Source: Albula goreensis
Taxonomy: Eukaryota; Chordata; Actinopteri; Albuliformes; Albulidae
Length of the DNA: 64,000 bases
NCBI GenBank assembly: GCA_022829145.1
Contig: CM040748.1
Coordinates: 3,673,501-3,737,500 of the forward strand
Direction of reading: 5' to 3'
Positions 1-64,000 of the stretch are shown one piece after another. Position numbers and translations under genes: made by a program. The notes under the pieces were generated by a model. That model had not been told where the DNA came from. It searched no databases and worked only from the letters and a program-made list of their open reading frames with translations. Position 1 is the stretch's first letter. The number at the start of each line of letters is the position of its first letter.

Positions 1-26
1 GTGAAACCATAAAAAGCAAGTTGTAA

Positions 27-137
<111 letters not shown>

Positions 138-1216
138 TAAATTTTAATTTTCAGTATCGCCTTTTGTAAAAACACATCTTGTATTGTACGGCTCTGCTGG
201 CAATTTACAGTGTCTTCCCTTTTGGTTGACTGGACTCAAACTGCACTGCCTGACTGGGTTTAGCAAGCTCTTATGAACGAGGTCTTTCTCCACCTTGAGA
301 ATTTCAAGCTTAGAGGATATTGGGCCCAAACTGTTCATTTGATCGCATGGTTCCCAGAGGAGGCCGGGCCACACTCGGGACTGTGAGAGAATCCCACAAT
401 ATATCCGCGCTCATGTTCATGTATGCCCAAGATATGGAAAGCAATTAGATCAGCGTGTCGCTTGGGACCGGAGGAAGGAAGCCGCTGGCTCTCCATAAGA
501 CACAGCGGTGCAGTGTAGGGTTAAAGCACACCACAGCAGAGTGCAGCAGACAAAAACGTAAGGGATGGATAGGCCTACCAGATGATGAGGATCAAAATAG
601 ATCACAGAGCAAAAAAAAATAACAGAGAAGCTATTTTGCTTTCCAATCCACTTTTTAGAATAAATAATTTAGAAATGGGGGTTGGGGGGTGGAGGGGGCT
701 GTCATGGATGGTTCCCATGTCTGGAATACGGTGTTCCCACGTTGTATAAAACCAGCCTGGATTTTTTTTTTTTTTTTTTTGTGGTTCTCATGTGCAGATA
801 CTGGCACTGGTTCCAAGGTCTGGCAGGTGGCAAGTGTTTATTCCAATTAGTCAGCGGGTCCTCTCACACTGTGTTTGGGTATGTGTGGATGGCAGAGGGC
901 CCGTTGACTCATCTTCAAAACCACACAGACATCTTTCAAAAACCGCAATAAACCGTAGTGACAAAGCTTGAGTCCAAGCGTCGATCTTTTTTTTTTTTGT
1001 TTTGTGACCCTTCCCCCTAACCAACCGTAAAGAAGAGAGTCGCATTGTCATAGTTTACCTCATTAGCTTATTGCTAATCATGTTGCGTTCAGATCCTGTC
1101 ATTATCTTTCCATAACATAGTGTGTGTCTGTGTGTGGCTTGACAACACCTAACCATCAACAGTAGCCTCATCAAAACCTTTTTAAATTCAACATGGCGTC
1201 CAAATTATTATGTATG

Positions 1217-1245
1217 GTATGTGTATGTATGTGTCTGTGTGTGAT

Positions 1246-1280
<35 letters not shown>

Positions 1281-1312
1281 TAGCATGTGTGTGTGTGTGT
1301 GTGTGTGTGTGA
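1217..1312. repeat. (TG)n microsatellite, interrupted
   Basis: Two pure TG runs (about 1249-1279 and 1285-1311) are separated by a short 'atagca' interruption, which is itself a copy of the 'atagcg' just before the first run. This is probably a locally duplicated microsatellite. Confidence 0.95.
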
Positions 1313-1489
1313 GTGCTTACTAAAAAAATAGATACTATAAATATATATCATTATAAAATTAAAATCAATATTTTTCATTCCACTTCAAACAGTGCTTTTC
1401 CTAATTCAGTGCACATTTTCTTAATTAAAAATAGGGAGTATTATTGATCTGCTTTTGTCTCACCTCTGGAGCCTCCAATCACTTCTTCA

Positions 1490-1530
1490 CCCCCCACCCC
1501 CCACCCCCCATCCCCCCATCCCCCCATCCC
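1490..1530. repeat. poly-C tract with A/AT interruptions
   Basis: Repeated blocks of five or six C separated by A or AT. The complementary strand carries four or more G-runs and could form a G-quadruplex. Confidence 0.85.
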
Positions 1531-2055
1531 TGGCATGCAGACAAATATACCGTCTTACCCCTCCCACTCCCTTAAGTTAATGAGAAGTTTAATTATAATT
1601 AGTGCTGCATTAATTCACAATGATGTGGTCCTATTGAGAAATGACTCAAATGATTTCGTCTGAGATGCAACTAAAAAGTGCTATTGGCATGTTGTGAACT
1701 GGGAAGCGGGCGAAACAGCAGTGCTGCCATTGAACTAGTTAAGGTGTCCCTAAGCAAAGCCAGAAAGGGAGGTTTTTTTGGTTTCTTTTTGCACAATTAC
1801 CAGACTATAATACAATTAATACATATGGGAGAAGAAAACAAATGAAGGTTTTTAAAACTCTGTTTTTTAATTTTTTTGGCGACAACAAGACCATTCAAAC
1901 TTCCTCTCTCCAGTGGCCCAAATGATGAAAAATTTTGCCACTTTAAATATAAAGATGATATATCTGAGGAGAAACTGTTGATTTAAGGCATCTTTAATCT
2001 TCATAAATAAGTAAAAAAAAAAAAAAAAAAAAGAAGAAAAAAACAGGGGGGTTAT

Positions 2056-2290
2056 GCAAAGCTGTCGGAATGGCACTGATTAATGGTAGATTCACCAGTC
2101 CTCAATTGCCGGTGAAGACACTAGCCGTAAGGCTGAACCACATTGTACATCATGTCTGCCAGCCTATCTCCATGATTAAATATTCCGTCAGAGGAGGCTA
2201 TAACCCTGTAAAGCTTAACAAGATTCATATGATGCGCCATTCGCATTTGCATAACTCACTCTTCCCACTGTGGAGCCCCAGAGAGTGATG
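2056..2290. promoter_or_regulatory. candidate conserved intronic enhancer-like block
   Basis: This is a non-repetitive stretch of balanced composition inside the large intron. It has an octamer-type POU site (ATTTGCAT, 2245-2252) and AT-core homeodomain-like sites (gattaat near 2077, gattaaata near 2174). It resembles the conserved noncoding elements common around rbfox1, but I cannot align it. The call rests on composition and motifs only. Confidence 0.2.
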
Positions 2291-3807
2291 GAAAATTAGA
2301 ACTGAGCAAAATTACTCCGAGAGACAAAATCAATAGAGGGAGAAGAGGAGTGAAGCCCCCTAATGCAATGCAAATCTGAGATATAGTTGTGTCTTGACAA
2401 CTTGAAGGAGGCCCATTAAAGTCGAAAAAAGCAAAAGAATGTGATTTAAACTGTCTGAAAGGTGTATTTTCTCCCTCTCTCTCAAAATGAGAAACCTGTC
2501 ATAATTTAACATTTTCCAGTATATTTCATATTTTTTTTGTTTGTTTTTATTGTTTGGTTTTGTTTTGTCGTCTTGACTAGACTTGTAATAAATGTAGAAT
2601 TGCCTAATTTTTAGATTTTATCTCATACAAATTATAGCCTCAACTGGAGCCCGAGAAACTAATCATATTAGAATATGAATTCTCATATTGCCATATCTGG
2701 AATATGATAGAACGCGTTCACTGGTAGAGACGTGTCGCTTAAACAAAACATTTGAATTTTGAAACTTCTCTCAAGCTTTTGGAGTGTAAAAACCAAACAA
2801 TCATGTAGACTATCGCAGTCTCTCATAATGAGACAGGGGTGGGGATTATTTTCTGTCTTGTCTAAAGGTTTTCTACATTGTGTCAAGAGTGATATTACAT
2901 GCTGAAAACATACAGGACAAGTGCTTAATATGTCCAGGTGCTTTGTCTTTGTAACTTTGAGAGCACAAATTAAACATCCACAGCTATGTGTACTCCCAAA
3001 GAGCCAACATCAGAAAATCACTAAAGTACACTAGTTGGAAAAAGCAAACTTGGCTGAAGCAGGACAATGGTTTTATCAAATTAGTGTACTTCTGTGGAGA
3101 ATTATTTTATTGCATTTAAGTGTCAGTCGGTAATTTTGTGGTTGACACCTTTCTGGAGTAATTTAGAAAACCGTAACTGTGTTTTGCTCACTTACTACTC
3201 AAAAAAAACTGACCAGCTAAGTACCTTGCACGTTGTCAGCAAGCTAACGTTAGCCTGCTATCCAACACTCGTTATCGCAGAACCATTCTTCAGCAGCAAC
3301 CAGGTGGCGAGCCTACTGGAAAAAAAGCAAGGTATCCTGCAAATTGGCTAACCAGGTACCTAGTTTTCTGTTGTCTCTGTCACTGATTGCTGTTCCCTGC
3401 TACTAATAACAAATAGTAAGGTAAGTTAGCTGTGTGGCTAACGACTGCTGGCTAAAACCAGCTAGCAATGTTATTTAGCAGATCTGATCAGTTTGTCTGT
3501 GTCATTCTTTGATTTGTGTAATTTCAACTGTTTCTAAATTTATCTCTGACAATCTCATCCTGGTTAAAGTGACGTTTTCAGTATAGTCTTGACCATATGA
3601 TTCTAAGTGCTTACAAGTGTGGGTACCAAATCCTCACAAATCCTGAACATAAAAAAAAAAAAACTCTAAATGAAAAAAATACATCCAAACAAAGAACTAT
3701 GTTAATTCATCTTTTTATTATTATGGCAAAGCAGCTTTCTGTAAAAATTCCAATGAGGCAAACAAACAAAGAATTCAGTATCGTATAGAGAGACAGATAG
3801 ATAACGA

Positions 3808-3841
3808 TAGAGAGAGAGAGAGAGAGAAAAAGAGAGAGAGA
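3808..3841. repeat. (GA)n microsatellite
   Basis: Nearly pure AG dinucleotide run with one short A-rich interruption. Confidence 0.93.
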
Positions 3842-4192
3842 AATGGCCCGTAATTGATCATTGTACATAGCCTGCTGCGGCACTAATGAGTTTTTACATT
3901 AAAGTCAGCAGCGTGAGGAAGCAGTGTAAGGGTTTGCCAGTCTGCAACCCGTTCCGATTCATCTCTTCTTTCCAACAGACAAATGCAACGCTGGCATTGC
4001 AATGCAGCAGCAGACCACTTGACACTTATCCATATGTAAACGATAACATAAAGATGACAGAAAACTGAATTTTCCCCACGTGACCGGGGGAGAAGTGGTG
4101 TACATGGACAGTTGAGTGTGAGATTTAAGTTTGCGGTCAAAACATTGTTTCAAAGCACCAATGAATGCTTAATACTAGAATACAACTCATAG

Positions 4193-4440
4193 TAACACTT
4201 TATTTTAGTGTGTGCTTATAACCTATGAATAAATGACTACTCAATACTTTGTTAACCATGAGTACACTTATAAATGGTTTGTTAAGGAATTGTAATTATT
4301 TATAAATGAAGTACAACAGCCTTTATATATGTGTTTACTCATGTTAATTCATAAATGAAATACAGCTACTGACTTACAAGCAGTTTACTAATGGTTAATA
4401 AACAATTTAATAATGATTTATTTATACTTTATAAGTAGAT
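4193..4440. mobile_element. partial hAT-like MITE arm (GTAACACTTTATTTTA type)
   Basis: The block opens with GTAACACTTTATTTTAGTGTG, a start I know from abundant fish nonautonomous DNA elements. It continues through AT-rich text with repeated 'aatgattaataa/ataaatgaa' phrases. I could not find the matching inverted end (…AAAGTGTTAC), so the copy is one-armed, truncated or diverged. It could instead be plain AT-rich intron DNA that shares the opening motif. Confidence 0.4.
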
Positions 4441-5220
4441 ATAGAGTGGTCCCCATCTCTTTTTTTGCCAATAATCAGATTCACATAAAAAGTGAGCGGT
4501 ACAGGTTTATTATTCAAACACACTATTATTTTTCAAAACATAACATTGCACTAAACGTTTGTCAGCTTTGTTGGTTTTTTGAGATCTGAGGCATGAAAAC
4601 ATCCCGTCATTGGAGAAGAGCTGTCAACACCACCCAATGATTGAAACTTATTTGATGATATTTCAGAGACTGTACCTGCAATGAATGGCAACACACAGTT
4701 GAATGTGTCCAGAAGTGGGCCTAACTAACATTAGCTAGGTTAGGTTAGATGGCTGATTGTCATTTTAAGGTTTTGATAATGCTATCGTAAAAGCAAGCTG
4801 CCTTGTCATGTAGACCATTTAGTTTCAGGATTGTGCAGTGGTGGCAATGAGAGTCAAGGACTCCATTATGATACTAAGAAATAAGAAAAACAGCCAGAGA
4901 TACAGGCCAAACCTCATGCTTGCCAAAATTAAATATTTCAAACATCATTAAGATGACAGAGAACACTGGTGAGCTCAGTAATTACAAAGAGCCAAGTGGA
5001 CCGAGGAAGACCTTGGCAGTTGATGGCCAAAGAATTACTAACCATAATGAAGAAAAACCACCAAACACCTGTCTGAGAGATCAGGGAAAAAAAAACCTTC
5101 TTCAGGAGGCAGAGGTGGAGCTGTCAGTGACTACTGCGGCTGCACAGCCCGATGTGGACCACTAGGAAGCTTAAGGCAACTACGACAACAGCCCCCAAAA
5201 CTGCAGCTATGGCTGCCAAG

Positions 5221-5298
5221 CATCACCAGACAATAATATTATATTTAATAATATAATTAATAATAATATAATATTAATGTTATACTCACCTGGTGATG
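5221..5298. repeat. AT-rich foldback with 9-bp outer arms
   Basis: The outer arms catcaccag (5221-5229) and ctggtgatg (5290-5298) are exact inverse complements. The inner arms aatattatat (5235-5244) and atataatatt (5266-5275) pair as well. The whole 78-bp block could extrude as a hairpin and may be the core of a small foldback element. Confidence 0.7.
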
Positions 5299-6817
5299 TC
5301 TATGGGAGATACAGTTCAAGCAAAGTGTGTGGGACTACTAAACTACTAGCTACTGCACATGACTATTTCATAGCATTCATATGTCCCAAATATTCCAGTG
5401 CCCTGAAATTTATACATGGTGAAACAAAAATGTACATAAATCACCTTTAATTACATTTGGGAATTCTGCAATTTAACCACATGCGAGCTGTTAGATTCCA
5501 AATGTAAAACTGAGGACTGCAGAGCCAAATCAAGAAGAAGTCCATCTTTGTCCCAAACACCATGGCAGGCATTGCATTATGCAGGCTCCATGTCTGGATG
5601 GAGAATCGCTCGCTCCATGGGGTCAGAGATGGGGGAAAGGGGACACAGTGTGCTGGGCCCGGCTCTCTGTCAGACCGTGCCCAGAGCTAGTTTAAAAGAC
5701 AGATGCTCCACCTTTCAGAAACCCCACTTTTAGAAACCCCGCTCTGCACTCTGCAAAAATTATTTCTGCTCCACTCCACTCCACTCGCATGCTTTGGGTT
5801 TCTTTGGTCCAGTTTTTAAGAAGTTAATTGTGAACTCCGATGCATGCCACCAGTCTCATCTGTAATGTTCAGTTTCACTTCAGGGGTCTTTGGGGAGTTT
5901 GAATGTCTCTTAAGGTGCGTTATTTTTAAAACAATCACTACTTAATTTGACAGCTGTCTGTCTGAATGCTAGTAAATGCATTCCTTATTATTTAAAAATA
6001 ATAATAGACATTTTCAGCTGAATGAGTTTGTGGATCTGAGGGAGGCATCTTCATCACTGCCATGTGAAGGGCTGGATGTGTCCTGGATTTGAACTGTGAG
6101 TGATGCCTCTGTTCCCCGCGTCGCTCTTTAAATGATGGTGCTCCATTAAATATGACTGTCTTTTAACATGCCTGACATTGAAATTCAATCACATTACCCA
6201 AAATTGTTGGGTTGTGACTTTGACTGAAGCATTAATGCGCCAGGTTGTGATATTGGAGAACAGCACAACAAAAGGTACAGTAAAGATGTAGGCATATAAT
6301 TTTGGTTGCAATGTATGCGCAAATGGGTTCGTGGTGAGCCCAATTTAGCTGAATTATGTTGGGAAAGGGACTGTGTGGCCATTGGCCCCGTCTGGCTGTC
6401 CAGGTTTGCGACGAGAATCTTCTTGGGCGCTTGTTTTGACAGGCTCACTGGCGATGATTGTTTCCAGTCAGGGGATGCATCTAGACCGTGGTATTTTTAC
6501 AGTTTGAAATGAGCTGCTTTGTCCTTCTGCTGCCCTCATTACAGCTAATCTCAGGAACATTGGAGCTCGTTATGCAGCCTTCAGCGGGCAGCATGTGATT
6601 TTGATTTTCCCACAATTAACTTGAAACATTGTATCTATTTTCAAGAGGCCATAATGCATTGCACCCGGCCCCTGCTTGAGATGGCAGCTCCGCAGACACC
6701 GAGGCGTTTAGGAATGGACACTTTGTATCGTTTTGAGCTGTCTCTCTCCGTTTGTGTGCCGGCTGAATGTTGATTCAGATGCATCGGTGAAAAATGTGTG
6801 ATCAAGTAAAACAGCCA

Positions 6818-6818
<1 letters not shown>

Positions 6819-6857
<39 letters not shown>
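6819..6857. repeat. (ATT)n microsatellite
   Basis: About 13 consecutive ATT/TTA units. Confidence 0.97.
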
Positions 6858-9178
6858 GTGAGGGAGACCAAAGAAAACAGACCAGAATGGGGATATGGAC
6901 TGTCAAATTTGTAAAAAAAAATGCCAGCTATACCAGAATAATCAAAAATTAGAGATGAGTATAGGTAACACACAATATTCAATACTCTATCACATCCTAA
7001 TAATAAATGAGCTTTAACATAATAGACTGGAACACTTCTCTATGTGAAGACAAACATACATCACACAATATCTAACGAATGCATAAATAGGATTCACACA
7101 GTTACAGCTGCACATTCCCAAGATATATGGGAAAAAAGGTCAACTCTTTCATAGCTATATAAACACATAATTTACACTTTTCTCCATTGGATTTAATGTG
7201 CATTCAGAGAAATCACATTTCAGTCACAGTTCACTCAATCTTCTCCATTTAAATGAGTGAAAGATATTTGGTGCAGTTGCCTTTTTTGAAAACGAGGAAT
7301 GTCAGAGAATGTGTTAATTATCTTTGCATGCTTAATAGGTGCTTGACATGTTGAAGAGGTCATTCATACGCTCACCCCATTCATCTAGGCCTCCTCACTC
7401 AGATGAGCTGCACTCCAAACTGACAATCAGCAAATAATAAGTATTGACAGTAATAATGGAACTATTGTAGAGTTTAATACAACTGGAGAGAACTGCTGAA
7501 AATAAGCAGCAGTTCCATATATTAGCTGATATCCACTTTACATAATAGCTTTTAAACTGCATTACTTTGCATCAAAATGTTATTAAACATGACACTAAAT
7601 GTTTTATTACACTGCATCTGGATTGGGTTGATCCCCTTCAAACTGTGAATATAGGAAAGACAGCAAAATGGCTTACACTTCATATGTTGAAAAACAGCAG
7701 CAAAAAGCATGGTTTTGAATATGTTTTTTCGTTTTGCCCTGTTATCGAAGCGATTCACACAATACTGACCTCTAGTGGACAATAGCCTGTCATTTAAAGC
7801 TGTATTTTGGTGACGTAAAATACCGTATAAATAGTCACATAAAGGAGGCATTATTGCTTACGCTATGTACCAGTTTTCCTTTGTTTGGTGTATTTATTGT
7901 TAATAAGTACAAACGTGGGGGCGTCTGCTTCAGAACGCTTATTGGAATCCGGTCTTTGTCAGCACTTTGTCCCCATCTCTCTGTGAAGGATTATGGCTGA
8001 ACATGGAAAAGAAAGCCCATTAATTTACCTATTATATGTTAAATTCAATCAACAACAACCCCGGTGAGCGAGGGTGAAAGCTCTCTTTCAGAGCAGAGCC
8101 ATGTAACGCAGGGATGTACCGCGATACGCAGATGGGTAATACAGACCAGCAGCCATCGCTAATTCAGAATTAAGTTGCTTCATATGCTTTTTAATCACCC
8201 CCATATTTTTCCCCTCAATGCATAATTTTCTGATAAAATTTCCATCAGCTTCTTTAATTAAACTAATGCTTTAAATGAGGTTCCAGTTCAGTAGTTATTA
8301 ATCCTTCTAAAGAATTTCACAGCAGACCAAGTGTTATTAATTAGCCTGGAAAAAAAAAGCCTAGATATTCTTTTTTAAAAGTTGACACACTTGAAAGTTA
8401 TGGCATGGCTTCTTTAAGACGAGCGTGGAGCTGTGGGTGAAGAAGGGCGGACGTGTGGTGTACAGTATGCAGACAGCTGGCAGCTTTTCTGTAACACTTC
8501 CCACACCGTTTAGCACCAATCAGCCCATTGTAATGGGAGCTCTGGCGGTCAGTGTTTTCAGTCTTATGTATTTATTTCCTTATTTTTTAATTTAGCCTTC
8601 CATTTGCCATGACTGATCTGAAATTTCAAAAATATCAATGTGCATTCTAGTAATAATGAAAATGAAAGGTATTTATGGCCATCACCTCTAGTTCAGTTTT
8701 GTTTGTAAGTCAGTATTTTTAGTTTTGAATATGTAAACAGTGAAAGCGAACTGGTGCCAATAAACCCTTAACCAGGAGCAATGCCGCCAGTTGGATAACA
8801 CTACGTTTCATCATTTGATCATTTGGGAAAAAGCAAATGGCGTAAATGCTTTATTCAAAAAATCACGAGCTTCCACATGACACCTGTTTGCTTCCTGTCC
8901 CTCCAAAGGAAGTTTTATTTATTTATGTATTTATTTTTCTCCACAGAATGCACACACATTTAAGTAAACATCATGTTTAGTCATGATTGCATTGGCTGAT
9001 CGAGTACTGATCCAGGATCGTGTCTCTCCAGTCTACATTAACCTCACTCACGTTTATCTGAAAAGAAAAACTGCTCCTGATCCTAAATCAATACAGATAG
9101 GAATTGGCCTACCTTTTAAATGCAATACTAGTTTACCGTGATCACACTGAAGGTATAAGGCACAGTTAAAAATCCAGA

Positions 9179-9392
9179 TACACTCTGAGAAAAAAAAGCC
9201 CTTGCCCTGCAGGGGGAACCCTTAAAGGTTCTCCTATGATATGGATTTCACTCACAGGTTCTCTGTAGAACCTTATTCTGAGGGTTACATAAAGAACCCC
9301 TTAAAGATATCTGTATCTAAGATGAACATTTAAGTGTTCCCCCAGCAAGACAAATGAAAAAGGTGCTACAGAGCACTTTTTCTAAGAGTGTA
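9179..9392. mobile_element. Tc1/mariner-type MITE, about 210 bp, with TA target duplication
   Basis: The left end CACTCTGAGAAAAAAAA (from 9181) and right end CTTTTTCTAAGAGTG (to 9390) are near-perfect inverted repeats. Both are flanked by TA (9179-9180 and 9391-9392), the target duplication of Tc1/mariner elements. The interior repeats the words 'aggttct', 'gaacc' and 'aagaacc', typical of the abundant teleost 'ACACTCTTAGAAAAA…GGTTCT' family. There is no coding capacity, so mobilisation would have needed a transposase encoded elsewhere. Both ends are intact, which makes this the best-bounded transposon in the window. Confidence 0.85.
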
Positions 9393-9589
9393 GAACAGAA
9401 TTGCTCATTTTTTTATGACTGAATTTTACACATGAATACGTTTTCACTGTCGCTTCGCAAATTATTACATTTACATTGCATGACTAATTGCTTTAAGTTC
9501 ATGTAGGAGGGTGCCTTCTACATGGCCCCTATGCCGTAAGGGGGGGACAGAGCTTTAGTTAACACCGATCAGCTGCTTTCCGCACGGTA

Positions 9590-10052
9590 AAGGATGTGAC
9601 TGACGTAGGCACGCACTCAGTCCTCACTGCAAAGGATGTGACTGGCGTAGGCACACACTCAGTCCTCACTGCAAAGGATGTGACTGGCGTAGGCACGCAC
9701 TCAGTCCTCACGGCTAAGGATGTGACTGGTATAGACACGCACTCAGTCCTCACAGCTAAGAATGTGACTGGTATAGACACGCACTCAGTCCTCACGGCTA
9801 AGGATGTGACTGGTATAGACACGCACTCAGTCCTCACGGCTAGGGATGTGACTGGTAATAGACACGCACTCAGTCCTCACGGCTAAGAATGTGACTGGTA
9901 TAGACACGCACTCAGTCCTCACGGCTAAGGATGTGACTGGCATAGATGCGGGCTCAGTCTGCATGGTGAAGGATGTTACTGGCATAGATGCATGCTCAGT
10001 CCGCACGGCGAAGTATGTGACTGGCGTAGACACGCGCTTAGTCTTGGCTGCG
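9590..10052. repeat. 42-bp minisatellite, 11 copies
   Basis: The consensus unit starts 'aaggatgtgactggtataga' and ends 'cactcagtcctcacggct' (42 bp). Copies begin at 9590, 9632, 9674, 9716, 9758, 9800, 9842, 9885, 9927, 9969 and 10011. The seventh copy has one inserted A (43 bp). The last three copies are the most diverged. Because 42 is a multiple of three, both strands stay open as 14-residue repeats. I regard that as a consequence of the period and not as evidence of a gene: there is no splice or promoter context and the one-base insertion breaks the frame. Confidence 0.97.
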
Positions 10053-11550
10053 CTTGTAATGAGCGGTTCTATCCTCGTGTCCCTCTGCTCATGTTTATTT
10101 TGGTTCTGCAGAGGGGCACTGCCCTGCTGTTTGTGCCCACTCTGTCCTGGCATCTTGATCAGTAGACTAATCATTGTGCGGTCCAGTGCCTTGCGCTCAC
10201 ATTGCCTTCTGGACACAAAAGAAACACAGACGTCCCTCTTTCCAAACGTGATTTGTGTGCTGAGGAAGCCGCTTTGGAGCTGGGTAAATTAGCCTGTGCT
10301 ACACATTAATCGCTCTTCATATTACCTGAAGTGGGAGCCAAACGCTAAATATTGAAAGCGTACACAATGCACAATCACCCTAATCAACATAAAAAGCTTT
10401 TAATACTGCTGTGAAATGCAATTTCACCTTTATGGTTTATATGTTGTCATATTTAAATATTAGGGATGGAAATGAAAGAATAAAATAAGTTTAAAACTGT
10501 TGATGGGGGGAGTGGGGGAATCTCAACACAATAATGTGCTGAAGTACACAAGGCAGCTTTACTGTTTCAGAATATGCTTCTCGTAGTTGCGGCTTCTTAG
10601 TTTTAGCTACCAAATAGCATCTTGATCGTTCACTTCTTAACTGACTGGCAAGCTGAAAAATCAGTGGTGTTCGCTAGCTTGCTAGGTAGTTGGCTTGCCT
10701 ATATTTGTTATACAAGGTAGGCCTAAGCATTACAGCATATAATAGCCAACTGAGGAAACTGAGGAAAATGCAAGCCTAACAATCACTAGTTTCTCTTGCT
10801 ATTACTCTGGCAAAACATGTAATATATGATTCAAGAAACCAGATTACTTGATGAGATGTTTGAATAGTATATAACTGTTTTATATATACTGTGAGTGTAA
10901 AATATAGGGATGAATCAGATTTTTTTATTTTTAGTTAAAAAAAATGTTTTAAGAGTGCATGTGAATGTTCCAATCTTGGAGGAGACATCTAGAGAAAACT
11001 ATTTTTACACCATAGAGTGCACCTGGTCACCTAAAATGGCTGCATATTACTTGGCTTTATCTGTACCATGAAGATGAATCATTGAATCATAAAGTTGTGA
11101 CAGATGGACCACCATGTTGACAGGCGTTGTGAACAGGCGCTGTGGGTTGAAGGTTTTTCTTTTCCAAACGTAAACACATCCAGATGTTGGAAAAGGAGTA
11201 AAATGTGACACGTTCCGTATTCCTCCATCTCTCAGATGCCCAGGTTTGGTGGCCATTTCACAAAGTTTCACACCGCTGAAATAGCAGGCCTGCGGTAAAC
11301 ATCAGCGCTAAGAGGCTAATGATCTGTTGCTCTTGTTCAGACTGCATTTGCAGAGGTGTAAATTCAGATCTGAGGCATACCTGAGGGCTGTTCTTTAACA
11401 CTGTTCCCTCTGACACACAGTGAAATGGCAATTGACCACAAATTGACAACAAATTGCCTTATAACACGTTTAAATGGCCATTGATTGTAATTTGGGTCAT
11501 TAAAATGTGAGTCCTTACCATTTGCTGTTTCCATTACTGTGTGTACGTTT

Positions 11551-11555
<5 letters not shown>

Positions 11556-11591
<36 letters not shown>
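11556..11591. repeat. (TG)n microsatellite
   Basis: Pure TG run preceded by imperfect TG/TA repeats. Confidence 0.95.
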
Positions 11592-11594
<3 letters not shown>

Positions 11595-11651
11595 ACGTGT
11601 GCGAGTATGTACACATGTGTGCTTGTAATGAAAAAGAAACACATACACACA

Positions 11652-11730
11652 TACAGGGGGTCCTCGACTTACGAATGAGTTCCGTTCCTACGTTGTGTCG
11701 TAAGCTGATTTTCGACGTAAGTCGGAATTT
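11652..11730. mobile_element. possible pogo/Tigger-like DNA transposon end
   Basis: A TA followed by CAGGGGGTCCTCGACTTACG resembles the terminal repeat of pogo/Tigger (Tc1/mariner superfamily) elements. Internal inverted words cgacttacg (about 11666) and cgtaagtcg (about 11716) add to the resemblance. I could not place the opposite end with confidence. A fragment 'taggtcgaaac' near 11880 might belong to it. It is either a truncated copy or a short derivative. Confidence 0.45.
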
Positions 11731-14700
11731 ATACCTAAATTAACACCTTAAGTCACTCACACTGTACACACAACACATGACGGACATATAAAATACAGTA
11801 ATTAAATTAAATAGTAATAAAAAAGAGAGAACAATTCCTTACCTTTATTTCTGTGGTCATATTTACAAACCAAACCGCTTAGGTCGAAACTAGGTTTTCT
11901 TAAGTAATTTATGAAAGTGCATCGTAACCACAAAACGAACGTATTAGTTTTTTTTTCCCACTGCATTCCTGAACACTGCTGTGATTTTATTGAAACCCCC
12001 AGTGTACTTTTTTAATGTCCTGAGATATTATTTTTACAGCATAAAGCACATACCAGACACGGATTCACCGGAGAGCTTGCACTTTCGCTCTCGACAGATA
12101 TTAAAACAATAAACTACCGTGCCCTGGGGTCAGAGCTCGGCAGTGTGCGGTCAGTGAAACACAGCCAGGACGCCCTCTGAAAGGGGAAAAAGCATGTTGT
12201 CCCGAGAGTGACTCCCAAGATGTTGACAGATACTGAAGTGTCTATAACAACAATACATATCTGGTGTTGCCATTTGTGAAATTCTCTTGATGCTCAGCTG
12301 TTCACAATATGCGACGGGAGCCAGACGTTCTCGCGTAAAGGTCACCCCCATTATCTTATTGTGTGGCTCGGAAGCGAGACTTGAAAGAGATTTATACGTG
12401 CCTGTGCACATCAAAAACATTGAGCACCCACCTGAGTCTGAAAGCTTGCAGCAAACACAAAGACCCCCCTCCCCCTCCTAAAATATTTCAATACTAAATG
12501 AAATATGGCCAGCAGAGAGGACAGCTGGCTGGCGGGTACGTAAGAAGATAGAAGGTTCATATGAGGCTGCATTTAAGGTAACCGTGAGACAGCCTTATGC
12601 ACCAGGGAAAAAACTATTAATTGTTGCAGAATTATGTCCCTACTGTAGTCAGAGCAGGCCTCTGTCATGTGACTCAATCCGCGTCTGCTGTTAGTTGCAG
12701 ACTATACAAAGCGCATGTTTGTCCTTCAGTAACATTAGTCTATTTAGTCCTTAAATATACAGCATGGATGTTTTATTTTAGTGCATACTCATAAAGGTAA
12801 CATTAAATGTTTCTCTCAGCCCAATTCATTTTAGTGTTTTTATTTTTTTTGTCCTTCCATTTATAAGGCTCCTACTCGAAGCCAGGCTTTCGGATGTGAA
12901 AGCGTTGTGAGGCTGGGCCATTCCACGCAGGAGATTTCTGAGCAGTCATCTCATTTACCTAAAAACGGAGGAACTGCGAAAGGATTCAATTACCACACGC
13001 TATGTTTTGCAAGCAAGCTACCCTACATAAAAAGTTAATTAATCAAGGCTATGTCAATTTCCCTCCGCTATGTCATTTTGCAGAGAGGTAATTAATCACA
13101 AATTGCCTAACGACAATCCAAGAATCCTTTATGGTCTTTCAGGAAAAATGCCATGGCTGGGGGGTGGGGGGTGGGGGAGGGGGAGTGGGAGGGAAACTGA
13201 TGGTGAGAAAATAGACTCTATTTTATCAAATCCTGTGCATGTTGTAATCTAAAGGGGCAACAAGCAACTGTGGCCTGTGGGGCTGGGGGTTGATGTGAAA
13301 AGGACAAACGAGTGGCGATATATTAGTCGTCGCTTTGCTGTGATGTCAGAGCAGAAGACTGTAGTGGACATGAGTAATGAAGATTTACCCCTGCATCGGC
13401 AGAGCTGTAATTAGACTTAACATTAATTATGTTTCTTGTTTTTTTTTTTTATTTATTTCATGAATCTGAAATGAGAGTCTTTTGTGTAGAAGCATTAAGG
13501 GCCGTGGAAGCAGCCGATGATAGAGTAGAGATAGGAAAAACAAAAGTTTGCGAATGCTGACAAAATTGTATTAAGTCCAGAAAAAAATGAGTACTCCTCT
13601 CATTGCGCTCTGTATTTATCATACTGTGGCATGCCATTTTAAAAGGGTAGCATTCTCACAGCAAACAATGAGCTTAACACGAGTGCTTTATCTGCTCTCC
13701 CCAGGGCAACAGAATGAGTAAACCAATTATTTACCAGGGTGCTTCACAAACGAAAATGAAAGAACAAAGGGATTTTTACATGCACATCGAGCCATCTAAT
13801 CTTGACCAAGCTTTCTCCTGCTTACAGTCTCACTTCAACGTTTTTACTCATCGGCTGCACAGTTTTATGATTTGCGTTTTCTTAAGGATGATTTTACTCA
13901 TTGCATGCTAATAGATTCGGTATTGCAATTTGACAGACACAAATATTTGGATGCACTTATATGTTTTTTGTTTGCTTGTTTCTTTGTATTATTCAGTGTT
14001 AGTTTTTTTTTTACTCTTAGCTGAGCTGTTTCCCTAAGGGATCAATAGATCCAAAATAGAAAAGGTTAGCAAAGGGTTTATAATATGTTGATTTAATTAA
14101 CTATGTCCAACAACTGTTTGAAATATTTTATGTTACATTCCTCATATCTCTACATTCTCCTTAAAGAAGCACCATTCATTCAGGTTGACAACCATTCTAT
14201 TCTCATTTATTTAAATGATGAAATCAAGTTAATTTCCTGTGCGGCCTCTTGCCATTTTCAAACATGCAGCATGTATTGGTTTCTCTCTTGCTTTGGACAA
14301 CTGGTGATTCAGTTCATTCTCAACATACAGCACATTTACTCTTTTACAGCATTGTAATTTGTGTTAATCTCTTGCCACTTTAAACTAAGGGTTTGCCATG
14401 TGTCATGATACCATGCTACATGCTCCTCTATGCTCTCTTGTGGCTATGTAGCCTGTTTCTCTATGACCAAACAATGTATTATAATATATATAAATATTAT
14501 TGAATATTTATTATAAATCTTTAAAAATCTCTGTATACATTAAATTAGTCATCGATGATTAAGAGTGAAATAAGCTTTCGGCTTTTAAAAATTCCTTAAT
14601 AAAAGCGTTCTGTTAAGCGTGAGGGTTTTTTCACAGAGAGTCTACGCACACAGGAAACTGGGGGAGGCAGAGCCCTAATCCAGGGCTGATAGAACACCTT

Positions 14701-17700
14701 CTCGAAAGACATATGGGCCCTCTCCCTTAAAACTGTAAACACAAAACAAATTAGAAAAATAATTGCCCTATAAAGCAGTTGTATACTTTGATAGCTTTGA
14801 TGCAGAATCCGCCTCCTGTTGGGCGCTGCATCTGCTTGGCTTTAATCTCTCCCTCAGCACTAAAACTTTTACTCTCTGTTTTTATGCCCCATGTAGTCTT
14901 TGCTGCACATCCTCCATTTTTCATTCAGGACAGAGATAGTTTACTGTGCTTTGGGCGCTTTCCATTTTAAATGAAAGAGCATAATCTAAGTTGTTTATCC
15001 GGTATATATTCGTGTTGGATCTATGTCCCAGATGTGGTCTCTTTATGACTGGTCGTACATATGAGCGTCAAAGCTTGCTCGTGGAAAATGCGTACAAAGC
15101 ACATTTTAAATTAATGCATGTAAAAATTTCTAATATATCTTCAGTGAGTAAATTCTGTAGGTGTACGATACAGTGCATGACTTCTTTGTGCAAGTTAAGG
15201 GGTAAATTCTTTTTTCATTAGCTGTGAAAAGGAATTAAGATACCTATGAAGTACAGCATCTGTAGTGTATGAATGTATATATCATCATAGATGTATATAA
15301 TTACACATGATTTCTTTCTGTGTATGTGTGTGCATGTGTGTGTATCGCATTTGGCTGGCATAAACAATGTCGTAGACAAAAAAGGCAATATTTTGCATAC
15401 ATGTGCTAGTCAGTGGGTCTAAATAATGAAATCTTAAATAACCCAATTACAGATTGTTTTTCTTATTTTTAAATGTGTGCCACACACAGCTTCCTTCAGT
15501 GGCTTTCTCCTTCCAGCCTGTGTCTGAATATCTAAATCTAGACAAAATAGCATGGAAGGAGCCACATTCACAGCCGAGGGGACCGCGGCAAACCCCAAGG
15601 GCCTGAACAGCAATGTGACAGTAGATGAGACAGATTAATTACTGCCCTGCTCTTTGTGAGCAAGAAAGCTTCTCTAATTATCCACTCTTTCATCAGCTTC
15701 GTTTGCTGTGTAAAGTTTCTGTTGAATTTATTATTTAGAACCCTGGGATACCTTCAGTTGTAACTGACGTGTGGAACACTACCCATCCTTTTATCCAAGG
15801 ACACGACGTTCCTTTTTGCCTTGGATGAAATATGTTTGAATTCAGTCATTCTGAAAGGCCACCCCTCTGCCGTACTGGGTTCCTGAGGTTTCCCATCCAG
15901 TGGTTCGGCCCTTGTTGTTAGTGTAGTGATGGAGCCCCATGGTCCAGAATCAAATCTTGACCGTGTCGTTTCTGACTGAATCCAAGGTTCTGTCAGAGGA
16001 TACTGGCCATAGTGTTGCTCAGGGAGGGAGAGTTTCAGTCTGCGGGTGATTCACCATCTCACTGCATGAAGGAGACCCCTCCGACCAATCTGGGGCCTCC
16101 AAATTTATACCAGCAATTATGTCACTGAAGTTTCCCCCTTTGCCACATCTATCCACATCAAAATAGCACGACAGCAAAGACACAACCGCTCTTCTCATTC
16201 ATTTTGCAGTGAGTATTTTTTTACACCTCAGGCCACCAAATACAGACTGGAGTTCTCAATAAAAAGATAGCAAAGAATAATGACAAGAGTAAGCCATTTT
16301 GACTTGTAATTTACCTGCAGGTAAACATTAAGTATTGAGTACATTAACTAATTTTAGTACACATTTCTCAACACAAGTGGTTCATTTAAATTTATGAACT
16401 CCAATTTATGTTTAATTATGAATGCATACATGAAATTCGATACATTTTTGTAATGTGCTGGGCTTGACCTCCATTAAAAACACTTGCAACTTTGATTTTT
16501 GCTTTTTTTTGGTTTGTTTTAGTTCCCCTCTTCCTCTAGAGGGGATAGTTTAATTTGTTAGGTAATGGCTTATGAAAGAACAGTTTGATAATATTTTGCT
16601 CATTTGTAAATCAGTTTATATTCATGAAAATATGGCCTGCGCCTCTATTCTGCCTGTCAATCTTTCTGTGTCTTTGTGCTGTGCCCTTATCATGAGTCAG
16701 ACAGGTCATTATGAGAAATCACTCTTCCTTTCCCCCAACATTAATTATTTTACTGGAATTAAGCTCAACATATCAATCACAATGTCCACTTTGTCACAGA
16801 ATTCATGGTTTTGTTTTTTTTTTTTCTGTCTTTTTTTAAGATGTCACCAAGCACGTTTTAATAATGGTTTAACAAGCCACTTTATACCATATATAGGGCA
16901 CAATTTTTAATTAAAGTAATTGTGTTTTTTTTTTTTTTTTTACATAATGCTTACTCCATCCTTGTATATGATTGTACATTAATCTGTCCAACAGAGGTGG
17001 TATATTTGTGAATTTATCAGTGTGGTCATGTTTTCAACCAATGAATTGAATTCACTTATCTGCAGATACCTGTGGGTACCCCTATGTCCATATTTGTCAC
17101 CATGGATACCTCCATGTCCATATCTTTCTTTGCCACTTTTTCATGAAGTCTGCATAGGTATTTGAACAGTGATGACGCTCCCATTCAGTGTGCACCACAT
17201 TGGATGGTGGAGAGGGGGTCAGACCTTCAGATGATGCTGCACTTCCCACCTCCCCTCCCCAACTACTGTGACAATCTCATGATCATTGTGTGTTCCATTG
17301 CACACCATGTCAGTGGTGCGGTTTGCTGAACGTGATCATCTGAGCCGCATATTGGCATGGCGGTTTCAGAAAAATGATGGATTCCCCCTAATTAATGTAG
17401 AGTTCCCTTCTGTCCTGGCAAATTGCTTTGGTCAGGCTGCTAGTTCACCACCACAGTGATCTACCCTGAATCCAAAGGAAGTTCGGCTTTAGCGCTGTGG
17501 TGCCCATGGGCACGTGGGATTCTTAAATTTTGGGAAGCAGGAAAATCAAAACCAGAACTTTTCATTATAAAGCTCTCAAGACAGGTAACACCAGGCCCTC
17601 TTAAAGCACTTAACAAAACAGTCACTGTTGTGGACAAGCAAGCCAGGTAATCTTCTGGAGCGGGAGAGATTTGGCCAGCACAAATGTGCCACAATTAGCG

Positions 17701-17860
17701 AGCAAAAGGAAAATAATACGATTTCAGGGGGTGATGATGCAGAAGGAGTGGAGAGAAGGGCATGGGAAAGGGGAGTCTCCGCTGACTGTTAGAGAGTTAG
17801 CTAAAAAAAAAAACACAAAGTGTCAAATTAAGTGTTTCTGTGCCTTGTTTTTTTCTGTAG

Positions 17861-17990
17861 TGCCAGGCTTCCCGTACCCAGCCGCGACCGCGGCAGCATA
17901 CAGAGGGGCGCATTTGAGAGGAAGAGGGCGCACGGTCTACAACACGTTTCGGGCGGCGGCCCCTCCCCCGCCCATACCTGCCTATGGAGG
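17861..17990 (+). CDS. rbfox1: rbfox1 exon, 130 nt, Ala/Arg/Pro-rich C-terminal region
   Basis: The acceptor ttttctgtag (17851-17860) and donor gtgagt (17991) bound 2+126+2 coding bases. The reading starts [15 protein letters not shown], continues with the Arg-rich [14 protein letters not shown], and ends [14 protein letters not shown] across the junction. This is the start of the Fox-1 C-terminal domain, which mediates interactions with splicing partners. '[20 protein letters not shown]' fits RBFOX1 and differs from RBFOX2 and RBFOX3. The exon is one codon shorter than the mammalian 133-nt exon (one Ala fewer in the Ala run). It sits in a CpG-rich block that continues about 300 bp into the next intron. 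Confidence 0.96.
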
Positions 17991-20102
17991 GTGAGTCTCC
18001 TGCTCTCCTGCTTTAACGTATTGCCCCGCCCCAGCCAACGCGGGCGAACGTGGCGCGGCGCTCACCGCTCTCGCTTCGCCACGGCAACCGGCACAGCATG
18101 TGACCAATCGGAAGGGCCCCGAAGACATGCACCTTGCGCTGAGTAATGAAAAATGACTGTAATTTGTACTGTCACGGATGGCGGCTTTAAGCATTTCCAA
18201 TGTCATATGTTGTTATGTAAATTCCCCGAGAGACCGAAAGCAGTGGAGACGAGAAAGCTGCGAACAGTCGCGGAGTCGGGTTTAAGAGCGCGAGCGCTGG
18301 CTTCTTAAGGAGGCTGGATGGAGTTCATTCATATAAAACACACCTTTTACAATCCCCCGCTCACTTTAGGACTTCTGCCCATCTTTACAACCAGAATCCT
18401 CCAGTGATTTTTAAATCTTTATAATGTGCCAGTCACTGGTGTACCACAGCATAGTTCTTCATTATTACCCTTCCCTGGTCATTTATTTTTGTTATACCTT
18501 TACCCACACTAAAACTTTATAGCTCTTTATTTTCATAGTAGATGATAGATTAAATACAACTTAATGTGATCATTTAAAACCATTTTTGTATGTTTATATA
18601 ACGTAAACTGTGATATATTCACCTTCCAGACATCACAGTCCAGTAAAAATAATGATCACTATAGATTTTAGCATTAGAAATAATGGTTGAGTGAATTAAA
18701 TAAATGTCATATTCTAGATGCCCACAAATCCCATTTAGAAAAATATGTGCTGATACAATTTTGATTACACATAATGAGAAAATTGCACCATTCATTAATC
18801 AGTTTTGTCATGCACATTTGAGATTGTTTCAGGACTGAAATTTGTTGATGAAAATCACAGCCAACGGACCTCACAATGAGCGTTTTACAGCGCTGGATTT
18901 ATACCAGAGACTGAAAAAGTGTGGAAGTAACTTCTACAGGAAGAGATTCATACTCAGATTGCGATCTGAACCTAAGAGGTTTAATAGCGTTTAGAACACA
19001 ACTTATGTGAAATTGATCTCTCCCCACAGGTATCGATGTGACACTTTCCCCAGCTTAATCTCTGAGCCAGTGGCTGGCTGAAATGTGGATCTTTTTGTCT
19101 GTGTGCTTGTCTGCCCCTCCTTGGCACGGGGAGCCCTCTACTCAGAAATATGAACGGAAAATGAGAGTGTGGACCTGTCACACCCTCAGCACAGATGCAC
19201 TTTCACAGGGGCTGTGGGTGCCTTAGCGAACGTCCTCTACCTGGCACACAGGAATGTGATGGTGTAACCCTAGAGTCCCCAGTCCTGGTCATGGCGAGGT
19301 GCCTGGCCTTTTCCTCTCTAGGCCAGCAGCTTTTAAGGTTTATTTGAGCAGTAAATTGAAAACTGGATTTGACGACTCTTAGTCATTTACAGTAACAGCT
19401 ACAAATTAGTCATCGGCCGAGGTCTGCAGGTGAAATCAGCTTGTTTTTTTGTTCATTTCTGCGTCCTTGGCAAGTTGTCGCTAACATTTCTGTTTCGGCT
19501 GTTAATTACTTTCATACCCTATGCTGGTTTGTCAGCAACTAAAGATAAATTTCAAGAGTGTCACCGAATTTGAGTAGATATACATGAAATTAGTATGGAA
19601 AAAAGTTAATGTTACATGAATAGTATTACAATCATCAATATTATATCACAACAATGGCACAGCACCTGTCAGTACTATGTCTTGAATGCATTAACAGAAG
19701 AAAATAATTGCTGTGAAAATGTTAACATTTTAATGTAATTGATAACCAGACTCATTAAGAACTGAACCAAATCCAGGACTGGGTATCATTGATGAAACAT
19801 AGATTATTAAAGAACACTCTGTAATTTTATGTGTGTAGCCACCCCAGCAACACATTATTGAATAGGTAACAATGACGAATTGACAAAACAGCAATTAAAA
19901 AGCCAGAGTTATCCATTAACAAATAATTGTTCATTTTTTCCCAAATTTCTTGCTTTCTATTCTGTTGTTCCCTGATGAACCCACAGCCCATACTGTATAT
20001 TGAGGATTGCTTTATGAGTATTTCCCATATTGTTATGCTCTTTTATCTTTTCTGTGTCTTTAGCTGGACTAACCATGGTGGAGTAGAGGGGTTGACGGTG
20101 CT

Positions 20103-20118
20103 TGCATGTCGACATGCA
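20103..20118. promoter_or_regulatory. perfect palindrome containing TGCATG, candidate RBFOX site 74 nt upstream of the 40-nt exon
   Basis: tgcatgtcgacatgca is a perfect 16-bp palindrome. The RNA would contain UGCAUG, the RBFOX binding hexamer, inside a potential hairpin. RBFOX sites upstream of an exon are usually associated with skipping, so this could let the protein repress its own brain-type exon. The palindrome and distance are seen in the sequence; the function is inferred. Confidence 0.55.
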
Positions 20119-20136
20119 CTAATATGGATGTTCTTT

Positions 20137-20180
20137 TGTGTGTGTGTGTGTGTGTGTGTCTGTGTGTGTGTGTGTGTGTG
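20137..20180 (+). repeat. (TG)n tract against the 3' splice site of the 40-nt exon
   Basis: Two TG runs (20137-20159 and 20161-20180), split by one C, end 11 nt before the acceptor AG. The tract takes the place of a normal polypyrimidine tract. UG repeats in RNA bind TDP-43 and CELF proteins. Confidence 0.95.
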
Positions 20181-20191
20181 CATCTTCACAG

Positions 20192-20231
20192 CGTGGTGTA
20201 CCAGGATGGATTTTATGGTGCAGATATTTAT
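20192..20231 (+). CDS. rbfox1: rbfox1 40-nt exon (brain-type 'B40')
   Basis: The exon has one base (C) completing a Gly codon, then 13 codons reading VVYQDGFYGADIY, with acceptor cttcacag and donor gtaagt. Length and peptide equal the neuronal B40 exon of mammalian RBFOX1. In mammals that exon is spliced mutually exclusively with a 43-nt muscle exon (VVYQEPVYGNKLLQ). It ends on a codon boundary, so the next exon continues GGYAAYRY. Nearby control signals are the (TG)n tract ending 11 nt before the acceptor and the TGCATG palindrome 74 nt upstream. I did not find a 43-nt partner, which suggests either that this fish gene lacks it or that it has diverged beyond my recognition. Confidence 0.95.
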
Positions 20232-23089
20232 GTAAGTATTCAGTGACGCGCTGACTGTCTTCGCACATTACCCCAGCCATTTCTCATACAAGCTCGGTGT
20301 GGAACGGCACTGTTTGCTCTGTTTACTGTACCTGGGTCTGTCAGAAAGAATTTGGGGAGAGATCTCTCTTTCTGAAAGGGCCTTTCAGTTGGCCCTTTGC
20401 TCTTTCTCTGCGCGTTTAAAAAAGCGTGCTGCATTCATCAGCACAGAGCTGTGTGGTAGTCTGCTGTAACAGATACACAAATTGAATTGAGGTTACCATG
20501 ACACAGATAAGCCAGATAGTACCAGATAAGGAAATGTTTATCTTTCTTCACACAAAATGCCTTGATTAGTACTCGTTTTTTTAAAGTTTGTGTTTCAAGT
20601 GGCTTTCACCATCATTAACCATTCCAAGATTGAAATACATTCTTACATCAGCAATAATTATAATTAAAATAAATAAATACATGTAAACAATTTTAAATAT
20701 GTTTACATGACTAATTTAGAAGGCCACATTAGCAGATTGTAGCTTGGTAAGATGCACGACACTAAATGTGTGATTTGGTGATTGAATCTGAATTTCAACT
20801 GTGATTGTATGAATCAGCATAACACCAAGAATAGAGGCGCTCCACCCTGAAGGACTATCTGTCACATCAGAGCACAAATTGACTCGGTCTGTGTGTATCT
20901 TGGTGATAGAGTCATTTAAGCACTTAACTCGGTAAATAATCATGGAGTCAGCCAAGTATACGCGTTAGCAGTTAGCGCGGCAGAGAGATGTCTGACTATA
21001 AGAAGAGTGTGATAGTGACATAAATACCCACATTCACGCAAATGAAACCCTAGCAGCGACACAGACGGATTAAACCTGAGAAGTGTAGTATCTTTGACTT
21101 TGATTTGCTGCACGGAAGTGGCTCTCTGTTATTATTTAGAGAATGGAAAACCCCGGCATCAACATTCATGACAAGCCGATGTCAAAAAGTTAATGTGCTT
21201 CTGGAGTTGTGGATTGATTATGGAAAGCAACCCGAAATACATATTTATACGGAATCTGCAGAAGGAGAAATGCCCTCAGACTGCCATGGAAATGGCGTCC
21301 TGCTTTGTGTTATGGTTGTATAATGAGAATCCCTTATGGAATGTTCCATTCATTTCCTCTGGGCTTTATGGACTGTATGTTCCTCTCAATACGCCCAAGG
21401 AGCTTTAAAGTCAAAGCGTTTAAACACGAGCACTATATCCATACGAGCACAGCAGCATGGAAATTAAACAACACAGACATCTGAAAATATATGCTTCTGT
21501 TCAGACAGTTAGATTTGCAAATGTTATTATGATTTTTTTTTTTTTTTTTTGCTTGCATTCCATTTAAATGGCAAACAGATAGAATTGGATGCAGAGGAAG
21601 GATATCTGCTGTGTGTGACCCAGTGTGTCTGCCAGATTACCTTCTCTGGGAGGGAGAAAGACACAAACAAATCACTGAGCCAAAAGCCAGCGAATACTGC
21701 GAGAATGTAAAGAGCTTCTCAGATGGTCCCTCTCCTCTTTCGCCATTAGAAGAGCACCACTGCGGCATAGATTGATTGCTGCAAATTGATATGAACATTA
21801 AATATTCATTAGAAGGTATTAGGAAACATTACAAATATTTAATACTAGCCATTCTTTTTGGAGTGTTTGGATACATTTGGCAAATATAATATAATCCAAT
21901 ACATGTATTGGATTCCAAAAAAACAAAACAAAAAAACTGGAAGTACATTAAAAGGCCATCATTGGTGTGAGAAGACTTTTATTCATGACTTTTAATCAAA
22001 ATGAACCCGACAAGAAGATTCTGAATAAAGATGAACGGTTTTCTCTGCCATATCTAGCAGCCTGGTTTAACTTGCCAATGCTAGAACTGACATATGAGTG
22101 GCCCATCAGTTGGTCATCCTTTGAGTTGGCATGGAATAATGTTCAGCTGTGTATTTCATTTATTCTTCACACTTTTTGACATTTGTAAGCTGATATGTCC
22201 TGGAAAACAACACAAAGAGCCATTCCTGTGTTTAGAAGTGCTTTTTTGATTACAAATGTATAGTAACCATATTTGTATCGTAACCATATTTCGTCTCACT
22301 GTTAATCTCAACTTAGATGCCAACATATATTTTTCTTTAAAGTGTTTGCATCTTGTCAGCTGAATTTGTTGAATTGTTCAATTAGCTTGAATTCACTTCT
22401 ACGATACACTGCTTTGGTATGTGCTTCATAGACAAACACGCACTGCTGCAACTTAATGTGTTAATGTGACTAATTTTGCAGAATGAAATTGGCAAAACAG
22501 TTCAATCCACCAAGATCAGTAGCTATCGGGCCATCTCGCTATCTGCATCACTGTCATTTCATGACAAAGACATTGCTTGCTAAAACAATTAAGATTTAGC
22601 TGATATTATTTGCAGTCCCCTAATATATGCGGTTATGTACCACTGGTCTCAGAGAGCCTGCTGCAAATTTCAGTAGAATCTTCTAGAAAGCTAGCTAAGC
22701 TGGCTAGCTAGAGCCTCTTGGTAGCTGGTGAAGTCTACAGCCAAAGTCTAATCAAAACTGTTCAGCATCCAAATTAAAATGGAAGATCCTAACAGCGAGC
22801 TAGTCAGTAGTGCACAGTTTATCAGTTTAAAAGAACAGTCTGCAGCGCTTGCTGCCTCATTTCCATGGTAGTCTGCAGTAGCACAGTATTTTTACTGACT
22901 TTAGAGAAATGGAACCAACAAACTGTATACCAACTGCGCTCTGTGATTTCCTAAATATTAAGTTTAGAGGAAATCCGTGCCCATTGTTTCTGACCTTTCC
23001 TCTTAAATCACAATTTTAAATTCAAATTTTCAGTAATATCATTATAATTAGCCAAAAGGTACATATGTATCATTTCCCTATTGTAATAG

Positions 23090-23690
23090 CGGCACAAGGA
23101 CAAGCGTGTTCTTTCTGGAACGTTTTTATTTCCGCACACATGAATGGCAGCCGGTGAGGTCTCAGAACTTCATCAATACAGCCCCGTGCCGTCAGGCCGC
23201 CATCAATCACAGGTTCTGTGGGGAGAGACCGCTGGCCGGATCATCACCCTTAGACCTTTCCATCGATTGCTCGATTGTGCACAACAATGAGCTATATCGC
23301 AACAATAATTCTGCGGATCCACGCAGCGCTTGCGAATGTCCATCACGCTGGTCTGAGCTGCACTTTGATTCATTGGCGAGGCGCTGCGGACGCCCCTCTT
23401 GTTTATTTGTCGTGTAAGGTAAAAACAGAAGGGGCTGCGGCAGAGGAGGGGGACCGTGCGGCAGTTTCTCCCCGGCTGAACATGCTGATGCAGCCTGCGG
23501 TTTGTTTCCAGGCGTTTCTCATGCATCGCGAAACAGGCAGCGCGAACACAATCACGAAGATGAAGCACGATTATGTCTCGGTTTCGGTGCGGTATCGTTA
23601 CTCGCGGTGTCTCTTTGATGGACTGCGCTTTGCTTTGTCTTGTAAGATTAGACGCCGTTTGCTGTGAACACCCCAGACAGCTGACCCCTA
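23090..23690. promoter_or_regulatory. intronic CpG-rich block, candidate enhancer or alternative promoter
   Basis: I counted about 37 CpG in 23161-23640, whereas neighbouring intron DNA has only a few per kilobase. Within it is a run of AT-core motifs, including two 'tcgattg' words and SOX-like ACAAT words at 23264-23310. Open frames exist on both strands across it, as expected of GC-rich DNA, and none resembles a known protein. It could be an unmethylated regulatory island, an internal promoter for a short 3' transcript, or the body of an old GC-rich insertion. Confidence 0.45.
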
Positions 23691-24576
23691 GCTGAGCATC
23701 CACAGAGCGCTCACTCCAACACAACCTCTCTCTGGTTCCTTTGAATGGCAGGACATTTTGGGTCTATGTTTTATGCTTTTCCTGTCTCAATTTTTACACC
23801 AAATGACTCAACACATTCATCCGCCTCGTTGATATCGCCTCTGACTAATGAGGTCACCCTGCTTTCACACATCGGTCACCCACACTTGTCATGGTCAGTC
23901 ATGAGCATCCAGTTGCCATCCATAATATTTATAATTACTATTATTTACTACATTTTTGTCAGCAATCGCGTATATATTTATAGCTTCATTTCATTCTCAG
24001 TATATAGCGTTCATTCGTCTAAACAGACCTCTGATGCTTGTCATGCCACAGACCTCTTATTAATCAGAAGATCTTCACATTATATAGAATATAGAATAAT
24101 GATATCACACCCATGATAGACTATAATTGACTGATTTCCTAATGCGTTTTCCTAATATGAAAAAAATGTTTTTTTGGTATACAAGTTGCAGTGATATATA
24201 AACATACAAATATACACCATACCTTCATACATACTCTGTATGAGTATTTGATTTATTTTAAAAGGCATGGAAGCACACATTTTACTATTAAACAGCAGCA
24301 CTACTCAGGGAGGCTGTGAAGTATATGCAGGTATCTGCTCCTGCTCCTTACAGCTCCACTCATTTTCCTCCTTGGAACAGGAGGTTAACTAATTAGTGAA
24401 ATCAGCCGGAGAGCTGTATGGCTGGAGCAAGCACCTGTACGCCCTCCAGTCCTCAGTACCTGGAGCCGAGTAGCCCTGCTCTAACGTATTGATTTATGCA
24501 TTAGTCATAGTACAATTGATGTGTTTTATGTGAAGAATTCTGAATGCAGATATGTTCACAATGAGCCTGGCTGACT

Positions 24577-24583
<7 letters not shown>

Positions 24584-24610
<27 letters not shown>
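24584..24610 (+). repeat. (TG)n tract against the 3' splice site of the 65-nt exon
   Basis: The pure TG run ends 21 nt before the acceptor AG and is followed by further T/G-rich text (ctgtgcgcgttgtgttttcag). Confidence 0.95.
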
Positions 24611-24631
24611 CTGTGCGCGTTGTGTTTTCAG

Positions 24632-24696
24632 GGTGGTTATGCTGCCTACAGATACGCACAACCTGCCACCGCCACTGCCGCTGCCTACAGTGACAG
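24632..24696 (+). CDS. rbfox1: rbfox1 exon, 65 nt, GGYAAYRYAQP segment
   Basis: The exon begins on a codon boundary after ttttcag and ends before gtaagg. It reads GGYAAYRYAQPATATAAAYSD plus two bases (AG). This is the Tyr/Ala-rich part of the Fox-1 C-terminal domain, which is implicated in self-association of the splicing-regulator complex. Mammalian RBFOX1 has TPATAAA where this has ATATAAA. The two leftover bases make the next residue depend on splicing. AG+T gives Ser when the 76-nt exon follows directly, and AG+A gives Arg when the 53-nt cassette exon is included. Confidence 0.96.
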
Positions 24697-25410
24697 GTAA
24701 GGCGCTATATCACGCCACGCCGCGCCGTCTACACGCAGGGTCAGACACACAGCCCACGTTTTACTCCAGAGCACATGACCTCAAAGAGCTCCGGCTCCCT
24801 CCAGTCCAGCTTCACTCTTCCCCAAGACTTGTCTCGTACTCGTCTGCAGCTATTTCTCTCGGGTCAATTGCCTTTTCCATTCCCAACGAGCATCTAACAC
24901 GGAAGGCCAAGCTGATTTATTATAATAATTCCCTTTTCCAATTTGGACAGAGCCTATCATGATACACAGAGCTGTAATTGGCAAATGAGATCAATTGAGA
25001 TGTCACCGTAAATGTAATTGCTGAATGTGAGGTGGAGGAGTAGCGCAGCGACTGTAGCTGGCTAATTAAGTGGGATAGACTTGACAGTTCTATAAATAAA
25101 GACGCGAGAGTGTTTGGCAGGACAAAAGGGGGGAAAGTACATTCTGCAGAATGATTTGGCTTATTTACTGTCCCCATTACGTTACTGGAAGTGGTACTTA
25201 CCCAACACTCGCCCACTACTCACTGTGCAACTATTATACATCAATATCTAAATACAATATAGGTTTTGCTTATGGGCAGCCTTTTAAATTGAACTTGTAA
25301 TAATTTTTGTGTTGTTTAAATGGTGTCAATGTCATCACTTTGGAGGAGTGGTTCGAACACGCATATACACTTGTGTATGAGGGGCCAGCACTGCTGTAAG
25401 TCAGATAAGC

Positions 25411-26328
25411 CTTGCATGCAGGAGTTTGCAGCCAATGAAATCTCAGGGTTTGATACAATCTTGCATGGAAGAAAAGCCAGCCAATCTCGGGAATTTCTCA
25501 ACCTATTACATCACTTCCTATCCTGCATCCAAAAAAAAAACATAAATAAATAAAAAATTTGGTACAGCCAATGAATGAGAGTGTGACTCTTGTCGCTGCA
25601 GTGACTGGGCACTGGGCCGGACAGGGGTAAATTCCCCACTGAAATTGTTACTGATACCTGCACCACAGCTTGAGGTTTCCTGTCTCAAACTGTTGCATTG
25701 TGCAGTTATGTATCTGTTACAACCAAACAGCAAAGAACGTTAATGTTAAAACTAGTACAAGGAAACAATAAACGTGATAGTACAAATGATTCAAGATAGT
25801 TATATGACTACCGTCATGTGACTGTGTTCCGAACTTAGTTAATTTAATGAAAAGGATGAGGTTGAAGATCTTGGAACGATCACATTGAAATGATTCATTT
25901 ACTCTGAGCTGTTATGATCTGTTTATTTAAGACCATGTGACCGGAAAAGGTTGCAGCTTTAGTTGAATATGACTGGAAGTCTGAAGATTGGTTGCGCTGC
26001 TCAGACAGCGGCTCACAGACCTCGGACAGCCTGCAGATTGGCTTGCATGCAAGATTTAAAAAGGCCTGAAAAGTAGTTTCCACGTTGCATGTGAGGGCAA
26101 ATGTCCCGCTGGTTGGTTCTCATCTTGCATGGACAGCTGCTGTTTTTTCAAAAATCTTTGTTTGTTTGCAAGATTAGGAAGCCTGTAAAAATGGCTACAT
26201 TTGGTTTTGATTTATTTTTCCCCCCTCGTTCTTTTTTATTTTACTGTCCCTTGCATGCAAGACTGTAGTAGATCCTTGGATTTCATTGGCTGTAATCTTG
26301 CATGCCACATAAATATCTTGCATGCAAG
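25411..26328. promoter_or_regulatory. cluster of eight TTGCATG sites (RBFOX motif), several as CTTGCATGCAAG palindromes
   Basis: Sites start at 25411 (cttgcatgcagg), 25460 (cttgcatgg), 26042 (cttgcatgcaag), 26084 (gttgcatg), 26124 (cttgcatgg), 26250 (cttgcatgcaag), 26297 (cttgcatgcc) and 26317 (cttgcatgcaag). A 7-mer is expected about once per 16 kb per strand, so eight in 0.9 kb is strongly non-random. Transcribed RNA would carry eight UUGCAUG motifs, the preferred site of the protein this gene encodes. Inverted words cagccaatgaaatc (about 25429) and gatttcattggctg (about 26278) flank the cluster, so it may have arrived as, or grown from, a repeat element. Confidence 0.6.
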
Positions 26329-26718
26329 TTTTTGAGGAATTATGGCGGTGTTAGCAAAACAGCTGTTTATGATCCACCTAATATACATGCAGATGTGTTC
26401 TGTATCTGTCATCATGGGATATGTAGTCACAGCAACTACCTGAAAAACATGAATTTTCTTAAAAATAGAGGCACATTATTCACTTAAGCTACACCGTGGT
26501 TAAAAGTACACTTTGAAATCTCAACTATATTCTAATATAAAAGAAATATGTACTTTTTTATTTTCATTTTAATCATGAATTATTCTTCTGTAATATTTGC
26601 CATAACATCACTATCTGTTTCTAAAATTGTGATTCCAAAAATACTGCTGTGTAGGAAGTGACAGATAATGTGCTTTTATTATTTTGGTTTATACATATTG
26701 TAATGGTTGTTGTAATGT

Positions 26719-26746
26719 TTTTGTTTTTTTTTTTTTTTTTTTTTTT
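26719..26746. repeat. poly-T run
   Basis: Long T homopolymer with one G near its start, followed by TG-rich text. Confidence 0.9.
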
Positions 26747-29700
26747 CTGTGTGTGTGAGTGTTTGTATTTCTGGTGAGATTTTACACGTGCTTCAGTTTA
26801 CTTAGATGTACTTTAATGTTGTTCTTGTTTAAAGAAAGCAGAATTGGTGGTATTCGGCAGAGAGCTCACAATATGCTTGGCAAATGTTTTGGTTCCTTGT
26901 AAGGACGAGCTGTAGTGTTTGCTCAGCTGATCCGTGACGTAATGCGCTTTGGTAGCATGTTAGGGGACGTTCAAAAGTTCACAGTAACGATCAGCAACAG
27001 GGATAATTTCAAGCACTTATCCAACACATCCAGCAAATTTCCTATTTTTATCGTGAAATAGACTTCAAACACGAGCACAATCAACTTGGAAAGAGTTCAG
27101 ATCATAGCATTGGTGCCCCTCTCTGTTTATTTAGCTTAATTATGATTGATTGCTTAATTATCGACATTATATAGTCCCAACTGATGTAATAATTCTATAT
27201 TAATAATTCAAAAATGTGTTGATAATATTATACCACTTATTCAAAACCACAGTCAATTTTATTAGAAACTATTGCACTTTAATTATATGATGATCAGGTA
27301 AGTGTGAGCAATTTCGTAGCCATGTTGATTGCAGGTTTGGTCTTTACAGGCGTTAGATTTTTCCTTTGGGTTAGCACTATTCTCCCTGTGAGAGTTTCAG
27401 ACTGACAGGTTGGCAAACCTGTTGTTGACAGTTGATTTTAGATGGAAAATACCAGTGTGGATATTTGGTTGTTTTGAGATTATGTTGCAAATAACAATTA
27501 TGTTGTACATTTAAGACTTTATTAGGTCAGGAATGAATGTGATACAGTCACTTAAAACACACCCATGGTGCTGAAAGAAATTATAACCTAAGTCAGACTA
27601 CAGGAATTCATGATCCATGGCGAAGAAGTTAACTATTTAAAACATTGACAGGAATCTGAGTTCATGTAATACTAGGATAATAACCCCTGTAGAACATCAT
27701 GTGGCAATATAATTACATTGACCCTTTAAACTATTCATGTATTGATTATTGGATTAGCATGTGGTGTTAAAGGTTTAGAACATTCTCGTAAGCTTCCTCA
27801 TTGAGTGTGCAGTCATTAGAAGTCAGTGTGTAATAATTAGGTTGCTACATATCTCTGAGCAAATTTGGTGAGGGATACATATCTTATTGATAATTATCAT
27901 TTTCTGCTCTTATGAATTTTACCTTGCACTTGAAAGTAAAAAAGCAAGGCTTGAAGAATTAATAAAATATAAATAATGATATTATGGATAAACAATAATA
28001 ATAAACACAGACTGCATAAGCCCAGAGCTCCATATTGTCTTGCATAAAGATTATAATGGTATGGTAATGAGGGTGTGCATGTATTAGCATGTATTTAGTT
28101 TATGAAGAAGCATTTTCATCTGTACCAAGGCAACAGATATGATCCTCGATATTCTAATAAGAAAACTGGCCTTGTTTAAAAAGAAACATGATTTAAGTCA
28201 CAGATCACAGTTGTGAGGATGAAAACTGCTCCAGAACATGGGAGGAAGCGATGGCCTCGTGATGGCCATGTTTCACACATTCTGATATGCAGTCCAACAA
28301 GAAGTCAGATGTTATTAATACCAACCTTTATTTTTTATGCATGAGGGTTGCAGAGGTGGTTTCCATAGTCAGCTAGTTCATGGGGAAATTGCTATCATGC
28401 ACATTATATTAAGCCATATTTTAATTACTAATTAACAGAAAAATCAGATGTGATATTTCTATTATGAGGGAGGATGACTAGGATGAGAATAGAGATAGGA
28501 GGAAGGATCATAAAACAGTAAAAGGTATTCATAGTAATGTGCAATCTTATCTCTTAAACACAGCATTACAAAATCATCATGCAGGGAATCATGAGAAAGT
28601 TTGAGGAACTGAAATGAAAAACACTAGTTTAGATAAATGGGAACAAGACAAGGCAGAATCTTGGAAAAACCCAGTCTGTACTTTATATTTTGCTTTGTCA
28701 TTTGATTTATAAAACATTCTGTAACAGCCGGGAATATTCAGTAACAGTTAAATCAATGATACAAACTCAATTATACTTGGTATGTAAGTATAGTTAAATT
28801 ACACTAGTGTAGTACAGACTGAATATGTATGAGTTTCCAAAAAGAGAGCCATTTTGCTGGATGACATGATGTGATGTTGGGCAATTGCTATATAAATTAT
28901 ACTGTATGTATTTCAATGCACTGTAACTCCCACCACCAGTTATGTCTTACTGTAGGTCAAACTGCACCTCGTCCACATACAGATATACTGTAACACTGCT
29001 GATCCTTCCATTTTGCTGTTAAAATGACAACAGAGGGATGAATTTTACAGGGATAATAGTCTCAAAACAATGACCATTTTTAAATGTATTATAATAGTCA
29101 ACGCTGCCTTTGATGAATTATTGCAAGATAATATGTTCTGTGCGCTTAGACAACCATTTAATAACCATAGGTTGTCAGGACTGTGACACTCCTGTATAAT
29201 GTATTAAATCTTGTTGTGATAAGTTATTAATTCCTGTTAGAGTTCTCTAATTAACTGTCTTTTAAGACAATATTTGATGATCACACAGAGACAGATCACC
29301 AGAATTGAATATTTTTGCATACATCTATACATGAGTATATACATAACACTGACATGCATTGATTTAATGCACACATTAGACACAGTCCACTCCGTTTTTA
29401 TATCCTCATTTTAAAGTAATGGTATGCATTAACACTGAGGTATGTGTCTCTGCAAAGTGTGCTTACACGATCTTGGTGTGTTAATGAAGCGCATGCTTAC
29501 GCTTTTCTGGAAATCAGATGGTCAGAAGTGTGCATTGAAATCTATCAGTCCTGTGTGAGATGGGTAGCATTGAGTCTGTGAGCATTCCACAGTAGTGTTA
29601 TGGTCCCGCAGAGATTTTTTTTTTATTTTAAAAGAATCAGTTGGGAATCCGCATGCACTCTCTACGATGCATGGGTTACTGTGTGCACATAGCCCTTTTT

Positions 29701-30203
29701 CTTTTCATAGTTTGCGCTGTAAAGATGCATGTTTTGCATTAAACAGTCATCTGTTACGTTCCGTAGATGTGTTATCAGGAGGGGACGGCTGTGTCCCATC
29801 TCAAGACTGCATACAGAACCAGTGCATATTCTGTGAATATAAGTCACAAGAGAAACACAGGCTTAACCATATGTACTGTGCATAATTGTCTTATTATTTT
29901 GATCATTTCGTTTTGTTTTGTTTTGTTTTGTTATGATTTCCTCCATGTCATCGAAGCCCCAGCATGTCTGTGCCCCATAGTTCCTTTTGGCCTCCTTGCG
30001 TGTGGGGCTTGGTTAAAAAAAAAGTTCAGACCCCCTTTTGCTCGTGAGTTGAAACCATTTTACGCCAGCACCTTTCCTCCTCCCAACCCAACAGCCCCCC
30101 ACCCATACACCCCCCCCTCCCATCTTCAGACATCCACTCAATTCGGCAGGCAGCACATTGCCCAGTCAGCAAGCGGTATTGTGAATTTTATCTTCTCTTG
30201 CAG

Positions 30204-30256
30204 AAATCAATTCGTCTTCGTTGCAGCAGATGAAATTTCTTGTAACACCTCTTCAG
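30204..30256 (+). CDS. rbfox1: rbfox1 53-nt cassette exon (nuclear/cytoplasmic switch)
   Basis: The exon lies between tcttctcttgcag (ending 30203) and gtaaaa (30257). It is 1+51+1 nt and reads (R)NQFVFVAADEISCNTSS plus G. The peptide and the exact 53-nt length match the mammalian alternative exon known as exon 19 in RBFOX1 work. Skipping it leaves the nuclear form ending RFAPY. Including it shifts the frame and gives a cytoplasmic form that has lost that C-terminus. Here inclusion makes the downstream 76-nt exon read [10 protein letters not shown]…TALVP and then stop. A C-rich tract lies 80-140 nt upstream. GCATG sites at 30507, 30511 and 30588 lie 250-335 nt downstream, consistent with autoregulation. 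Confidence 0.93.
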
Positions 30257-30506
30257 GTAAAAAAAATAAATAAATAAATGAATCACTGACACTTTCTTGA
30301 TGCATCCAAGAGGGAGCCGGCATATCCTTATCTTCTTTTTTCCTGTTTTTTTTTTCTTTTTTTTTTTTTTTTGGTGATTAATGCACCCTGGCAGTATGGG
30401 TTTTTATGGCCCAGCTGTAGACAGCTGTGTTATTATTTCCGGCCCTTAAAAACGAAATGTTAATTTTTTCATGTTTCTTTTCTTCAACAAAGTGAAGCTG
30501 TTTGGA

Positions 30507-30592
30507 GCATGCATGGATTTTACCTAGCAGCCAGTGAATTCATCTATTCATATGTTTCTCTTCTCATCCTCCCTTCAGCTTTAAGGAGCATG
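30507..30592 (+). promoter_or_regulatory. GCATG/TGCATG sites downstream of the 53-nt cassette exon
   Basis: GCATG at 30507-30511 overlaps TGCATG at 30510-30515 (agcatgcatgg), and a further GCATG is at 30588-30592. Downstream RBFOX sites usually promote exon inclusion. Placement 250-335 nt past the donor is within the range seen for RBFOX-regulated exons. Confidence 0.5.
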
Positions 30593-33352
30593 TGTTCTTG
30601 AAAGAGAGATTGAAAGAAAGACAGAAAACAGGCACAAGCTAGGAACAATAGACTTGTGTCATATTGCCTTAAACTTATTTTATTATTATTTCTCATCTTC
30701 AGTTTGTTATAAACAGCTTAGGGTGGATGATATGTTTTGTTTCCGTTTGCTTTCCTTAAGGAAAACTGTCAGGTTGAGTTCCTCGTCTCTTTTGAGTTTG
30801 TTTGAAAGATGTTTGTTTAATCTAAGATGCCTGCATTCTGGAGGTGAGCTCCAATTCACCAGTTCACTAGAGACCTAGTTTTCAATGTGGCTTAGAAAAA
30901 ATATACCTACACCACTCCATTCATTCATTCATTCATTGTGTTAGACTTAAAGGAATGTAAATGATTCTGCAAATCATTTCGACTGTAGGTAAAGCTGTAC
31001 ATGCACACTGGATGAAATAATTGCAGAATGTGTCTTTCTTAAATACGTTTTGTACATTGTTAAGAAAAATTAAGAAAATTGAAATGTGTAATCTTTGAAA
31101 ATATCAATCAGTTATCAAAGCTATTTTCTCTTACCAGTCAGTCTGTATCCAGACTGACCTCACATGGTTGCACCAGCCAGCCTTTTGAGATGCAATATAT
31201 TATAACAAACACGTAGAGAGCTACCTAGTACAGTGTTTGCCATGCATTATTCTGCAGGTGTCCCTGTATCCTCGTATCCCTGCTTTATAAACAGAATCCG
31301 TACACACATTTTGCATTGTAGTTTTTGAAGTTGGGAACTGTGTGTGAAAGAGTGATACTGATTTTCACCGAGCAACTTAATCCTCAGAAGCCTTATTTTT
31401 TCTTCGATAGCCATATATTGCAAAAGTAAATTAGGTTGTTCTTCTCTGAAGATACTTTGGGGGCAAGAGGCCAACCCCAAGGGTTCTGCCATTTCTACAG
31501 CAGTTTTTGTATTAAAGTACCATTGATCCCCCGAGTGTTAGGACAGCTGAACCCAGAGTATCAGGCTCTAGATCGATCTCCTGGACACCTGCAAGATGTG
31601 TGCAAATGCCAGGAGGGCATGCAAAGGGCAGCATCCGTAAGGGGCCAATGGACGTGCCAGACTAACAGGGAGTTAAAAATGGATGGTGGCGAATGCCACC
31701 TCAATGCCATTAACATCTTTGTAAGTGAGTTGAAAAGGTTTAAGCATTTCCATTTTTTGCTGGATTTTGGATCGAGAAAAAAAAAAAAAAAACAAGTGAG
31801 GACTCAAATGAGGATGTAGCTAAACGTAAAGACAATCCTCATGCAGTTTCAGTTTGATATTGATCTCTGCAAAAAATGTCTACTCCTTTAATGCAAGGTA
31901 ATGCAGCCTTACAATCGTGTTTGACAGAACCAAAATTACTGATGGCGAATATCATAATGTACTTTTTTTTTTGCGAATATTTTTTTATTAATTTTCCACG
32001 AAAGGATGAACCAACAACAAAATGACACTACGCAGAACAGTAATTACGTAGAAATTTTAAAGGAAGGAATATACGATAATGTACTTTTGATGCTCAACAA
32101 GGCAATAAAAACACGTCTCATCGAGGCAGTTTAAATGTTTCTCATTTAATTTTACCTATCGAGGGTGAGAGCAAACAAACAAAAATAACAAAGAATTACT
32201 TGTTTAGTATTTTTTGTTCAAATCTTTATTCTCATTCTGACTCTACATCTGATGGTATGGATGATTAAGTACATTTGTTCTGCAGAATTATATCTCAATC
32301 TGAGCATTATGTCCTCAATTTGTTCTCATTTTGAAATTTCCCTTTGTATGATTTGGGATTAAACGTATACCAATACAGTTCCTCAGTCATTACTGGATGC
32401 TGAAAGAATATGGTGGAAATCGACATGTTTATTTGTTCCAGTTTTGCTTCTGTTGCAAAATAGTGATTTTACACAAGCCAGATATAAAAGACAATTTCAA
32501 TCCATATCCCCAGTCTGCAAGTTATATGTTAATGAATTGACCGCTTTTGCTGTGCTTTGTATTCTTTGCATATATATAATCAAAAGGGCTGATTGAACAG
32601 CATTTTTTCAGAAAGGTGTATATTTGCTATTTGAAATTCATGACATTTTGATTAAAAATGAAAAGAATATATATTTGCCCTGTGTTTCACTATGCATAAC
32701 CTTGGAGTCACCTGCTCAAGATTTGTGACAGTGCTGTTTACCAATTCAGAGTTTGATCTCTGAATAGACTTAATACAAACTAATTAAAACTGGCCCTGTA
32801 AACACAGATAACACAGGTCAAACAGAGAAGACTGGGCTGGGCAGTGAAATATGTAGACAGACAGTCTCTACAGTGAATAACAATGCCCACCCTAATCTGC
32901 CATGGATTAGCTTCTTAATCACATGAAGCGAGTAAATATGTAAATTAGATAATTGACAGGCAGCGTTCTGCTTTCTGATTGGCTCTTATCTGCCCCGAAC
33001 CCCATGCAGGTTCTGTCAGGCCCAGAGGAGCAGATAACCCAGGTTATTTTATCACATGACCTTATGGGACCAGCATCCTCCCTGTCAGCCATACGTTTAA
33101 AGGAGCTTGGAAGTTTTGCTTCAGCTCTGCAACCTGCGGGATAATTGAGGGCAGCACCTGCAGAACTCCATCGGAAGGAATTCCCCCAGAAAGGATTAAT
33201 GATAGGGAGCGCTTTCCCAGAATGCATTATGGAAGGGTTTTGTTTGTTGTTTTTGGTTTCCTCTGACAGCGACTCCTTTCATCGCAGCTTCAAAATGCTA
33301 TGGATGCATGTTTTATTTGAAAAATTATTATTTTACTTTAACTATACTTTAG

Positions 33353-33382
33353 GTGTGTATGTGTGTGTCTGTGTGTGTGTGT
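33353..33382. repeat. (TG)n microsatellite
   Basis: TG repeats with 'tatg' and 'tctg' interruptions. Confidence 0.92.
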
Positions 33383-35887
33383 CATACATGTAAAAATATT
33401 GACATGGTCATGGGGTTTCTATCACTCTTCCATCCTACTCCCCTTCGAACTGGACCATGCCCCAACACCCAACCAGCCTATTGCAGTTTGCTTGCATACA
33501 AATGCACAGCCCGCCATATGAACACCAGTCTCAATTTTGGGTTGTACAACCACCGTTTGGATATCATGCCTTTTGTCCTCAGTAGACCTCAATGGTACTA
33601 AATATCCCATAGATTCCCTACAACTGAGAGTATATGCATACACATTCTTGAAAAGCCGTTACTTTATATTGCTGAATATGAAACAGTTGCATTACTTCTA
33701 ATTGTCATTCATTATCGATGACATGTCCTCTGCATTACCCTACACAAGTGAGGTGCCCTTGTATATGTTGGATAATGGATGACAGAAATAGTTCCCCACG
33801 GCTCAGATTCAGTTTCATTAGATCTGTGATCATGAATTAGCCTTGCTCCATCCCTGCCGGTATCCCTTTTATTCAAGCAGTCGCATCCTCTTCATCTGAC
33901 AGAGAATACAGTTATAGCCCTCTCCTCGCTCTGTTCACCATTATCATTCTGACAGCTTGCCTAACTTGTGCTAACAGTTTTAGGTCATTTCACATGACCA
34001 GTCAAATGTGACAGCGTGACAAGGCTAAGTTCAGTCAGCGGCTGGTTTGCCAAATTGTAAATACGGAGCGACTGGAATTCTTCTGATTAGGCCGAGGAAT
34101 GATGCATAATCTTCGCTAATCACCATTCCTTTGGGAATCTGTGACAATCGGATCACCAGAATGCCTTGAACAGAACAAAGTGTTTGGTTTTAGAAAGCCG
34201 GATGTCTCAGTCACTGATCCAGGGACAGGCACAGACCTCCTGCTTTATTATAACCTCTGGGTCAGATGAGGTTAAATGCATTTATGAATTAATTATCTAA
34301 TTAACAAACTAATTAATACATCAGGAAACTGGTATTCTAATATACCACCATTTTAACAGTGAATAAAACAAAAACTATGTTTGAAAACTCATATTGTAAA
34401 TGTGAATACGTCAAATGTAGGTGCTTAAATGATTGTAGAATATAAGCAATTTAAATACACTGTTTATAGCAATGTGTGAGGCCAGATTTCCAAGTACAGG
34501 GTAGTGTCACATTTGTTTCTACAAACTCTAAAGCTCAACATCGTAAGTAGGGCATTTTTTTTTCTCCCCATTTTCACTTTTTTTATGCAGTCACAATTTT
34601 CATTTTGTTCGAGATTGTCATTTGGTTCTTGCAGTAATGAAATTCAGTGCTTGACTTTCATAACTGTTGCAAATACATGATATGCTTGAGTAATACAAAA
34701 TAAATATAAAATATTACTGCTGGTAAAATATGAAGGCAATCCTATCCAGAAGTTTTTCTCTTTTCTTACTCTTAGTATTTTATGCACTCCTGGTAGGAAT
34801 TATGGGATAGTTTTTCATGTAGAATATTACTTTTATTTAAATGAATAAAACATACTGTTTGATTTAAATGCATAGCAGTTATTGTATTCAGTATTACACA
34901 GTGATCTATGTTTGTATATTTTTGACCGAATGTAAATCCAGCGCTTAAGATGAATATAATATTGAATAAAATTAAGTGGATATTGGACTTTTAGTTTTGT
35001 ATTTCCTGCTTTTTTAAAATGGCACCTAATGTCTATATTTAGTGAAAAATCGGCTATGCATTTTTGTGACTGCGGCCAAAAGCTGAACAATAAACAACCA
35101 ATCTTTAATTATTAGTCAAACCTGAATTCATGAATGACAGCTGTCAATTTTTCAATGGATTTCTGTCTTAAACGTGTCAGATGCCTTATCAGCCAATAGT
35201 AATGTTGGGAGATGCTCCCCTTGTTTCAGTCTGTTGAACTGAAACTTCCTGTCTTTACAGAGCAAGGCAGAATATGCGATATCATTATCTCACCAAAATG
35301 TAATAAATGTTATTTGCATTATGGTTGTCTGGGGTACACTGTCATTTTAGAACTACAAAGCACAGCCTTGTTTGTGTAACTTTATCTCCATTTTGGTTTC
35401 TGATCTCTCTTTTTTGGATTTCTTAGTGTGTTTCCAGCTGCAGGATAACGTTGTGTAGTATCAATGTGTATCTCTTTGAAAGAAACATATTCTTTCTTCT
35501 TTGATTCCTATTGTTATATTCATAGATAGTGTTGGATGCGTTTGCAGAGGAACCAGAATCAAGGGTTATTTTTATATAAGTCGCTCAATACTGATGATAA
35601 AATCATAATTATGAAGCTGAATTTATATCTACCTCTCTCTCACATTCACACACACCTTCTTATGGATGTGAATTGATGAGCAGTCTTGTTTTAATAGATT
35701 GGCATAATCCATTCTCATCCATTATTAGCAAAGTAAATGTTATTGAATGTAGAGGTGATCAATGTTAGTCATGCGGACTGTCCCGATATATGTTTATACA
35801 CACAACGACATCCAAGCGGAATCCTTGGTCGCATCCTAAACTAGTCATCTTCCTTAAAACAGTAAAACATGGATTTAGTGCTTATCA

Positions 35888-36301
35888 TAAGAACATAAAA
35901 AGAACATAAGAATATATTATGATGAGGACATGCCATTCGGCCCAACAAAGCTTGCCATTACAATTAAAGAGTATCCAACACTGCATCAGGTCTGGACTTG
36001 AACACAGCAAGGGTCTCTGCCTCAACTACATGACCTGGCAACCCATTCCATGTATTGATAACTCTTTGTGTGAAATAATACATCCTTATATCAGTGCGGA
36101 ACTTACTCTTAACTAGTTTCCATTTATGTCCCCTTGTCCTACAGACCGAACCCACCTTAAAAAATGTATTGTAGTTAACCTTGTTGAGTCCCTTTATAAA
36201 TTTAAAAACCTCTATTAAATCACCCCTTAGTCTCCTCTTGCTGAGTCTACATAGGTTAAGTATAGGTTTAGTCTTGCCTTGTAGCTTTTATGTTTCATGC
36301 C
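35888..36301 (-). mobile_element. CR1/L2-like LINE 3' fragment, copy 1
   Basis: The minus strand encodes a degenerate reverse-transcriptase ORF C-terminus (RGHKWKLVKSK…YYFTQRVINTWNGLP…VVEAETLAVFKSR). That pattern ends many CR1/L2-clade LINE ORF2 proteins (F..RV...WN.LP..VV.A...FK.R). The element's 3' end is the repeated cttatgttctt word (its complement is at 35888-35910), typical of these LINEs. It is 5'-truncated and has no intact ORF, so it is dead. It inserted antisense to rbfox1. The same family recurs at 53942-54350. Confidence 0.85.
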
Positions 36302-36829
36302 ATGATATTGATTTAGTGTTTTCTCCAGATGCATACTGTATTAATACTTCCTATCAGTGATTTTTCTAGTCATTGAGTCAGATACAATGTCACCCACATC
36401 CTTGCTGGCTGGTTAATATTTAGCTAGCAGAGTACATTGTTATATTCAGTGTCTGTACATAGTCCCATATTATCTTATGCAAAATTATGTTTAATAAGTA
36501 GTCTAATTAAACAATTATATCCCTAGAGCAGTAAAAGGGATTCTGTAGTATTGGAATTAGCTTGCTCTAATCTTGGCAGAATTATCAGGGCTTCTGGTCT
36601 GAATGTCATTTTTCTGGCATCACATTTTTTTGCTTGCCTTGTGATTGACATACAGTATAATATTGCTTCCAGGACCTGGAAAAAAAAAACAGCAACACTG
36701 CCAGCTCCAGAAGTCTTTTTATTTGGGGGTTCTGATGTGTGTCAACACTATCTGAGTTGTTTACGCCATTTCTGAAGGTAGCATCCAAATTGTTACTGCT
36801 CTGGTGTCAACTTATCATCAGTTTATCAG

Positions 36830-37370
36830 GTATGATACATGAACATGCAGGTAACAACCGCTAACGAAACCACACATCCGAACGAGGTAAACGCTCTAGT
36901 GGTGATGCAAGACAATACAATGGAACACATAAAGATCAGCAAAGCAGGGGTTCTGTAGAACAAGAGGGGTGGCTGAGAGACTGTCCCCCCAATAACCGAC
37001 AAAAGAAAAGGTGTGGAAAATCCAGCACAGGCAAGCTCACACGTGTTAAATGCTTCCCGAAGGTTTTTGCGAATCTCTTCTCCAGATCGTACTTCCCTCC
37101 TCTCCACACGCATGCTCGACTGGATTCAGGCCTGGTGGCTCTGGGGAAGTCTCTGCCGGGAGCTGCATTCATGTTCCCAAACACATTTCTGGATGATTCT
37201 AGCCATGTGGCATGGAGCAATCTCCTGCCAAGGGGTTCACCTGATGGGCAACGATGTTCAGATATCCCATGGTGCACCAGCATAGCTGCACTCAAGGGAA
37301 TGTATGAAGGGAACCTTATACTGATGTGGTTTTCACACTTTAAGGCTGACACGTCATTCACGTGTGGTTA
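36830..37370. other. unassigned, relatively GC-rich intronic block
   Basis: Composition differs from the flanking intron. Long open frames run on both strands (up to 141 codons on the minus strand). No domain, splice-site pair or terminal repeat is recognisable. It may be an old transposon fragment. I do not call it a gene. Confidence 0.3.
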
Positions 37371-40300
37371 AGTTGGCTGTTTCTTCAGTTTCGGCTGTTT
37401 CTGGTAAGAGTTAGCATGGTCAAAGAGGAGACCACAGTAACTGCATTGGATGAATTGAATTTTTTTTTTTTTTTACAGTTGTACAGGTGTTATAAAACTG
37501 CTTCTTTTACCTAGAAGGATAATGCAAGACAACATGACAAGAAAGGAGCAACATAATTTTTAGGGGCCTTAGAAGACAGAAGAGCATCCTTGAAAAAGCA
37601 TGACCTTCAGAGAGTAAACTCCACACCCCCCACACACCGTATCTCAGCCATCAGCATCGATTGATTGACAGCAATGATCAGAATTATTGTCTTCTCAGTC
37701 AGAGTCCCAAGTGGCAGTGAGCCTACAGTCTGAATATCTCTGATTAGATTCTGGGTTGTCATTAGCAGAGCAATGACCTCTGCTGCATGGTGGGACACAG
37801 TTGGTTTAGTCCCAGCTGGGTAGGGGGGGTGTAACTCACATAGTTCTTTGGGCTTCCTCAGAAACAGAACCCACAAGCTGTTTGCCAGATCCCTGGATTA
37901 CCAGTTGCCATCAGTGAGAGATATGTCACTGCTCGGTTCAGAGTTAGTTCATATGTGATACACTGTGTTTTTTTCCACTTAGTAGGGTTTAAAATAACCC
38001 ACAGACAGAGTAATGTAAGACAGCACTCATTTTAGCTCTGTTGTTCCCTGTAGAATAGCGATGATGCAAGAACAAAGCACAGCTGGCAATTACACATGAG
38101 AGAAAAATGGCAAACAAACAAGAAATAAACATGAAATAGAATTAAGTGGTGAGCTTTTTTTTATTATTTTTTTCTATTCTGATAGTAAACACCAGTGTGA
38201 CCTTTGACCACAGCACGGTTTTTGACCAGAACATTTCTGTGAAATGATATCTTCTGAATTGGGCTGGAATGATGTTGATCACAATTGGCATTTGAATATT
38301 TCTTTTATTTTATAAATCTGGCATTTAACATATAAATGTTTGTACATCTGGCAACGGCTAGCATTAGTGTCCAGTGTCCCTTTGTTGTACCCATATGGTC
38401 ACTCAGCACAACCGTTGACTGCAGCTTTAAAATGGGAAAGTTGTTAGCCTGCATGGCATCAGTGCAGTGGGCTAAATTATGTACAAGTCTCTGTCTGAGC
38501 TTCGTGTGGCTTTGAGCTGAGATCTCTCAGTCTATACATGGCCTGTGTAGTATTTTTGGATATCCATGCCATTTATTGTCGACTCTTTTTATTTAGAAAC
38601 TTACCAGTGCAGCCAGTCTCTAAATCACCACTTGAACTGTGTTTCTGAGTAATTATGGGTAATTGTATGTTGCTAGACGGTCCCAACTTGTTTTTCTTGA
38701 GATACAGTTACAAATGTGACCTTATTTTGAAATAAGCGGCTCTATAGCAATCAAACGTTTAACAGTCTCTGGTATATTGGTAAAGTGTGCTACATATAAT
38801 GACTATAATAACAGTGTTTGACAGCAACTTCAGGAATTGTAGAATAAGCACTGCACAACGGGAGATAATAAAATCATATTCATAAAGATAAATCATGTTA
38901 GTTTTCTAAAAGCCTTCTCAGACCTGTGTCTGGTTATACTCACCTCCCTGGCTGAAGGATAAAGGTTTCACAGAGGGCCGGCAGCTTGAGAGATATCACA
39001 CATTCCTAACAGAATTTGGTTGACTTACATAAATGTTGCCATAAGTCATTTTAATAGTTTAACTTTGCATTTAATACCACATGTGATATATAAAAAAGGA
39101 GTATATAAGGAACACATTTGTGGTATAGCTGTGCTTCCCGCAGCTGAGACTCAAACTCCCATAATTCCCCACTGATGATGCAATAATGGGCTCAGCCTCA
39201 GTGGGGTAAATAGCAGGGTAAGCCAGTTAAACTCATCAGACTCATTGCTGTCTGGCAACCCCCACTAGCCGGTCAGTAGCCTGCAGGTTTGTGTTCTTCT
39301 AATGGAATACTAAATCCATAGCAGGTGTGCTTGAGGTGTGAAGGGTTTTGAGCCTCCTGAATACGGGGGTGATTCACAGTGGGGCTAATTATTTAACTCG
39401 GTTTGAATGTGGAAAAATAGAATATCTTTTATGTTTTTACTTTGACTCTAACAAAACTATACTTGTCAGACCTTTTAGATGGATAACTTCTCTGCCACAG
39501 TCTGTACTATGACATGTTTTCATAGGTTTTTGAGTTGGCAGGTTATAATCCCATTCACGTACCCACAAGTACTTTAAGAGCACATAGTTTAGGTTTCTTG
39601 ACACAGTGGTGGAATGGGATGTCTAAATATTTCTACATTTCTGGTTAGCAGTGCGCTGTATGCTAAGTTAAAATCTAGGCTTCTGACAGAAAGAAAAGGT
39701 TGAAATGTGGGTTGCAGTTTATCATATAAGATCACATGAGCCAGCTGAGATTCCTGACATCTGTTTCCCTCATTTAAATTCTTTCATGATGACAGAAGCC
39801 CAGAATCCTGGAAAGTTGTACATTTATGGAGCACGTTAAAGCGTAGCCACTGTTGATTTTGCCATATCTTTGTTGTTTAGTTCTGCAGGTTCTGCTGATG
39901 CGCGTACTCACCCACTGTTTTTTAAATTATATTTTGTTCCATTTGTGGTCACACAAAGAATGCACCCCTTAAAGATGTTTTTTTTTTTTTTCTTTTCCTG
40001 TGCGTTTCAACAATCTCAGGTCACCTTGGAACTCATGCAACGCACAGAGCTTCTCTTAATGAGAACGCAAATTAAGGGGTTATTCCATGCAGGTCGGATT
40101 AAGGCAGTCTATTTCCCATTTATGTATGGCATATAGGTATTCCGCTAATGTTGCAGTGTTTCATTAGGGTGGGGGAAATCGTACTTGCAGAGAATGAACA
40201 ATATTACCCATCTTGCTACTATATAAACATAAATTCTAAAATTACAAATGCATATATATATAACTTGCATAAATCAGCAGCCGAGGTGATATCAGGTGCC

Positions 40301-41668
40301 AGTAATGCCACAGATGATAGGTACAGTAAAAGATTATTTGTGCTTTAAGTGTAATTTCTTTTACATTGTTTTCTTTTTCTCATAAATTTGTTGTTATATA
40401 GTATCACATAATTATTCGCCTTGTGCATATTTGAAAATATAGTTGTAGTTGCTGTGCATATTACAAAAAGTAAGATGAAGAAATGAAGAATCTACAAATC
40501 ACACATGATTGATATTCCAGTGAAATATCATATTCTTATGCTGCATAACGTGGAAATGTTATCGTGTTGATTAAGAAGTTTGATTTGAGAGTTCAGTGAG
40601 TTTAGAGCTGAACTTTCTGCAGCCCTGCTCCAGTGCTGCTGAGAGAAATCGGTTATGTTTTTGAAATAGCTAAGTGTTCACATCTCTACATTTGGGAGTT
40701 AATGTAAATATGTGGCTGTCTTGTGGTTTCCCCAAATGCACCCAGCCCCCATTTACAGACGCATCACCCCCAGTCCTCAGGGAGGGGTGGGGGAAGGTCA
40801 GGGAGCGGGTCCTGGGGTGACTGCTCCGTGAATTCTGCCTTTTCAGGAATCCAGTAATTCAAACACATGATACGAGATTTCAAAATCGTAAAAATATTTT
40901 TTTTTTACCAGGATTCCTTGAATACTTTGGGTATTTCCTATCCTCTGCATGAACACAGCGCTGTAACAGATAACTTTATCTTATCATAATGGCAGTCAAA
41001 GAAAAATGTATTTTAATGTGTGGTGTTTAGCTGAAGGCTCCATTTGTATGTAATGTAGCTGTGTCTGTGAGCAGTGTGATTGGCCCCAAAGACGGTGATG
41101 GGAGGGGCTAGCGTTGCTGATTTGATTGGCGGCAGCATTACTTGGTGCACTTGTTGCTTGTATCAGGGTGAAACCGTTCATTTAATTATAGAGTCACTGA
41201 GACCTGGCAAAGGTACCATTTTTTTTTATTTAATAAACACATGGAGATTTCCTGCTCAAGCAGTTTCAGTGCGGTGACAGTGTGTTGGTCTTCCCGCGTC
41301 TCTGCTCGCAGTTGCATGCTAGCAGCAGCCATGTTCTGTTTCCTTTATTTACTCATCTGATTTGTGTCCTCCCCAGACGCTTCCAGTCGCTGTCAGTTGG
41401 GTCATCAAATTTCTTTGGTATTTGCAGTAGTATGATATGCTGTGGTTGATGATTTGGTTGTTTTTCGTTTATTATTATTTATTTTATTTTATTTATATTT
41501 TGGCATTTGCATTGCAGTATTAAGGAAATAATGTCTGTGTTTTGTTGTTGTTGCTGTTGTTATTGTTGTTGTGAGGTGTTGTTTTTTTGTTTAGTTTTTT
41601 TTTTTTTTCACGTGCGATGGTGAGGAGGTAGCTGAGCGTGGGATTCTGTGTCTCTTTCCTCTCCGCAG

Positions 41669-41744
41669 TTACGGACGAGTTTATGCTGCCGACCCCTACC
41701 ACCACACACTTGCTCCAGCAGCCACCTACAGCGTTGGTGCCGTG
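41669..41744 (+). CDS. rbfox1: rbfox1 exon, 76 nt, readable in two frames
   Basis: The acceptor is ctctccgcag and the donor gtaagg (41745). After direct splicing from the 65-nt exon it reads [20 protein letters not shown] then SVGAV, ending on a codon boundary. If the 53-nt exon is included, the same bases are read one frame later as [20 protein letters not shown] then TALVP, with TG left over. Joined to the terminal exon's A this makes TGA. Both frames are fully open across the exon and both match known vertebrate RBFOX1 isoforms, so nearly every base is under double coding constraint. TGCATG sites follow at 41776, 41841 and 41977. Confidence 0.95.
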
Positions 41745-42799
41745 GTAAGGAAAACCCCTCTTCTCTCTCTCTTCCTGCATGCCTTTCTCATTTTCTTTTA
41801 CTCTTCTTCTTTTTCCTTTCTTCCCATTTTTTTTTGAGTCTGCATGAATTTTATCACAGCTGACGTCTCCTCACTTTAACTTAATTGAATTTGTCTCCCG
41901 TGCTAACGACAGCTAAAATGCCACATTAATCCTTCCCAGTAAACTTGATAAATGTCTTAATTTCTTGCCAATGTAGTGCATGTAAGTTATTATATTTCTA
42001 ATTTTGCGAGTATCACCTAGCTTAGCGCCCTCCTTAATGGAATAATTAGTCATTTTGATAATTAAATCCATCACCGGAATGGTGTGGTGGCAAGTAAAAG
42101 AATAAGAGGGGAGAGAGAAAGAAAGGAAAAAAAATAGAAAGCAGAGAGAAAGAAAGTCTTAGCAATGCACGCGGAAGGTTCTTGAATCCGGTCACTTTAT
42201 TCTGATTATGTTGGATGTGTGGTGCTTGCGAGGAGTTCTGCATCATTGCCCTGAACAGGATGAAGTCTGCCCGACCACCTCATTTCCATAAACGCGCCTC
42301 TTATTGGTTCCTCTGAAAAGTCGGGTGCACTGGCTTGGATCTCAGCATTCATAATATTTTTCAGAAGACGATCTGTATTGTAGAACGTGACATATTCTCT
42401 CTCGCCGTTCCCGCCTGCCTGCAGACTGCGTGGCCGTGGAGCAGGGATCGTTCAGGCAGTCTGTATCTCACATATCCGATCTGGCTGTCTCCACTTACAC
42501 ACAAGTACTGTTAACGTTCAGCTACAAACAAGGGATTCTACCAGAGGAGTATGCTGAGATCCAAATGGCCGAGTTCTTACTTTTCCATTTCATGTATCAG
42601 TTGATTTATTTATTAACGTTTTTCTCGCACGTAGAGTAGTTAAAGCCTGTTGCCCTGGCATGCGGTGTCTTGGTGTGCTTGCTGCATGACAGATCGTGGG
42701 CCGTGTCATCTTGGGTATGTACAGTAGAGTTAGAGAAGCAAATGTGTCGAACGGAACAGAAGTGAATTAAAAACCTGAAAATGCATCGCTTTGTTTCAG
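41745..42799 (+). other. rbfox1: rbfox1 last intron, 1.06 kb
   Basis: The donor is gtaagg and the acceptor ctttgtttcag. The first 240 nt carry three TGCATG sites and a pyrimidine-rich tract (41750-41835). GCATG (42659) and TGCATG (42683) lie 112-141 nt before the terminal exon. No transposon is recognised. Confidence 0.9.
41776..41982 (+). promoter_or_regulatory. three TGCATG sites downstream of the 76-nt exon
   Basis: TGCATG occurs at 41776-41781 (32 nt past the donor), 41841-41846 and 41977-41982. Sites in the first 200-300 nt of the downstream intron are the classic RBFOX splicing-enhancer position, so the encoded protein probably promotes use of this exon. Confidence 0.6.
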
Positions 42800-42922
42800 A
42801 ACACTTTTGCACCCTTGCCTGATTCCAAGACTAGGACCCATGCTGACGATGTCGGTCTCGTTCTTTCTTCATTACAGGCTAGTATATACCGAGGGGGATA
42901 CAGCCGTTTTGCTCCATACTAA
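42800..42922 (+). CDS. rbfox1: rbfox1 terminal coding exon, with internal alternative acceptor
   Basis: From the proximal acceptor (ctttgtttcag, ends 42799) it reads [19 protein letters not shown] then LVLSSLQ, followed by [14 protein letters not shown] and TAA (42920-42922). A second acceptor, tcttcattacag (ends 42877), would remove exactly 78 nt (26 codons) and join GAV directly to ASIYRGG. Both choices exist in mammals. The RFAPY end belongs to the PY-type nuclear localisation signal of RBFOX1. The change of mammalian YNRFAPY to YSRFAPY is conservative. In the other frame (53-nt exon included) the proximal acceptor gives an immediate TGA, while the distal acceptor would extend the protein by [16 protein letters not shown] before TGA at 42924-42926. 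Confidence 0.95.
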
Positions 42923-43382
42923 ATGACAAAAAGCATATAAAAACCTTCCAGTGGGGACAAAAAGAGAAGCTTTCCGAGGCCTGGGTATTGCAATACTTGC
43001 AGTAGTGCATCATTTTAGCATCTCTAAAAAGAGAGGGAAAAAGACATTTTTTTATCTTATACCTCAGATATTTTGTTCTGTGTATTTTAATATTGTGGGT
43101 CATTAATTTCTAAAAGATACATAGATTGTTGGCTGTAGGGGTTTCTGTGGTGATCTAGAAAGCTGCTAGATAAAAATCAAACAAGAAAAAAAAAAAATTA
43201 TTAGGGCCACAATCGAGAGCGCTTTATCATGTAAATTAATTATATATGATAAATATTAAACTGTTTGGGGTTATCACGTTTTGTAAAGGTGTAAGTGACT
43301 ACAATTTTGTTTTCTGCATTTTTACATTGCCTTTGTTTTCAATTTTATGATATTTTTTGGTTTGTTATTGAAAAGGAAAAAG

Positions 43383-43462
43383 GGAAAGGGGTGTAGGGTT
43401 GGGGGCAGAGGGCAGAGGCAGGGTGGGGGGATTTTGGTGGGGGTGGGGGTTGGGTTGGATGG
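43383..43462 (+). promoter_or_regulatory. G-rich tract, candidate RNA G-quadruplex in the 3' UTR
   Basis: More than eight runs of three to six G occur within 80 nt on the sense strand. Several sets of four closely spaced runs (for example 43425-43455) satisfy the usual quadruplex pattern. It lies about 460 nt after the stop codon. Effects on translation, localisation or poly(A) choice are inferred only. Confidence 0.65.
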
Positions 43463-43818
43463 TTGTTGATCCTGAAAAAAAAAAATTGAGAAAAAAAGAA
43501 AAAAAATCAATACAGTTTAAACGAGAGGGCACCACTGTACTGATTATATTAGCTGTCTTATATCATCCAATACTCAAAGCCAAAGGTTATGTTCCTCGGG
43601 TGTTAGCAGAAACTTGTACATACAGATTTTACGTAGAAGTTGTCTAGTAACACCCAAAAAGATATTCACCAAGGCAGTATTTCACTGTTTAACCATTATC
43701 TAGCAAATACTTACTAGTTTAGGCCATTTAAAAAGTGTTCTTTTTATATTACTTCCAGTATATAAATTATTGATACCATTGCTGACTTTTGTATTATGGG
43801 AGGAAAAAAAATTACATT

Positions 43819-43884
43819 AATAAATAAGGCGATAAAAGCACTGTTTCTATTTTTCTTTTTGTTTTTCAGAAGGAAAGTAATAAA
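43819..43884 (+). promoter_or_regulatory. proximal polyadenylation signals
   Basis: AATAAA at 43819-43824 and at 43879-43884. The T-rich text between them and the modest downstream signal suggest at most a minor, shorter 3' end. Confidence 0.4.
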
Positions 43885-44615
43885 ACTAGAACTGTTTGTA
43901 CCAGTTAAAAAGAAAAAAAAAGAAAAAAACTACAACCATGTATAAAATTTGAGCCGTGCAGTGGAAAAGTTCTGTTATAGAAAATGCGCAAACTATGATG
44001 TTTTAGATTTAGTCTAGTAGACCAACTGTTAGAGAAAGGTGTATCATTTTTATGGATTACATGATAATCATATTCAGATTTATATAAACATTTTACAGGT
44101 ATTGCAATCATTATGTAGAGATAATCATGGTATTTTTGTCGGCTCGGTACTTTTTAGACCTTTCTGTGCTGCACACACAACCTGCAATTTTTCGTCACTT
44201 CTCAGCTTGTGAGACATTACTCATGACAACTCTTTTGCATTTTGTTATAATTATTTTTAATAACACCGTATTCTTTGTATTCCTTTTTTTTAGAACAAGG
44301 TCTTTACATTTTGAAACAGTTTCGGAAATATACACTATACAGAATCTATAACTTGTGAAAAGATATTGATCTATATATATAAATATCTATATATTTATAT
44401 CTATATATAGTAATAGTAAATAATACAAAACAATGTCAAATCAGTCTCTGGAAAGTCAGAAGTGCAACACAAGCAAGCTGTACAGAAGGCTCATTGCTGG
44501 CACCCTGAAGAATTGCAGCTTGTCTGTGCAAACGCCAAGACTCTGTTCATGTTGTCCTGTTTACAAGTAAAACCTAAGTTGAGGTGTTTGTCACAGGTCT
44601 CCTTTTTGTATTTAT

Positions 44616-44621
44616 AATAAA
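44616..44621 (+). promoter_or_regulatory. polyadenylation signal, intermediate
   Basis: AATAAA followed by A-rich, not GT-rich, sequence. Possible alternative 3' end. Confidence 0.4.
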
Positions 44622-44858
44622 AATGTTTGAAAAAGAAGACAAAAAAAAAAAAAACAAAGCAGCTTCAAGCTGTCTCGCTGCAAATCTTAGTTATATCCTC
44701 ATGTGTACTGTGAGCGTCTCACGACACAGCTCCGTAAAATATCCTACCCACCGCTGTGACTCTACTATAAAATTCTGCTTTAAAAGTGTTGTGACCAGGC
44801 GTTCTCCTTGTCATCGTATGTATGTGCATGCAGTATGATCCGCAGAACAATAACCATC

Positions 44859-44864
44859 AATAAA
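44859..44864 (+). promoter_or_regulatory. rbfox1: polyadenylation signal, probably the main distal one
   Basis: AATAAA in 'catcaataaagtttcacaag', followed 20-40 nt later by a GT/T-rich element (ttgttctggtctattttttt). This is the best hexamer/downstream-element pair after the stop codon. Confidence 0.65.
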
Positions 44865-45702
44865 GTTTCACAAGATAAGGGGACATTGTTCTGGTCTATT
44901 TTTTTATTTAATGGGTTACAAAGTAGCTACTGTTTATGTCTGTACGAGGTGATGGAAAGTTCTCACCTTTTTTCACAGGAGGTATGTCACTCTTTTAAAT
45001 ACTGCAGTATTATTTTTATCTGCAAAAAAAAGCTGAGTGGAAATATAGATGATAAGAACACCAATAAGCTGGTTGCCAGTATTCACCATATGGGCTTGCA
45101 CAGAATACATTTTACAGAATACATTTTACCTTATATAAGTTTGTTTTTTTCATTTACATTAAATGCAAAACCACACAGATGAATGCATGACCTATCCCCC
45201 ATAAAGTCTTCATTAATTACTTTCAAAAAAAAAACAACAACTCTGGTTCCATTTCACATCGTACATTTGTATACGAATCCAATATATAGCCATGATTAAC
45301 ACATATTTGGTAAAAAACTATAAATTACAGTATCAGAAATCTCCTGACTTAACCAATATGTTGCATGAGAAAACCGTGGGATGTGTAGCATCTTTGAGAG
45401 AAAAGTGCTGTCTTCACTGTAACGGGGAGTGATATATGCCAGTGCCATAGGCTGTAGCACTGTGGACTTATAGGGCAGTGAGTCAGGATGCTGTTTGAAT
45501 GTTTTCGAGCTGCAGAACAGACAGCCGCCACCAGCCCTGGCTGCCAGTTTAACCTGCCTGCCATTTCCTGATTCGGCAATAGAAGGAAAGATAATGTTAA
45601 GACACAAGAGACGGGGTGTGTCCCGGTACTTGCGAAAATGCACCCTCTTTCCCAAAGGAACAATGGAGGGAGGGAGAGTGGGGAGAGGAGGAGGTAGTGA
45701 CA

Positions 45703-45718
45703 GGGGGGGGGGGGGGGG
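45703..45718. repeat. poly-G homopolymer (16 G)
   Basis: Uninterrupted G run preceded by GGGAGAGG-type purine repeats (from 45664). The purine-rich strand continues for about 55 bp. Confidence 0.95.
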
Positions 45719-47043
45719 TACTGGAAAGCACCCGTGGAATGTGCTTAGCTACTCTGACCTGAGGATGTTGTTACCAAAGGCCGCCATTTTACTCCAAGCT
45801 CCAACCATGACTGGTGTGTGATTTGTTAGAAGGCAGGAGTGATGTGGAGAAGCTGGAGATAGCACACATTAAATCTCATGGGAATTAAGAGTCCTCCTGC
45901 TGTAGAGTGTGCACTTCAGTATCCTCTGGCTGCATTTTAGAGTAAGAATACATCTTACGAACGCATCCCGCCTGATAATAACCATCACAGTGTAAAAGAC
46001 AGTTTACAGTCTTAATTGCACCACAGTTATATTAAAGATTATATAACAAGATCTCAATAACCTACATAATAAAATAATATCACAGTAACCAAGACTAACA
46101 TGATCAAGTTATAACAAGCTAAATTGACTTGTTCAATTAAAGCGTGCAAACCAGCCAAACATTTTTTCATTGGTATGGGCTGCAAAACACCGAAGGGTTT
46201 TATAAGGATCCGTTTATGTTTCAACTCATAAACTAATATTACAGTTTGAGCTACTGGGCGTGAAACATCTACCCTAGCTACACTGACTTAAAACATCAGG
46301 ATGTGTCAGTGAATACATGCCTGTGTCATGAAAATATTATGACATAAAGACATGAGTATGATATACAACTTGAAGGTAAACTATTCATAATTGTATGGAT
46401 AATCATCTCTGTCCTCTATATATTGCACAAACAAATGTCATGATATATCACAAAATGATTTCATGGCTAGTACTGACTATCACAAAAACGTAGCATATAG
46501 CATATCGAGATGGGATAACCGCACAAGCAATGTAAGTATTGTGTAATGTTGGTTTTTGGTCACCAAACAAATGGCCTGCAGACATCTTTAATCATAAAGA
46601 GAATCACATCACCTAATGTAACATTGACAGTTTGAATTAGATGATAAGGAAATTGACACTTCTGTGTAAGGCAGAATGTACAGTTATAAATGTAAAGTTC
46701 AGAACACTTATCACATTAATCTACTCTCCACAGCATTTATTTGTCAATGAAGTGCCATGATATTTCAGTTTTTTATTTATTTTTCAGTTATATTTCTTTT
46801 TTAACATTAGATATATATAGGTCACTATTTTTTTTTAGTTTGTACCAATTGCTATCTTGCAGCGCTAAAACGATACTGGAAAATAGTTAAGTGGAAACAT
46901 GCGATCGTTAAGCTACAGTTTTTATTAACTAAACAGTCTGTGCTGATTAGTTATTGACAGTGTCTAAAATGTTCTCAAAATTTTTGCTCACTGAACTTGA
47001 CATCTTCTGCACATGCAGTAGTGGTGACATTTCCCTCTTAATG

Positions 47044-47202
47044 CAGCACCACTAACATTTGGTTGAACCCAACTTCCATGGTAACCCAGCACCACTAACA
47101 TTTGGGTGGACCCAATTTCCATGGTAACCCTGCACCGCTAACATTTGGGTGGACCCAATTTCCATGGTTACCCAGCACCCCTAACATTTGGGAGGCCCCC
47201 AA
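47044..47202. repeat. 43-bp minisatellite, about 3.7 copies
   Basis: Units begin at 47044, 47087, 47130 and 47173 with 'cagcaccactaacatttggg' and end 'tccatggtaacc'. The copies are about 90% alike. The last copy is incomplete and turns into 'ggcccccaaataagatttgg'. Confidence 0.95.
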
Positions 47203-48562
47203 ATAAGATTTGGGTCTATCCAGCACCTATGCTTGTATCAGATAAAAGCATTTTAATATTGTGACACAAAGAGAAAAGGAGGCATAGCTAAAAAGCTGCC
47301 TAGGTAATAACACATTAAGCCATTAGGCATTTTAGCAATTAAGCAAGTGAACAAGGTTTTAGGGGAAATGAGATTATTAAACAAGCTATGGGTAAGTGTA
47401 TATCTATAGATACAGCTGTGAATACTTTACATTGACTAAGCTGTAAGCCATGAGGTGTGTTGTCGTTATGTATCGGTTTTTGGAAAAATAGCAAATTTCG
47501 GCTTTTTGACTTTTGAGTTCAACTTAAGTCATTGTGCAGTCAAAGGACATTTCATAAGGTAAGAAAACAAATGAATGACCTTAATTTCACTGGCGAACTA
47601 CTCCTTTAAGATGTTTCCATTGTGAGTTCAGCTGCCAGTTAAATTACAATGCATTACATAAACATGTGTCCCAGGTAAAGGGGATTGATCTGCGCTAACT
47701 GATCTGGTGTCAATACTATCGGTGTTTCGTCAATGCTATACCTGTGTTCCAGATAAGGAGATGTGAAGGTCATGTTTTGCCTTGACTGTAATTAGAGAAC
47801 CCGATGCCCGAGATCAATGATGTAAATCCCAGGCACATATCAAACTTCCGACCAAAAAGGCATGCGCTCTCATTTCGGAGACAGGAGGCACGGCCCTGTG
47901 GAATTGATCAAGTTGTCTGAAAAATAGAAAACCCTCCTTTTGACCTTCACGTTTTTTGTCTTTCTCCTGCCGCTGTTAATGGAGCAGCCGAAGTGAAAGG
48001 GGGATTAGTGTTTTAGCCTGCCAAATCCATCCCAACTTCACACGCTCTCCTCCTCCAGCCCCTCGTCATCACACCTGTAGGACAAGTCTTTCACAATGAC
48101 CTTTTTCATACCAGCCAGATTCATTCCCACCTCAGATTTTTAAGATCTCATTTTAAATGATCCTCTTTCTTTCCCCTTCTGTTGTTGATAGATTGTCTTT
48201 TTTCAGAGATGGGGCAGATTGACAAGATTACATTGCAATGCCCTGTGTATTTGCGCAATTAAATTAATGGGATGGAGGAGATTTATTTGGATGTCTTAAA
48301 TGGCTATACAATAGTACAAGTATAATCCAATTCAGGATTATGAAACCCCCTTCATAAACCCGGGCTCTTTGGCATAATGGAAATGAAAGTGATGCTAATA
48401 AAAAATCTGATGGAATGAATTCTTACAGCATGATATGCATACAAGAGGTCACACCGTACTTGAGATTTTAAAAAAAAAAAGAAAGAAAAAAGGTTATTCA
48501 TGGTAACTTAATGTTGCAAAAGTCAAAGCTATAAAGGCAAGTAACCGGGAGTATTGTAACTG

Positions 48563-48799
48563 ATAATGATTTACAGGCAGGGGGATGGACTATGTCCCCA
48601 ACAGCCAATCAAAACAAATAACCAATAATGATTGACAGGCAGGGGGATGGACTATGTCCCCAACAGCCAATCAAAACAAATAACCAATCATGATTGACAG
48701 GCAGGGGGTGTACTATGTCCCCAACAGCCAATCAAAACAAATAACCAATAATGATTGACAGGCAGGGGGTGGACTATGTCCCCAACAGCCAATCAAAAG
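48563..48799. repeat. 62-bp tandem array, four copies, each with a TGATTGACAG-type site and CCAAT box
   Basis: Units start at 48563, 48625, 48687 and 48748 (spacings 62, 62, 61). Each reads ATAATGATTGACAGGCAGGGG…ACTATGTCCCCAACAGCCAATCAAAA. Units 2-4 have an exact TGATTGACAG (unit 1 has TGATTTACAG, unit 3 has ATCATGATTGACAG). TGATTGACAG is the decamer bound by PBX with MEIS/PREP, and CCAAT is the NF-Y site. The array lies about 3.7 kb past the rbfox1 poly(A) signal. It may be plain minisatellite DNA, but the motif composition is notable. Confidence 0.9.
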
Positions 48800-51700
48800 A
48801 GATTCTGTCTTATGTCTCTCTTTAAGGAAACTAAGGTTGCATAATGTTGCTCGATCATCGCCTTAATATTTGGTGTATGATGTAGCTGTTCATGTGCGAT
48901 TGCACTCAGTAAACAGAGGGGGAGCTGGGAGACACAGCGTGCAGCATGTATAGGTCATGAAAATTACATGTCTCCTTACTGTACCGACACTGTGACAGCA
49001 AAACTCTGTTTATTGTGCATCGCTGTTTCTTTATTAGTTTAGAAATCAGTGGAAGTCTCTGGCAGGTGCACACGTAACTTGAGAAATAGATGTTGCAACA
49101 CAAGCATCGGGGAATAACTGTCTGTTGGCCATCAGGACGATAGGAGTTGGATGGAATGTCACTGATGTGTTTGTGGAAAACAGTAACAATCGTACTTTGC
49201 ACCTTTACTTGACAACAGGAAAAATGAATGTTTGTATGTGAAAAAGGGACTGTTAAGGGAAACATTCTGGTTGCTGTTTGCTTGTTTGGAGCTACATGTG
49301 GCTTTGTCTATCTAGTTATGGAAGCCTAGTCATAGAAGCTTCGAGAGAAGAGAAAATACTTTTTAATTTTAATGTTTAAACATGTGCCAGAGAGTTTGCA
49401 TTTCTACAGCGTGATTTCAATTCGTCTTTGCAGAAATGGCTGATCAATAATTAATGCACACTAGATTCACATGTCAGAGGCATAATTTAAAATCGGTTAT
49501 TAATTCCGTTATGAAAGTAGCTTTGGCTGGGTTCTTCCCAACGCTTCGGAGATGCTGGGGGCCGGTGGAGAGGCGTGGGGGGCTGGAGTGCCTCCCTTCC
49601 TTGCCTTTGGTCCTCTGTGTCTCCGTTAAAGAAATATCCAAGTACATTTAAAAACCCTTGCAGTGCATCCTCCCGGTGGGTGCGCAGGAATGTCAGAAAT
49701 GATTTGATCTGGTTTGCCAGATCAAATCCAGTATTACATCATGTCATTTTGGTCCCTTTCCTCTGGTTGATTTTCTGCGTGGGACTAACTGATAAATGCG
49801 TGATTGATTCCCCCACTATCACAATGAATATGTGTGCTGTCACTTCCCTGTGCATGCCTCGCTTTCCCTGTTTTTACACTGAAATGTTGGTCAAATGTTT
49901 CATCATGCAGCAACATGAAATGTCTAGGTGTATGGACCTTTCATTCCCTGTCATAATCTCAGCGCTCATTTGCACATTTTTGCACAAATTCTACAAGTAT
50001 TTAAACAATGTGTATTTATTAGTGGGGTCAAAAAAATAATAGACACACCGAACAATATAAATGTTATTCATTTATAATGTTTATTAATCACACACTTGCA
50101 CGCACACCACTGGAGTTGGGGGGCGAGGAGATGGCGCGGTTATATACGAGTCACATATGGTCTACATTGTAGGAAAAGGGAGGATAGTAATTAAGGTGTA
50201 ATGTAATTTCATTGCCACTTGTCATGTGTAATTCATGGAAACTGCCCGGCTGCGAGGGGAGGCTGGAGGTAAGAGAAACACACAGCAATAAATGAACGGG
50301 TGCAGAGTGGGGAGGGGAGGCAGGGGGCAGCAGTGCAGAAGCTAATCGCCTCTCAATCAGATCGGTTCTGCTCCTCGTTTCTCCCGGGGAGGCTCTGATA
50401 ATAGGCCCGTTTCATCAGAGATTAGGCACCGGGCCTGCGAGCTCTGCCCCAGAGAAGCTTCACACGGCTGCCAGCTCCTCAATCCCCCATTTCACCCGGG
50501 GAGAGCACCATACAGCCTTCCAGCTGGTCTGCTTTCTAAGAGGTGACTCATCAACGCTCCAGCGCAAATGAGAAGAGGCCGTGGTTGGTCTGATCTCGTT
50601 CACATGTTTGAAGTAACAATGCTTTTATAGCGGCTTATTTCGCAGCTACATGCCACAAACAGCAGCATAAATGTACAAAACAACAACATTGCACATTAAA
50701 CTACATATACAAAACAACTGCTTGAAACTGGTTCTCCTAACCAGCAAAACAGGGGGTAAGCCTGTTAAACTCAATGGTCTCTGAGCTTTCAGCAGCAGTG
50801 GCCCCTCCTGATTGGCTGGTCACTTCCACACTCATGAATGGAACATAGTGTAGGTTGACTCTGTTCCTTCGCTGACCCACTAATATACGATAAGTTTAAT
50901 ATAAGAGTAATATAAGAGTAATATGCAGTGTGAAATATAGTTTACACTAGTCACCACATGACTGGTAGAAGTTTACCATGAGTTTGTAGGAGAGGTTAGC
51001 AGTGTAGCGGTACATAGACACATCATTGTAGAGGTTTCCCATGATGAATTATGAAAATCCAACTGTAATTTTTGTTATTCTCCAAGACAGTGCTGGGCAG
51101 AGATTACAGCGCTATTATTTTATTGCAATTTCTATTGCACAACATGGAAACAAACACTGCAAATCTCAATCAAATCATCAGGTTTTATTTTGTCATACCT
51201 TTTACCTCAATTCATAATTCTATATCAAAAATATAAATAGAATTAATGTTCCTTTATGAACATCTGCATGCATTGCTAAAAAAATGTGTTTGTGATCGCG
51301 GTCATTTCATCCTGGGTTTGGATGTAATTATGCAGTGCATGGTAGAGCTATCGATCATAAAACATCAGGCAGGTGAAGCGCAGGTAATGTCAATGTGGCA
51401 GATTTTTACTGATGTGGAACAGGTGATTCAGATACTTCACAGGTTTTTTTACATGTTAAATTTCCCAGCTGATGGGAAATATCTACACCGTGCATTGTGT
51501 GTAAAAGGAAAAACTATACATTTTGGCCTGTCTAGAATGTAAATAAAATATAAAAATTCACATAAGCCTTAGTAGCGTGACCACATATTAGCAGTTAACA
51601 ATAAAACTAGAATTGAGAAAATAAGACACATTAATGATACTATGTAATTATACCTCTCTCTCTCTTTTCACTGCAAAGATGCTTTATTGAAATGCCAAAA

Positions 51701-51840
51701 ATACATATTCTCCCTCTCTCTCACTGAAATTCAAATGAGCTATATTGGCATGAGCACAATTAGCAATTACAATTAGCAACTACAATTAACAATAGACCTA
51801 GCATCAACAAAATAAGAAACATTACCTATACTATGTTATT
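48800..51840. other. intergenic DNA
   Basis: No gene is recognised. The stretch at about 50330-50600 is CG-richer and non-repetitive, and may be a conserved element. A short tandem 'aatataagagt' word occurs at 50896-50925. The short frames present show no family resemblance. Confidence 0.55.
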
Positions 51841-51923
51841 ATACATCACTCACTCACTCTCCCTCTCTCTCTCCTCTCCCCCTCTCCCTCTCCCTCTCTC
51901 GCTCCCCCTCTCTTTCTCCCCTC

Positions 51924-51956
<33 letters not shown>

Positions 51957-52100
51957 TCCCCCCTCTCCCTCTCTCCCCCTCTCTCTCTCTCCCCCTCTCT
52001 TTCTCCCCCTCTCCCTCTCTCTCCCCCTCTCTCTTCTCCCCCCTCTCTTTCTCCCCCCTCTCTCTCCCCCTCTCCCTCTCTCTCTCCCTCTCTCCCCATG
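51841..52100. repeat. (CT)n/CCCCTCT polypyrimidine tract, about 260 bp
   Basis: Almost pure pyrimidine on the + strand, made of CT dinucleotides and CCCCTCTC words with rare A or G. The long open frames on both strands (Ser/Leu/Pro versus Glu/Arg/Gly) are low-complexity artefacts. Such mirror-rich polypurine/polypyrimidine DNA can form triplex (H-DNA). Confidence 0.97.
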
Positions 52101-53941
52101 CTCGCTCTACCGCGGCTCAGCACTCTCCATATGCTCCTGTTTAATATTTAATCAGCCCCACCTTGTCTGCAGCATTGCTGGCTTCATTAGATAATTAATG
52201 GCTGCCTGCATCTCATTTGCCTCAGTTGATGCATTTGCAGCCAGTAATTAGAGCGGGAGTTTATTAGCAGCGGTGGCTTCGTTTATTTGCAAAGCGCTCT
52301 TCCTGATTGAGGCCAGTGGGAACAGCATGTGCGGACAGACTGTCACTCCCATTAATACTGCCGCTTTGTTTACATTTTTACTACTAGTTTTGCAACGCTG
52401 CACATCCTGGCAGTTTGGGGAACAGTTGGCGCTGCGGATTTGACTTTTATAATTTAGTAAATAATTAGGTAATTCGCAGCAATAACACTGTGGCAGAGCA
52501 GGGGACCAGCTTTGGATGGATCTGGAAGGGGCGTTTATTAGCTGGCAAAGGATGAACTGGCAGCGGAAATGCAGTCAGACGTTCACAACGGGGAGCGCGC
52601 TTCGCCACTTTCAGGGTTTACACCTTCTCCACTTTTTTCCCCTCATAGGACACCATAGTGTTTAATGACCATGTGAGCCTCTGTGTGCCTTTAAACAATC
52701 CAGACATGCTGTGAGGGCATATCTTGAGTTGCTCTCCTAAGTACACAGTTAGTAAAGATGGCTTCCCATTTGTTTATTTTGTATTGAACTGGACTGTGTC
52801 AAAAGTGGCATACATTGGACAGTTTCTGTGAAGCCATCTCTGTAGGAGATTGTCAATATTTCACATTTCAAAAGTATGATTTTTTTTATACACATAACTT
52901 TAGGGCTTTGATGCAAAAATGGTTTGATTCTAGAGACGATTCTACCTAGCAAACCTATAAAGCAGTGTTATGTTATATTATATTTTGGCTTGACTTGCTT
53001 GTGCACTCTAGACCTTGAAACGGATTGAGGACCATATAACTGAACAAAATGTTATGACAAAATATTTGGCAGCAAGAAGTATGCGGTAGAAAAAATTAAC
53101 ATTACGGTTGTGTGTTTGGTCACCACATTTTGATGTTTTTTGTTTTGTTTTTTTTTTGGAACACGTTAAGTGGTATGTTGGGAAAGCGGTGTTGAAATTC
53201 ATTAAGCAGGATATAAAAACATGCTATAAGTCTTATGTCTTTAGTATATTTTATACTGAGGATTTACTTTTTTCAGTAGAATTCTTTCTAAAACTCTGTT
53301 TCAGCAGGGGCACTTGGAGAACGCTAGCATTACTCACGCTAAGCCGTATCGCATGTCGTGTCGCTGACTCGTCATATAACTGGGCCTTAGGGGACAGCAC
53401 AATGTCTGTTCTAATTTCATTGGTCACAGCAATAATATCAAAGCAGGTGGATAATAAATCTGGCTGGGCTGAATTATATGATCCATGTGCCCCCTCCACC
53501 CCCCCCCCCATCTCCCCTAAAATGTGGAGAAAATCACTATTTGTTATGTGTGTCGACAAAAAGGGTAAAGAGCTGAACCTCTTTCATTGGAACTGGTGAA
53601 GTGGTGACTGGTAGCTGGTGAAGTGTCCGAAGGACAGATCGATGAAGATAACAGCATAGATTTGCAATGAAATGCAGGCGAAGCTTAATTCGTTCAAAAG
53701 ACTTTGTTTTCCTTCTTGCTTTTATTCGCTGATGAAGGTTTCATGTGACGATGGGCACAAACCTTTTCAACTTTCTAAACTCAAATTTCACAATCTTGCC
53801 TTGCTTTTAATGCAATGGTTTTAATGCTAAGTGTTTCAATTAAACAAGAACATAATTATCATATTTTCAAAGTTAGTAAATATATGAGTAGCTGCCCTCA
53901 TTTAATAATTTAAATACAGGAACACACACATATTCAAATTT
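52101..53941. other. intergenic DNA with a candidate conserved noncoding element
   Basis: 52140-52340 is non-repetitive, with several TAATTA-type homeodomain cores (near 52192 and 52244) and ATTTGCA-type words, flanked by simple repeats and AT-rich DNA. That pattern fits a developmental enhancer, but conservation cannot be tested here. From 52340 to 53941 I see no further structure apart from T-rich runs. Confidence 0.3.
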
Positions 53942-54350
53942 AAGAACATTGTGGCTATAACATTATTGATTGATGATTCAGCCCAACTAAGCTGTCTAAT
54001 GTAAAGGTATCCAGTACTGCATCAAATCTGGATGTGAACACAGCAAGGGTCTCTGCCCCAGCTACCAGACCTGGAAACCTATTCCAACTATTGACAATTT
54101 TTTTGTGCAAAATTTTTTTTTTCCTCATATCACAGTAGAACTTACTCTTACCTAGTTTCAGTGTATGCTCCAAAAGGTTAAGTAGCTACAGTCTTTCCTC
54201 ATTTCTTTTACGTTTAATGCCTGGAACAAATTTAGTTGCCCTTCATTGTACTTTTTTAAGAGCTTCAATATATTATAGCAAAGAGCCCAAGAACTGCACA
54301 CAATATTCCAATTAAGGTCTACAAAAGAATGTATGGATAATTATTGCATA
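53942..54350 (-). mobile_element. CR1/L2-like LINE 3' fragment, copy 2
   Basis: It is homologous to 35888-36301. Shared text includes 'gaacacagcaagggtctctgcc' (in parts) and the encoded minus-strand words VNSWNRFPG and AETLAVFTSR. This copy has lost part of the middle but reaches further 5' in the element, into text whose + strand reads 'gcacacaatattccaattaa'. Stops and deletions make it non-functional. Both copies lie in the same orientation, antisense to rbfox1. Confidence 0.82.
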
Positions 54351-57300
54351 TAAATGCTGAGTTGTACTCAAAGCTGATTGGTCAGAACAGAGCAGTCTGG
54401 TCAGAACACCTTTTGAGAATGGTATTGCTTACTATATCATTGCAAATGATCAGAAAGGTTGCATTTTTATACAGATAGATTCAAATTTTTGTGTCACACA
54501 ATTTTACTTTCTGTATGGATTTGTAATGGTTCAGCAATACCAGATGTTTTCTTTCTTCCTTTTCTAGCTGGAAATACTACCTTTTAAGTGGAAACCTTGA
54601 CTTGTTCATATGGCTATTAGCAGACCCACTGTCCGAGCGTGCCATGGACGCTAACACAGAGGCATCTGGACCGCAGGGGCTGTGTTCTGTGAGAGGAGCA
54701 TGGGAGGAAAGCCATCTGCATTTCTGTACCTCACAACAGATCAGTGCGAGATGATACAGAATGAGTTAGTGAATATATGCAGCCCTTTAATCAGCCCCTG
54801 GGCCGCTTTGATCCAGATCCAACCGGGCTTCAAGGGGATCCGGGCCACAGTTTTAATGTGTAGGCCTCTGACATATGCGAAAAGGGAGGGCGCCTTTTCA
54901 AAAAAAAAAAAAAAAACCCCTCACTGCGTTTGCTCCCACACAAACACCTTGGTGAGGGCTTTAATTATTGATTGGCCGTGTCTCAGCGGTTTAGTGTCTG
55001 CAGCTGATTTGATTGGGTAAGACTTTTGTAGGGTGTTTGCAGTGATACTCTGAATATCAAAACAGAACAAACTCCCACACGCTGCTGGCAACGGCAAATT
55101 TCACAATTCATGCGAACGTTTCCGTTACAAAAAAAAAAATTCTCTTTTTTGGAAAGGGCTGCATTTTAAATATTGTTCAGCAATGACAGAACAAATGCAT
55201 TATACATCTGATAACCTACACTATAAAGGAAGATGTACTGTATGTGGGGTGTAACTAATTACATATTATATTGACCATTAAAATTGGGGTCGGTATTATA
55301 AGATACATGGTGTAATTCATAATCTGTAATTACAGTGAATTAAAAAAATAATATACATTATGAATCTGCAAGAATTAAAAAAAAGAGGCCACACAGTGCA
55401 ATTTATGTTTTGCATAAAAGTATAGATTTAACTTTATATAAATACACATTCCTAATACATGGACCTTGGCGCTAATTAAAATATGCGGCCCTTTGGATAT
55501 TGTGGCTGCTCAAGGTTTCATCATAAGAGTTTCGTTGGAAGGAGATCAGATATCCAACCAGGCTCTTTTCCTCAAGAATTTCCATCCCATTTATTTGCAC
55601 AAGGTCTTATAAATATTAATGGATCTTGTTAAGTATTTGGAAGATCAAGCATTAGGAAAATACTTTGGAACATTCAACAAATTACCATTTCATTTGCACC
55701 TTTAAGTATTTAAATAAACCAACCTTTTGCCGCGTTGTGGTTGCGCTCATCTTCAGTCCGCTAACATACATACAGTGATCATATGGTATGTTTAATGCAC
55801 AACCTCCGTTTCAGCTACAGAGATGTAAAGGGTACACAGACCTGCGCTCACAGCTATATGACAGAAATAATCACATGAACAGAGAAAATGCTGTCAGGTA
55901 CCCCCTCAGGTGAATCACCACAAACAGTTTGATCCCGTAATTGGTGAATGTTTGGAATCTTAAATTTCCAAATTCCCACCTAATAAGACGTGCACTGTGA
56001 AAATGAATATCCACTGCAAGCAGAGTAATGCTTATATTCTTGTGTTTGGTTTGCCAGTGTTTCCTGGCACTGAAATGCCTCGCAGTGAAGCACAGTCATG
56101 GTACAGGACTTTAAATAAACACCATTCACCAGAGCACTGCGGTCATGCTCCGAGCCAAGCTTGCATCTGGACGGCCAGTTCTGTGTGGCTCTCACCAGAG
56201 CCTGTGTGGTTCTCTCCCTAATTAAGACTTCATTGTGCCCATGACTGGTGTTTGCACAAGTTTCTCCCTTTTTCCTCTGCTCATACTGGGTTGATGGGTG
56301 ATATCTGATCCTGGCCATTATGCCCCTCTGGCAATAGTCGTGATAATTATTTAAAAGGCGATTTTCTACCCAGTGTCCTTAGATTGAGGGCGTATTTTTT
56401 TCTTTACTTGCATGAAGTTATTAAGATTTTTTCATAGATGATGATGATGACGATGATGATTATTGTTGTTGTTTTGAAAATAATACAACTACAAATCCTC
56501 AATGAGCTCCAAGCATTATGTTTGCTAAAATTGGATTAAATGTGTTAGCTGAATTATATTAATCTATTACAGATTATAAAGGATATGTCAGTGCTTAGTG
56601 TTTAGTAAAAACCAAACATTGACCTAAATAGTAACAATATATATATATTTTTTTTTTTTTTTTTTGCGTTCATCTTGATATTTTCTTATTGCGCTTTAAA
56701 TACTACATATTTTTTCCAACAGTCAGTGCATTTGGAAAATTTTGCCTCAAGATGGTTTTGTTTGCAATTGCAGAACACTGAGACTGTTGAGAGAATTTTG
56801 TTGGTCATTTTTATATAAAATATGTATAAGAGCATGTTTATGACTAAGAGGAATTAAGCAGGACACTGTAGTAAATGTTTGGTCAGTTTGTCCTGGTGTC
56901 ACAGAAGCTGAGCTCCCATCTGCCCGGGGCGGAGCTGTCAATCAACGGCGTTACGCTGATGTCAGCACTTTCCTCAGATTCCGCTGAGCCGCGGCTCCCC
57001 TCTCCGTTACTCCACATTCACGAAGATTCATCGCACCTTAGCAATGGAGCTCACCCCCAGCATGTGTGACCAGAATGACTCATTATTTCCGGTGTTTATG
57101 TCGTCCCGACTCCGCTAGCCCACTCAGAGCAGACTTTACTTTTCCTGGGTGCAAAATAACACAGCTATTTCCGAAGGTACCTTCCCCGCACCTTGGGAAT
57201 TCATAAAGCATGGTGCCGTGACTTCTGCTCTGGAGATGATTGAAGGAGCATCGCGTCCTCATGAGTATTACAAGGCCTGTAAAACTGCTGAACGTGTGTG

Positions 57301-59059
57301 TTTACCACGTCTGTTTCCGGCCTTCTGGGCTTAACCCTTGAATCAGTCTTTGTCCCTGGCTGTCTTACACCTTCCGCTGGGTGAGGAATTTTCTGTCTAA
57401 GATTTGCATCAATGAAAACATGACAATAACCCCTCTCAACACTTTTAAAAATATTTAATTTTTGAATAAAAAATAAAATAGTCCTGAATATGTGTGTAGC
57501 ATTTTAGATCTTAAAAACTGCTATTACAGTTGAGACCTCTGCTTTTCTTACTAAAATGAGGATTTATCCTTGAATTTAGGGTCGAATAAATAAACAAAAT
57601 TTTAAGAATTATGATAAAAGCCTTTATTCTGTTTTATTTTTAACTTCTGGTTTTAAGCATAGTTGCAGTAAACGCCACAGGCTAATTGCCATAAAAACAC
57701 ATTAACTTCATCACCTTTTTAGCTCCAGTGTTGGAAAAAATGGATAACCATTGAGAGGGTTAACCATGTTACCCTTTATTTTGAGTGTATTTATCGCTCA
57801 AATTGAATTTCAGAATGAGCAGCTCTTCACATTACCGCGAACTTGCTGACACGCGCCCGTCTATGGAGCATTGATCTAGTCTAATATATGATTTTAATGT
57901 TTCTCATTTTCTTCACTTGCCAACCCACATCCATCATGCTGAGCTACATTTAAGATCTCTAAATGACTGCTTCTTAACTTTTGTCACTTATTCAGCAAAG
58001 AGAAATGTGCTGTATTTTTCGATTCCGTATTTGTTCTGAGAGGGTATTTCAGATTTTTTAAAAAAGGAGAAAAGGGGGTCAGCAAAATCCCCCATCTGAA
58101 GTGTGAAGTGTATTTTGTTTTTGAGAGGAACTCGAGAGGTTTTTCTTTGGCCAGGATTGTGTGGAAACTCTAATCTAATTTGTAAAGACTAGAGTTGCCC
58201 ACTTATATATAAAGCTGGCTAGTTAGATTTGGTAGAGGTAAAGAAAGCTTACACAGAAAAACACAGCGAGTTGTCAGATTGCCTTCTGGAAGCCAGATTC
58301 AGGTAGATTCAAATCCGCTTTTGCAGTTCACACTACACTTGGTGCAACTCGTGCTTTGACATTTAGCTAAAGCTACACTTCAAGAAACCAGCCACATAAT
58401 CCGTGTGCCATTCTAGGCATTTTAAAACACCAAACTGCACATTATATTGGTATCATTACTCAAACGCATCCTTCTGAATGAAGGCTGTATGTAGCGGATA
58501 TTACAGACAGTTACTAGCTGGATAACAACCTATGCATTAGTTTGTGTTTGGGAGAACAATAAATACCATTAGATCATACAAATACCAAAACACTTAAATT
58601 TATATTGTTCTGTAAATCTTTTTGTTGCTATTGTTTAGCTGTTTCGAGTTAACTCTTCCCTTACTTGTGTTTGGGGAATTAAAGAGATGAGAGACCCCAA
58701 TAAAAATGTAAGTGTGTACATGGGTTCCCCCCATGTACAGGTGTAGTCTTCAGGTTGCTATGGTTTGTCAGTGCACCACATGACCAGCTGAGTCCCCTCC
58801 TCTCGTTTTAGTGACCAGCCCCCTCTCCCCCTCAAGAGTCGGTGGTCAATTCAAACATTCAAAACCTGTTTCAGACTCCTAGGACTGTGAAATCACATGT
58901 AATGACCCAGTCCGCAGGTTTTGCCTGAGTAAAATTCTTAATGATCCAGAGCGAGATTCTATTGGTCAGAATCTGCATAGACGTTAGATTCCCTGTTTTG
59001 CCAGTTCACACTGCTAAATTGCAGTGCCGACTTTGTCATACTAAAAGCAAACAACTGGT
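54351..59059. other. intergenic DNA
   Basis: No gene is recognised. It contains poly-A runs (54899-54916, 55130-55139), short (GAT)n/(TTG)n text (56437-56475), a poly-T (56649-56665) and a 9-bp-arm hairpin gtacatggg/cccatgtac at 58716-58738. The segments 54590-55020 and 56880-57340 are less AT-rich and have open frames, but no domain or splice structure. Confidence 0.55.
58716..58738. repeat. small perfect hairpin
   Basis: Arms gtacatggg (58716-58724) and cccatgtac (58730-58738) with a 5-nt loop. Confidence 0.7.
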
Positions 59060-59235
59060 ATGTAAAAAATGTAATCTTAGCATGGCAAAATATGCTGTAT
59101 ATTTCAATGCATTAGTATTGTCTGATGCTGGTACAATCAGGGCACTTGTGGTCATTAGTGCCCTGATTGTGATATAATAGATTAGTTCCCCTGGTGTACA
59201 ACATATTTTGGCATTTTTACTCCCACATAGATAAC
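59060..59235. mobile_element. foldback (MITE-like) element with perfect 14-bp core hairpin
   Basis: The core arms acaatcagggcact (59133-59146) and agtgccctgattgt (59157-59170) are perfect complements around a 10-nt loop. Outer arms ggcaaaatatgctgta (59084-59099) and tacaacatattttggc (59197-59212) pair with two mismatches, and weaker pairing (gtaaaaaatg / catttttac) continues outward. Nested pairing over about 150 bp suggests a foldback transposon. A hairpin small-RNA precursor is less likely but not excluded. Target duplications were not identified. Confidence 0.55.
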
Positions 59236-61735
59236 AATACATAATTCAACACCCTTTTACCCAGAGAAAGGCACACTGGTTTGATAATGTACATAAGTAA
59301 TTTTATGTATGCTAATTCCTCATGTTCCATGATATTGGTTCTAATAAGCACAAAATAATTTCATATGCAACCTCCTAAAGACATAAATGGATCATTGGTA
59401 ATGTTTGGCCTGCAGGACATTGAAGGCAACCAATGGAAAGAACTACATGATAAAGGTAGGTTTTTGTGTATTCCTGAATATCGTCCCTCACTATAGAAAT
59501 TTGTGTTGGAATATAGAATAATACATACTCTTATATTTTAGTTTAATTTCATAAATGTTGGGGGAAATGCATTTTTAAAAGCCCTTCTGACAAATCTCAA
59601 ACAAAAAAATGAAAAAAAAAAATGTTGCTTATCCCCAGAATTAGCAGGATAACACAAAACAAATTATCCATGCAGATTATCTATTATTTTATTTAATATT
59701 CAAAACACCTATTGCTAAACAATAGACATTATCACCATTGTTCATTTTTGATGGCAAAACACTGTACAGTGTAGATCAAGCGGATAGTGATGCCTACACA
59801 GTATTCTACATACATAGTAATAAAAGATAAAATAAAAGTGAAGGCATGATTTACAGTTGGATAATTTAGGTGCTTTCCTGAAAGCAGCATGTTCTCCAAT
59901 CAGCATATTTACCCATCTGCATTGGATAACCTTGGTGTCTGACTTACAGTGTCATTAATTCTGTCTTCAGGGGTATTTCCTGCTGCATGAACGCTGGTCT
60001 CATATAAAACTCACTCATCATTTCCTGTGAAGCAGATGATAAACTTGAAAATGAATAAGGAGTTTTTCTGACTGAGTGGAGATAAAAATCATAAAATAAT
60101 CATGAGCCATTAATAGACGGATAATAAACTTTTAATGAACACACATAATTAGGGATCTCACACTTTGATGGATGTGACAGTCAGCAAATTTTCAATTTGA
60201 AATGGTTTTAATTAAACAAGGGTTCTTTGAAAGACTGCTGCATTGCCACGGCAACTTGTTTGCACCCTTAAAAAAGACAGAGGTGTTTTAGACAGCTGTT
60301 TTTCTTCTTGTTGAGGTTCTTCATCTTTTAATGTTATAAAATAATAATCATTCTGAATGATCAGGTTTCATAAAAGTGTTTGAGGATAGTATAGTAACAT
60401 ATTGTTCGTACTACAACTCTCTTTCATAACTAGGTCATTTAAACCAGTCAATAATATGATCTTTTTAATAATTAATATGAATAAGGTAATCAATAGTTGA
60501 GGCCACATTGGGATAACATTTATGATGCTTATACATCTGGGTTTTCAAGAAAACTAGCTATGCTTTAAGTTTAATTTTGTTTAATTTAATTTAATTTTAG
60601 TTTTCATTTTGTGTTTTCTAGCAAGGAATAATATTCGGCTAGCTGCATGTCCCTTCATCATTTGATTTGATCCTCTGGACATCACGTTGCTTCACATAGT
60701 TGAGTTAATCCTATACGGGCAGCTACAGAAAAGACAACTTGGTTTTGATAAAATTTCATGCATTTTTATTTCAGTCCCCCCCATCACTGTTCTCCATCTC
60801 CTTCATGTTAAAATAATGCATGAAGCTGAATTAGCAGGAATAAAAATAACCAGGATTTTAATGAATTCCCTTAAGCTGTTTACCTACGTTAAAATATGCA
60901 GCCGGCTGATGAGATTTTTCCACTGGATGTTAAATTATTTTAATTCATGGGCCAATAGCTAGTGGAGGCATGCACTGGCTGCTGAGTCAATAAGCAGTGG
61001 CTAAAATTTGCCCTCTTGGTTAAAAGCTTACTCAGCTGTTATATACTTATAGATGCTCGTGTATTTTAAAAAAGGTTGATTTCATTTGCAGTTACTACAC
61101 TTTCACCACTGGATAAATGTTTTATTTTTTTAAATCTTGCCCATAATGTGAGTCAAATTTGTGGTGTTCTTATTTTAACATGAATAAATCAAACAGGAGA
61201 TTTGAAATGTATACCACAGAACAGATACGTGTGGCATGGGCCCATCTTTGAAAAGCTGAATCAGGCGGTATGTAAGCAGGGCTCTTTAACTGAATGACAC
61301 TGCATGTTTTCAGGCTTCACGTGGAACACGCATGGATATTTTGTAGTCATTTTGAATAAAACATTTATGATCAAAAAAGTGACAGACATTACAATTATGT
61401 TTTATGCACCTGCCTGTACAGGTAACGTTTTGTACAAGTATCCCTTGATTGTTTTACAATTTCCTGAGAAATATTAGTAAATGTGATTTTTGTACACCTG
61501 TATGATTGTATGAACTGATTTCAAGAACCTGCATTAGAATATTGCATTAGAACATAAAACATCAGGATCATCATCTTGACATAATCCATGTTAATAATCC
61601 ATACTCTTTGGAAGTGTGTGTCACATAATTCAAAGGCTCTCTGATTTTACCAGAGGCCCTTTTCATGTTGTATGCCCTCTGACACTCCTCAAAAAGTTTG
61701 TCCATTCATTTCAAAACAGCAGTTAAATCAATGTC

Positions 61736-61853
61736 ATTTTAATTTTCTGAAGAAGTATAGCACTGATATCCCTGAATAAAAAGAACAGTTAAAGAAATAT
61801 TATTTTAATTTTCTGAAGACGTATAGCACTGATATCCCTGAATAAAAAAAGAC
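61736..61853. repeat. 66-bp direct tandem duplication
   Basis: 'attttaattttctgaagaag' with following 'tatagcactgatatccctga' starts at 61736 and repeats at 61802 with only one substitution across the first 45 bases. The high identity suggests a recent duplication. Confidence 0.92.
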
Positions 61854-62433
61854 ACACTATTGTCATCTTCTGACATTGCAGTGAAGTTCAAGAGAAAATG
61901 AATCATTTAACATTAACTGAAAAATAGGCTTTTTAATAGATCAGTATATTAAAAAATATAAATTGACTTTTTTTTTTTTTTTAGCTTGGTTGCTTTCTAG
62001 TACTGTACTGCCCTGGAAAGCCCTGGTAATTTTGGGACACACTGGTTATAATAAATGTTTCAGTTATTAAATGGGAAGTGTTTGAATTAAGCCAATTCAT
62101 TTTTCACTTACAAGTCAGATATCTGACTTCAAAGTTGCCAAAACCTTTTATTTTCATTATCTTAGCAACATTTGAGACATGCACACCACAAAAAACCAGC
62201 ACAATACACATGGAGAACGGCCATTAATCTAAATTAATTTTTATCTTGCTTAATAAATTGTTCTTGATTTCTTCATAATGAACTAAGAACATAATCAGTA
62301 CTGAGTGATAATTTCATTAGTTGGGCAAAGATCAATAATCCAATCTTGAATGCACAATGTATAGCAATTTTTTAGCACAGTCAGTAAATTACGGCACAGA
62401 CAAATACATTTCTGCTGAGTTTAAGTGCGTGCA

Positions 62434-62435
<2 letters not shown>

Positions 62436-62492
<57 letters not shown>
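62436..62492. repeat. (TG)n microsatellite
   Basis: TG run with a single C interruption at 62465. Confidence 0.96.
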
Positions 62493-63559
62493 TTTGAAGA
62501 TATATATAAACTATGCACATGCACACATTTTAACTTATGGTGTAGGCCTGTAGACTTTTTCCAGCAAACTAGGATATGCTGACTACACAGTTCAATACAT
62601 TAATTGACAATAAATTCTGTGAGCCTGTAAAAGGCGGTTGAGTAGTCATTTTCAAGATGGTCATGATTTTTTATGGTGCGGAACTTTTAATTTACTGGGA
62701 TGATAAAAATAGATTTACTCTCAACCACTTGTATTTGATTTAATTACCTAATCAGCCATAAATCACCTACTTTTGAAAACGTAATTTAATTGAGATGGTA
62801 TTTTCCAGACCTTTTTTTTTTTCCTGTCACCAATAAATGTAGTCTTTCCATGCTCTTATCAGCAACTACGTTTCATGGATTTGCTCATATCACAGAAGCC
62901 ATATTAATAAGCTTACACTGTGAATGTGTATTTTTTTCCACTGCTCTTAACACCTAAAATGGAGCATATGGCTCGGGTATCCCCAAAATGGGGCCCATGA
63001 AACACTCACAGTCAGTCACACAATTTCAGAGAATGCCCTATTCATCTTGGTCAAGTGTTGCTGCTTCATGTTCCCATTCTGCACCCTTTGTGCACAGTCA
63101 ATGGATCCGTGTAATTAGGGGTCTGTCCCGGGAGCCACACGGGCATCGGCATGGTAACGGGGGAGCTGAGGGAAGATGACCTGACAGCTGTTTATCGCCG
63201 GCTCCACTCCAGCCCACTCCAAGTCAAACGCTTTAGAACACTTTTAAAAACTAACGCCCAACAGTCGAACACCCCCTCAACTGTCCACAGCTGAAGAAGC
63301 ACCAGCAGAATGTTTGCGGTAAAATATTGGCATATAATACTCTAGTAAGAAAAGCACAACTCTGAAATGAGAGAAGAAAAAAAAGCTCTGAACTCCAACT
63401 GGTCATCGAGTCCATAACAATACCCTGATAATGTGACTTCTCATGTCGGATAATAACGACATGATTTTCATGCAATATTTTGACTTCCTCCCATGTGCCA
63501 AAGAAACACTCCCACACCTCTGTCCTTACTTAGAAATATTTCACCAATATGTGGACTTT

Positions 63560-64000
63560 TGTGTAGGATGTAGAGAACAGATTGCAACATAACGGAGGGA
63601 CGAACTCAAAATGGAGTTCACTTTCTCTACAGACAAAAACTATTCTCTCTCACCCTGACACGGTGCTTCTCAGACTGGATCCTGGGGACTCATTGTGTAC
63701 ACTGTTCATCGCTGAAGTTTGATTTCTCATTTTCTCATCACTGTACAGACATTCTACAGTGATGAGAAAATGAGGTGTCAAACCGTAGGACTGGATGTGG
63801 GATGTAGACAGTACATTGCAGCATAGCCATGGGATAAGTTTATGAAGAAGAGTTCACTTTCTCTAAAGAGAAGAACTATATATCCCAATATAGTGGTTCT
63901 CAAACTGGGTCCTTGGGACTCGGTGTGTATACTGGTTTTTGTTAAGGTTTGATACCTCACTTTCTCATCACTGTCGAGATAAAGTTTTTTTTCACTGTGG
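63560..64000. mobile_element. duplicated element with a perfect 20-bp inverted-repeat junction, cut by the window edge
   Basis: Two diverged direct copies (about 63560-63750 and 63790-63978, offset about 230 bp) share 'gagttcactttctcta', 'aactgg.tcct.gggactc' and 'tttctcatcactgt'. Between them the arms ctcattttctcatcactgta (63726-63745) and tacagtgatgagaaaatgag (63755-63774) form a perfect 20-bp hairpin with a 9-nt loop. The phrase 'ttctcaaactgggtcctggggac' (split here across variants) is common in fish interspersed repeats. The structure probably arose by nested or tandem insertion of a nonautonomous DNA element. The right end is outside the window. Confidence 0.65.

Follow-up and report, generated by a model that had tools for sequence, protein, structure and literature searches.

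A probable fish RBFOX1 gene and its in-genome duplicate carry the frame-shifting exon of the mammalian nuclear/cytoplasmic switch

Can a fish gene, by a single splice choice, rewrite the C-terminus of an RBFOX1 protein and remove its nuclear import signal? This question is raised by a 53-nt cassette exon and a downstream 76-nt exon in the 64,000-nucleotide stretch analysed here (the window; positions 3673501–3737500 of contig C8 in a genome of 932 Mb). The switch itself is an already known mechanism from mammals: RBFOX1 forms with a FAPY end are mainly nuclear and those with a TALVP end mainly cytoplasmic (PMC3126832), A53 inclusion shifts the frame with loss of the FAPY signal, as B40 skipping likewise does (PMC7214753), and mouse exon 19 provides the same nuclear/cytoplasmic switch (PMC6042722). 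The fish 53-nt exon has the corresponding sequence properties, being a frame-shifting cassette with the same neighbours and with TALVP and FAPY as the alternative ends, and the best explanation, which we hold with high confidence, is that this fish locus is orthologous to the A53 switch of mammalian RBFOX1. The likeness to mammalian A53 (mouse exon 19) thus covers the frame-shifting exon, the cytoplasmic TALVP end, the nuclear FAPY end and the loss of the signal; the fish gene differs in being present as two copies in the genome, and the localization of its products is a prediction.

Exons were called from splice borders together with matches to a working version of the human RBFOX1 protein, from which the fish copy differs at a few residues and by which we assigned what we take to be the exons neighbouring the cassette. 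On these grounds the window is assigned to a fish RBFOX1 gene, of which it carries the C-terminal part in plus-strand orientation. Its exons, all on that strand, are a 54-nt exon encoding 18 residues (58–111; human match and splice borders), a 130-nt exon encoding 44 residues (17861–17990) that lies inside the Fox-1_C match, the 40-nt alternative exon B40 (20192–20231), the 65-nt exon preceding the cassette (24632–24696; AG/GT borders), the 53-nt cassette exon (30204–30256; tcttctcttgcag before, gtaaaa after), the 76-nt exon (41669–41744; AG/GT borders) and a last coding exon with TAA at 42920–42922 and two acceptors 78 nt apart, which give it the extents 42800–42922 and 42878–42922. The borders of the 53-nt exon confirm what the first-pass annotation had described as an intact exon with good splice sites. 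Joined segments of both isoforms matched Pfam Fox-1_C (153.1 and 151.7 bits; cut-off 25), and three exons matching the RNA recognition motif (RRM) lie directly upstream of the window on C8. Rfam gave no matches at gathering scores, and a search of solved structures gave none for the skipped form and three at E 0.5–0.9 for the included form, which were taken as chance.

Joined translations bear out the predicted frame switch. With the 53-nt exon included, the 76-nt exon is read in its second open frame and the protein ends in TALVP; with the 53-nt exon skipped, it ends in RFAPY with either last-exon acceptor. The stop of the TALVP frame had been placed in a TG|A codon straddling the final junction, and this stands with acceptor 42800 but fails with 42878, a second acceptor that the first-pass annotation had missed and that constitutes the main correction to an otherwise supported interpretation: with 42878 the TG|A stop is not formed and the frame extends 16 residues further. 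In the skipped form, 42878 yields a short FAPY end of 14 residues and 42800 a long one of 40, with 26 extra residues ahead of the nuclear signal. B40 skipping alone also reaches the TALVP end by frame shift, via GVVMLPTDTHNLPPPLPLPTVT. Taking the wording of the PY-signal pattern from PMC3126832, we found R/H/K-x(2-5)-PY at the C-terminus of the skipped form (RFAPY) and nowhere in either included form from the 65-nt exon onward, in agreement with the claimed loss of a C-terminal nuclear signal on inclusion; the skipped forms additionally contain RVYAADPY, an internal stretch that fits the pattern loosely. As for the pattern's upstream half, phi-G/A/S-phi-phi-x(11-13)-PY (with A, P and C counted as hydrophobic), it was found at the C-terminus with 42878 only and not with 42800, and the nuclear signal of the long form may be weaker for this reason. 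The choice between 42800 and 42878 decides whether this upstream half adjoins the C-terminal PY.

By analogy with the mammalian work, skipping of the 53-nt exon would produce, through the RFAPY frame and its PY-type import signal, a nuclear splicing regulator. Its inclusion would cause the 76-nt exon to be read in the shifted frame for 25 residues, with a stop codon spanning the last junction, and the resulting protein, lacking the import signal, would be mainly cytoplasmic. Nonsense-mediated decay of this form would not be expected, since no junction lies 3′ of the TG|A stop. Such a switch can be overridden, given that mouse RBFOX1 forms beginning with exon 1A remain nuclear even when they contain A53 (PMC7214753).

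The 53-nt exon and its flanks occur at a single other place in the genome, C22:2866308–2866403, with 93% identity. The gene there has the same exons around the 53-nt exon and introns that align with those of the window copy in short islands only, which points to an old duplication. This duplicate retains the 53-nt exon, the 76-nt exon, both acceptor AGs, the TALVP and FAPY ends and the TG|A stop. Intact borders in both copies rule out a relic 53-nt exon. It is also improbable that the exon is present in fish DNA but hardly used, with essentially only the nuclear form being made, because in both copies its splice borders are intact and its frame is open, and because conservation between them extends into its introns (aligned block 30151–30279, 89% identity). 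The block over the 76-nt exon (41667–41746) ends at the exon borders. Inclusion of the 53-nt exon combined with acceptor 42878 might give a third functional tail, as the frame is open in the window copy and terminates 47 bases into the last exon in its short version; we consider this very improbable, for the duplicate frame misses that stop and continues into a different, longer tail, and a third tail was rejected as a conserved product on that account. With the A53-type switch as the preferred reading, the RBFOX1 nuclear/cytoplasmic choice is placed in a fish gene that exists in two copies, most of whose intron sequence has diverged, and fish thereby become a usable system in which to test it.

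Is the 76-nt exon constrained in both of its frames? The window copy and the duplicate differ in it at four bases. The change at 41717 is synonymous in the nuclear frame; in the TALVP frame it replaces Q with R. Those at 41724 (T to A) and 41742 (V to M) alter the nuclear frame and leave the TALVP residues unchanged, and that at 41726 falls on the third base of the nuclear codon already changed at 41724 and replaces P with H in the TALVP frame; each frame thus has two changed residues. Third positions differ at 2/25 in the 76-nt exon versus 67/194 in the other exons (one-sided Fisher p = 0.004), where the control consists of the other exons in the standard frame with the three RRM exons added and the 53-nt exon excluded. 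With the control restricted to the window, where 50 of 135 third positions differ, the one-sided Fisher p was 0.0025, and fourfold sites gave 1/15 versus 43/95 elsewhere (p = 0.003). When the most divergent control exon (17861–17990) was left out, p was 0.017 for third positions and 0.013 for fourfold sites. A neutral rate of synonymous change in this exon, which had been named beforehand as the observation that would tell against dual coding, was not seen against the in-genome duplicate, for this one gene pair. Low third-position change is not proof of two frames, since the 53-nt exon, which has a single reading frame, likewise changes little at these positions (2/17; p = 0.03 versus 50/135), and constraint acting on the RNA could account for part of the effect. 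Constraint on both frames nevertheless appears supported, from one gene pair and four changes, in line with the dual-coding exon first proposed.

The low count in the single-frame 53-nt exon also fits another account, which we judge unlikely, in which conservation of the 76-nt exon acts on its RNA, as splicing enhancers or other RNA signals, and the TALVP frame owes its openness to chance or history. We recoded the 76-nt exon with synonymous nuclear-frame codons, generating 100,000 recodings for each of three codon weightings (uniform, the exon's own third-base mix and a GC3 of 0.7), and the second frame was open in 50%, 54% and 68% of recodings respectively. Since so many recodings are open, and since the exon itself has no stop in any of its three forward frames, an open second frame is little evidence of coding and agrees with RNA-level conservation. 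What it reads is another matter: the TALVP end arose in 0.14%, 0.59% and 0.14% of recodings under the same weightings and so exceeds chance, and TALVP with the TG|A stop is found in both copies and equals the published mammalian end, which argues against an RNA-level origin. The first-pass claim of a match to mammalian isoforms accordingly holds for the FAPY and TALVP ends as they appear in PMC3126832 and PMC7214753, and beyond those ends against the working human sequence. With that sequence the TALVP-frame peptide agrees at 23 of 24 residues, the best recodings reaching 17, 20 and 18 under the three weightings.

The sister RBFOX genes bear on both sides of the same issue. The 76-nt exon peptide is encoded at six genome places (E up to 10), and around the four places other than the window copy and the duplicate we read 27–29 kb each. 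In these four paralog regions the best match to the 53-nt exon peptide had an E of 0.59 and none lay between the flanking exons, the intron corresponding to its site spanning ~0.2–2.2 kb. All four keep the nuclear frame of the 76-nt exon, and their second frame is open as well, despite the lack of a detected 53-nt exon, as RNA-level conservation would allow. Yet these exons share the nuclear-frame role and none ends in TALVP: the second frame has a different reading, which in one paralog ends in TALVL and in the other three is unlike TALVP. Moreover, two of the copies, which we take to be RBFOX3-like, differ from each other at 12/27 third positions in this exon, which also speaks against RNA-level conservation. 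The 76-nt exon is thus a compact natural case for gauging selection on two frames simultaneously, the four sister genes without a detected 53-nt exon serving as built-in controls. A further RBFOX-like place, matched by its RRM, lies on C22 near 0.35 Mb.

Related systems resemble the fish gene in part. Loss of the fish B40 exon shifts the C-terminal frame and reaches TALVP; a frame shift at the C-terminus also follows skipping of the 40-nt exon B40 in RBFOX1 (PMC7214753) and in rat Rbfox2 (PMC5577181). The two fish copies, however, are not alike in how their 65-nt exon reads once B40 is skipped. In RBFOX3, alternative 3′ splice sites of the last exon set the C-terminus and the location of the protein (PMC3126832), but acceptor choice there adds or removes 14 residues containing the signal, whereas in the fish RBFOX1 either acceptor leads to FAPY as long as the 53-nt exon is left out. 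B40 and M43 are the brain and muscle exons of RBFOX1 (alternatives of 40 and 43 nt; PMC9153194). A search with a putative M43 peptide found no M43 in the window or in five paralog regions; the gap of interest for it in the window is 20231–24632. Zebrafish has two genes, rbfox1, with the brain as its main site of expression and the heart as another, and rbfox1l, expressed in skeletal and cardiac muscle (PMC10876957); FAPY does not occur in another paper on zebrafish rbfox1 (PMC4541041). Among open-licence literature listings we noticed no paper on two-frame selection in the 76-nt exon or on a fish A53 exon.

The intron preceding the 53-nt exon contains six TGCATG motifs within ~280 bases (26044–26324, plus strand), for which a regulatory role is suggested by the RBFOX binding motif, (U)GCAUG (PMC3126832). 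At the corresponding position the duplicate also has six TGCATG, of which five occupy the same alignment columns and the sixth is two bases off, in surroundings that otherwise align poorly between the copies. Among 200 first-order Markov simulations, none had more than four TGCATG in a cluster-sized window, compared with the six observed; in the real sequence, however, three of the 180 hexamers composed of the same letters reach seven in such a window, so that clustering alone is weak evidence. The whole window contains 46 TGCATG, where simulations gave 33.6 on average (s.d. 5.8). Two further sites are common to both copies, one at 20103, at the start of an aligned block ahead of B40, and one at 41977, in a 217-base intronic block 3′ of the 76-nt exon (41859–42075, plus strand) that is 88% identical to the duplicate. 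Self-regulation by RBFOX through TGCATG sites would be a guess from these positions. Tentatively, and with more doubt than belief, we put forward a fuller scheme in which both copies keep the two-frame switch with both frames constrained, and RBFOX sets its own A53 choice via the six-site cluster and the TGCATG 3′ of the 76-nt exon, in a feedback loop that would tune nuclear versus cytoplasmic RBFOX1. A paper dealing with clusters of RbFox motifs deep in introns (PMC12435732) contains in its main text neither A53 nor any word that begins with autoregul-.

Other parts of the window also align to the duplicate. Blocks at 43555–44881, 3′ of the stop, have 76–89% identity and point to a long 3′ untranslated region that has been conserved, and non-exon stretches at 1356–1465, 14737–15000, 32722–33058, 55583–55731 and 60876–61044 align at 74–81%.
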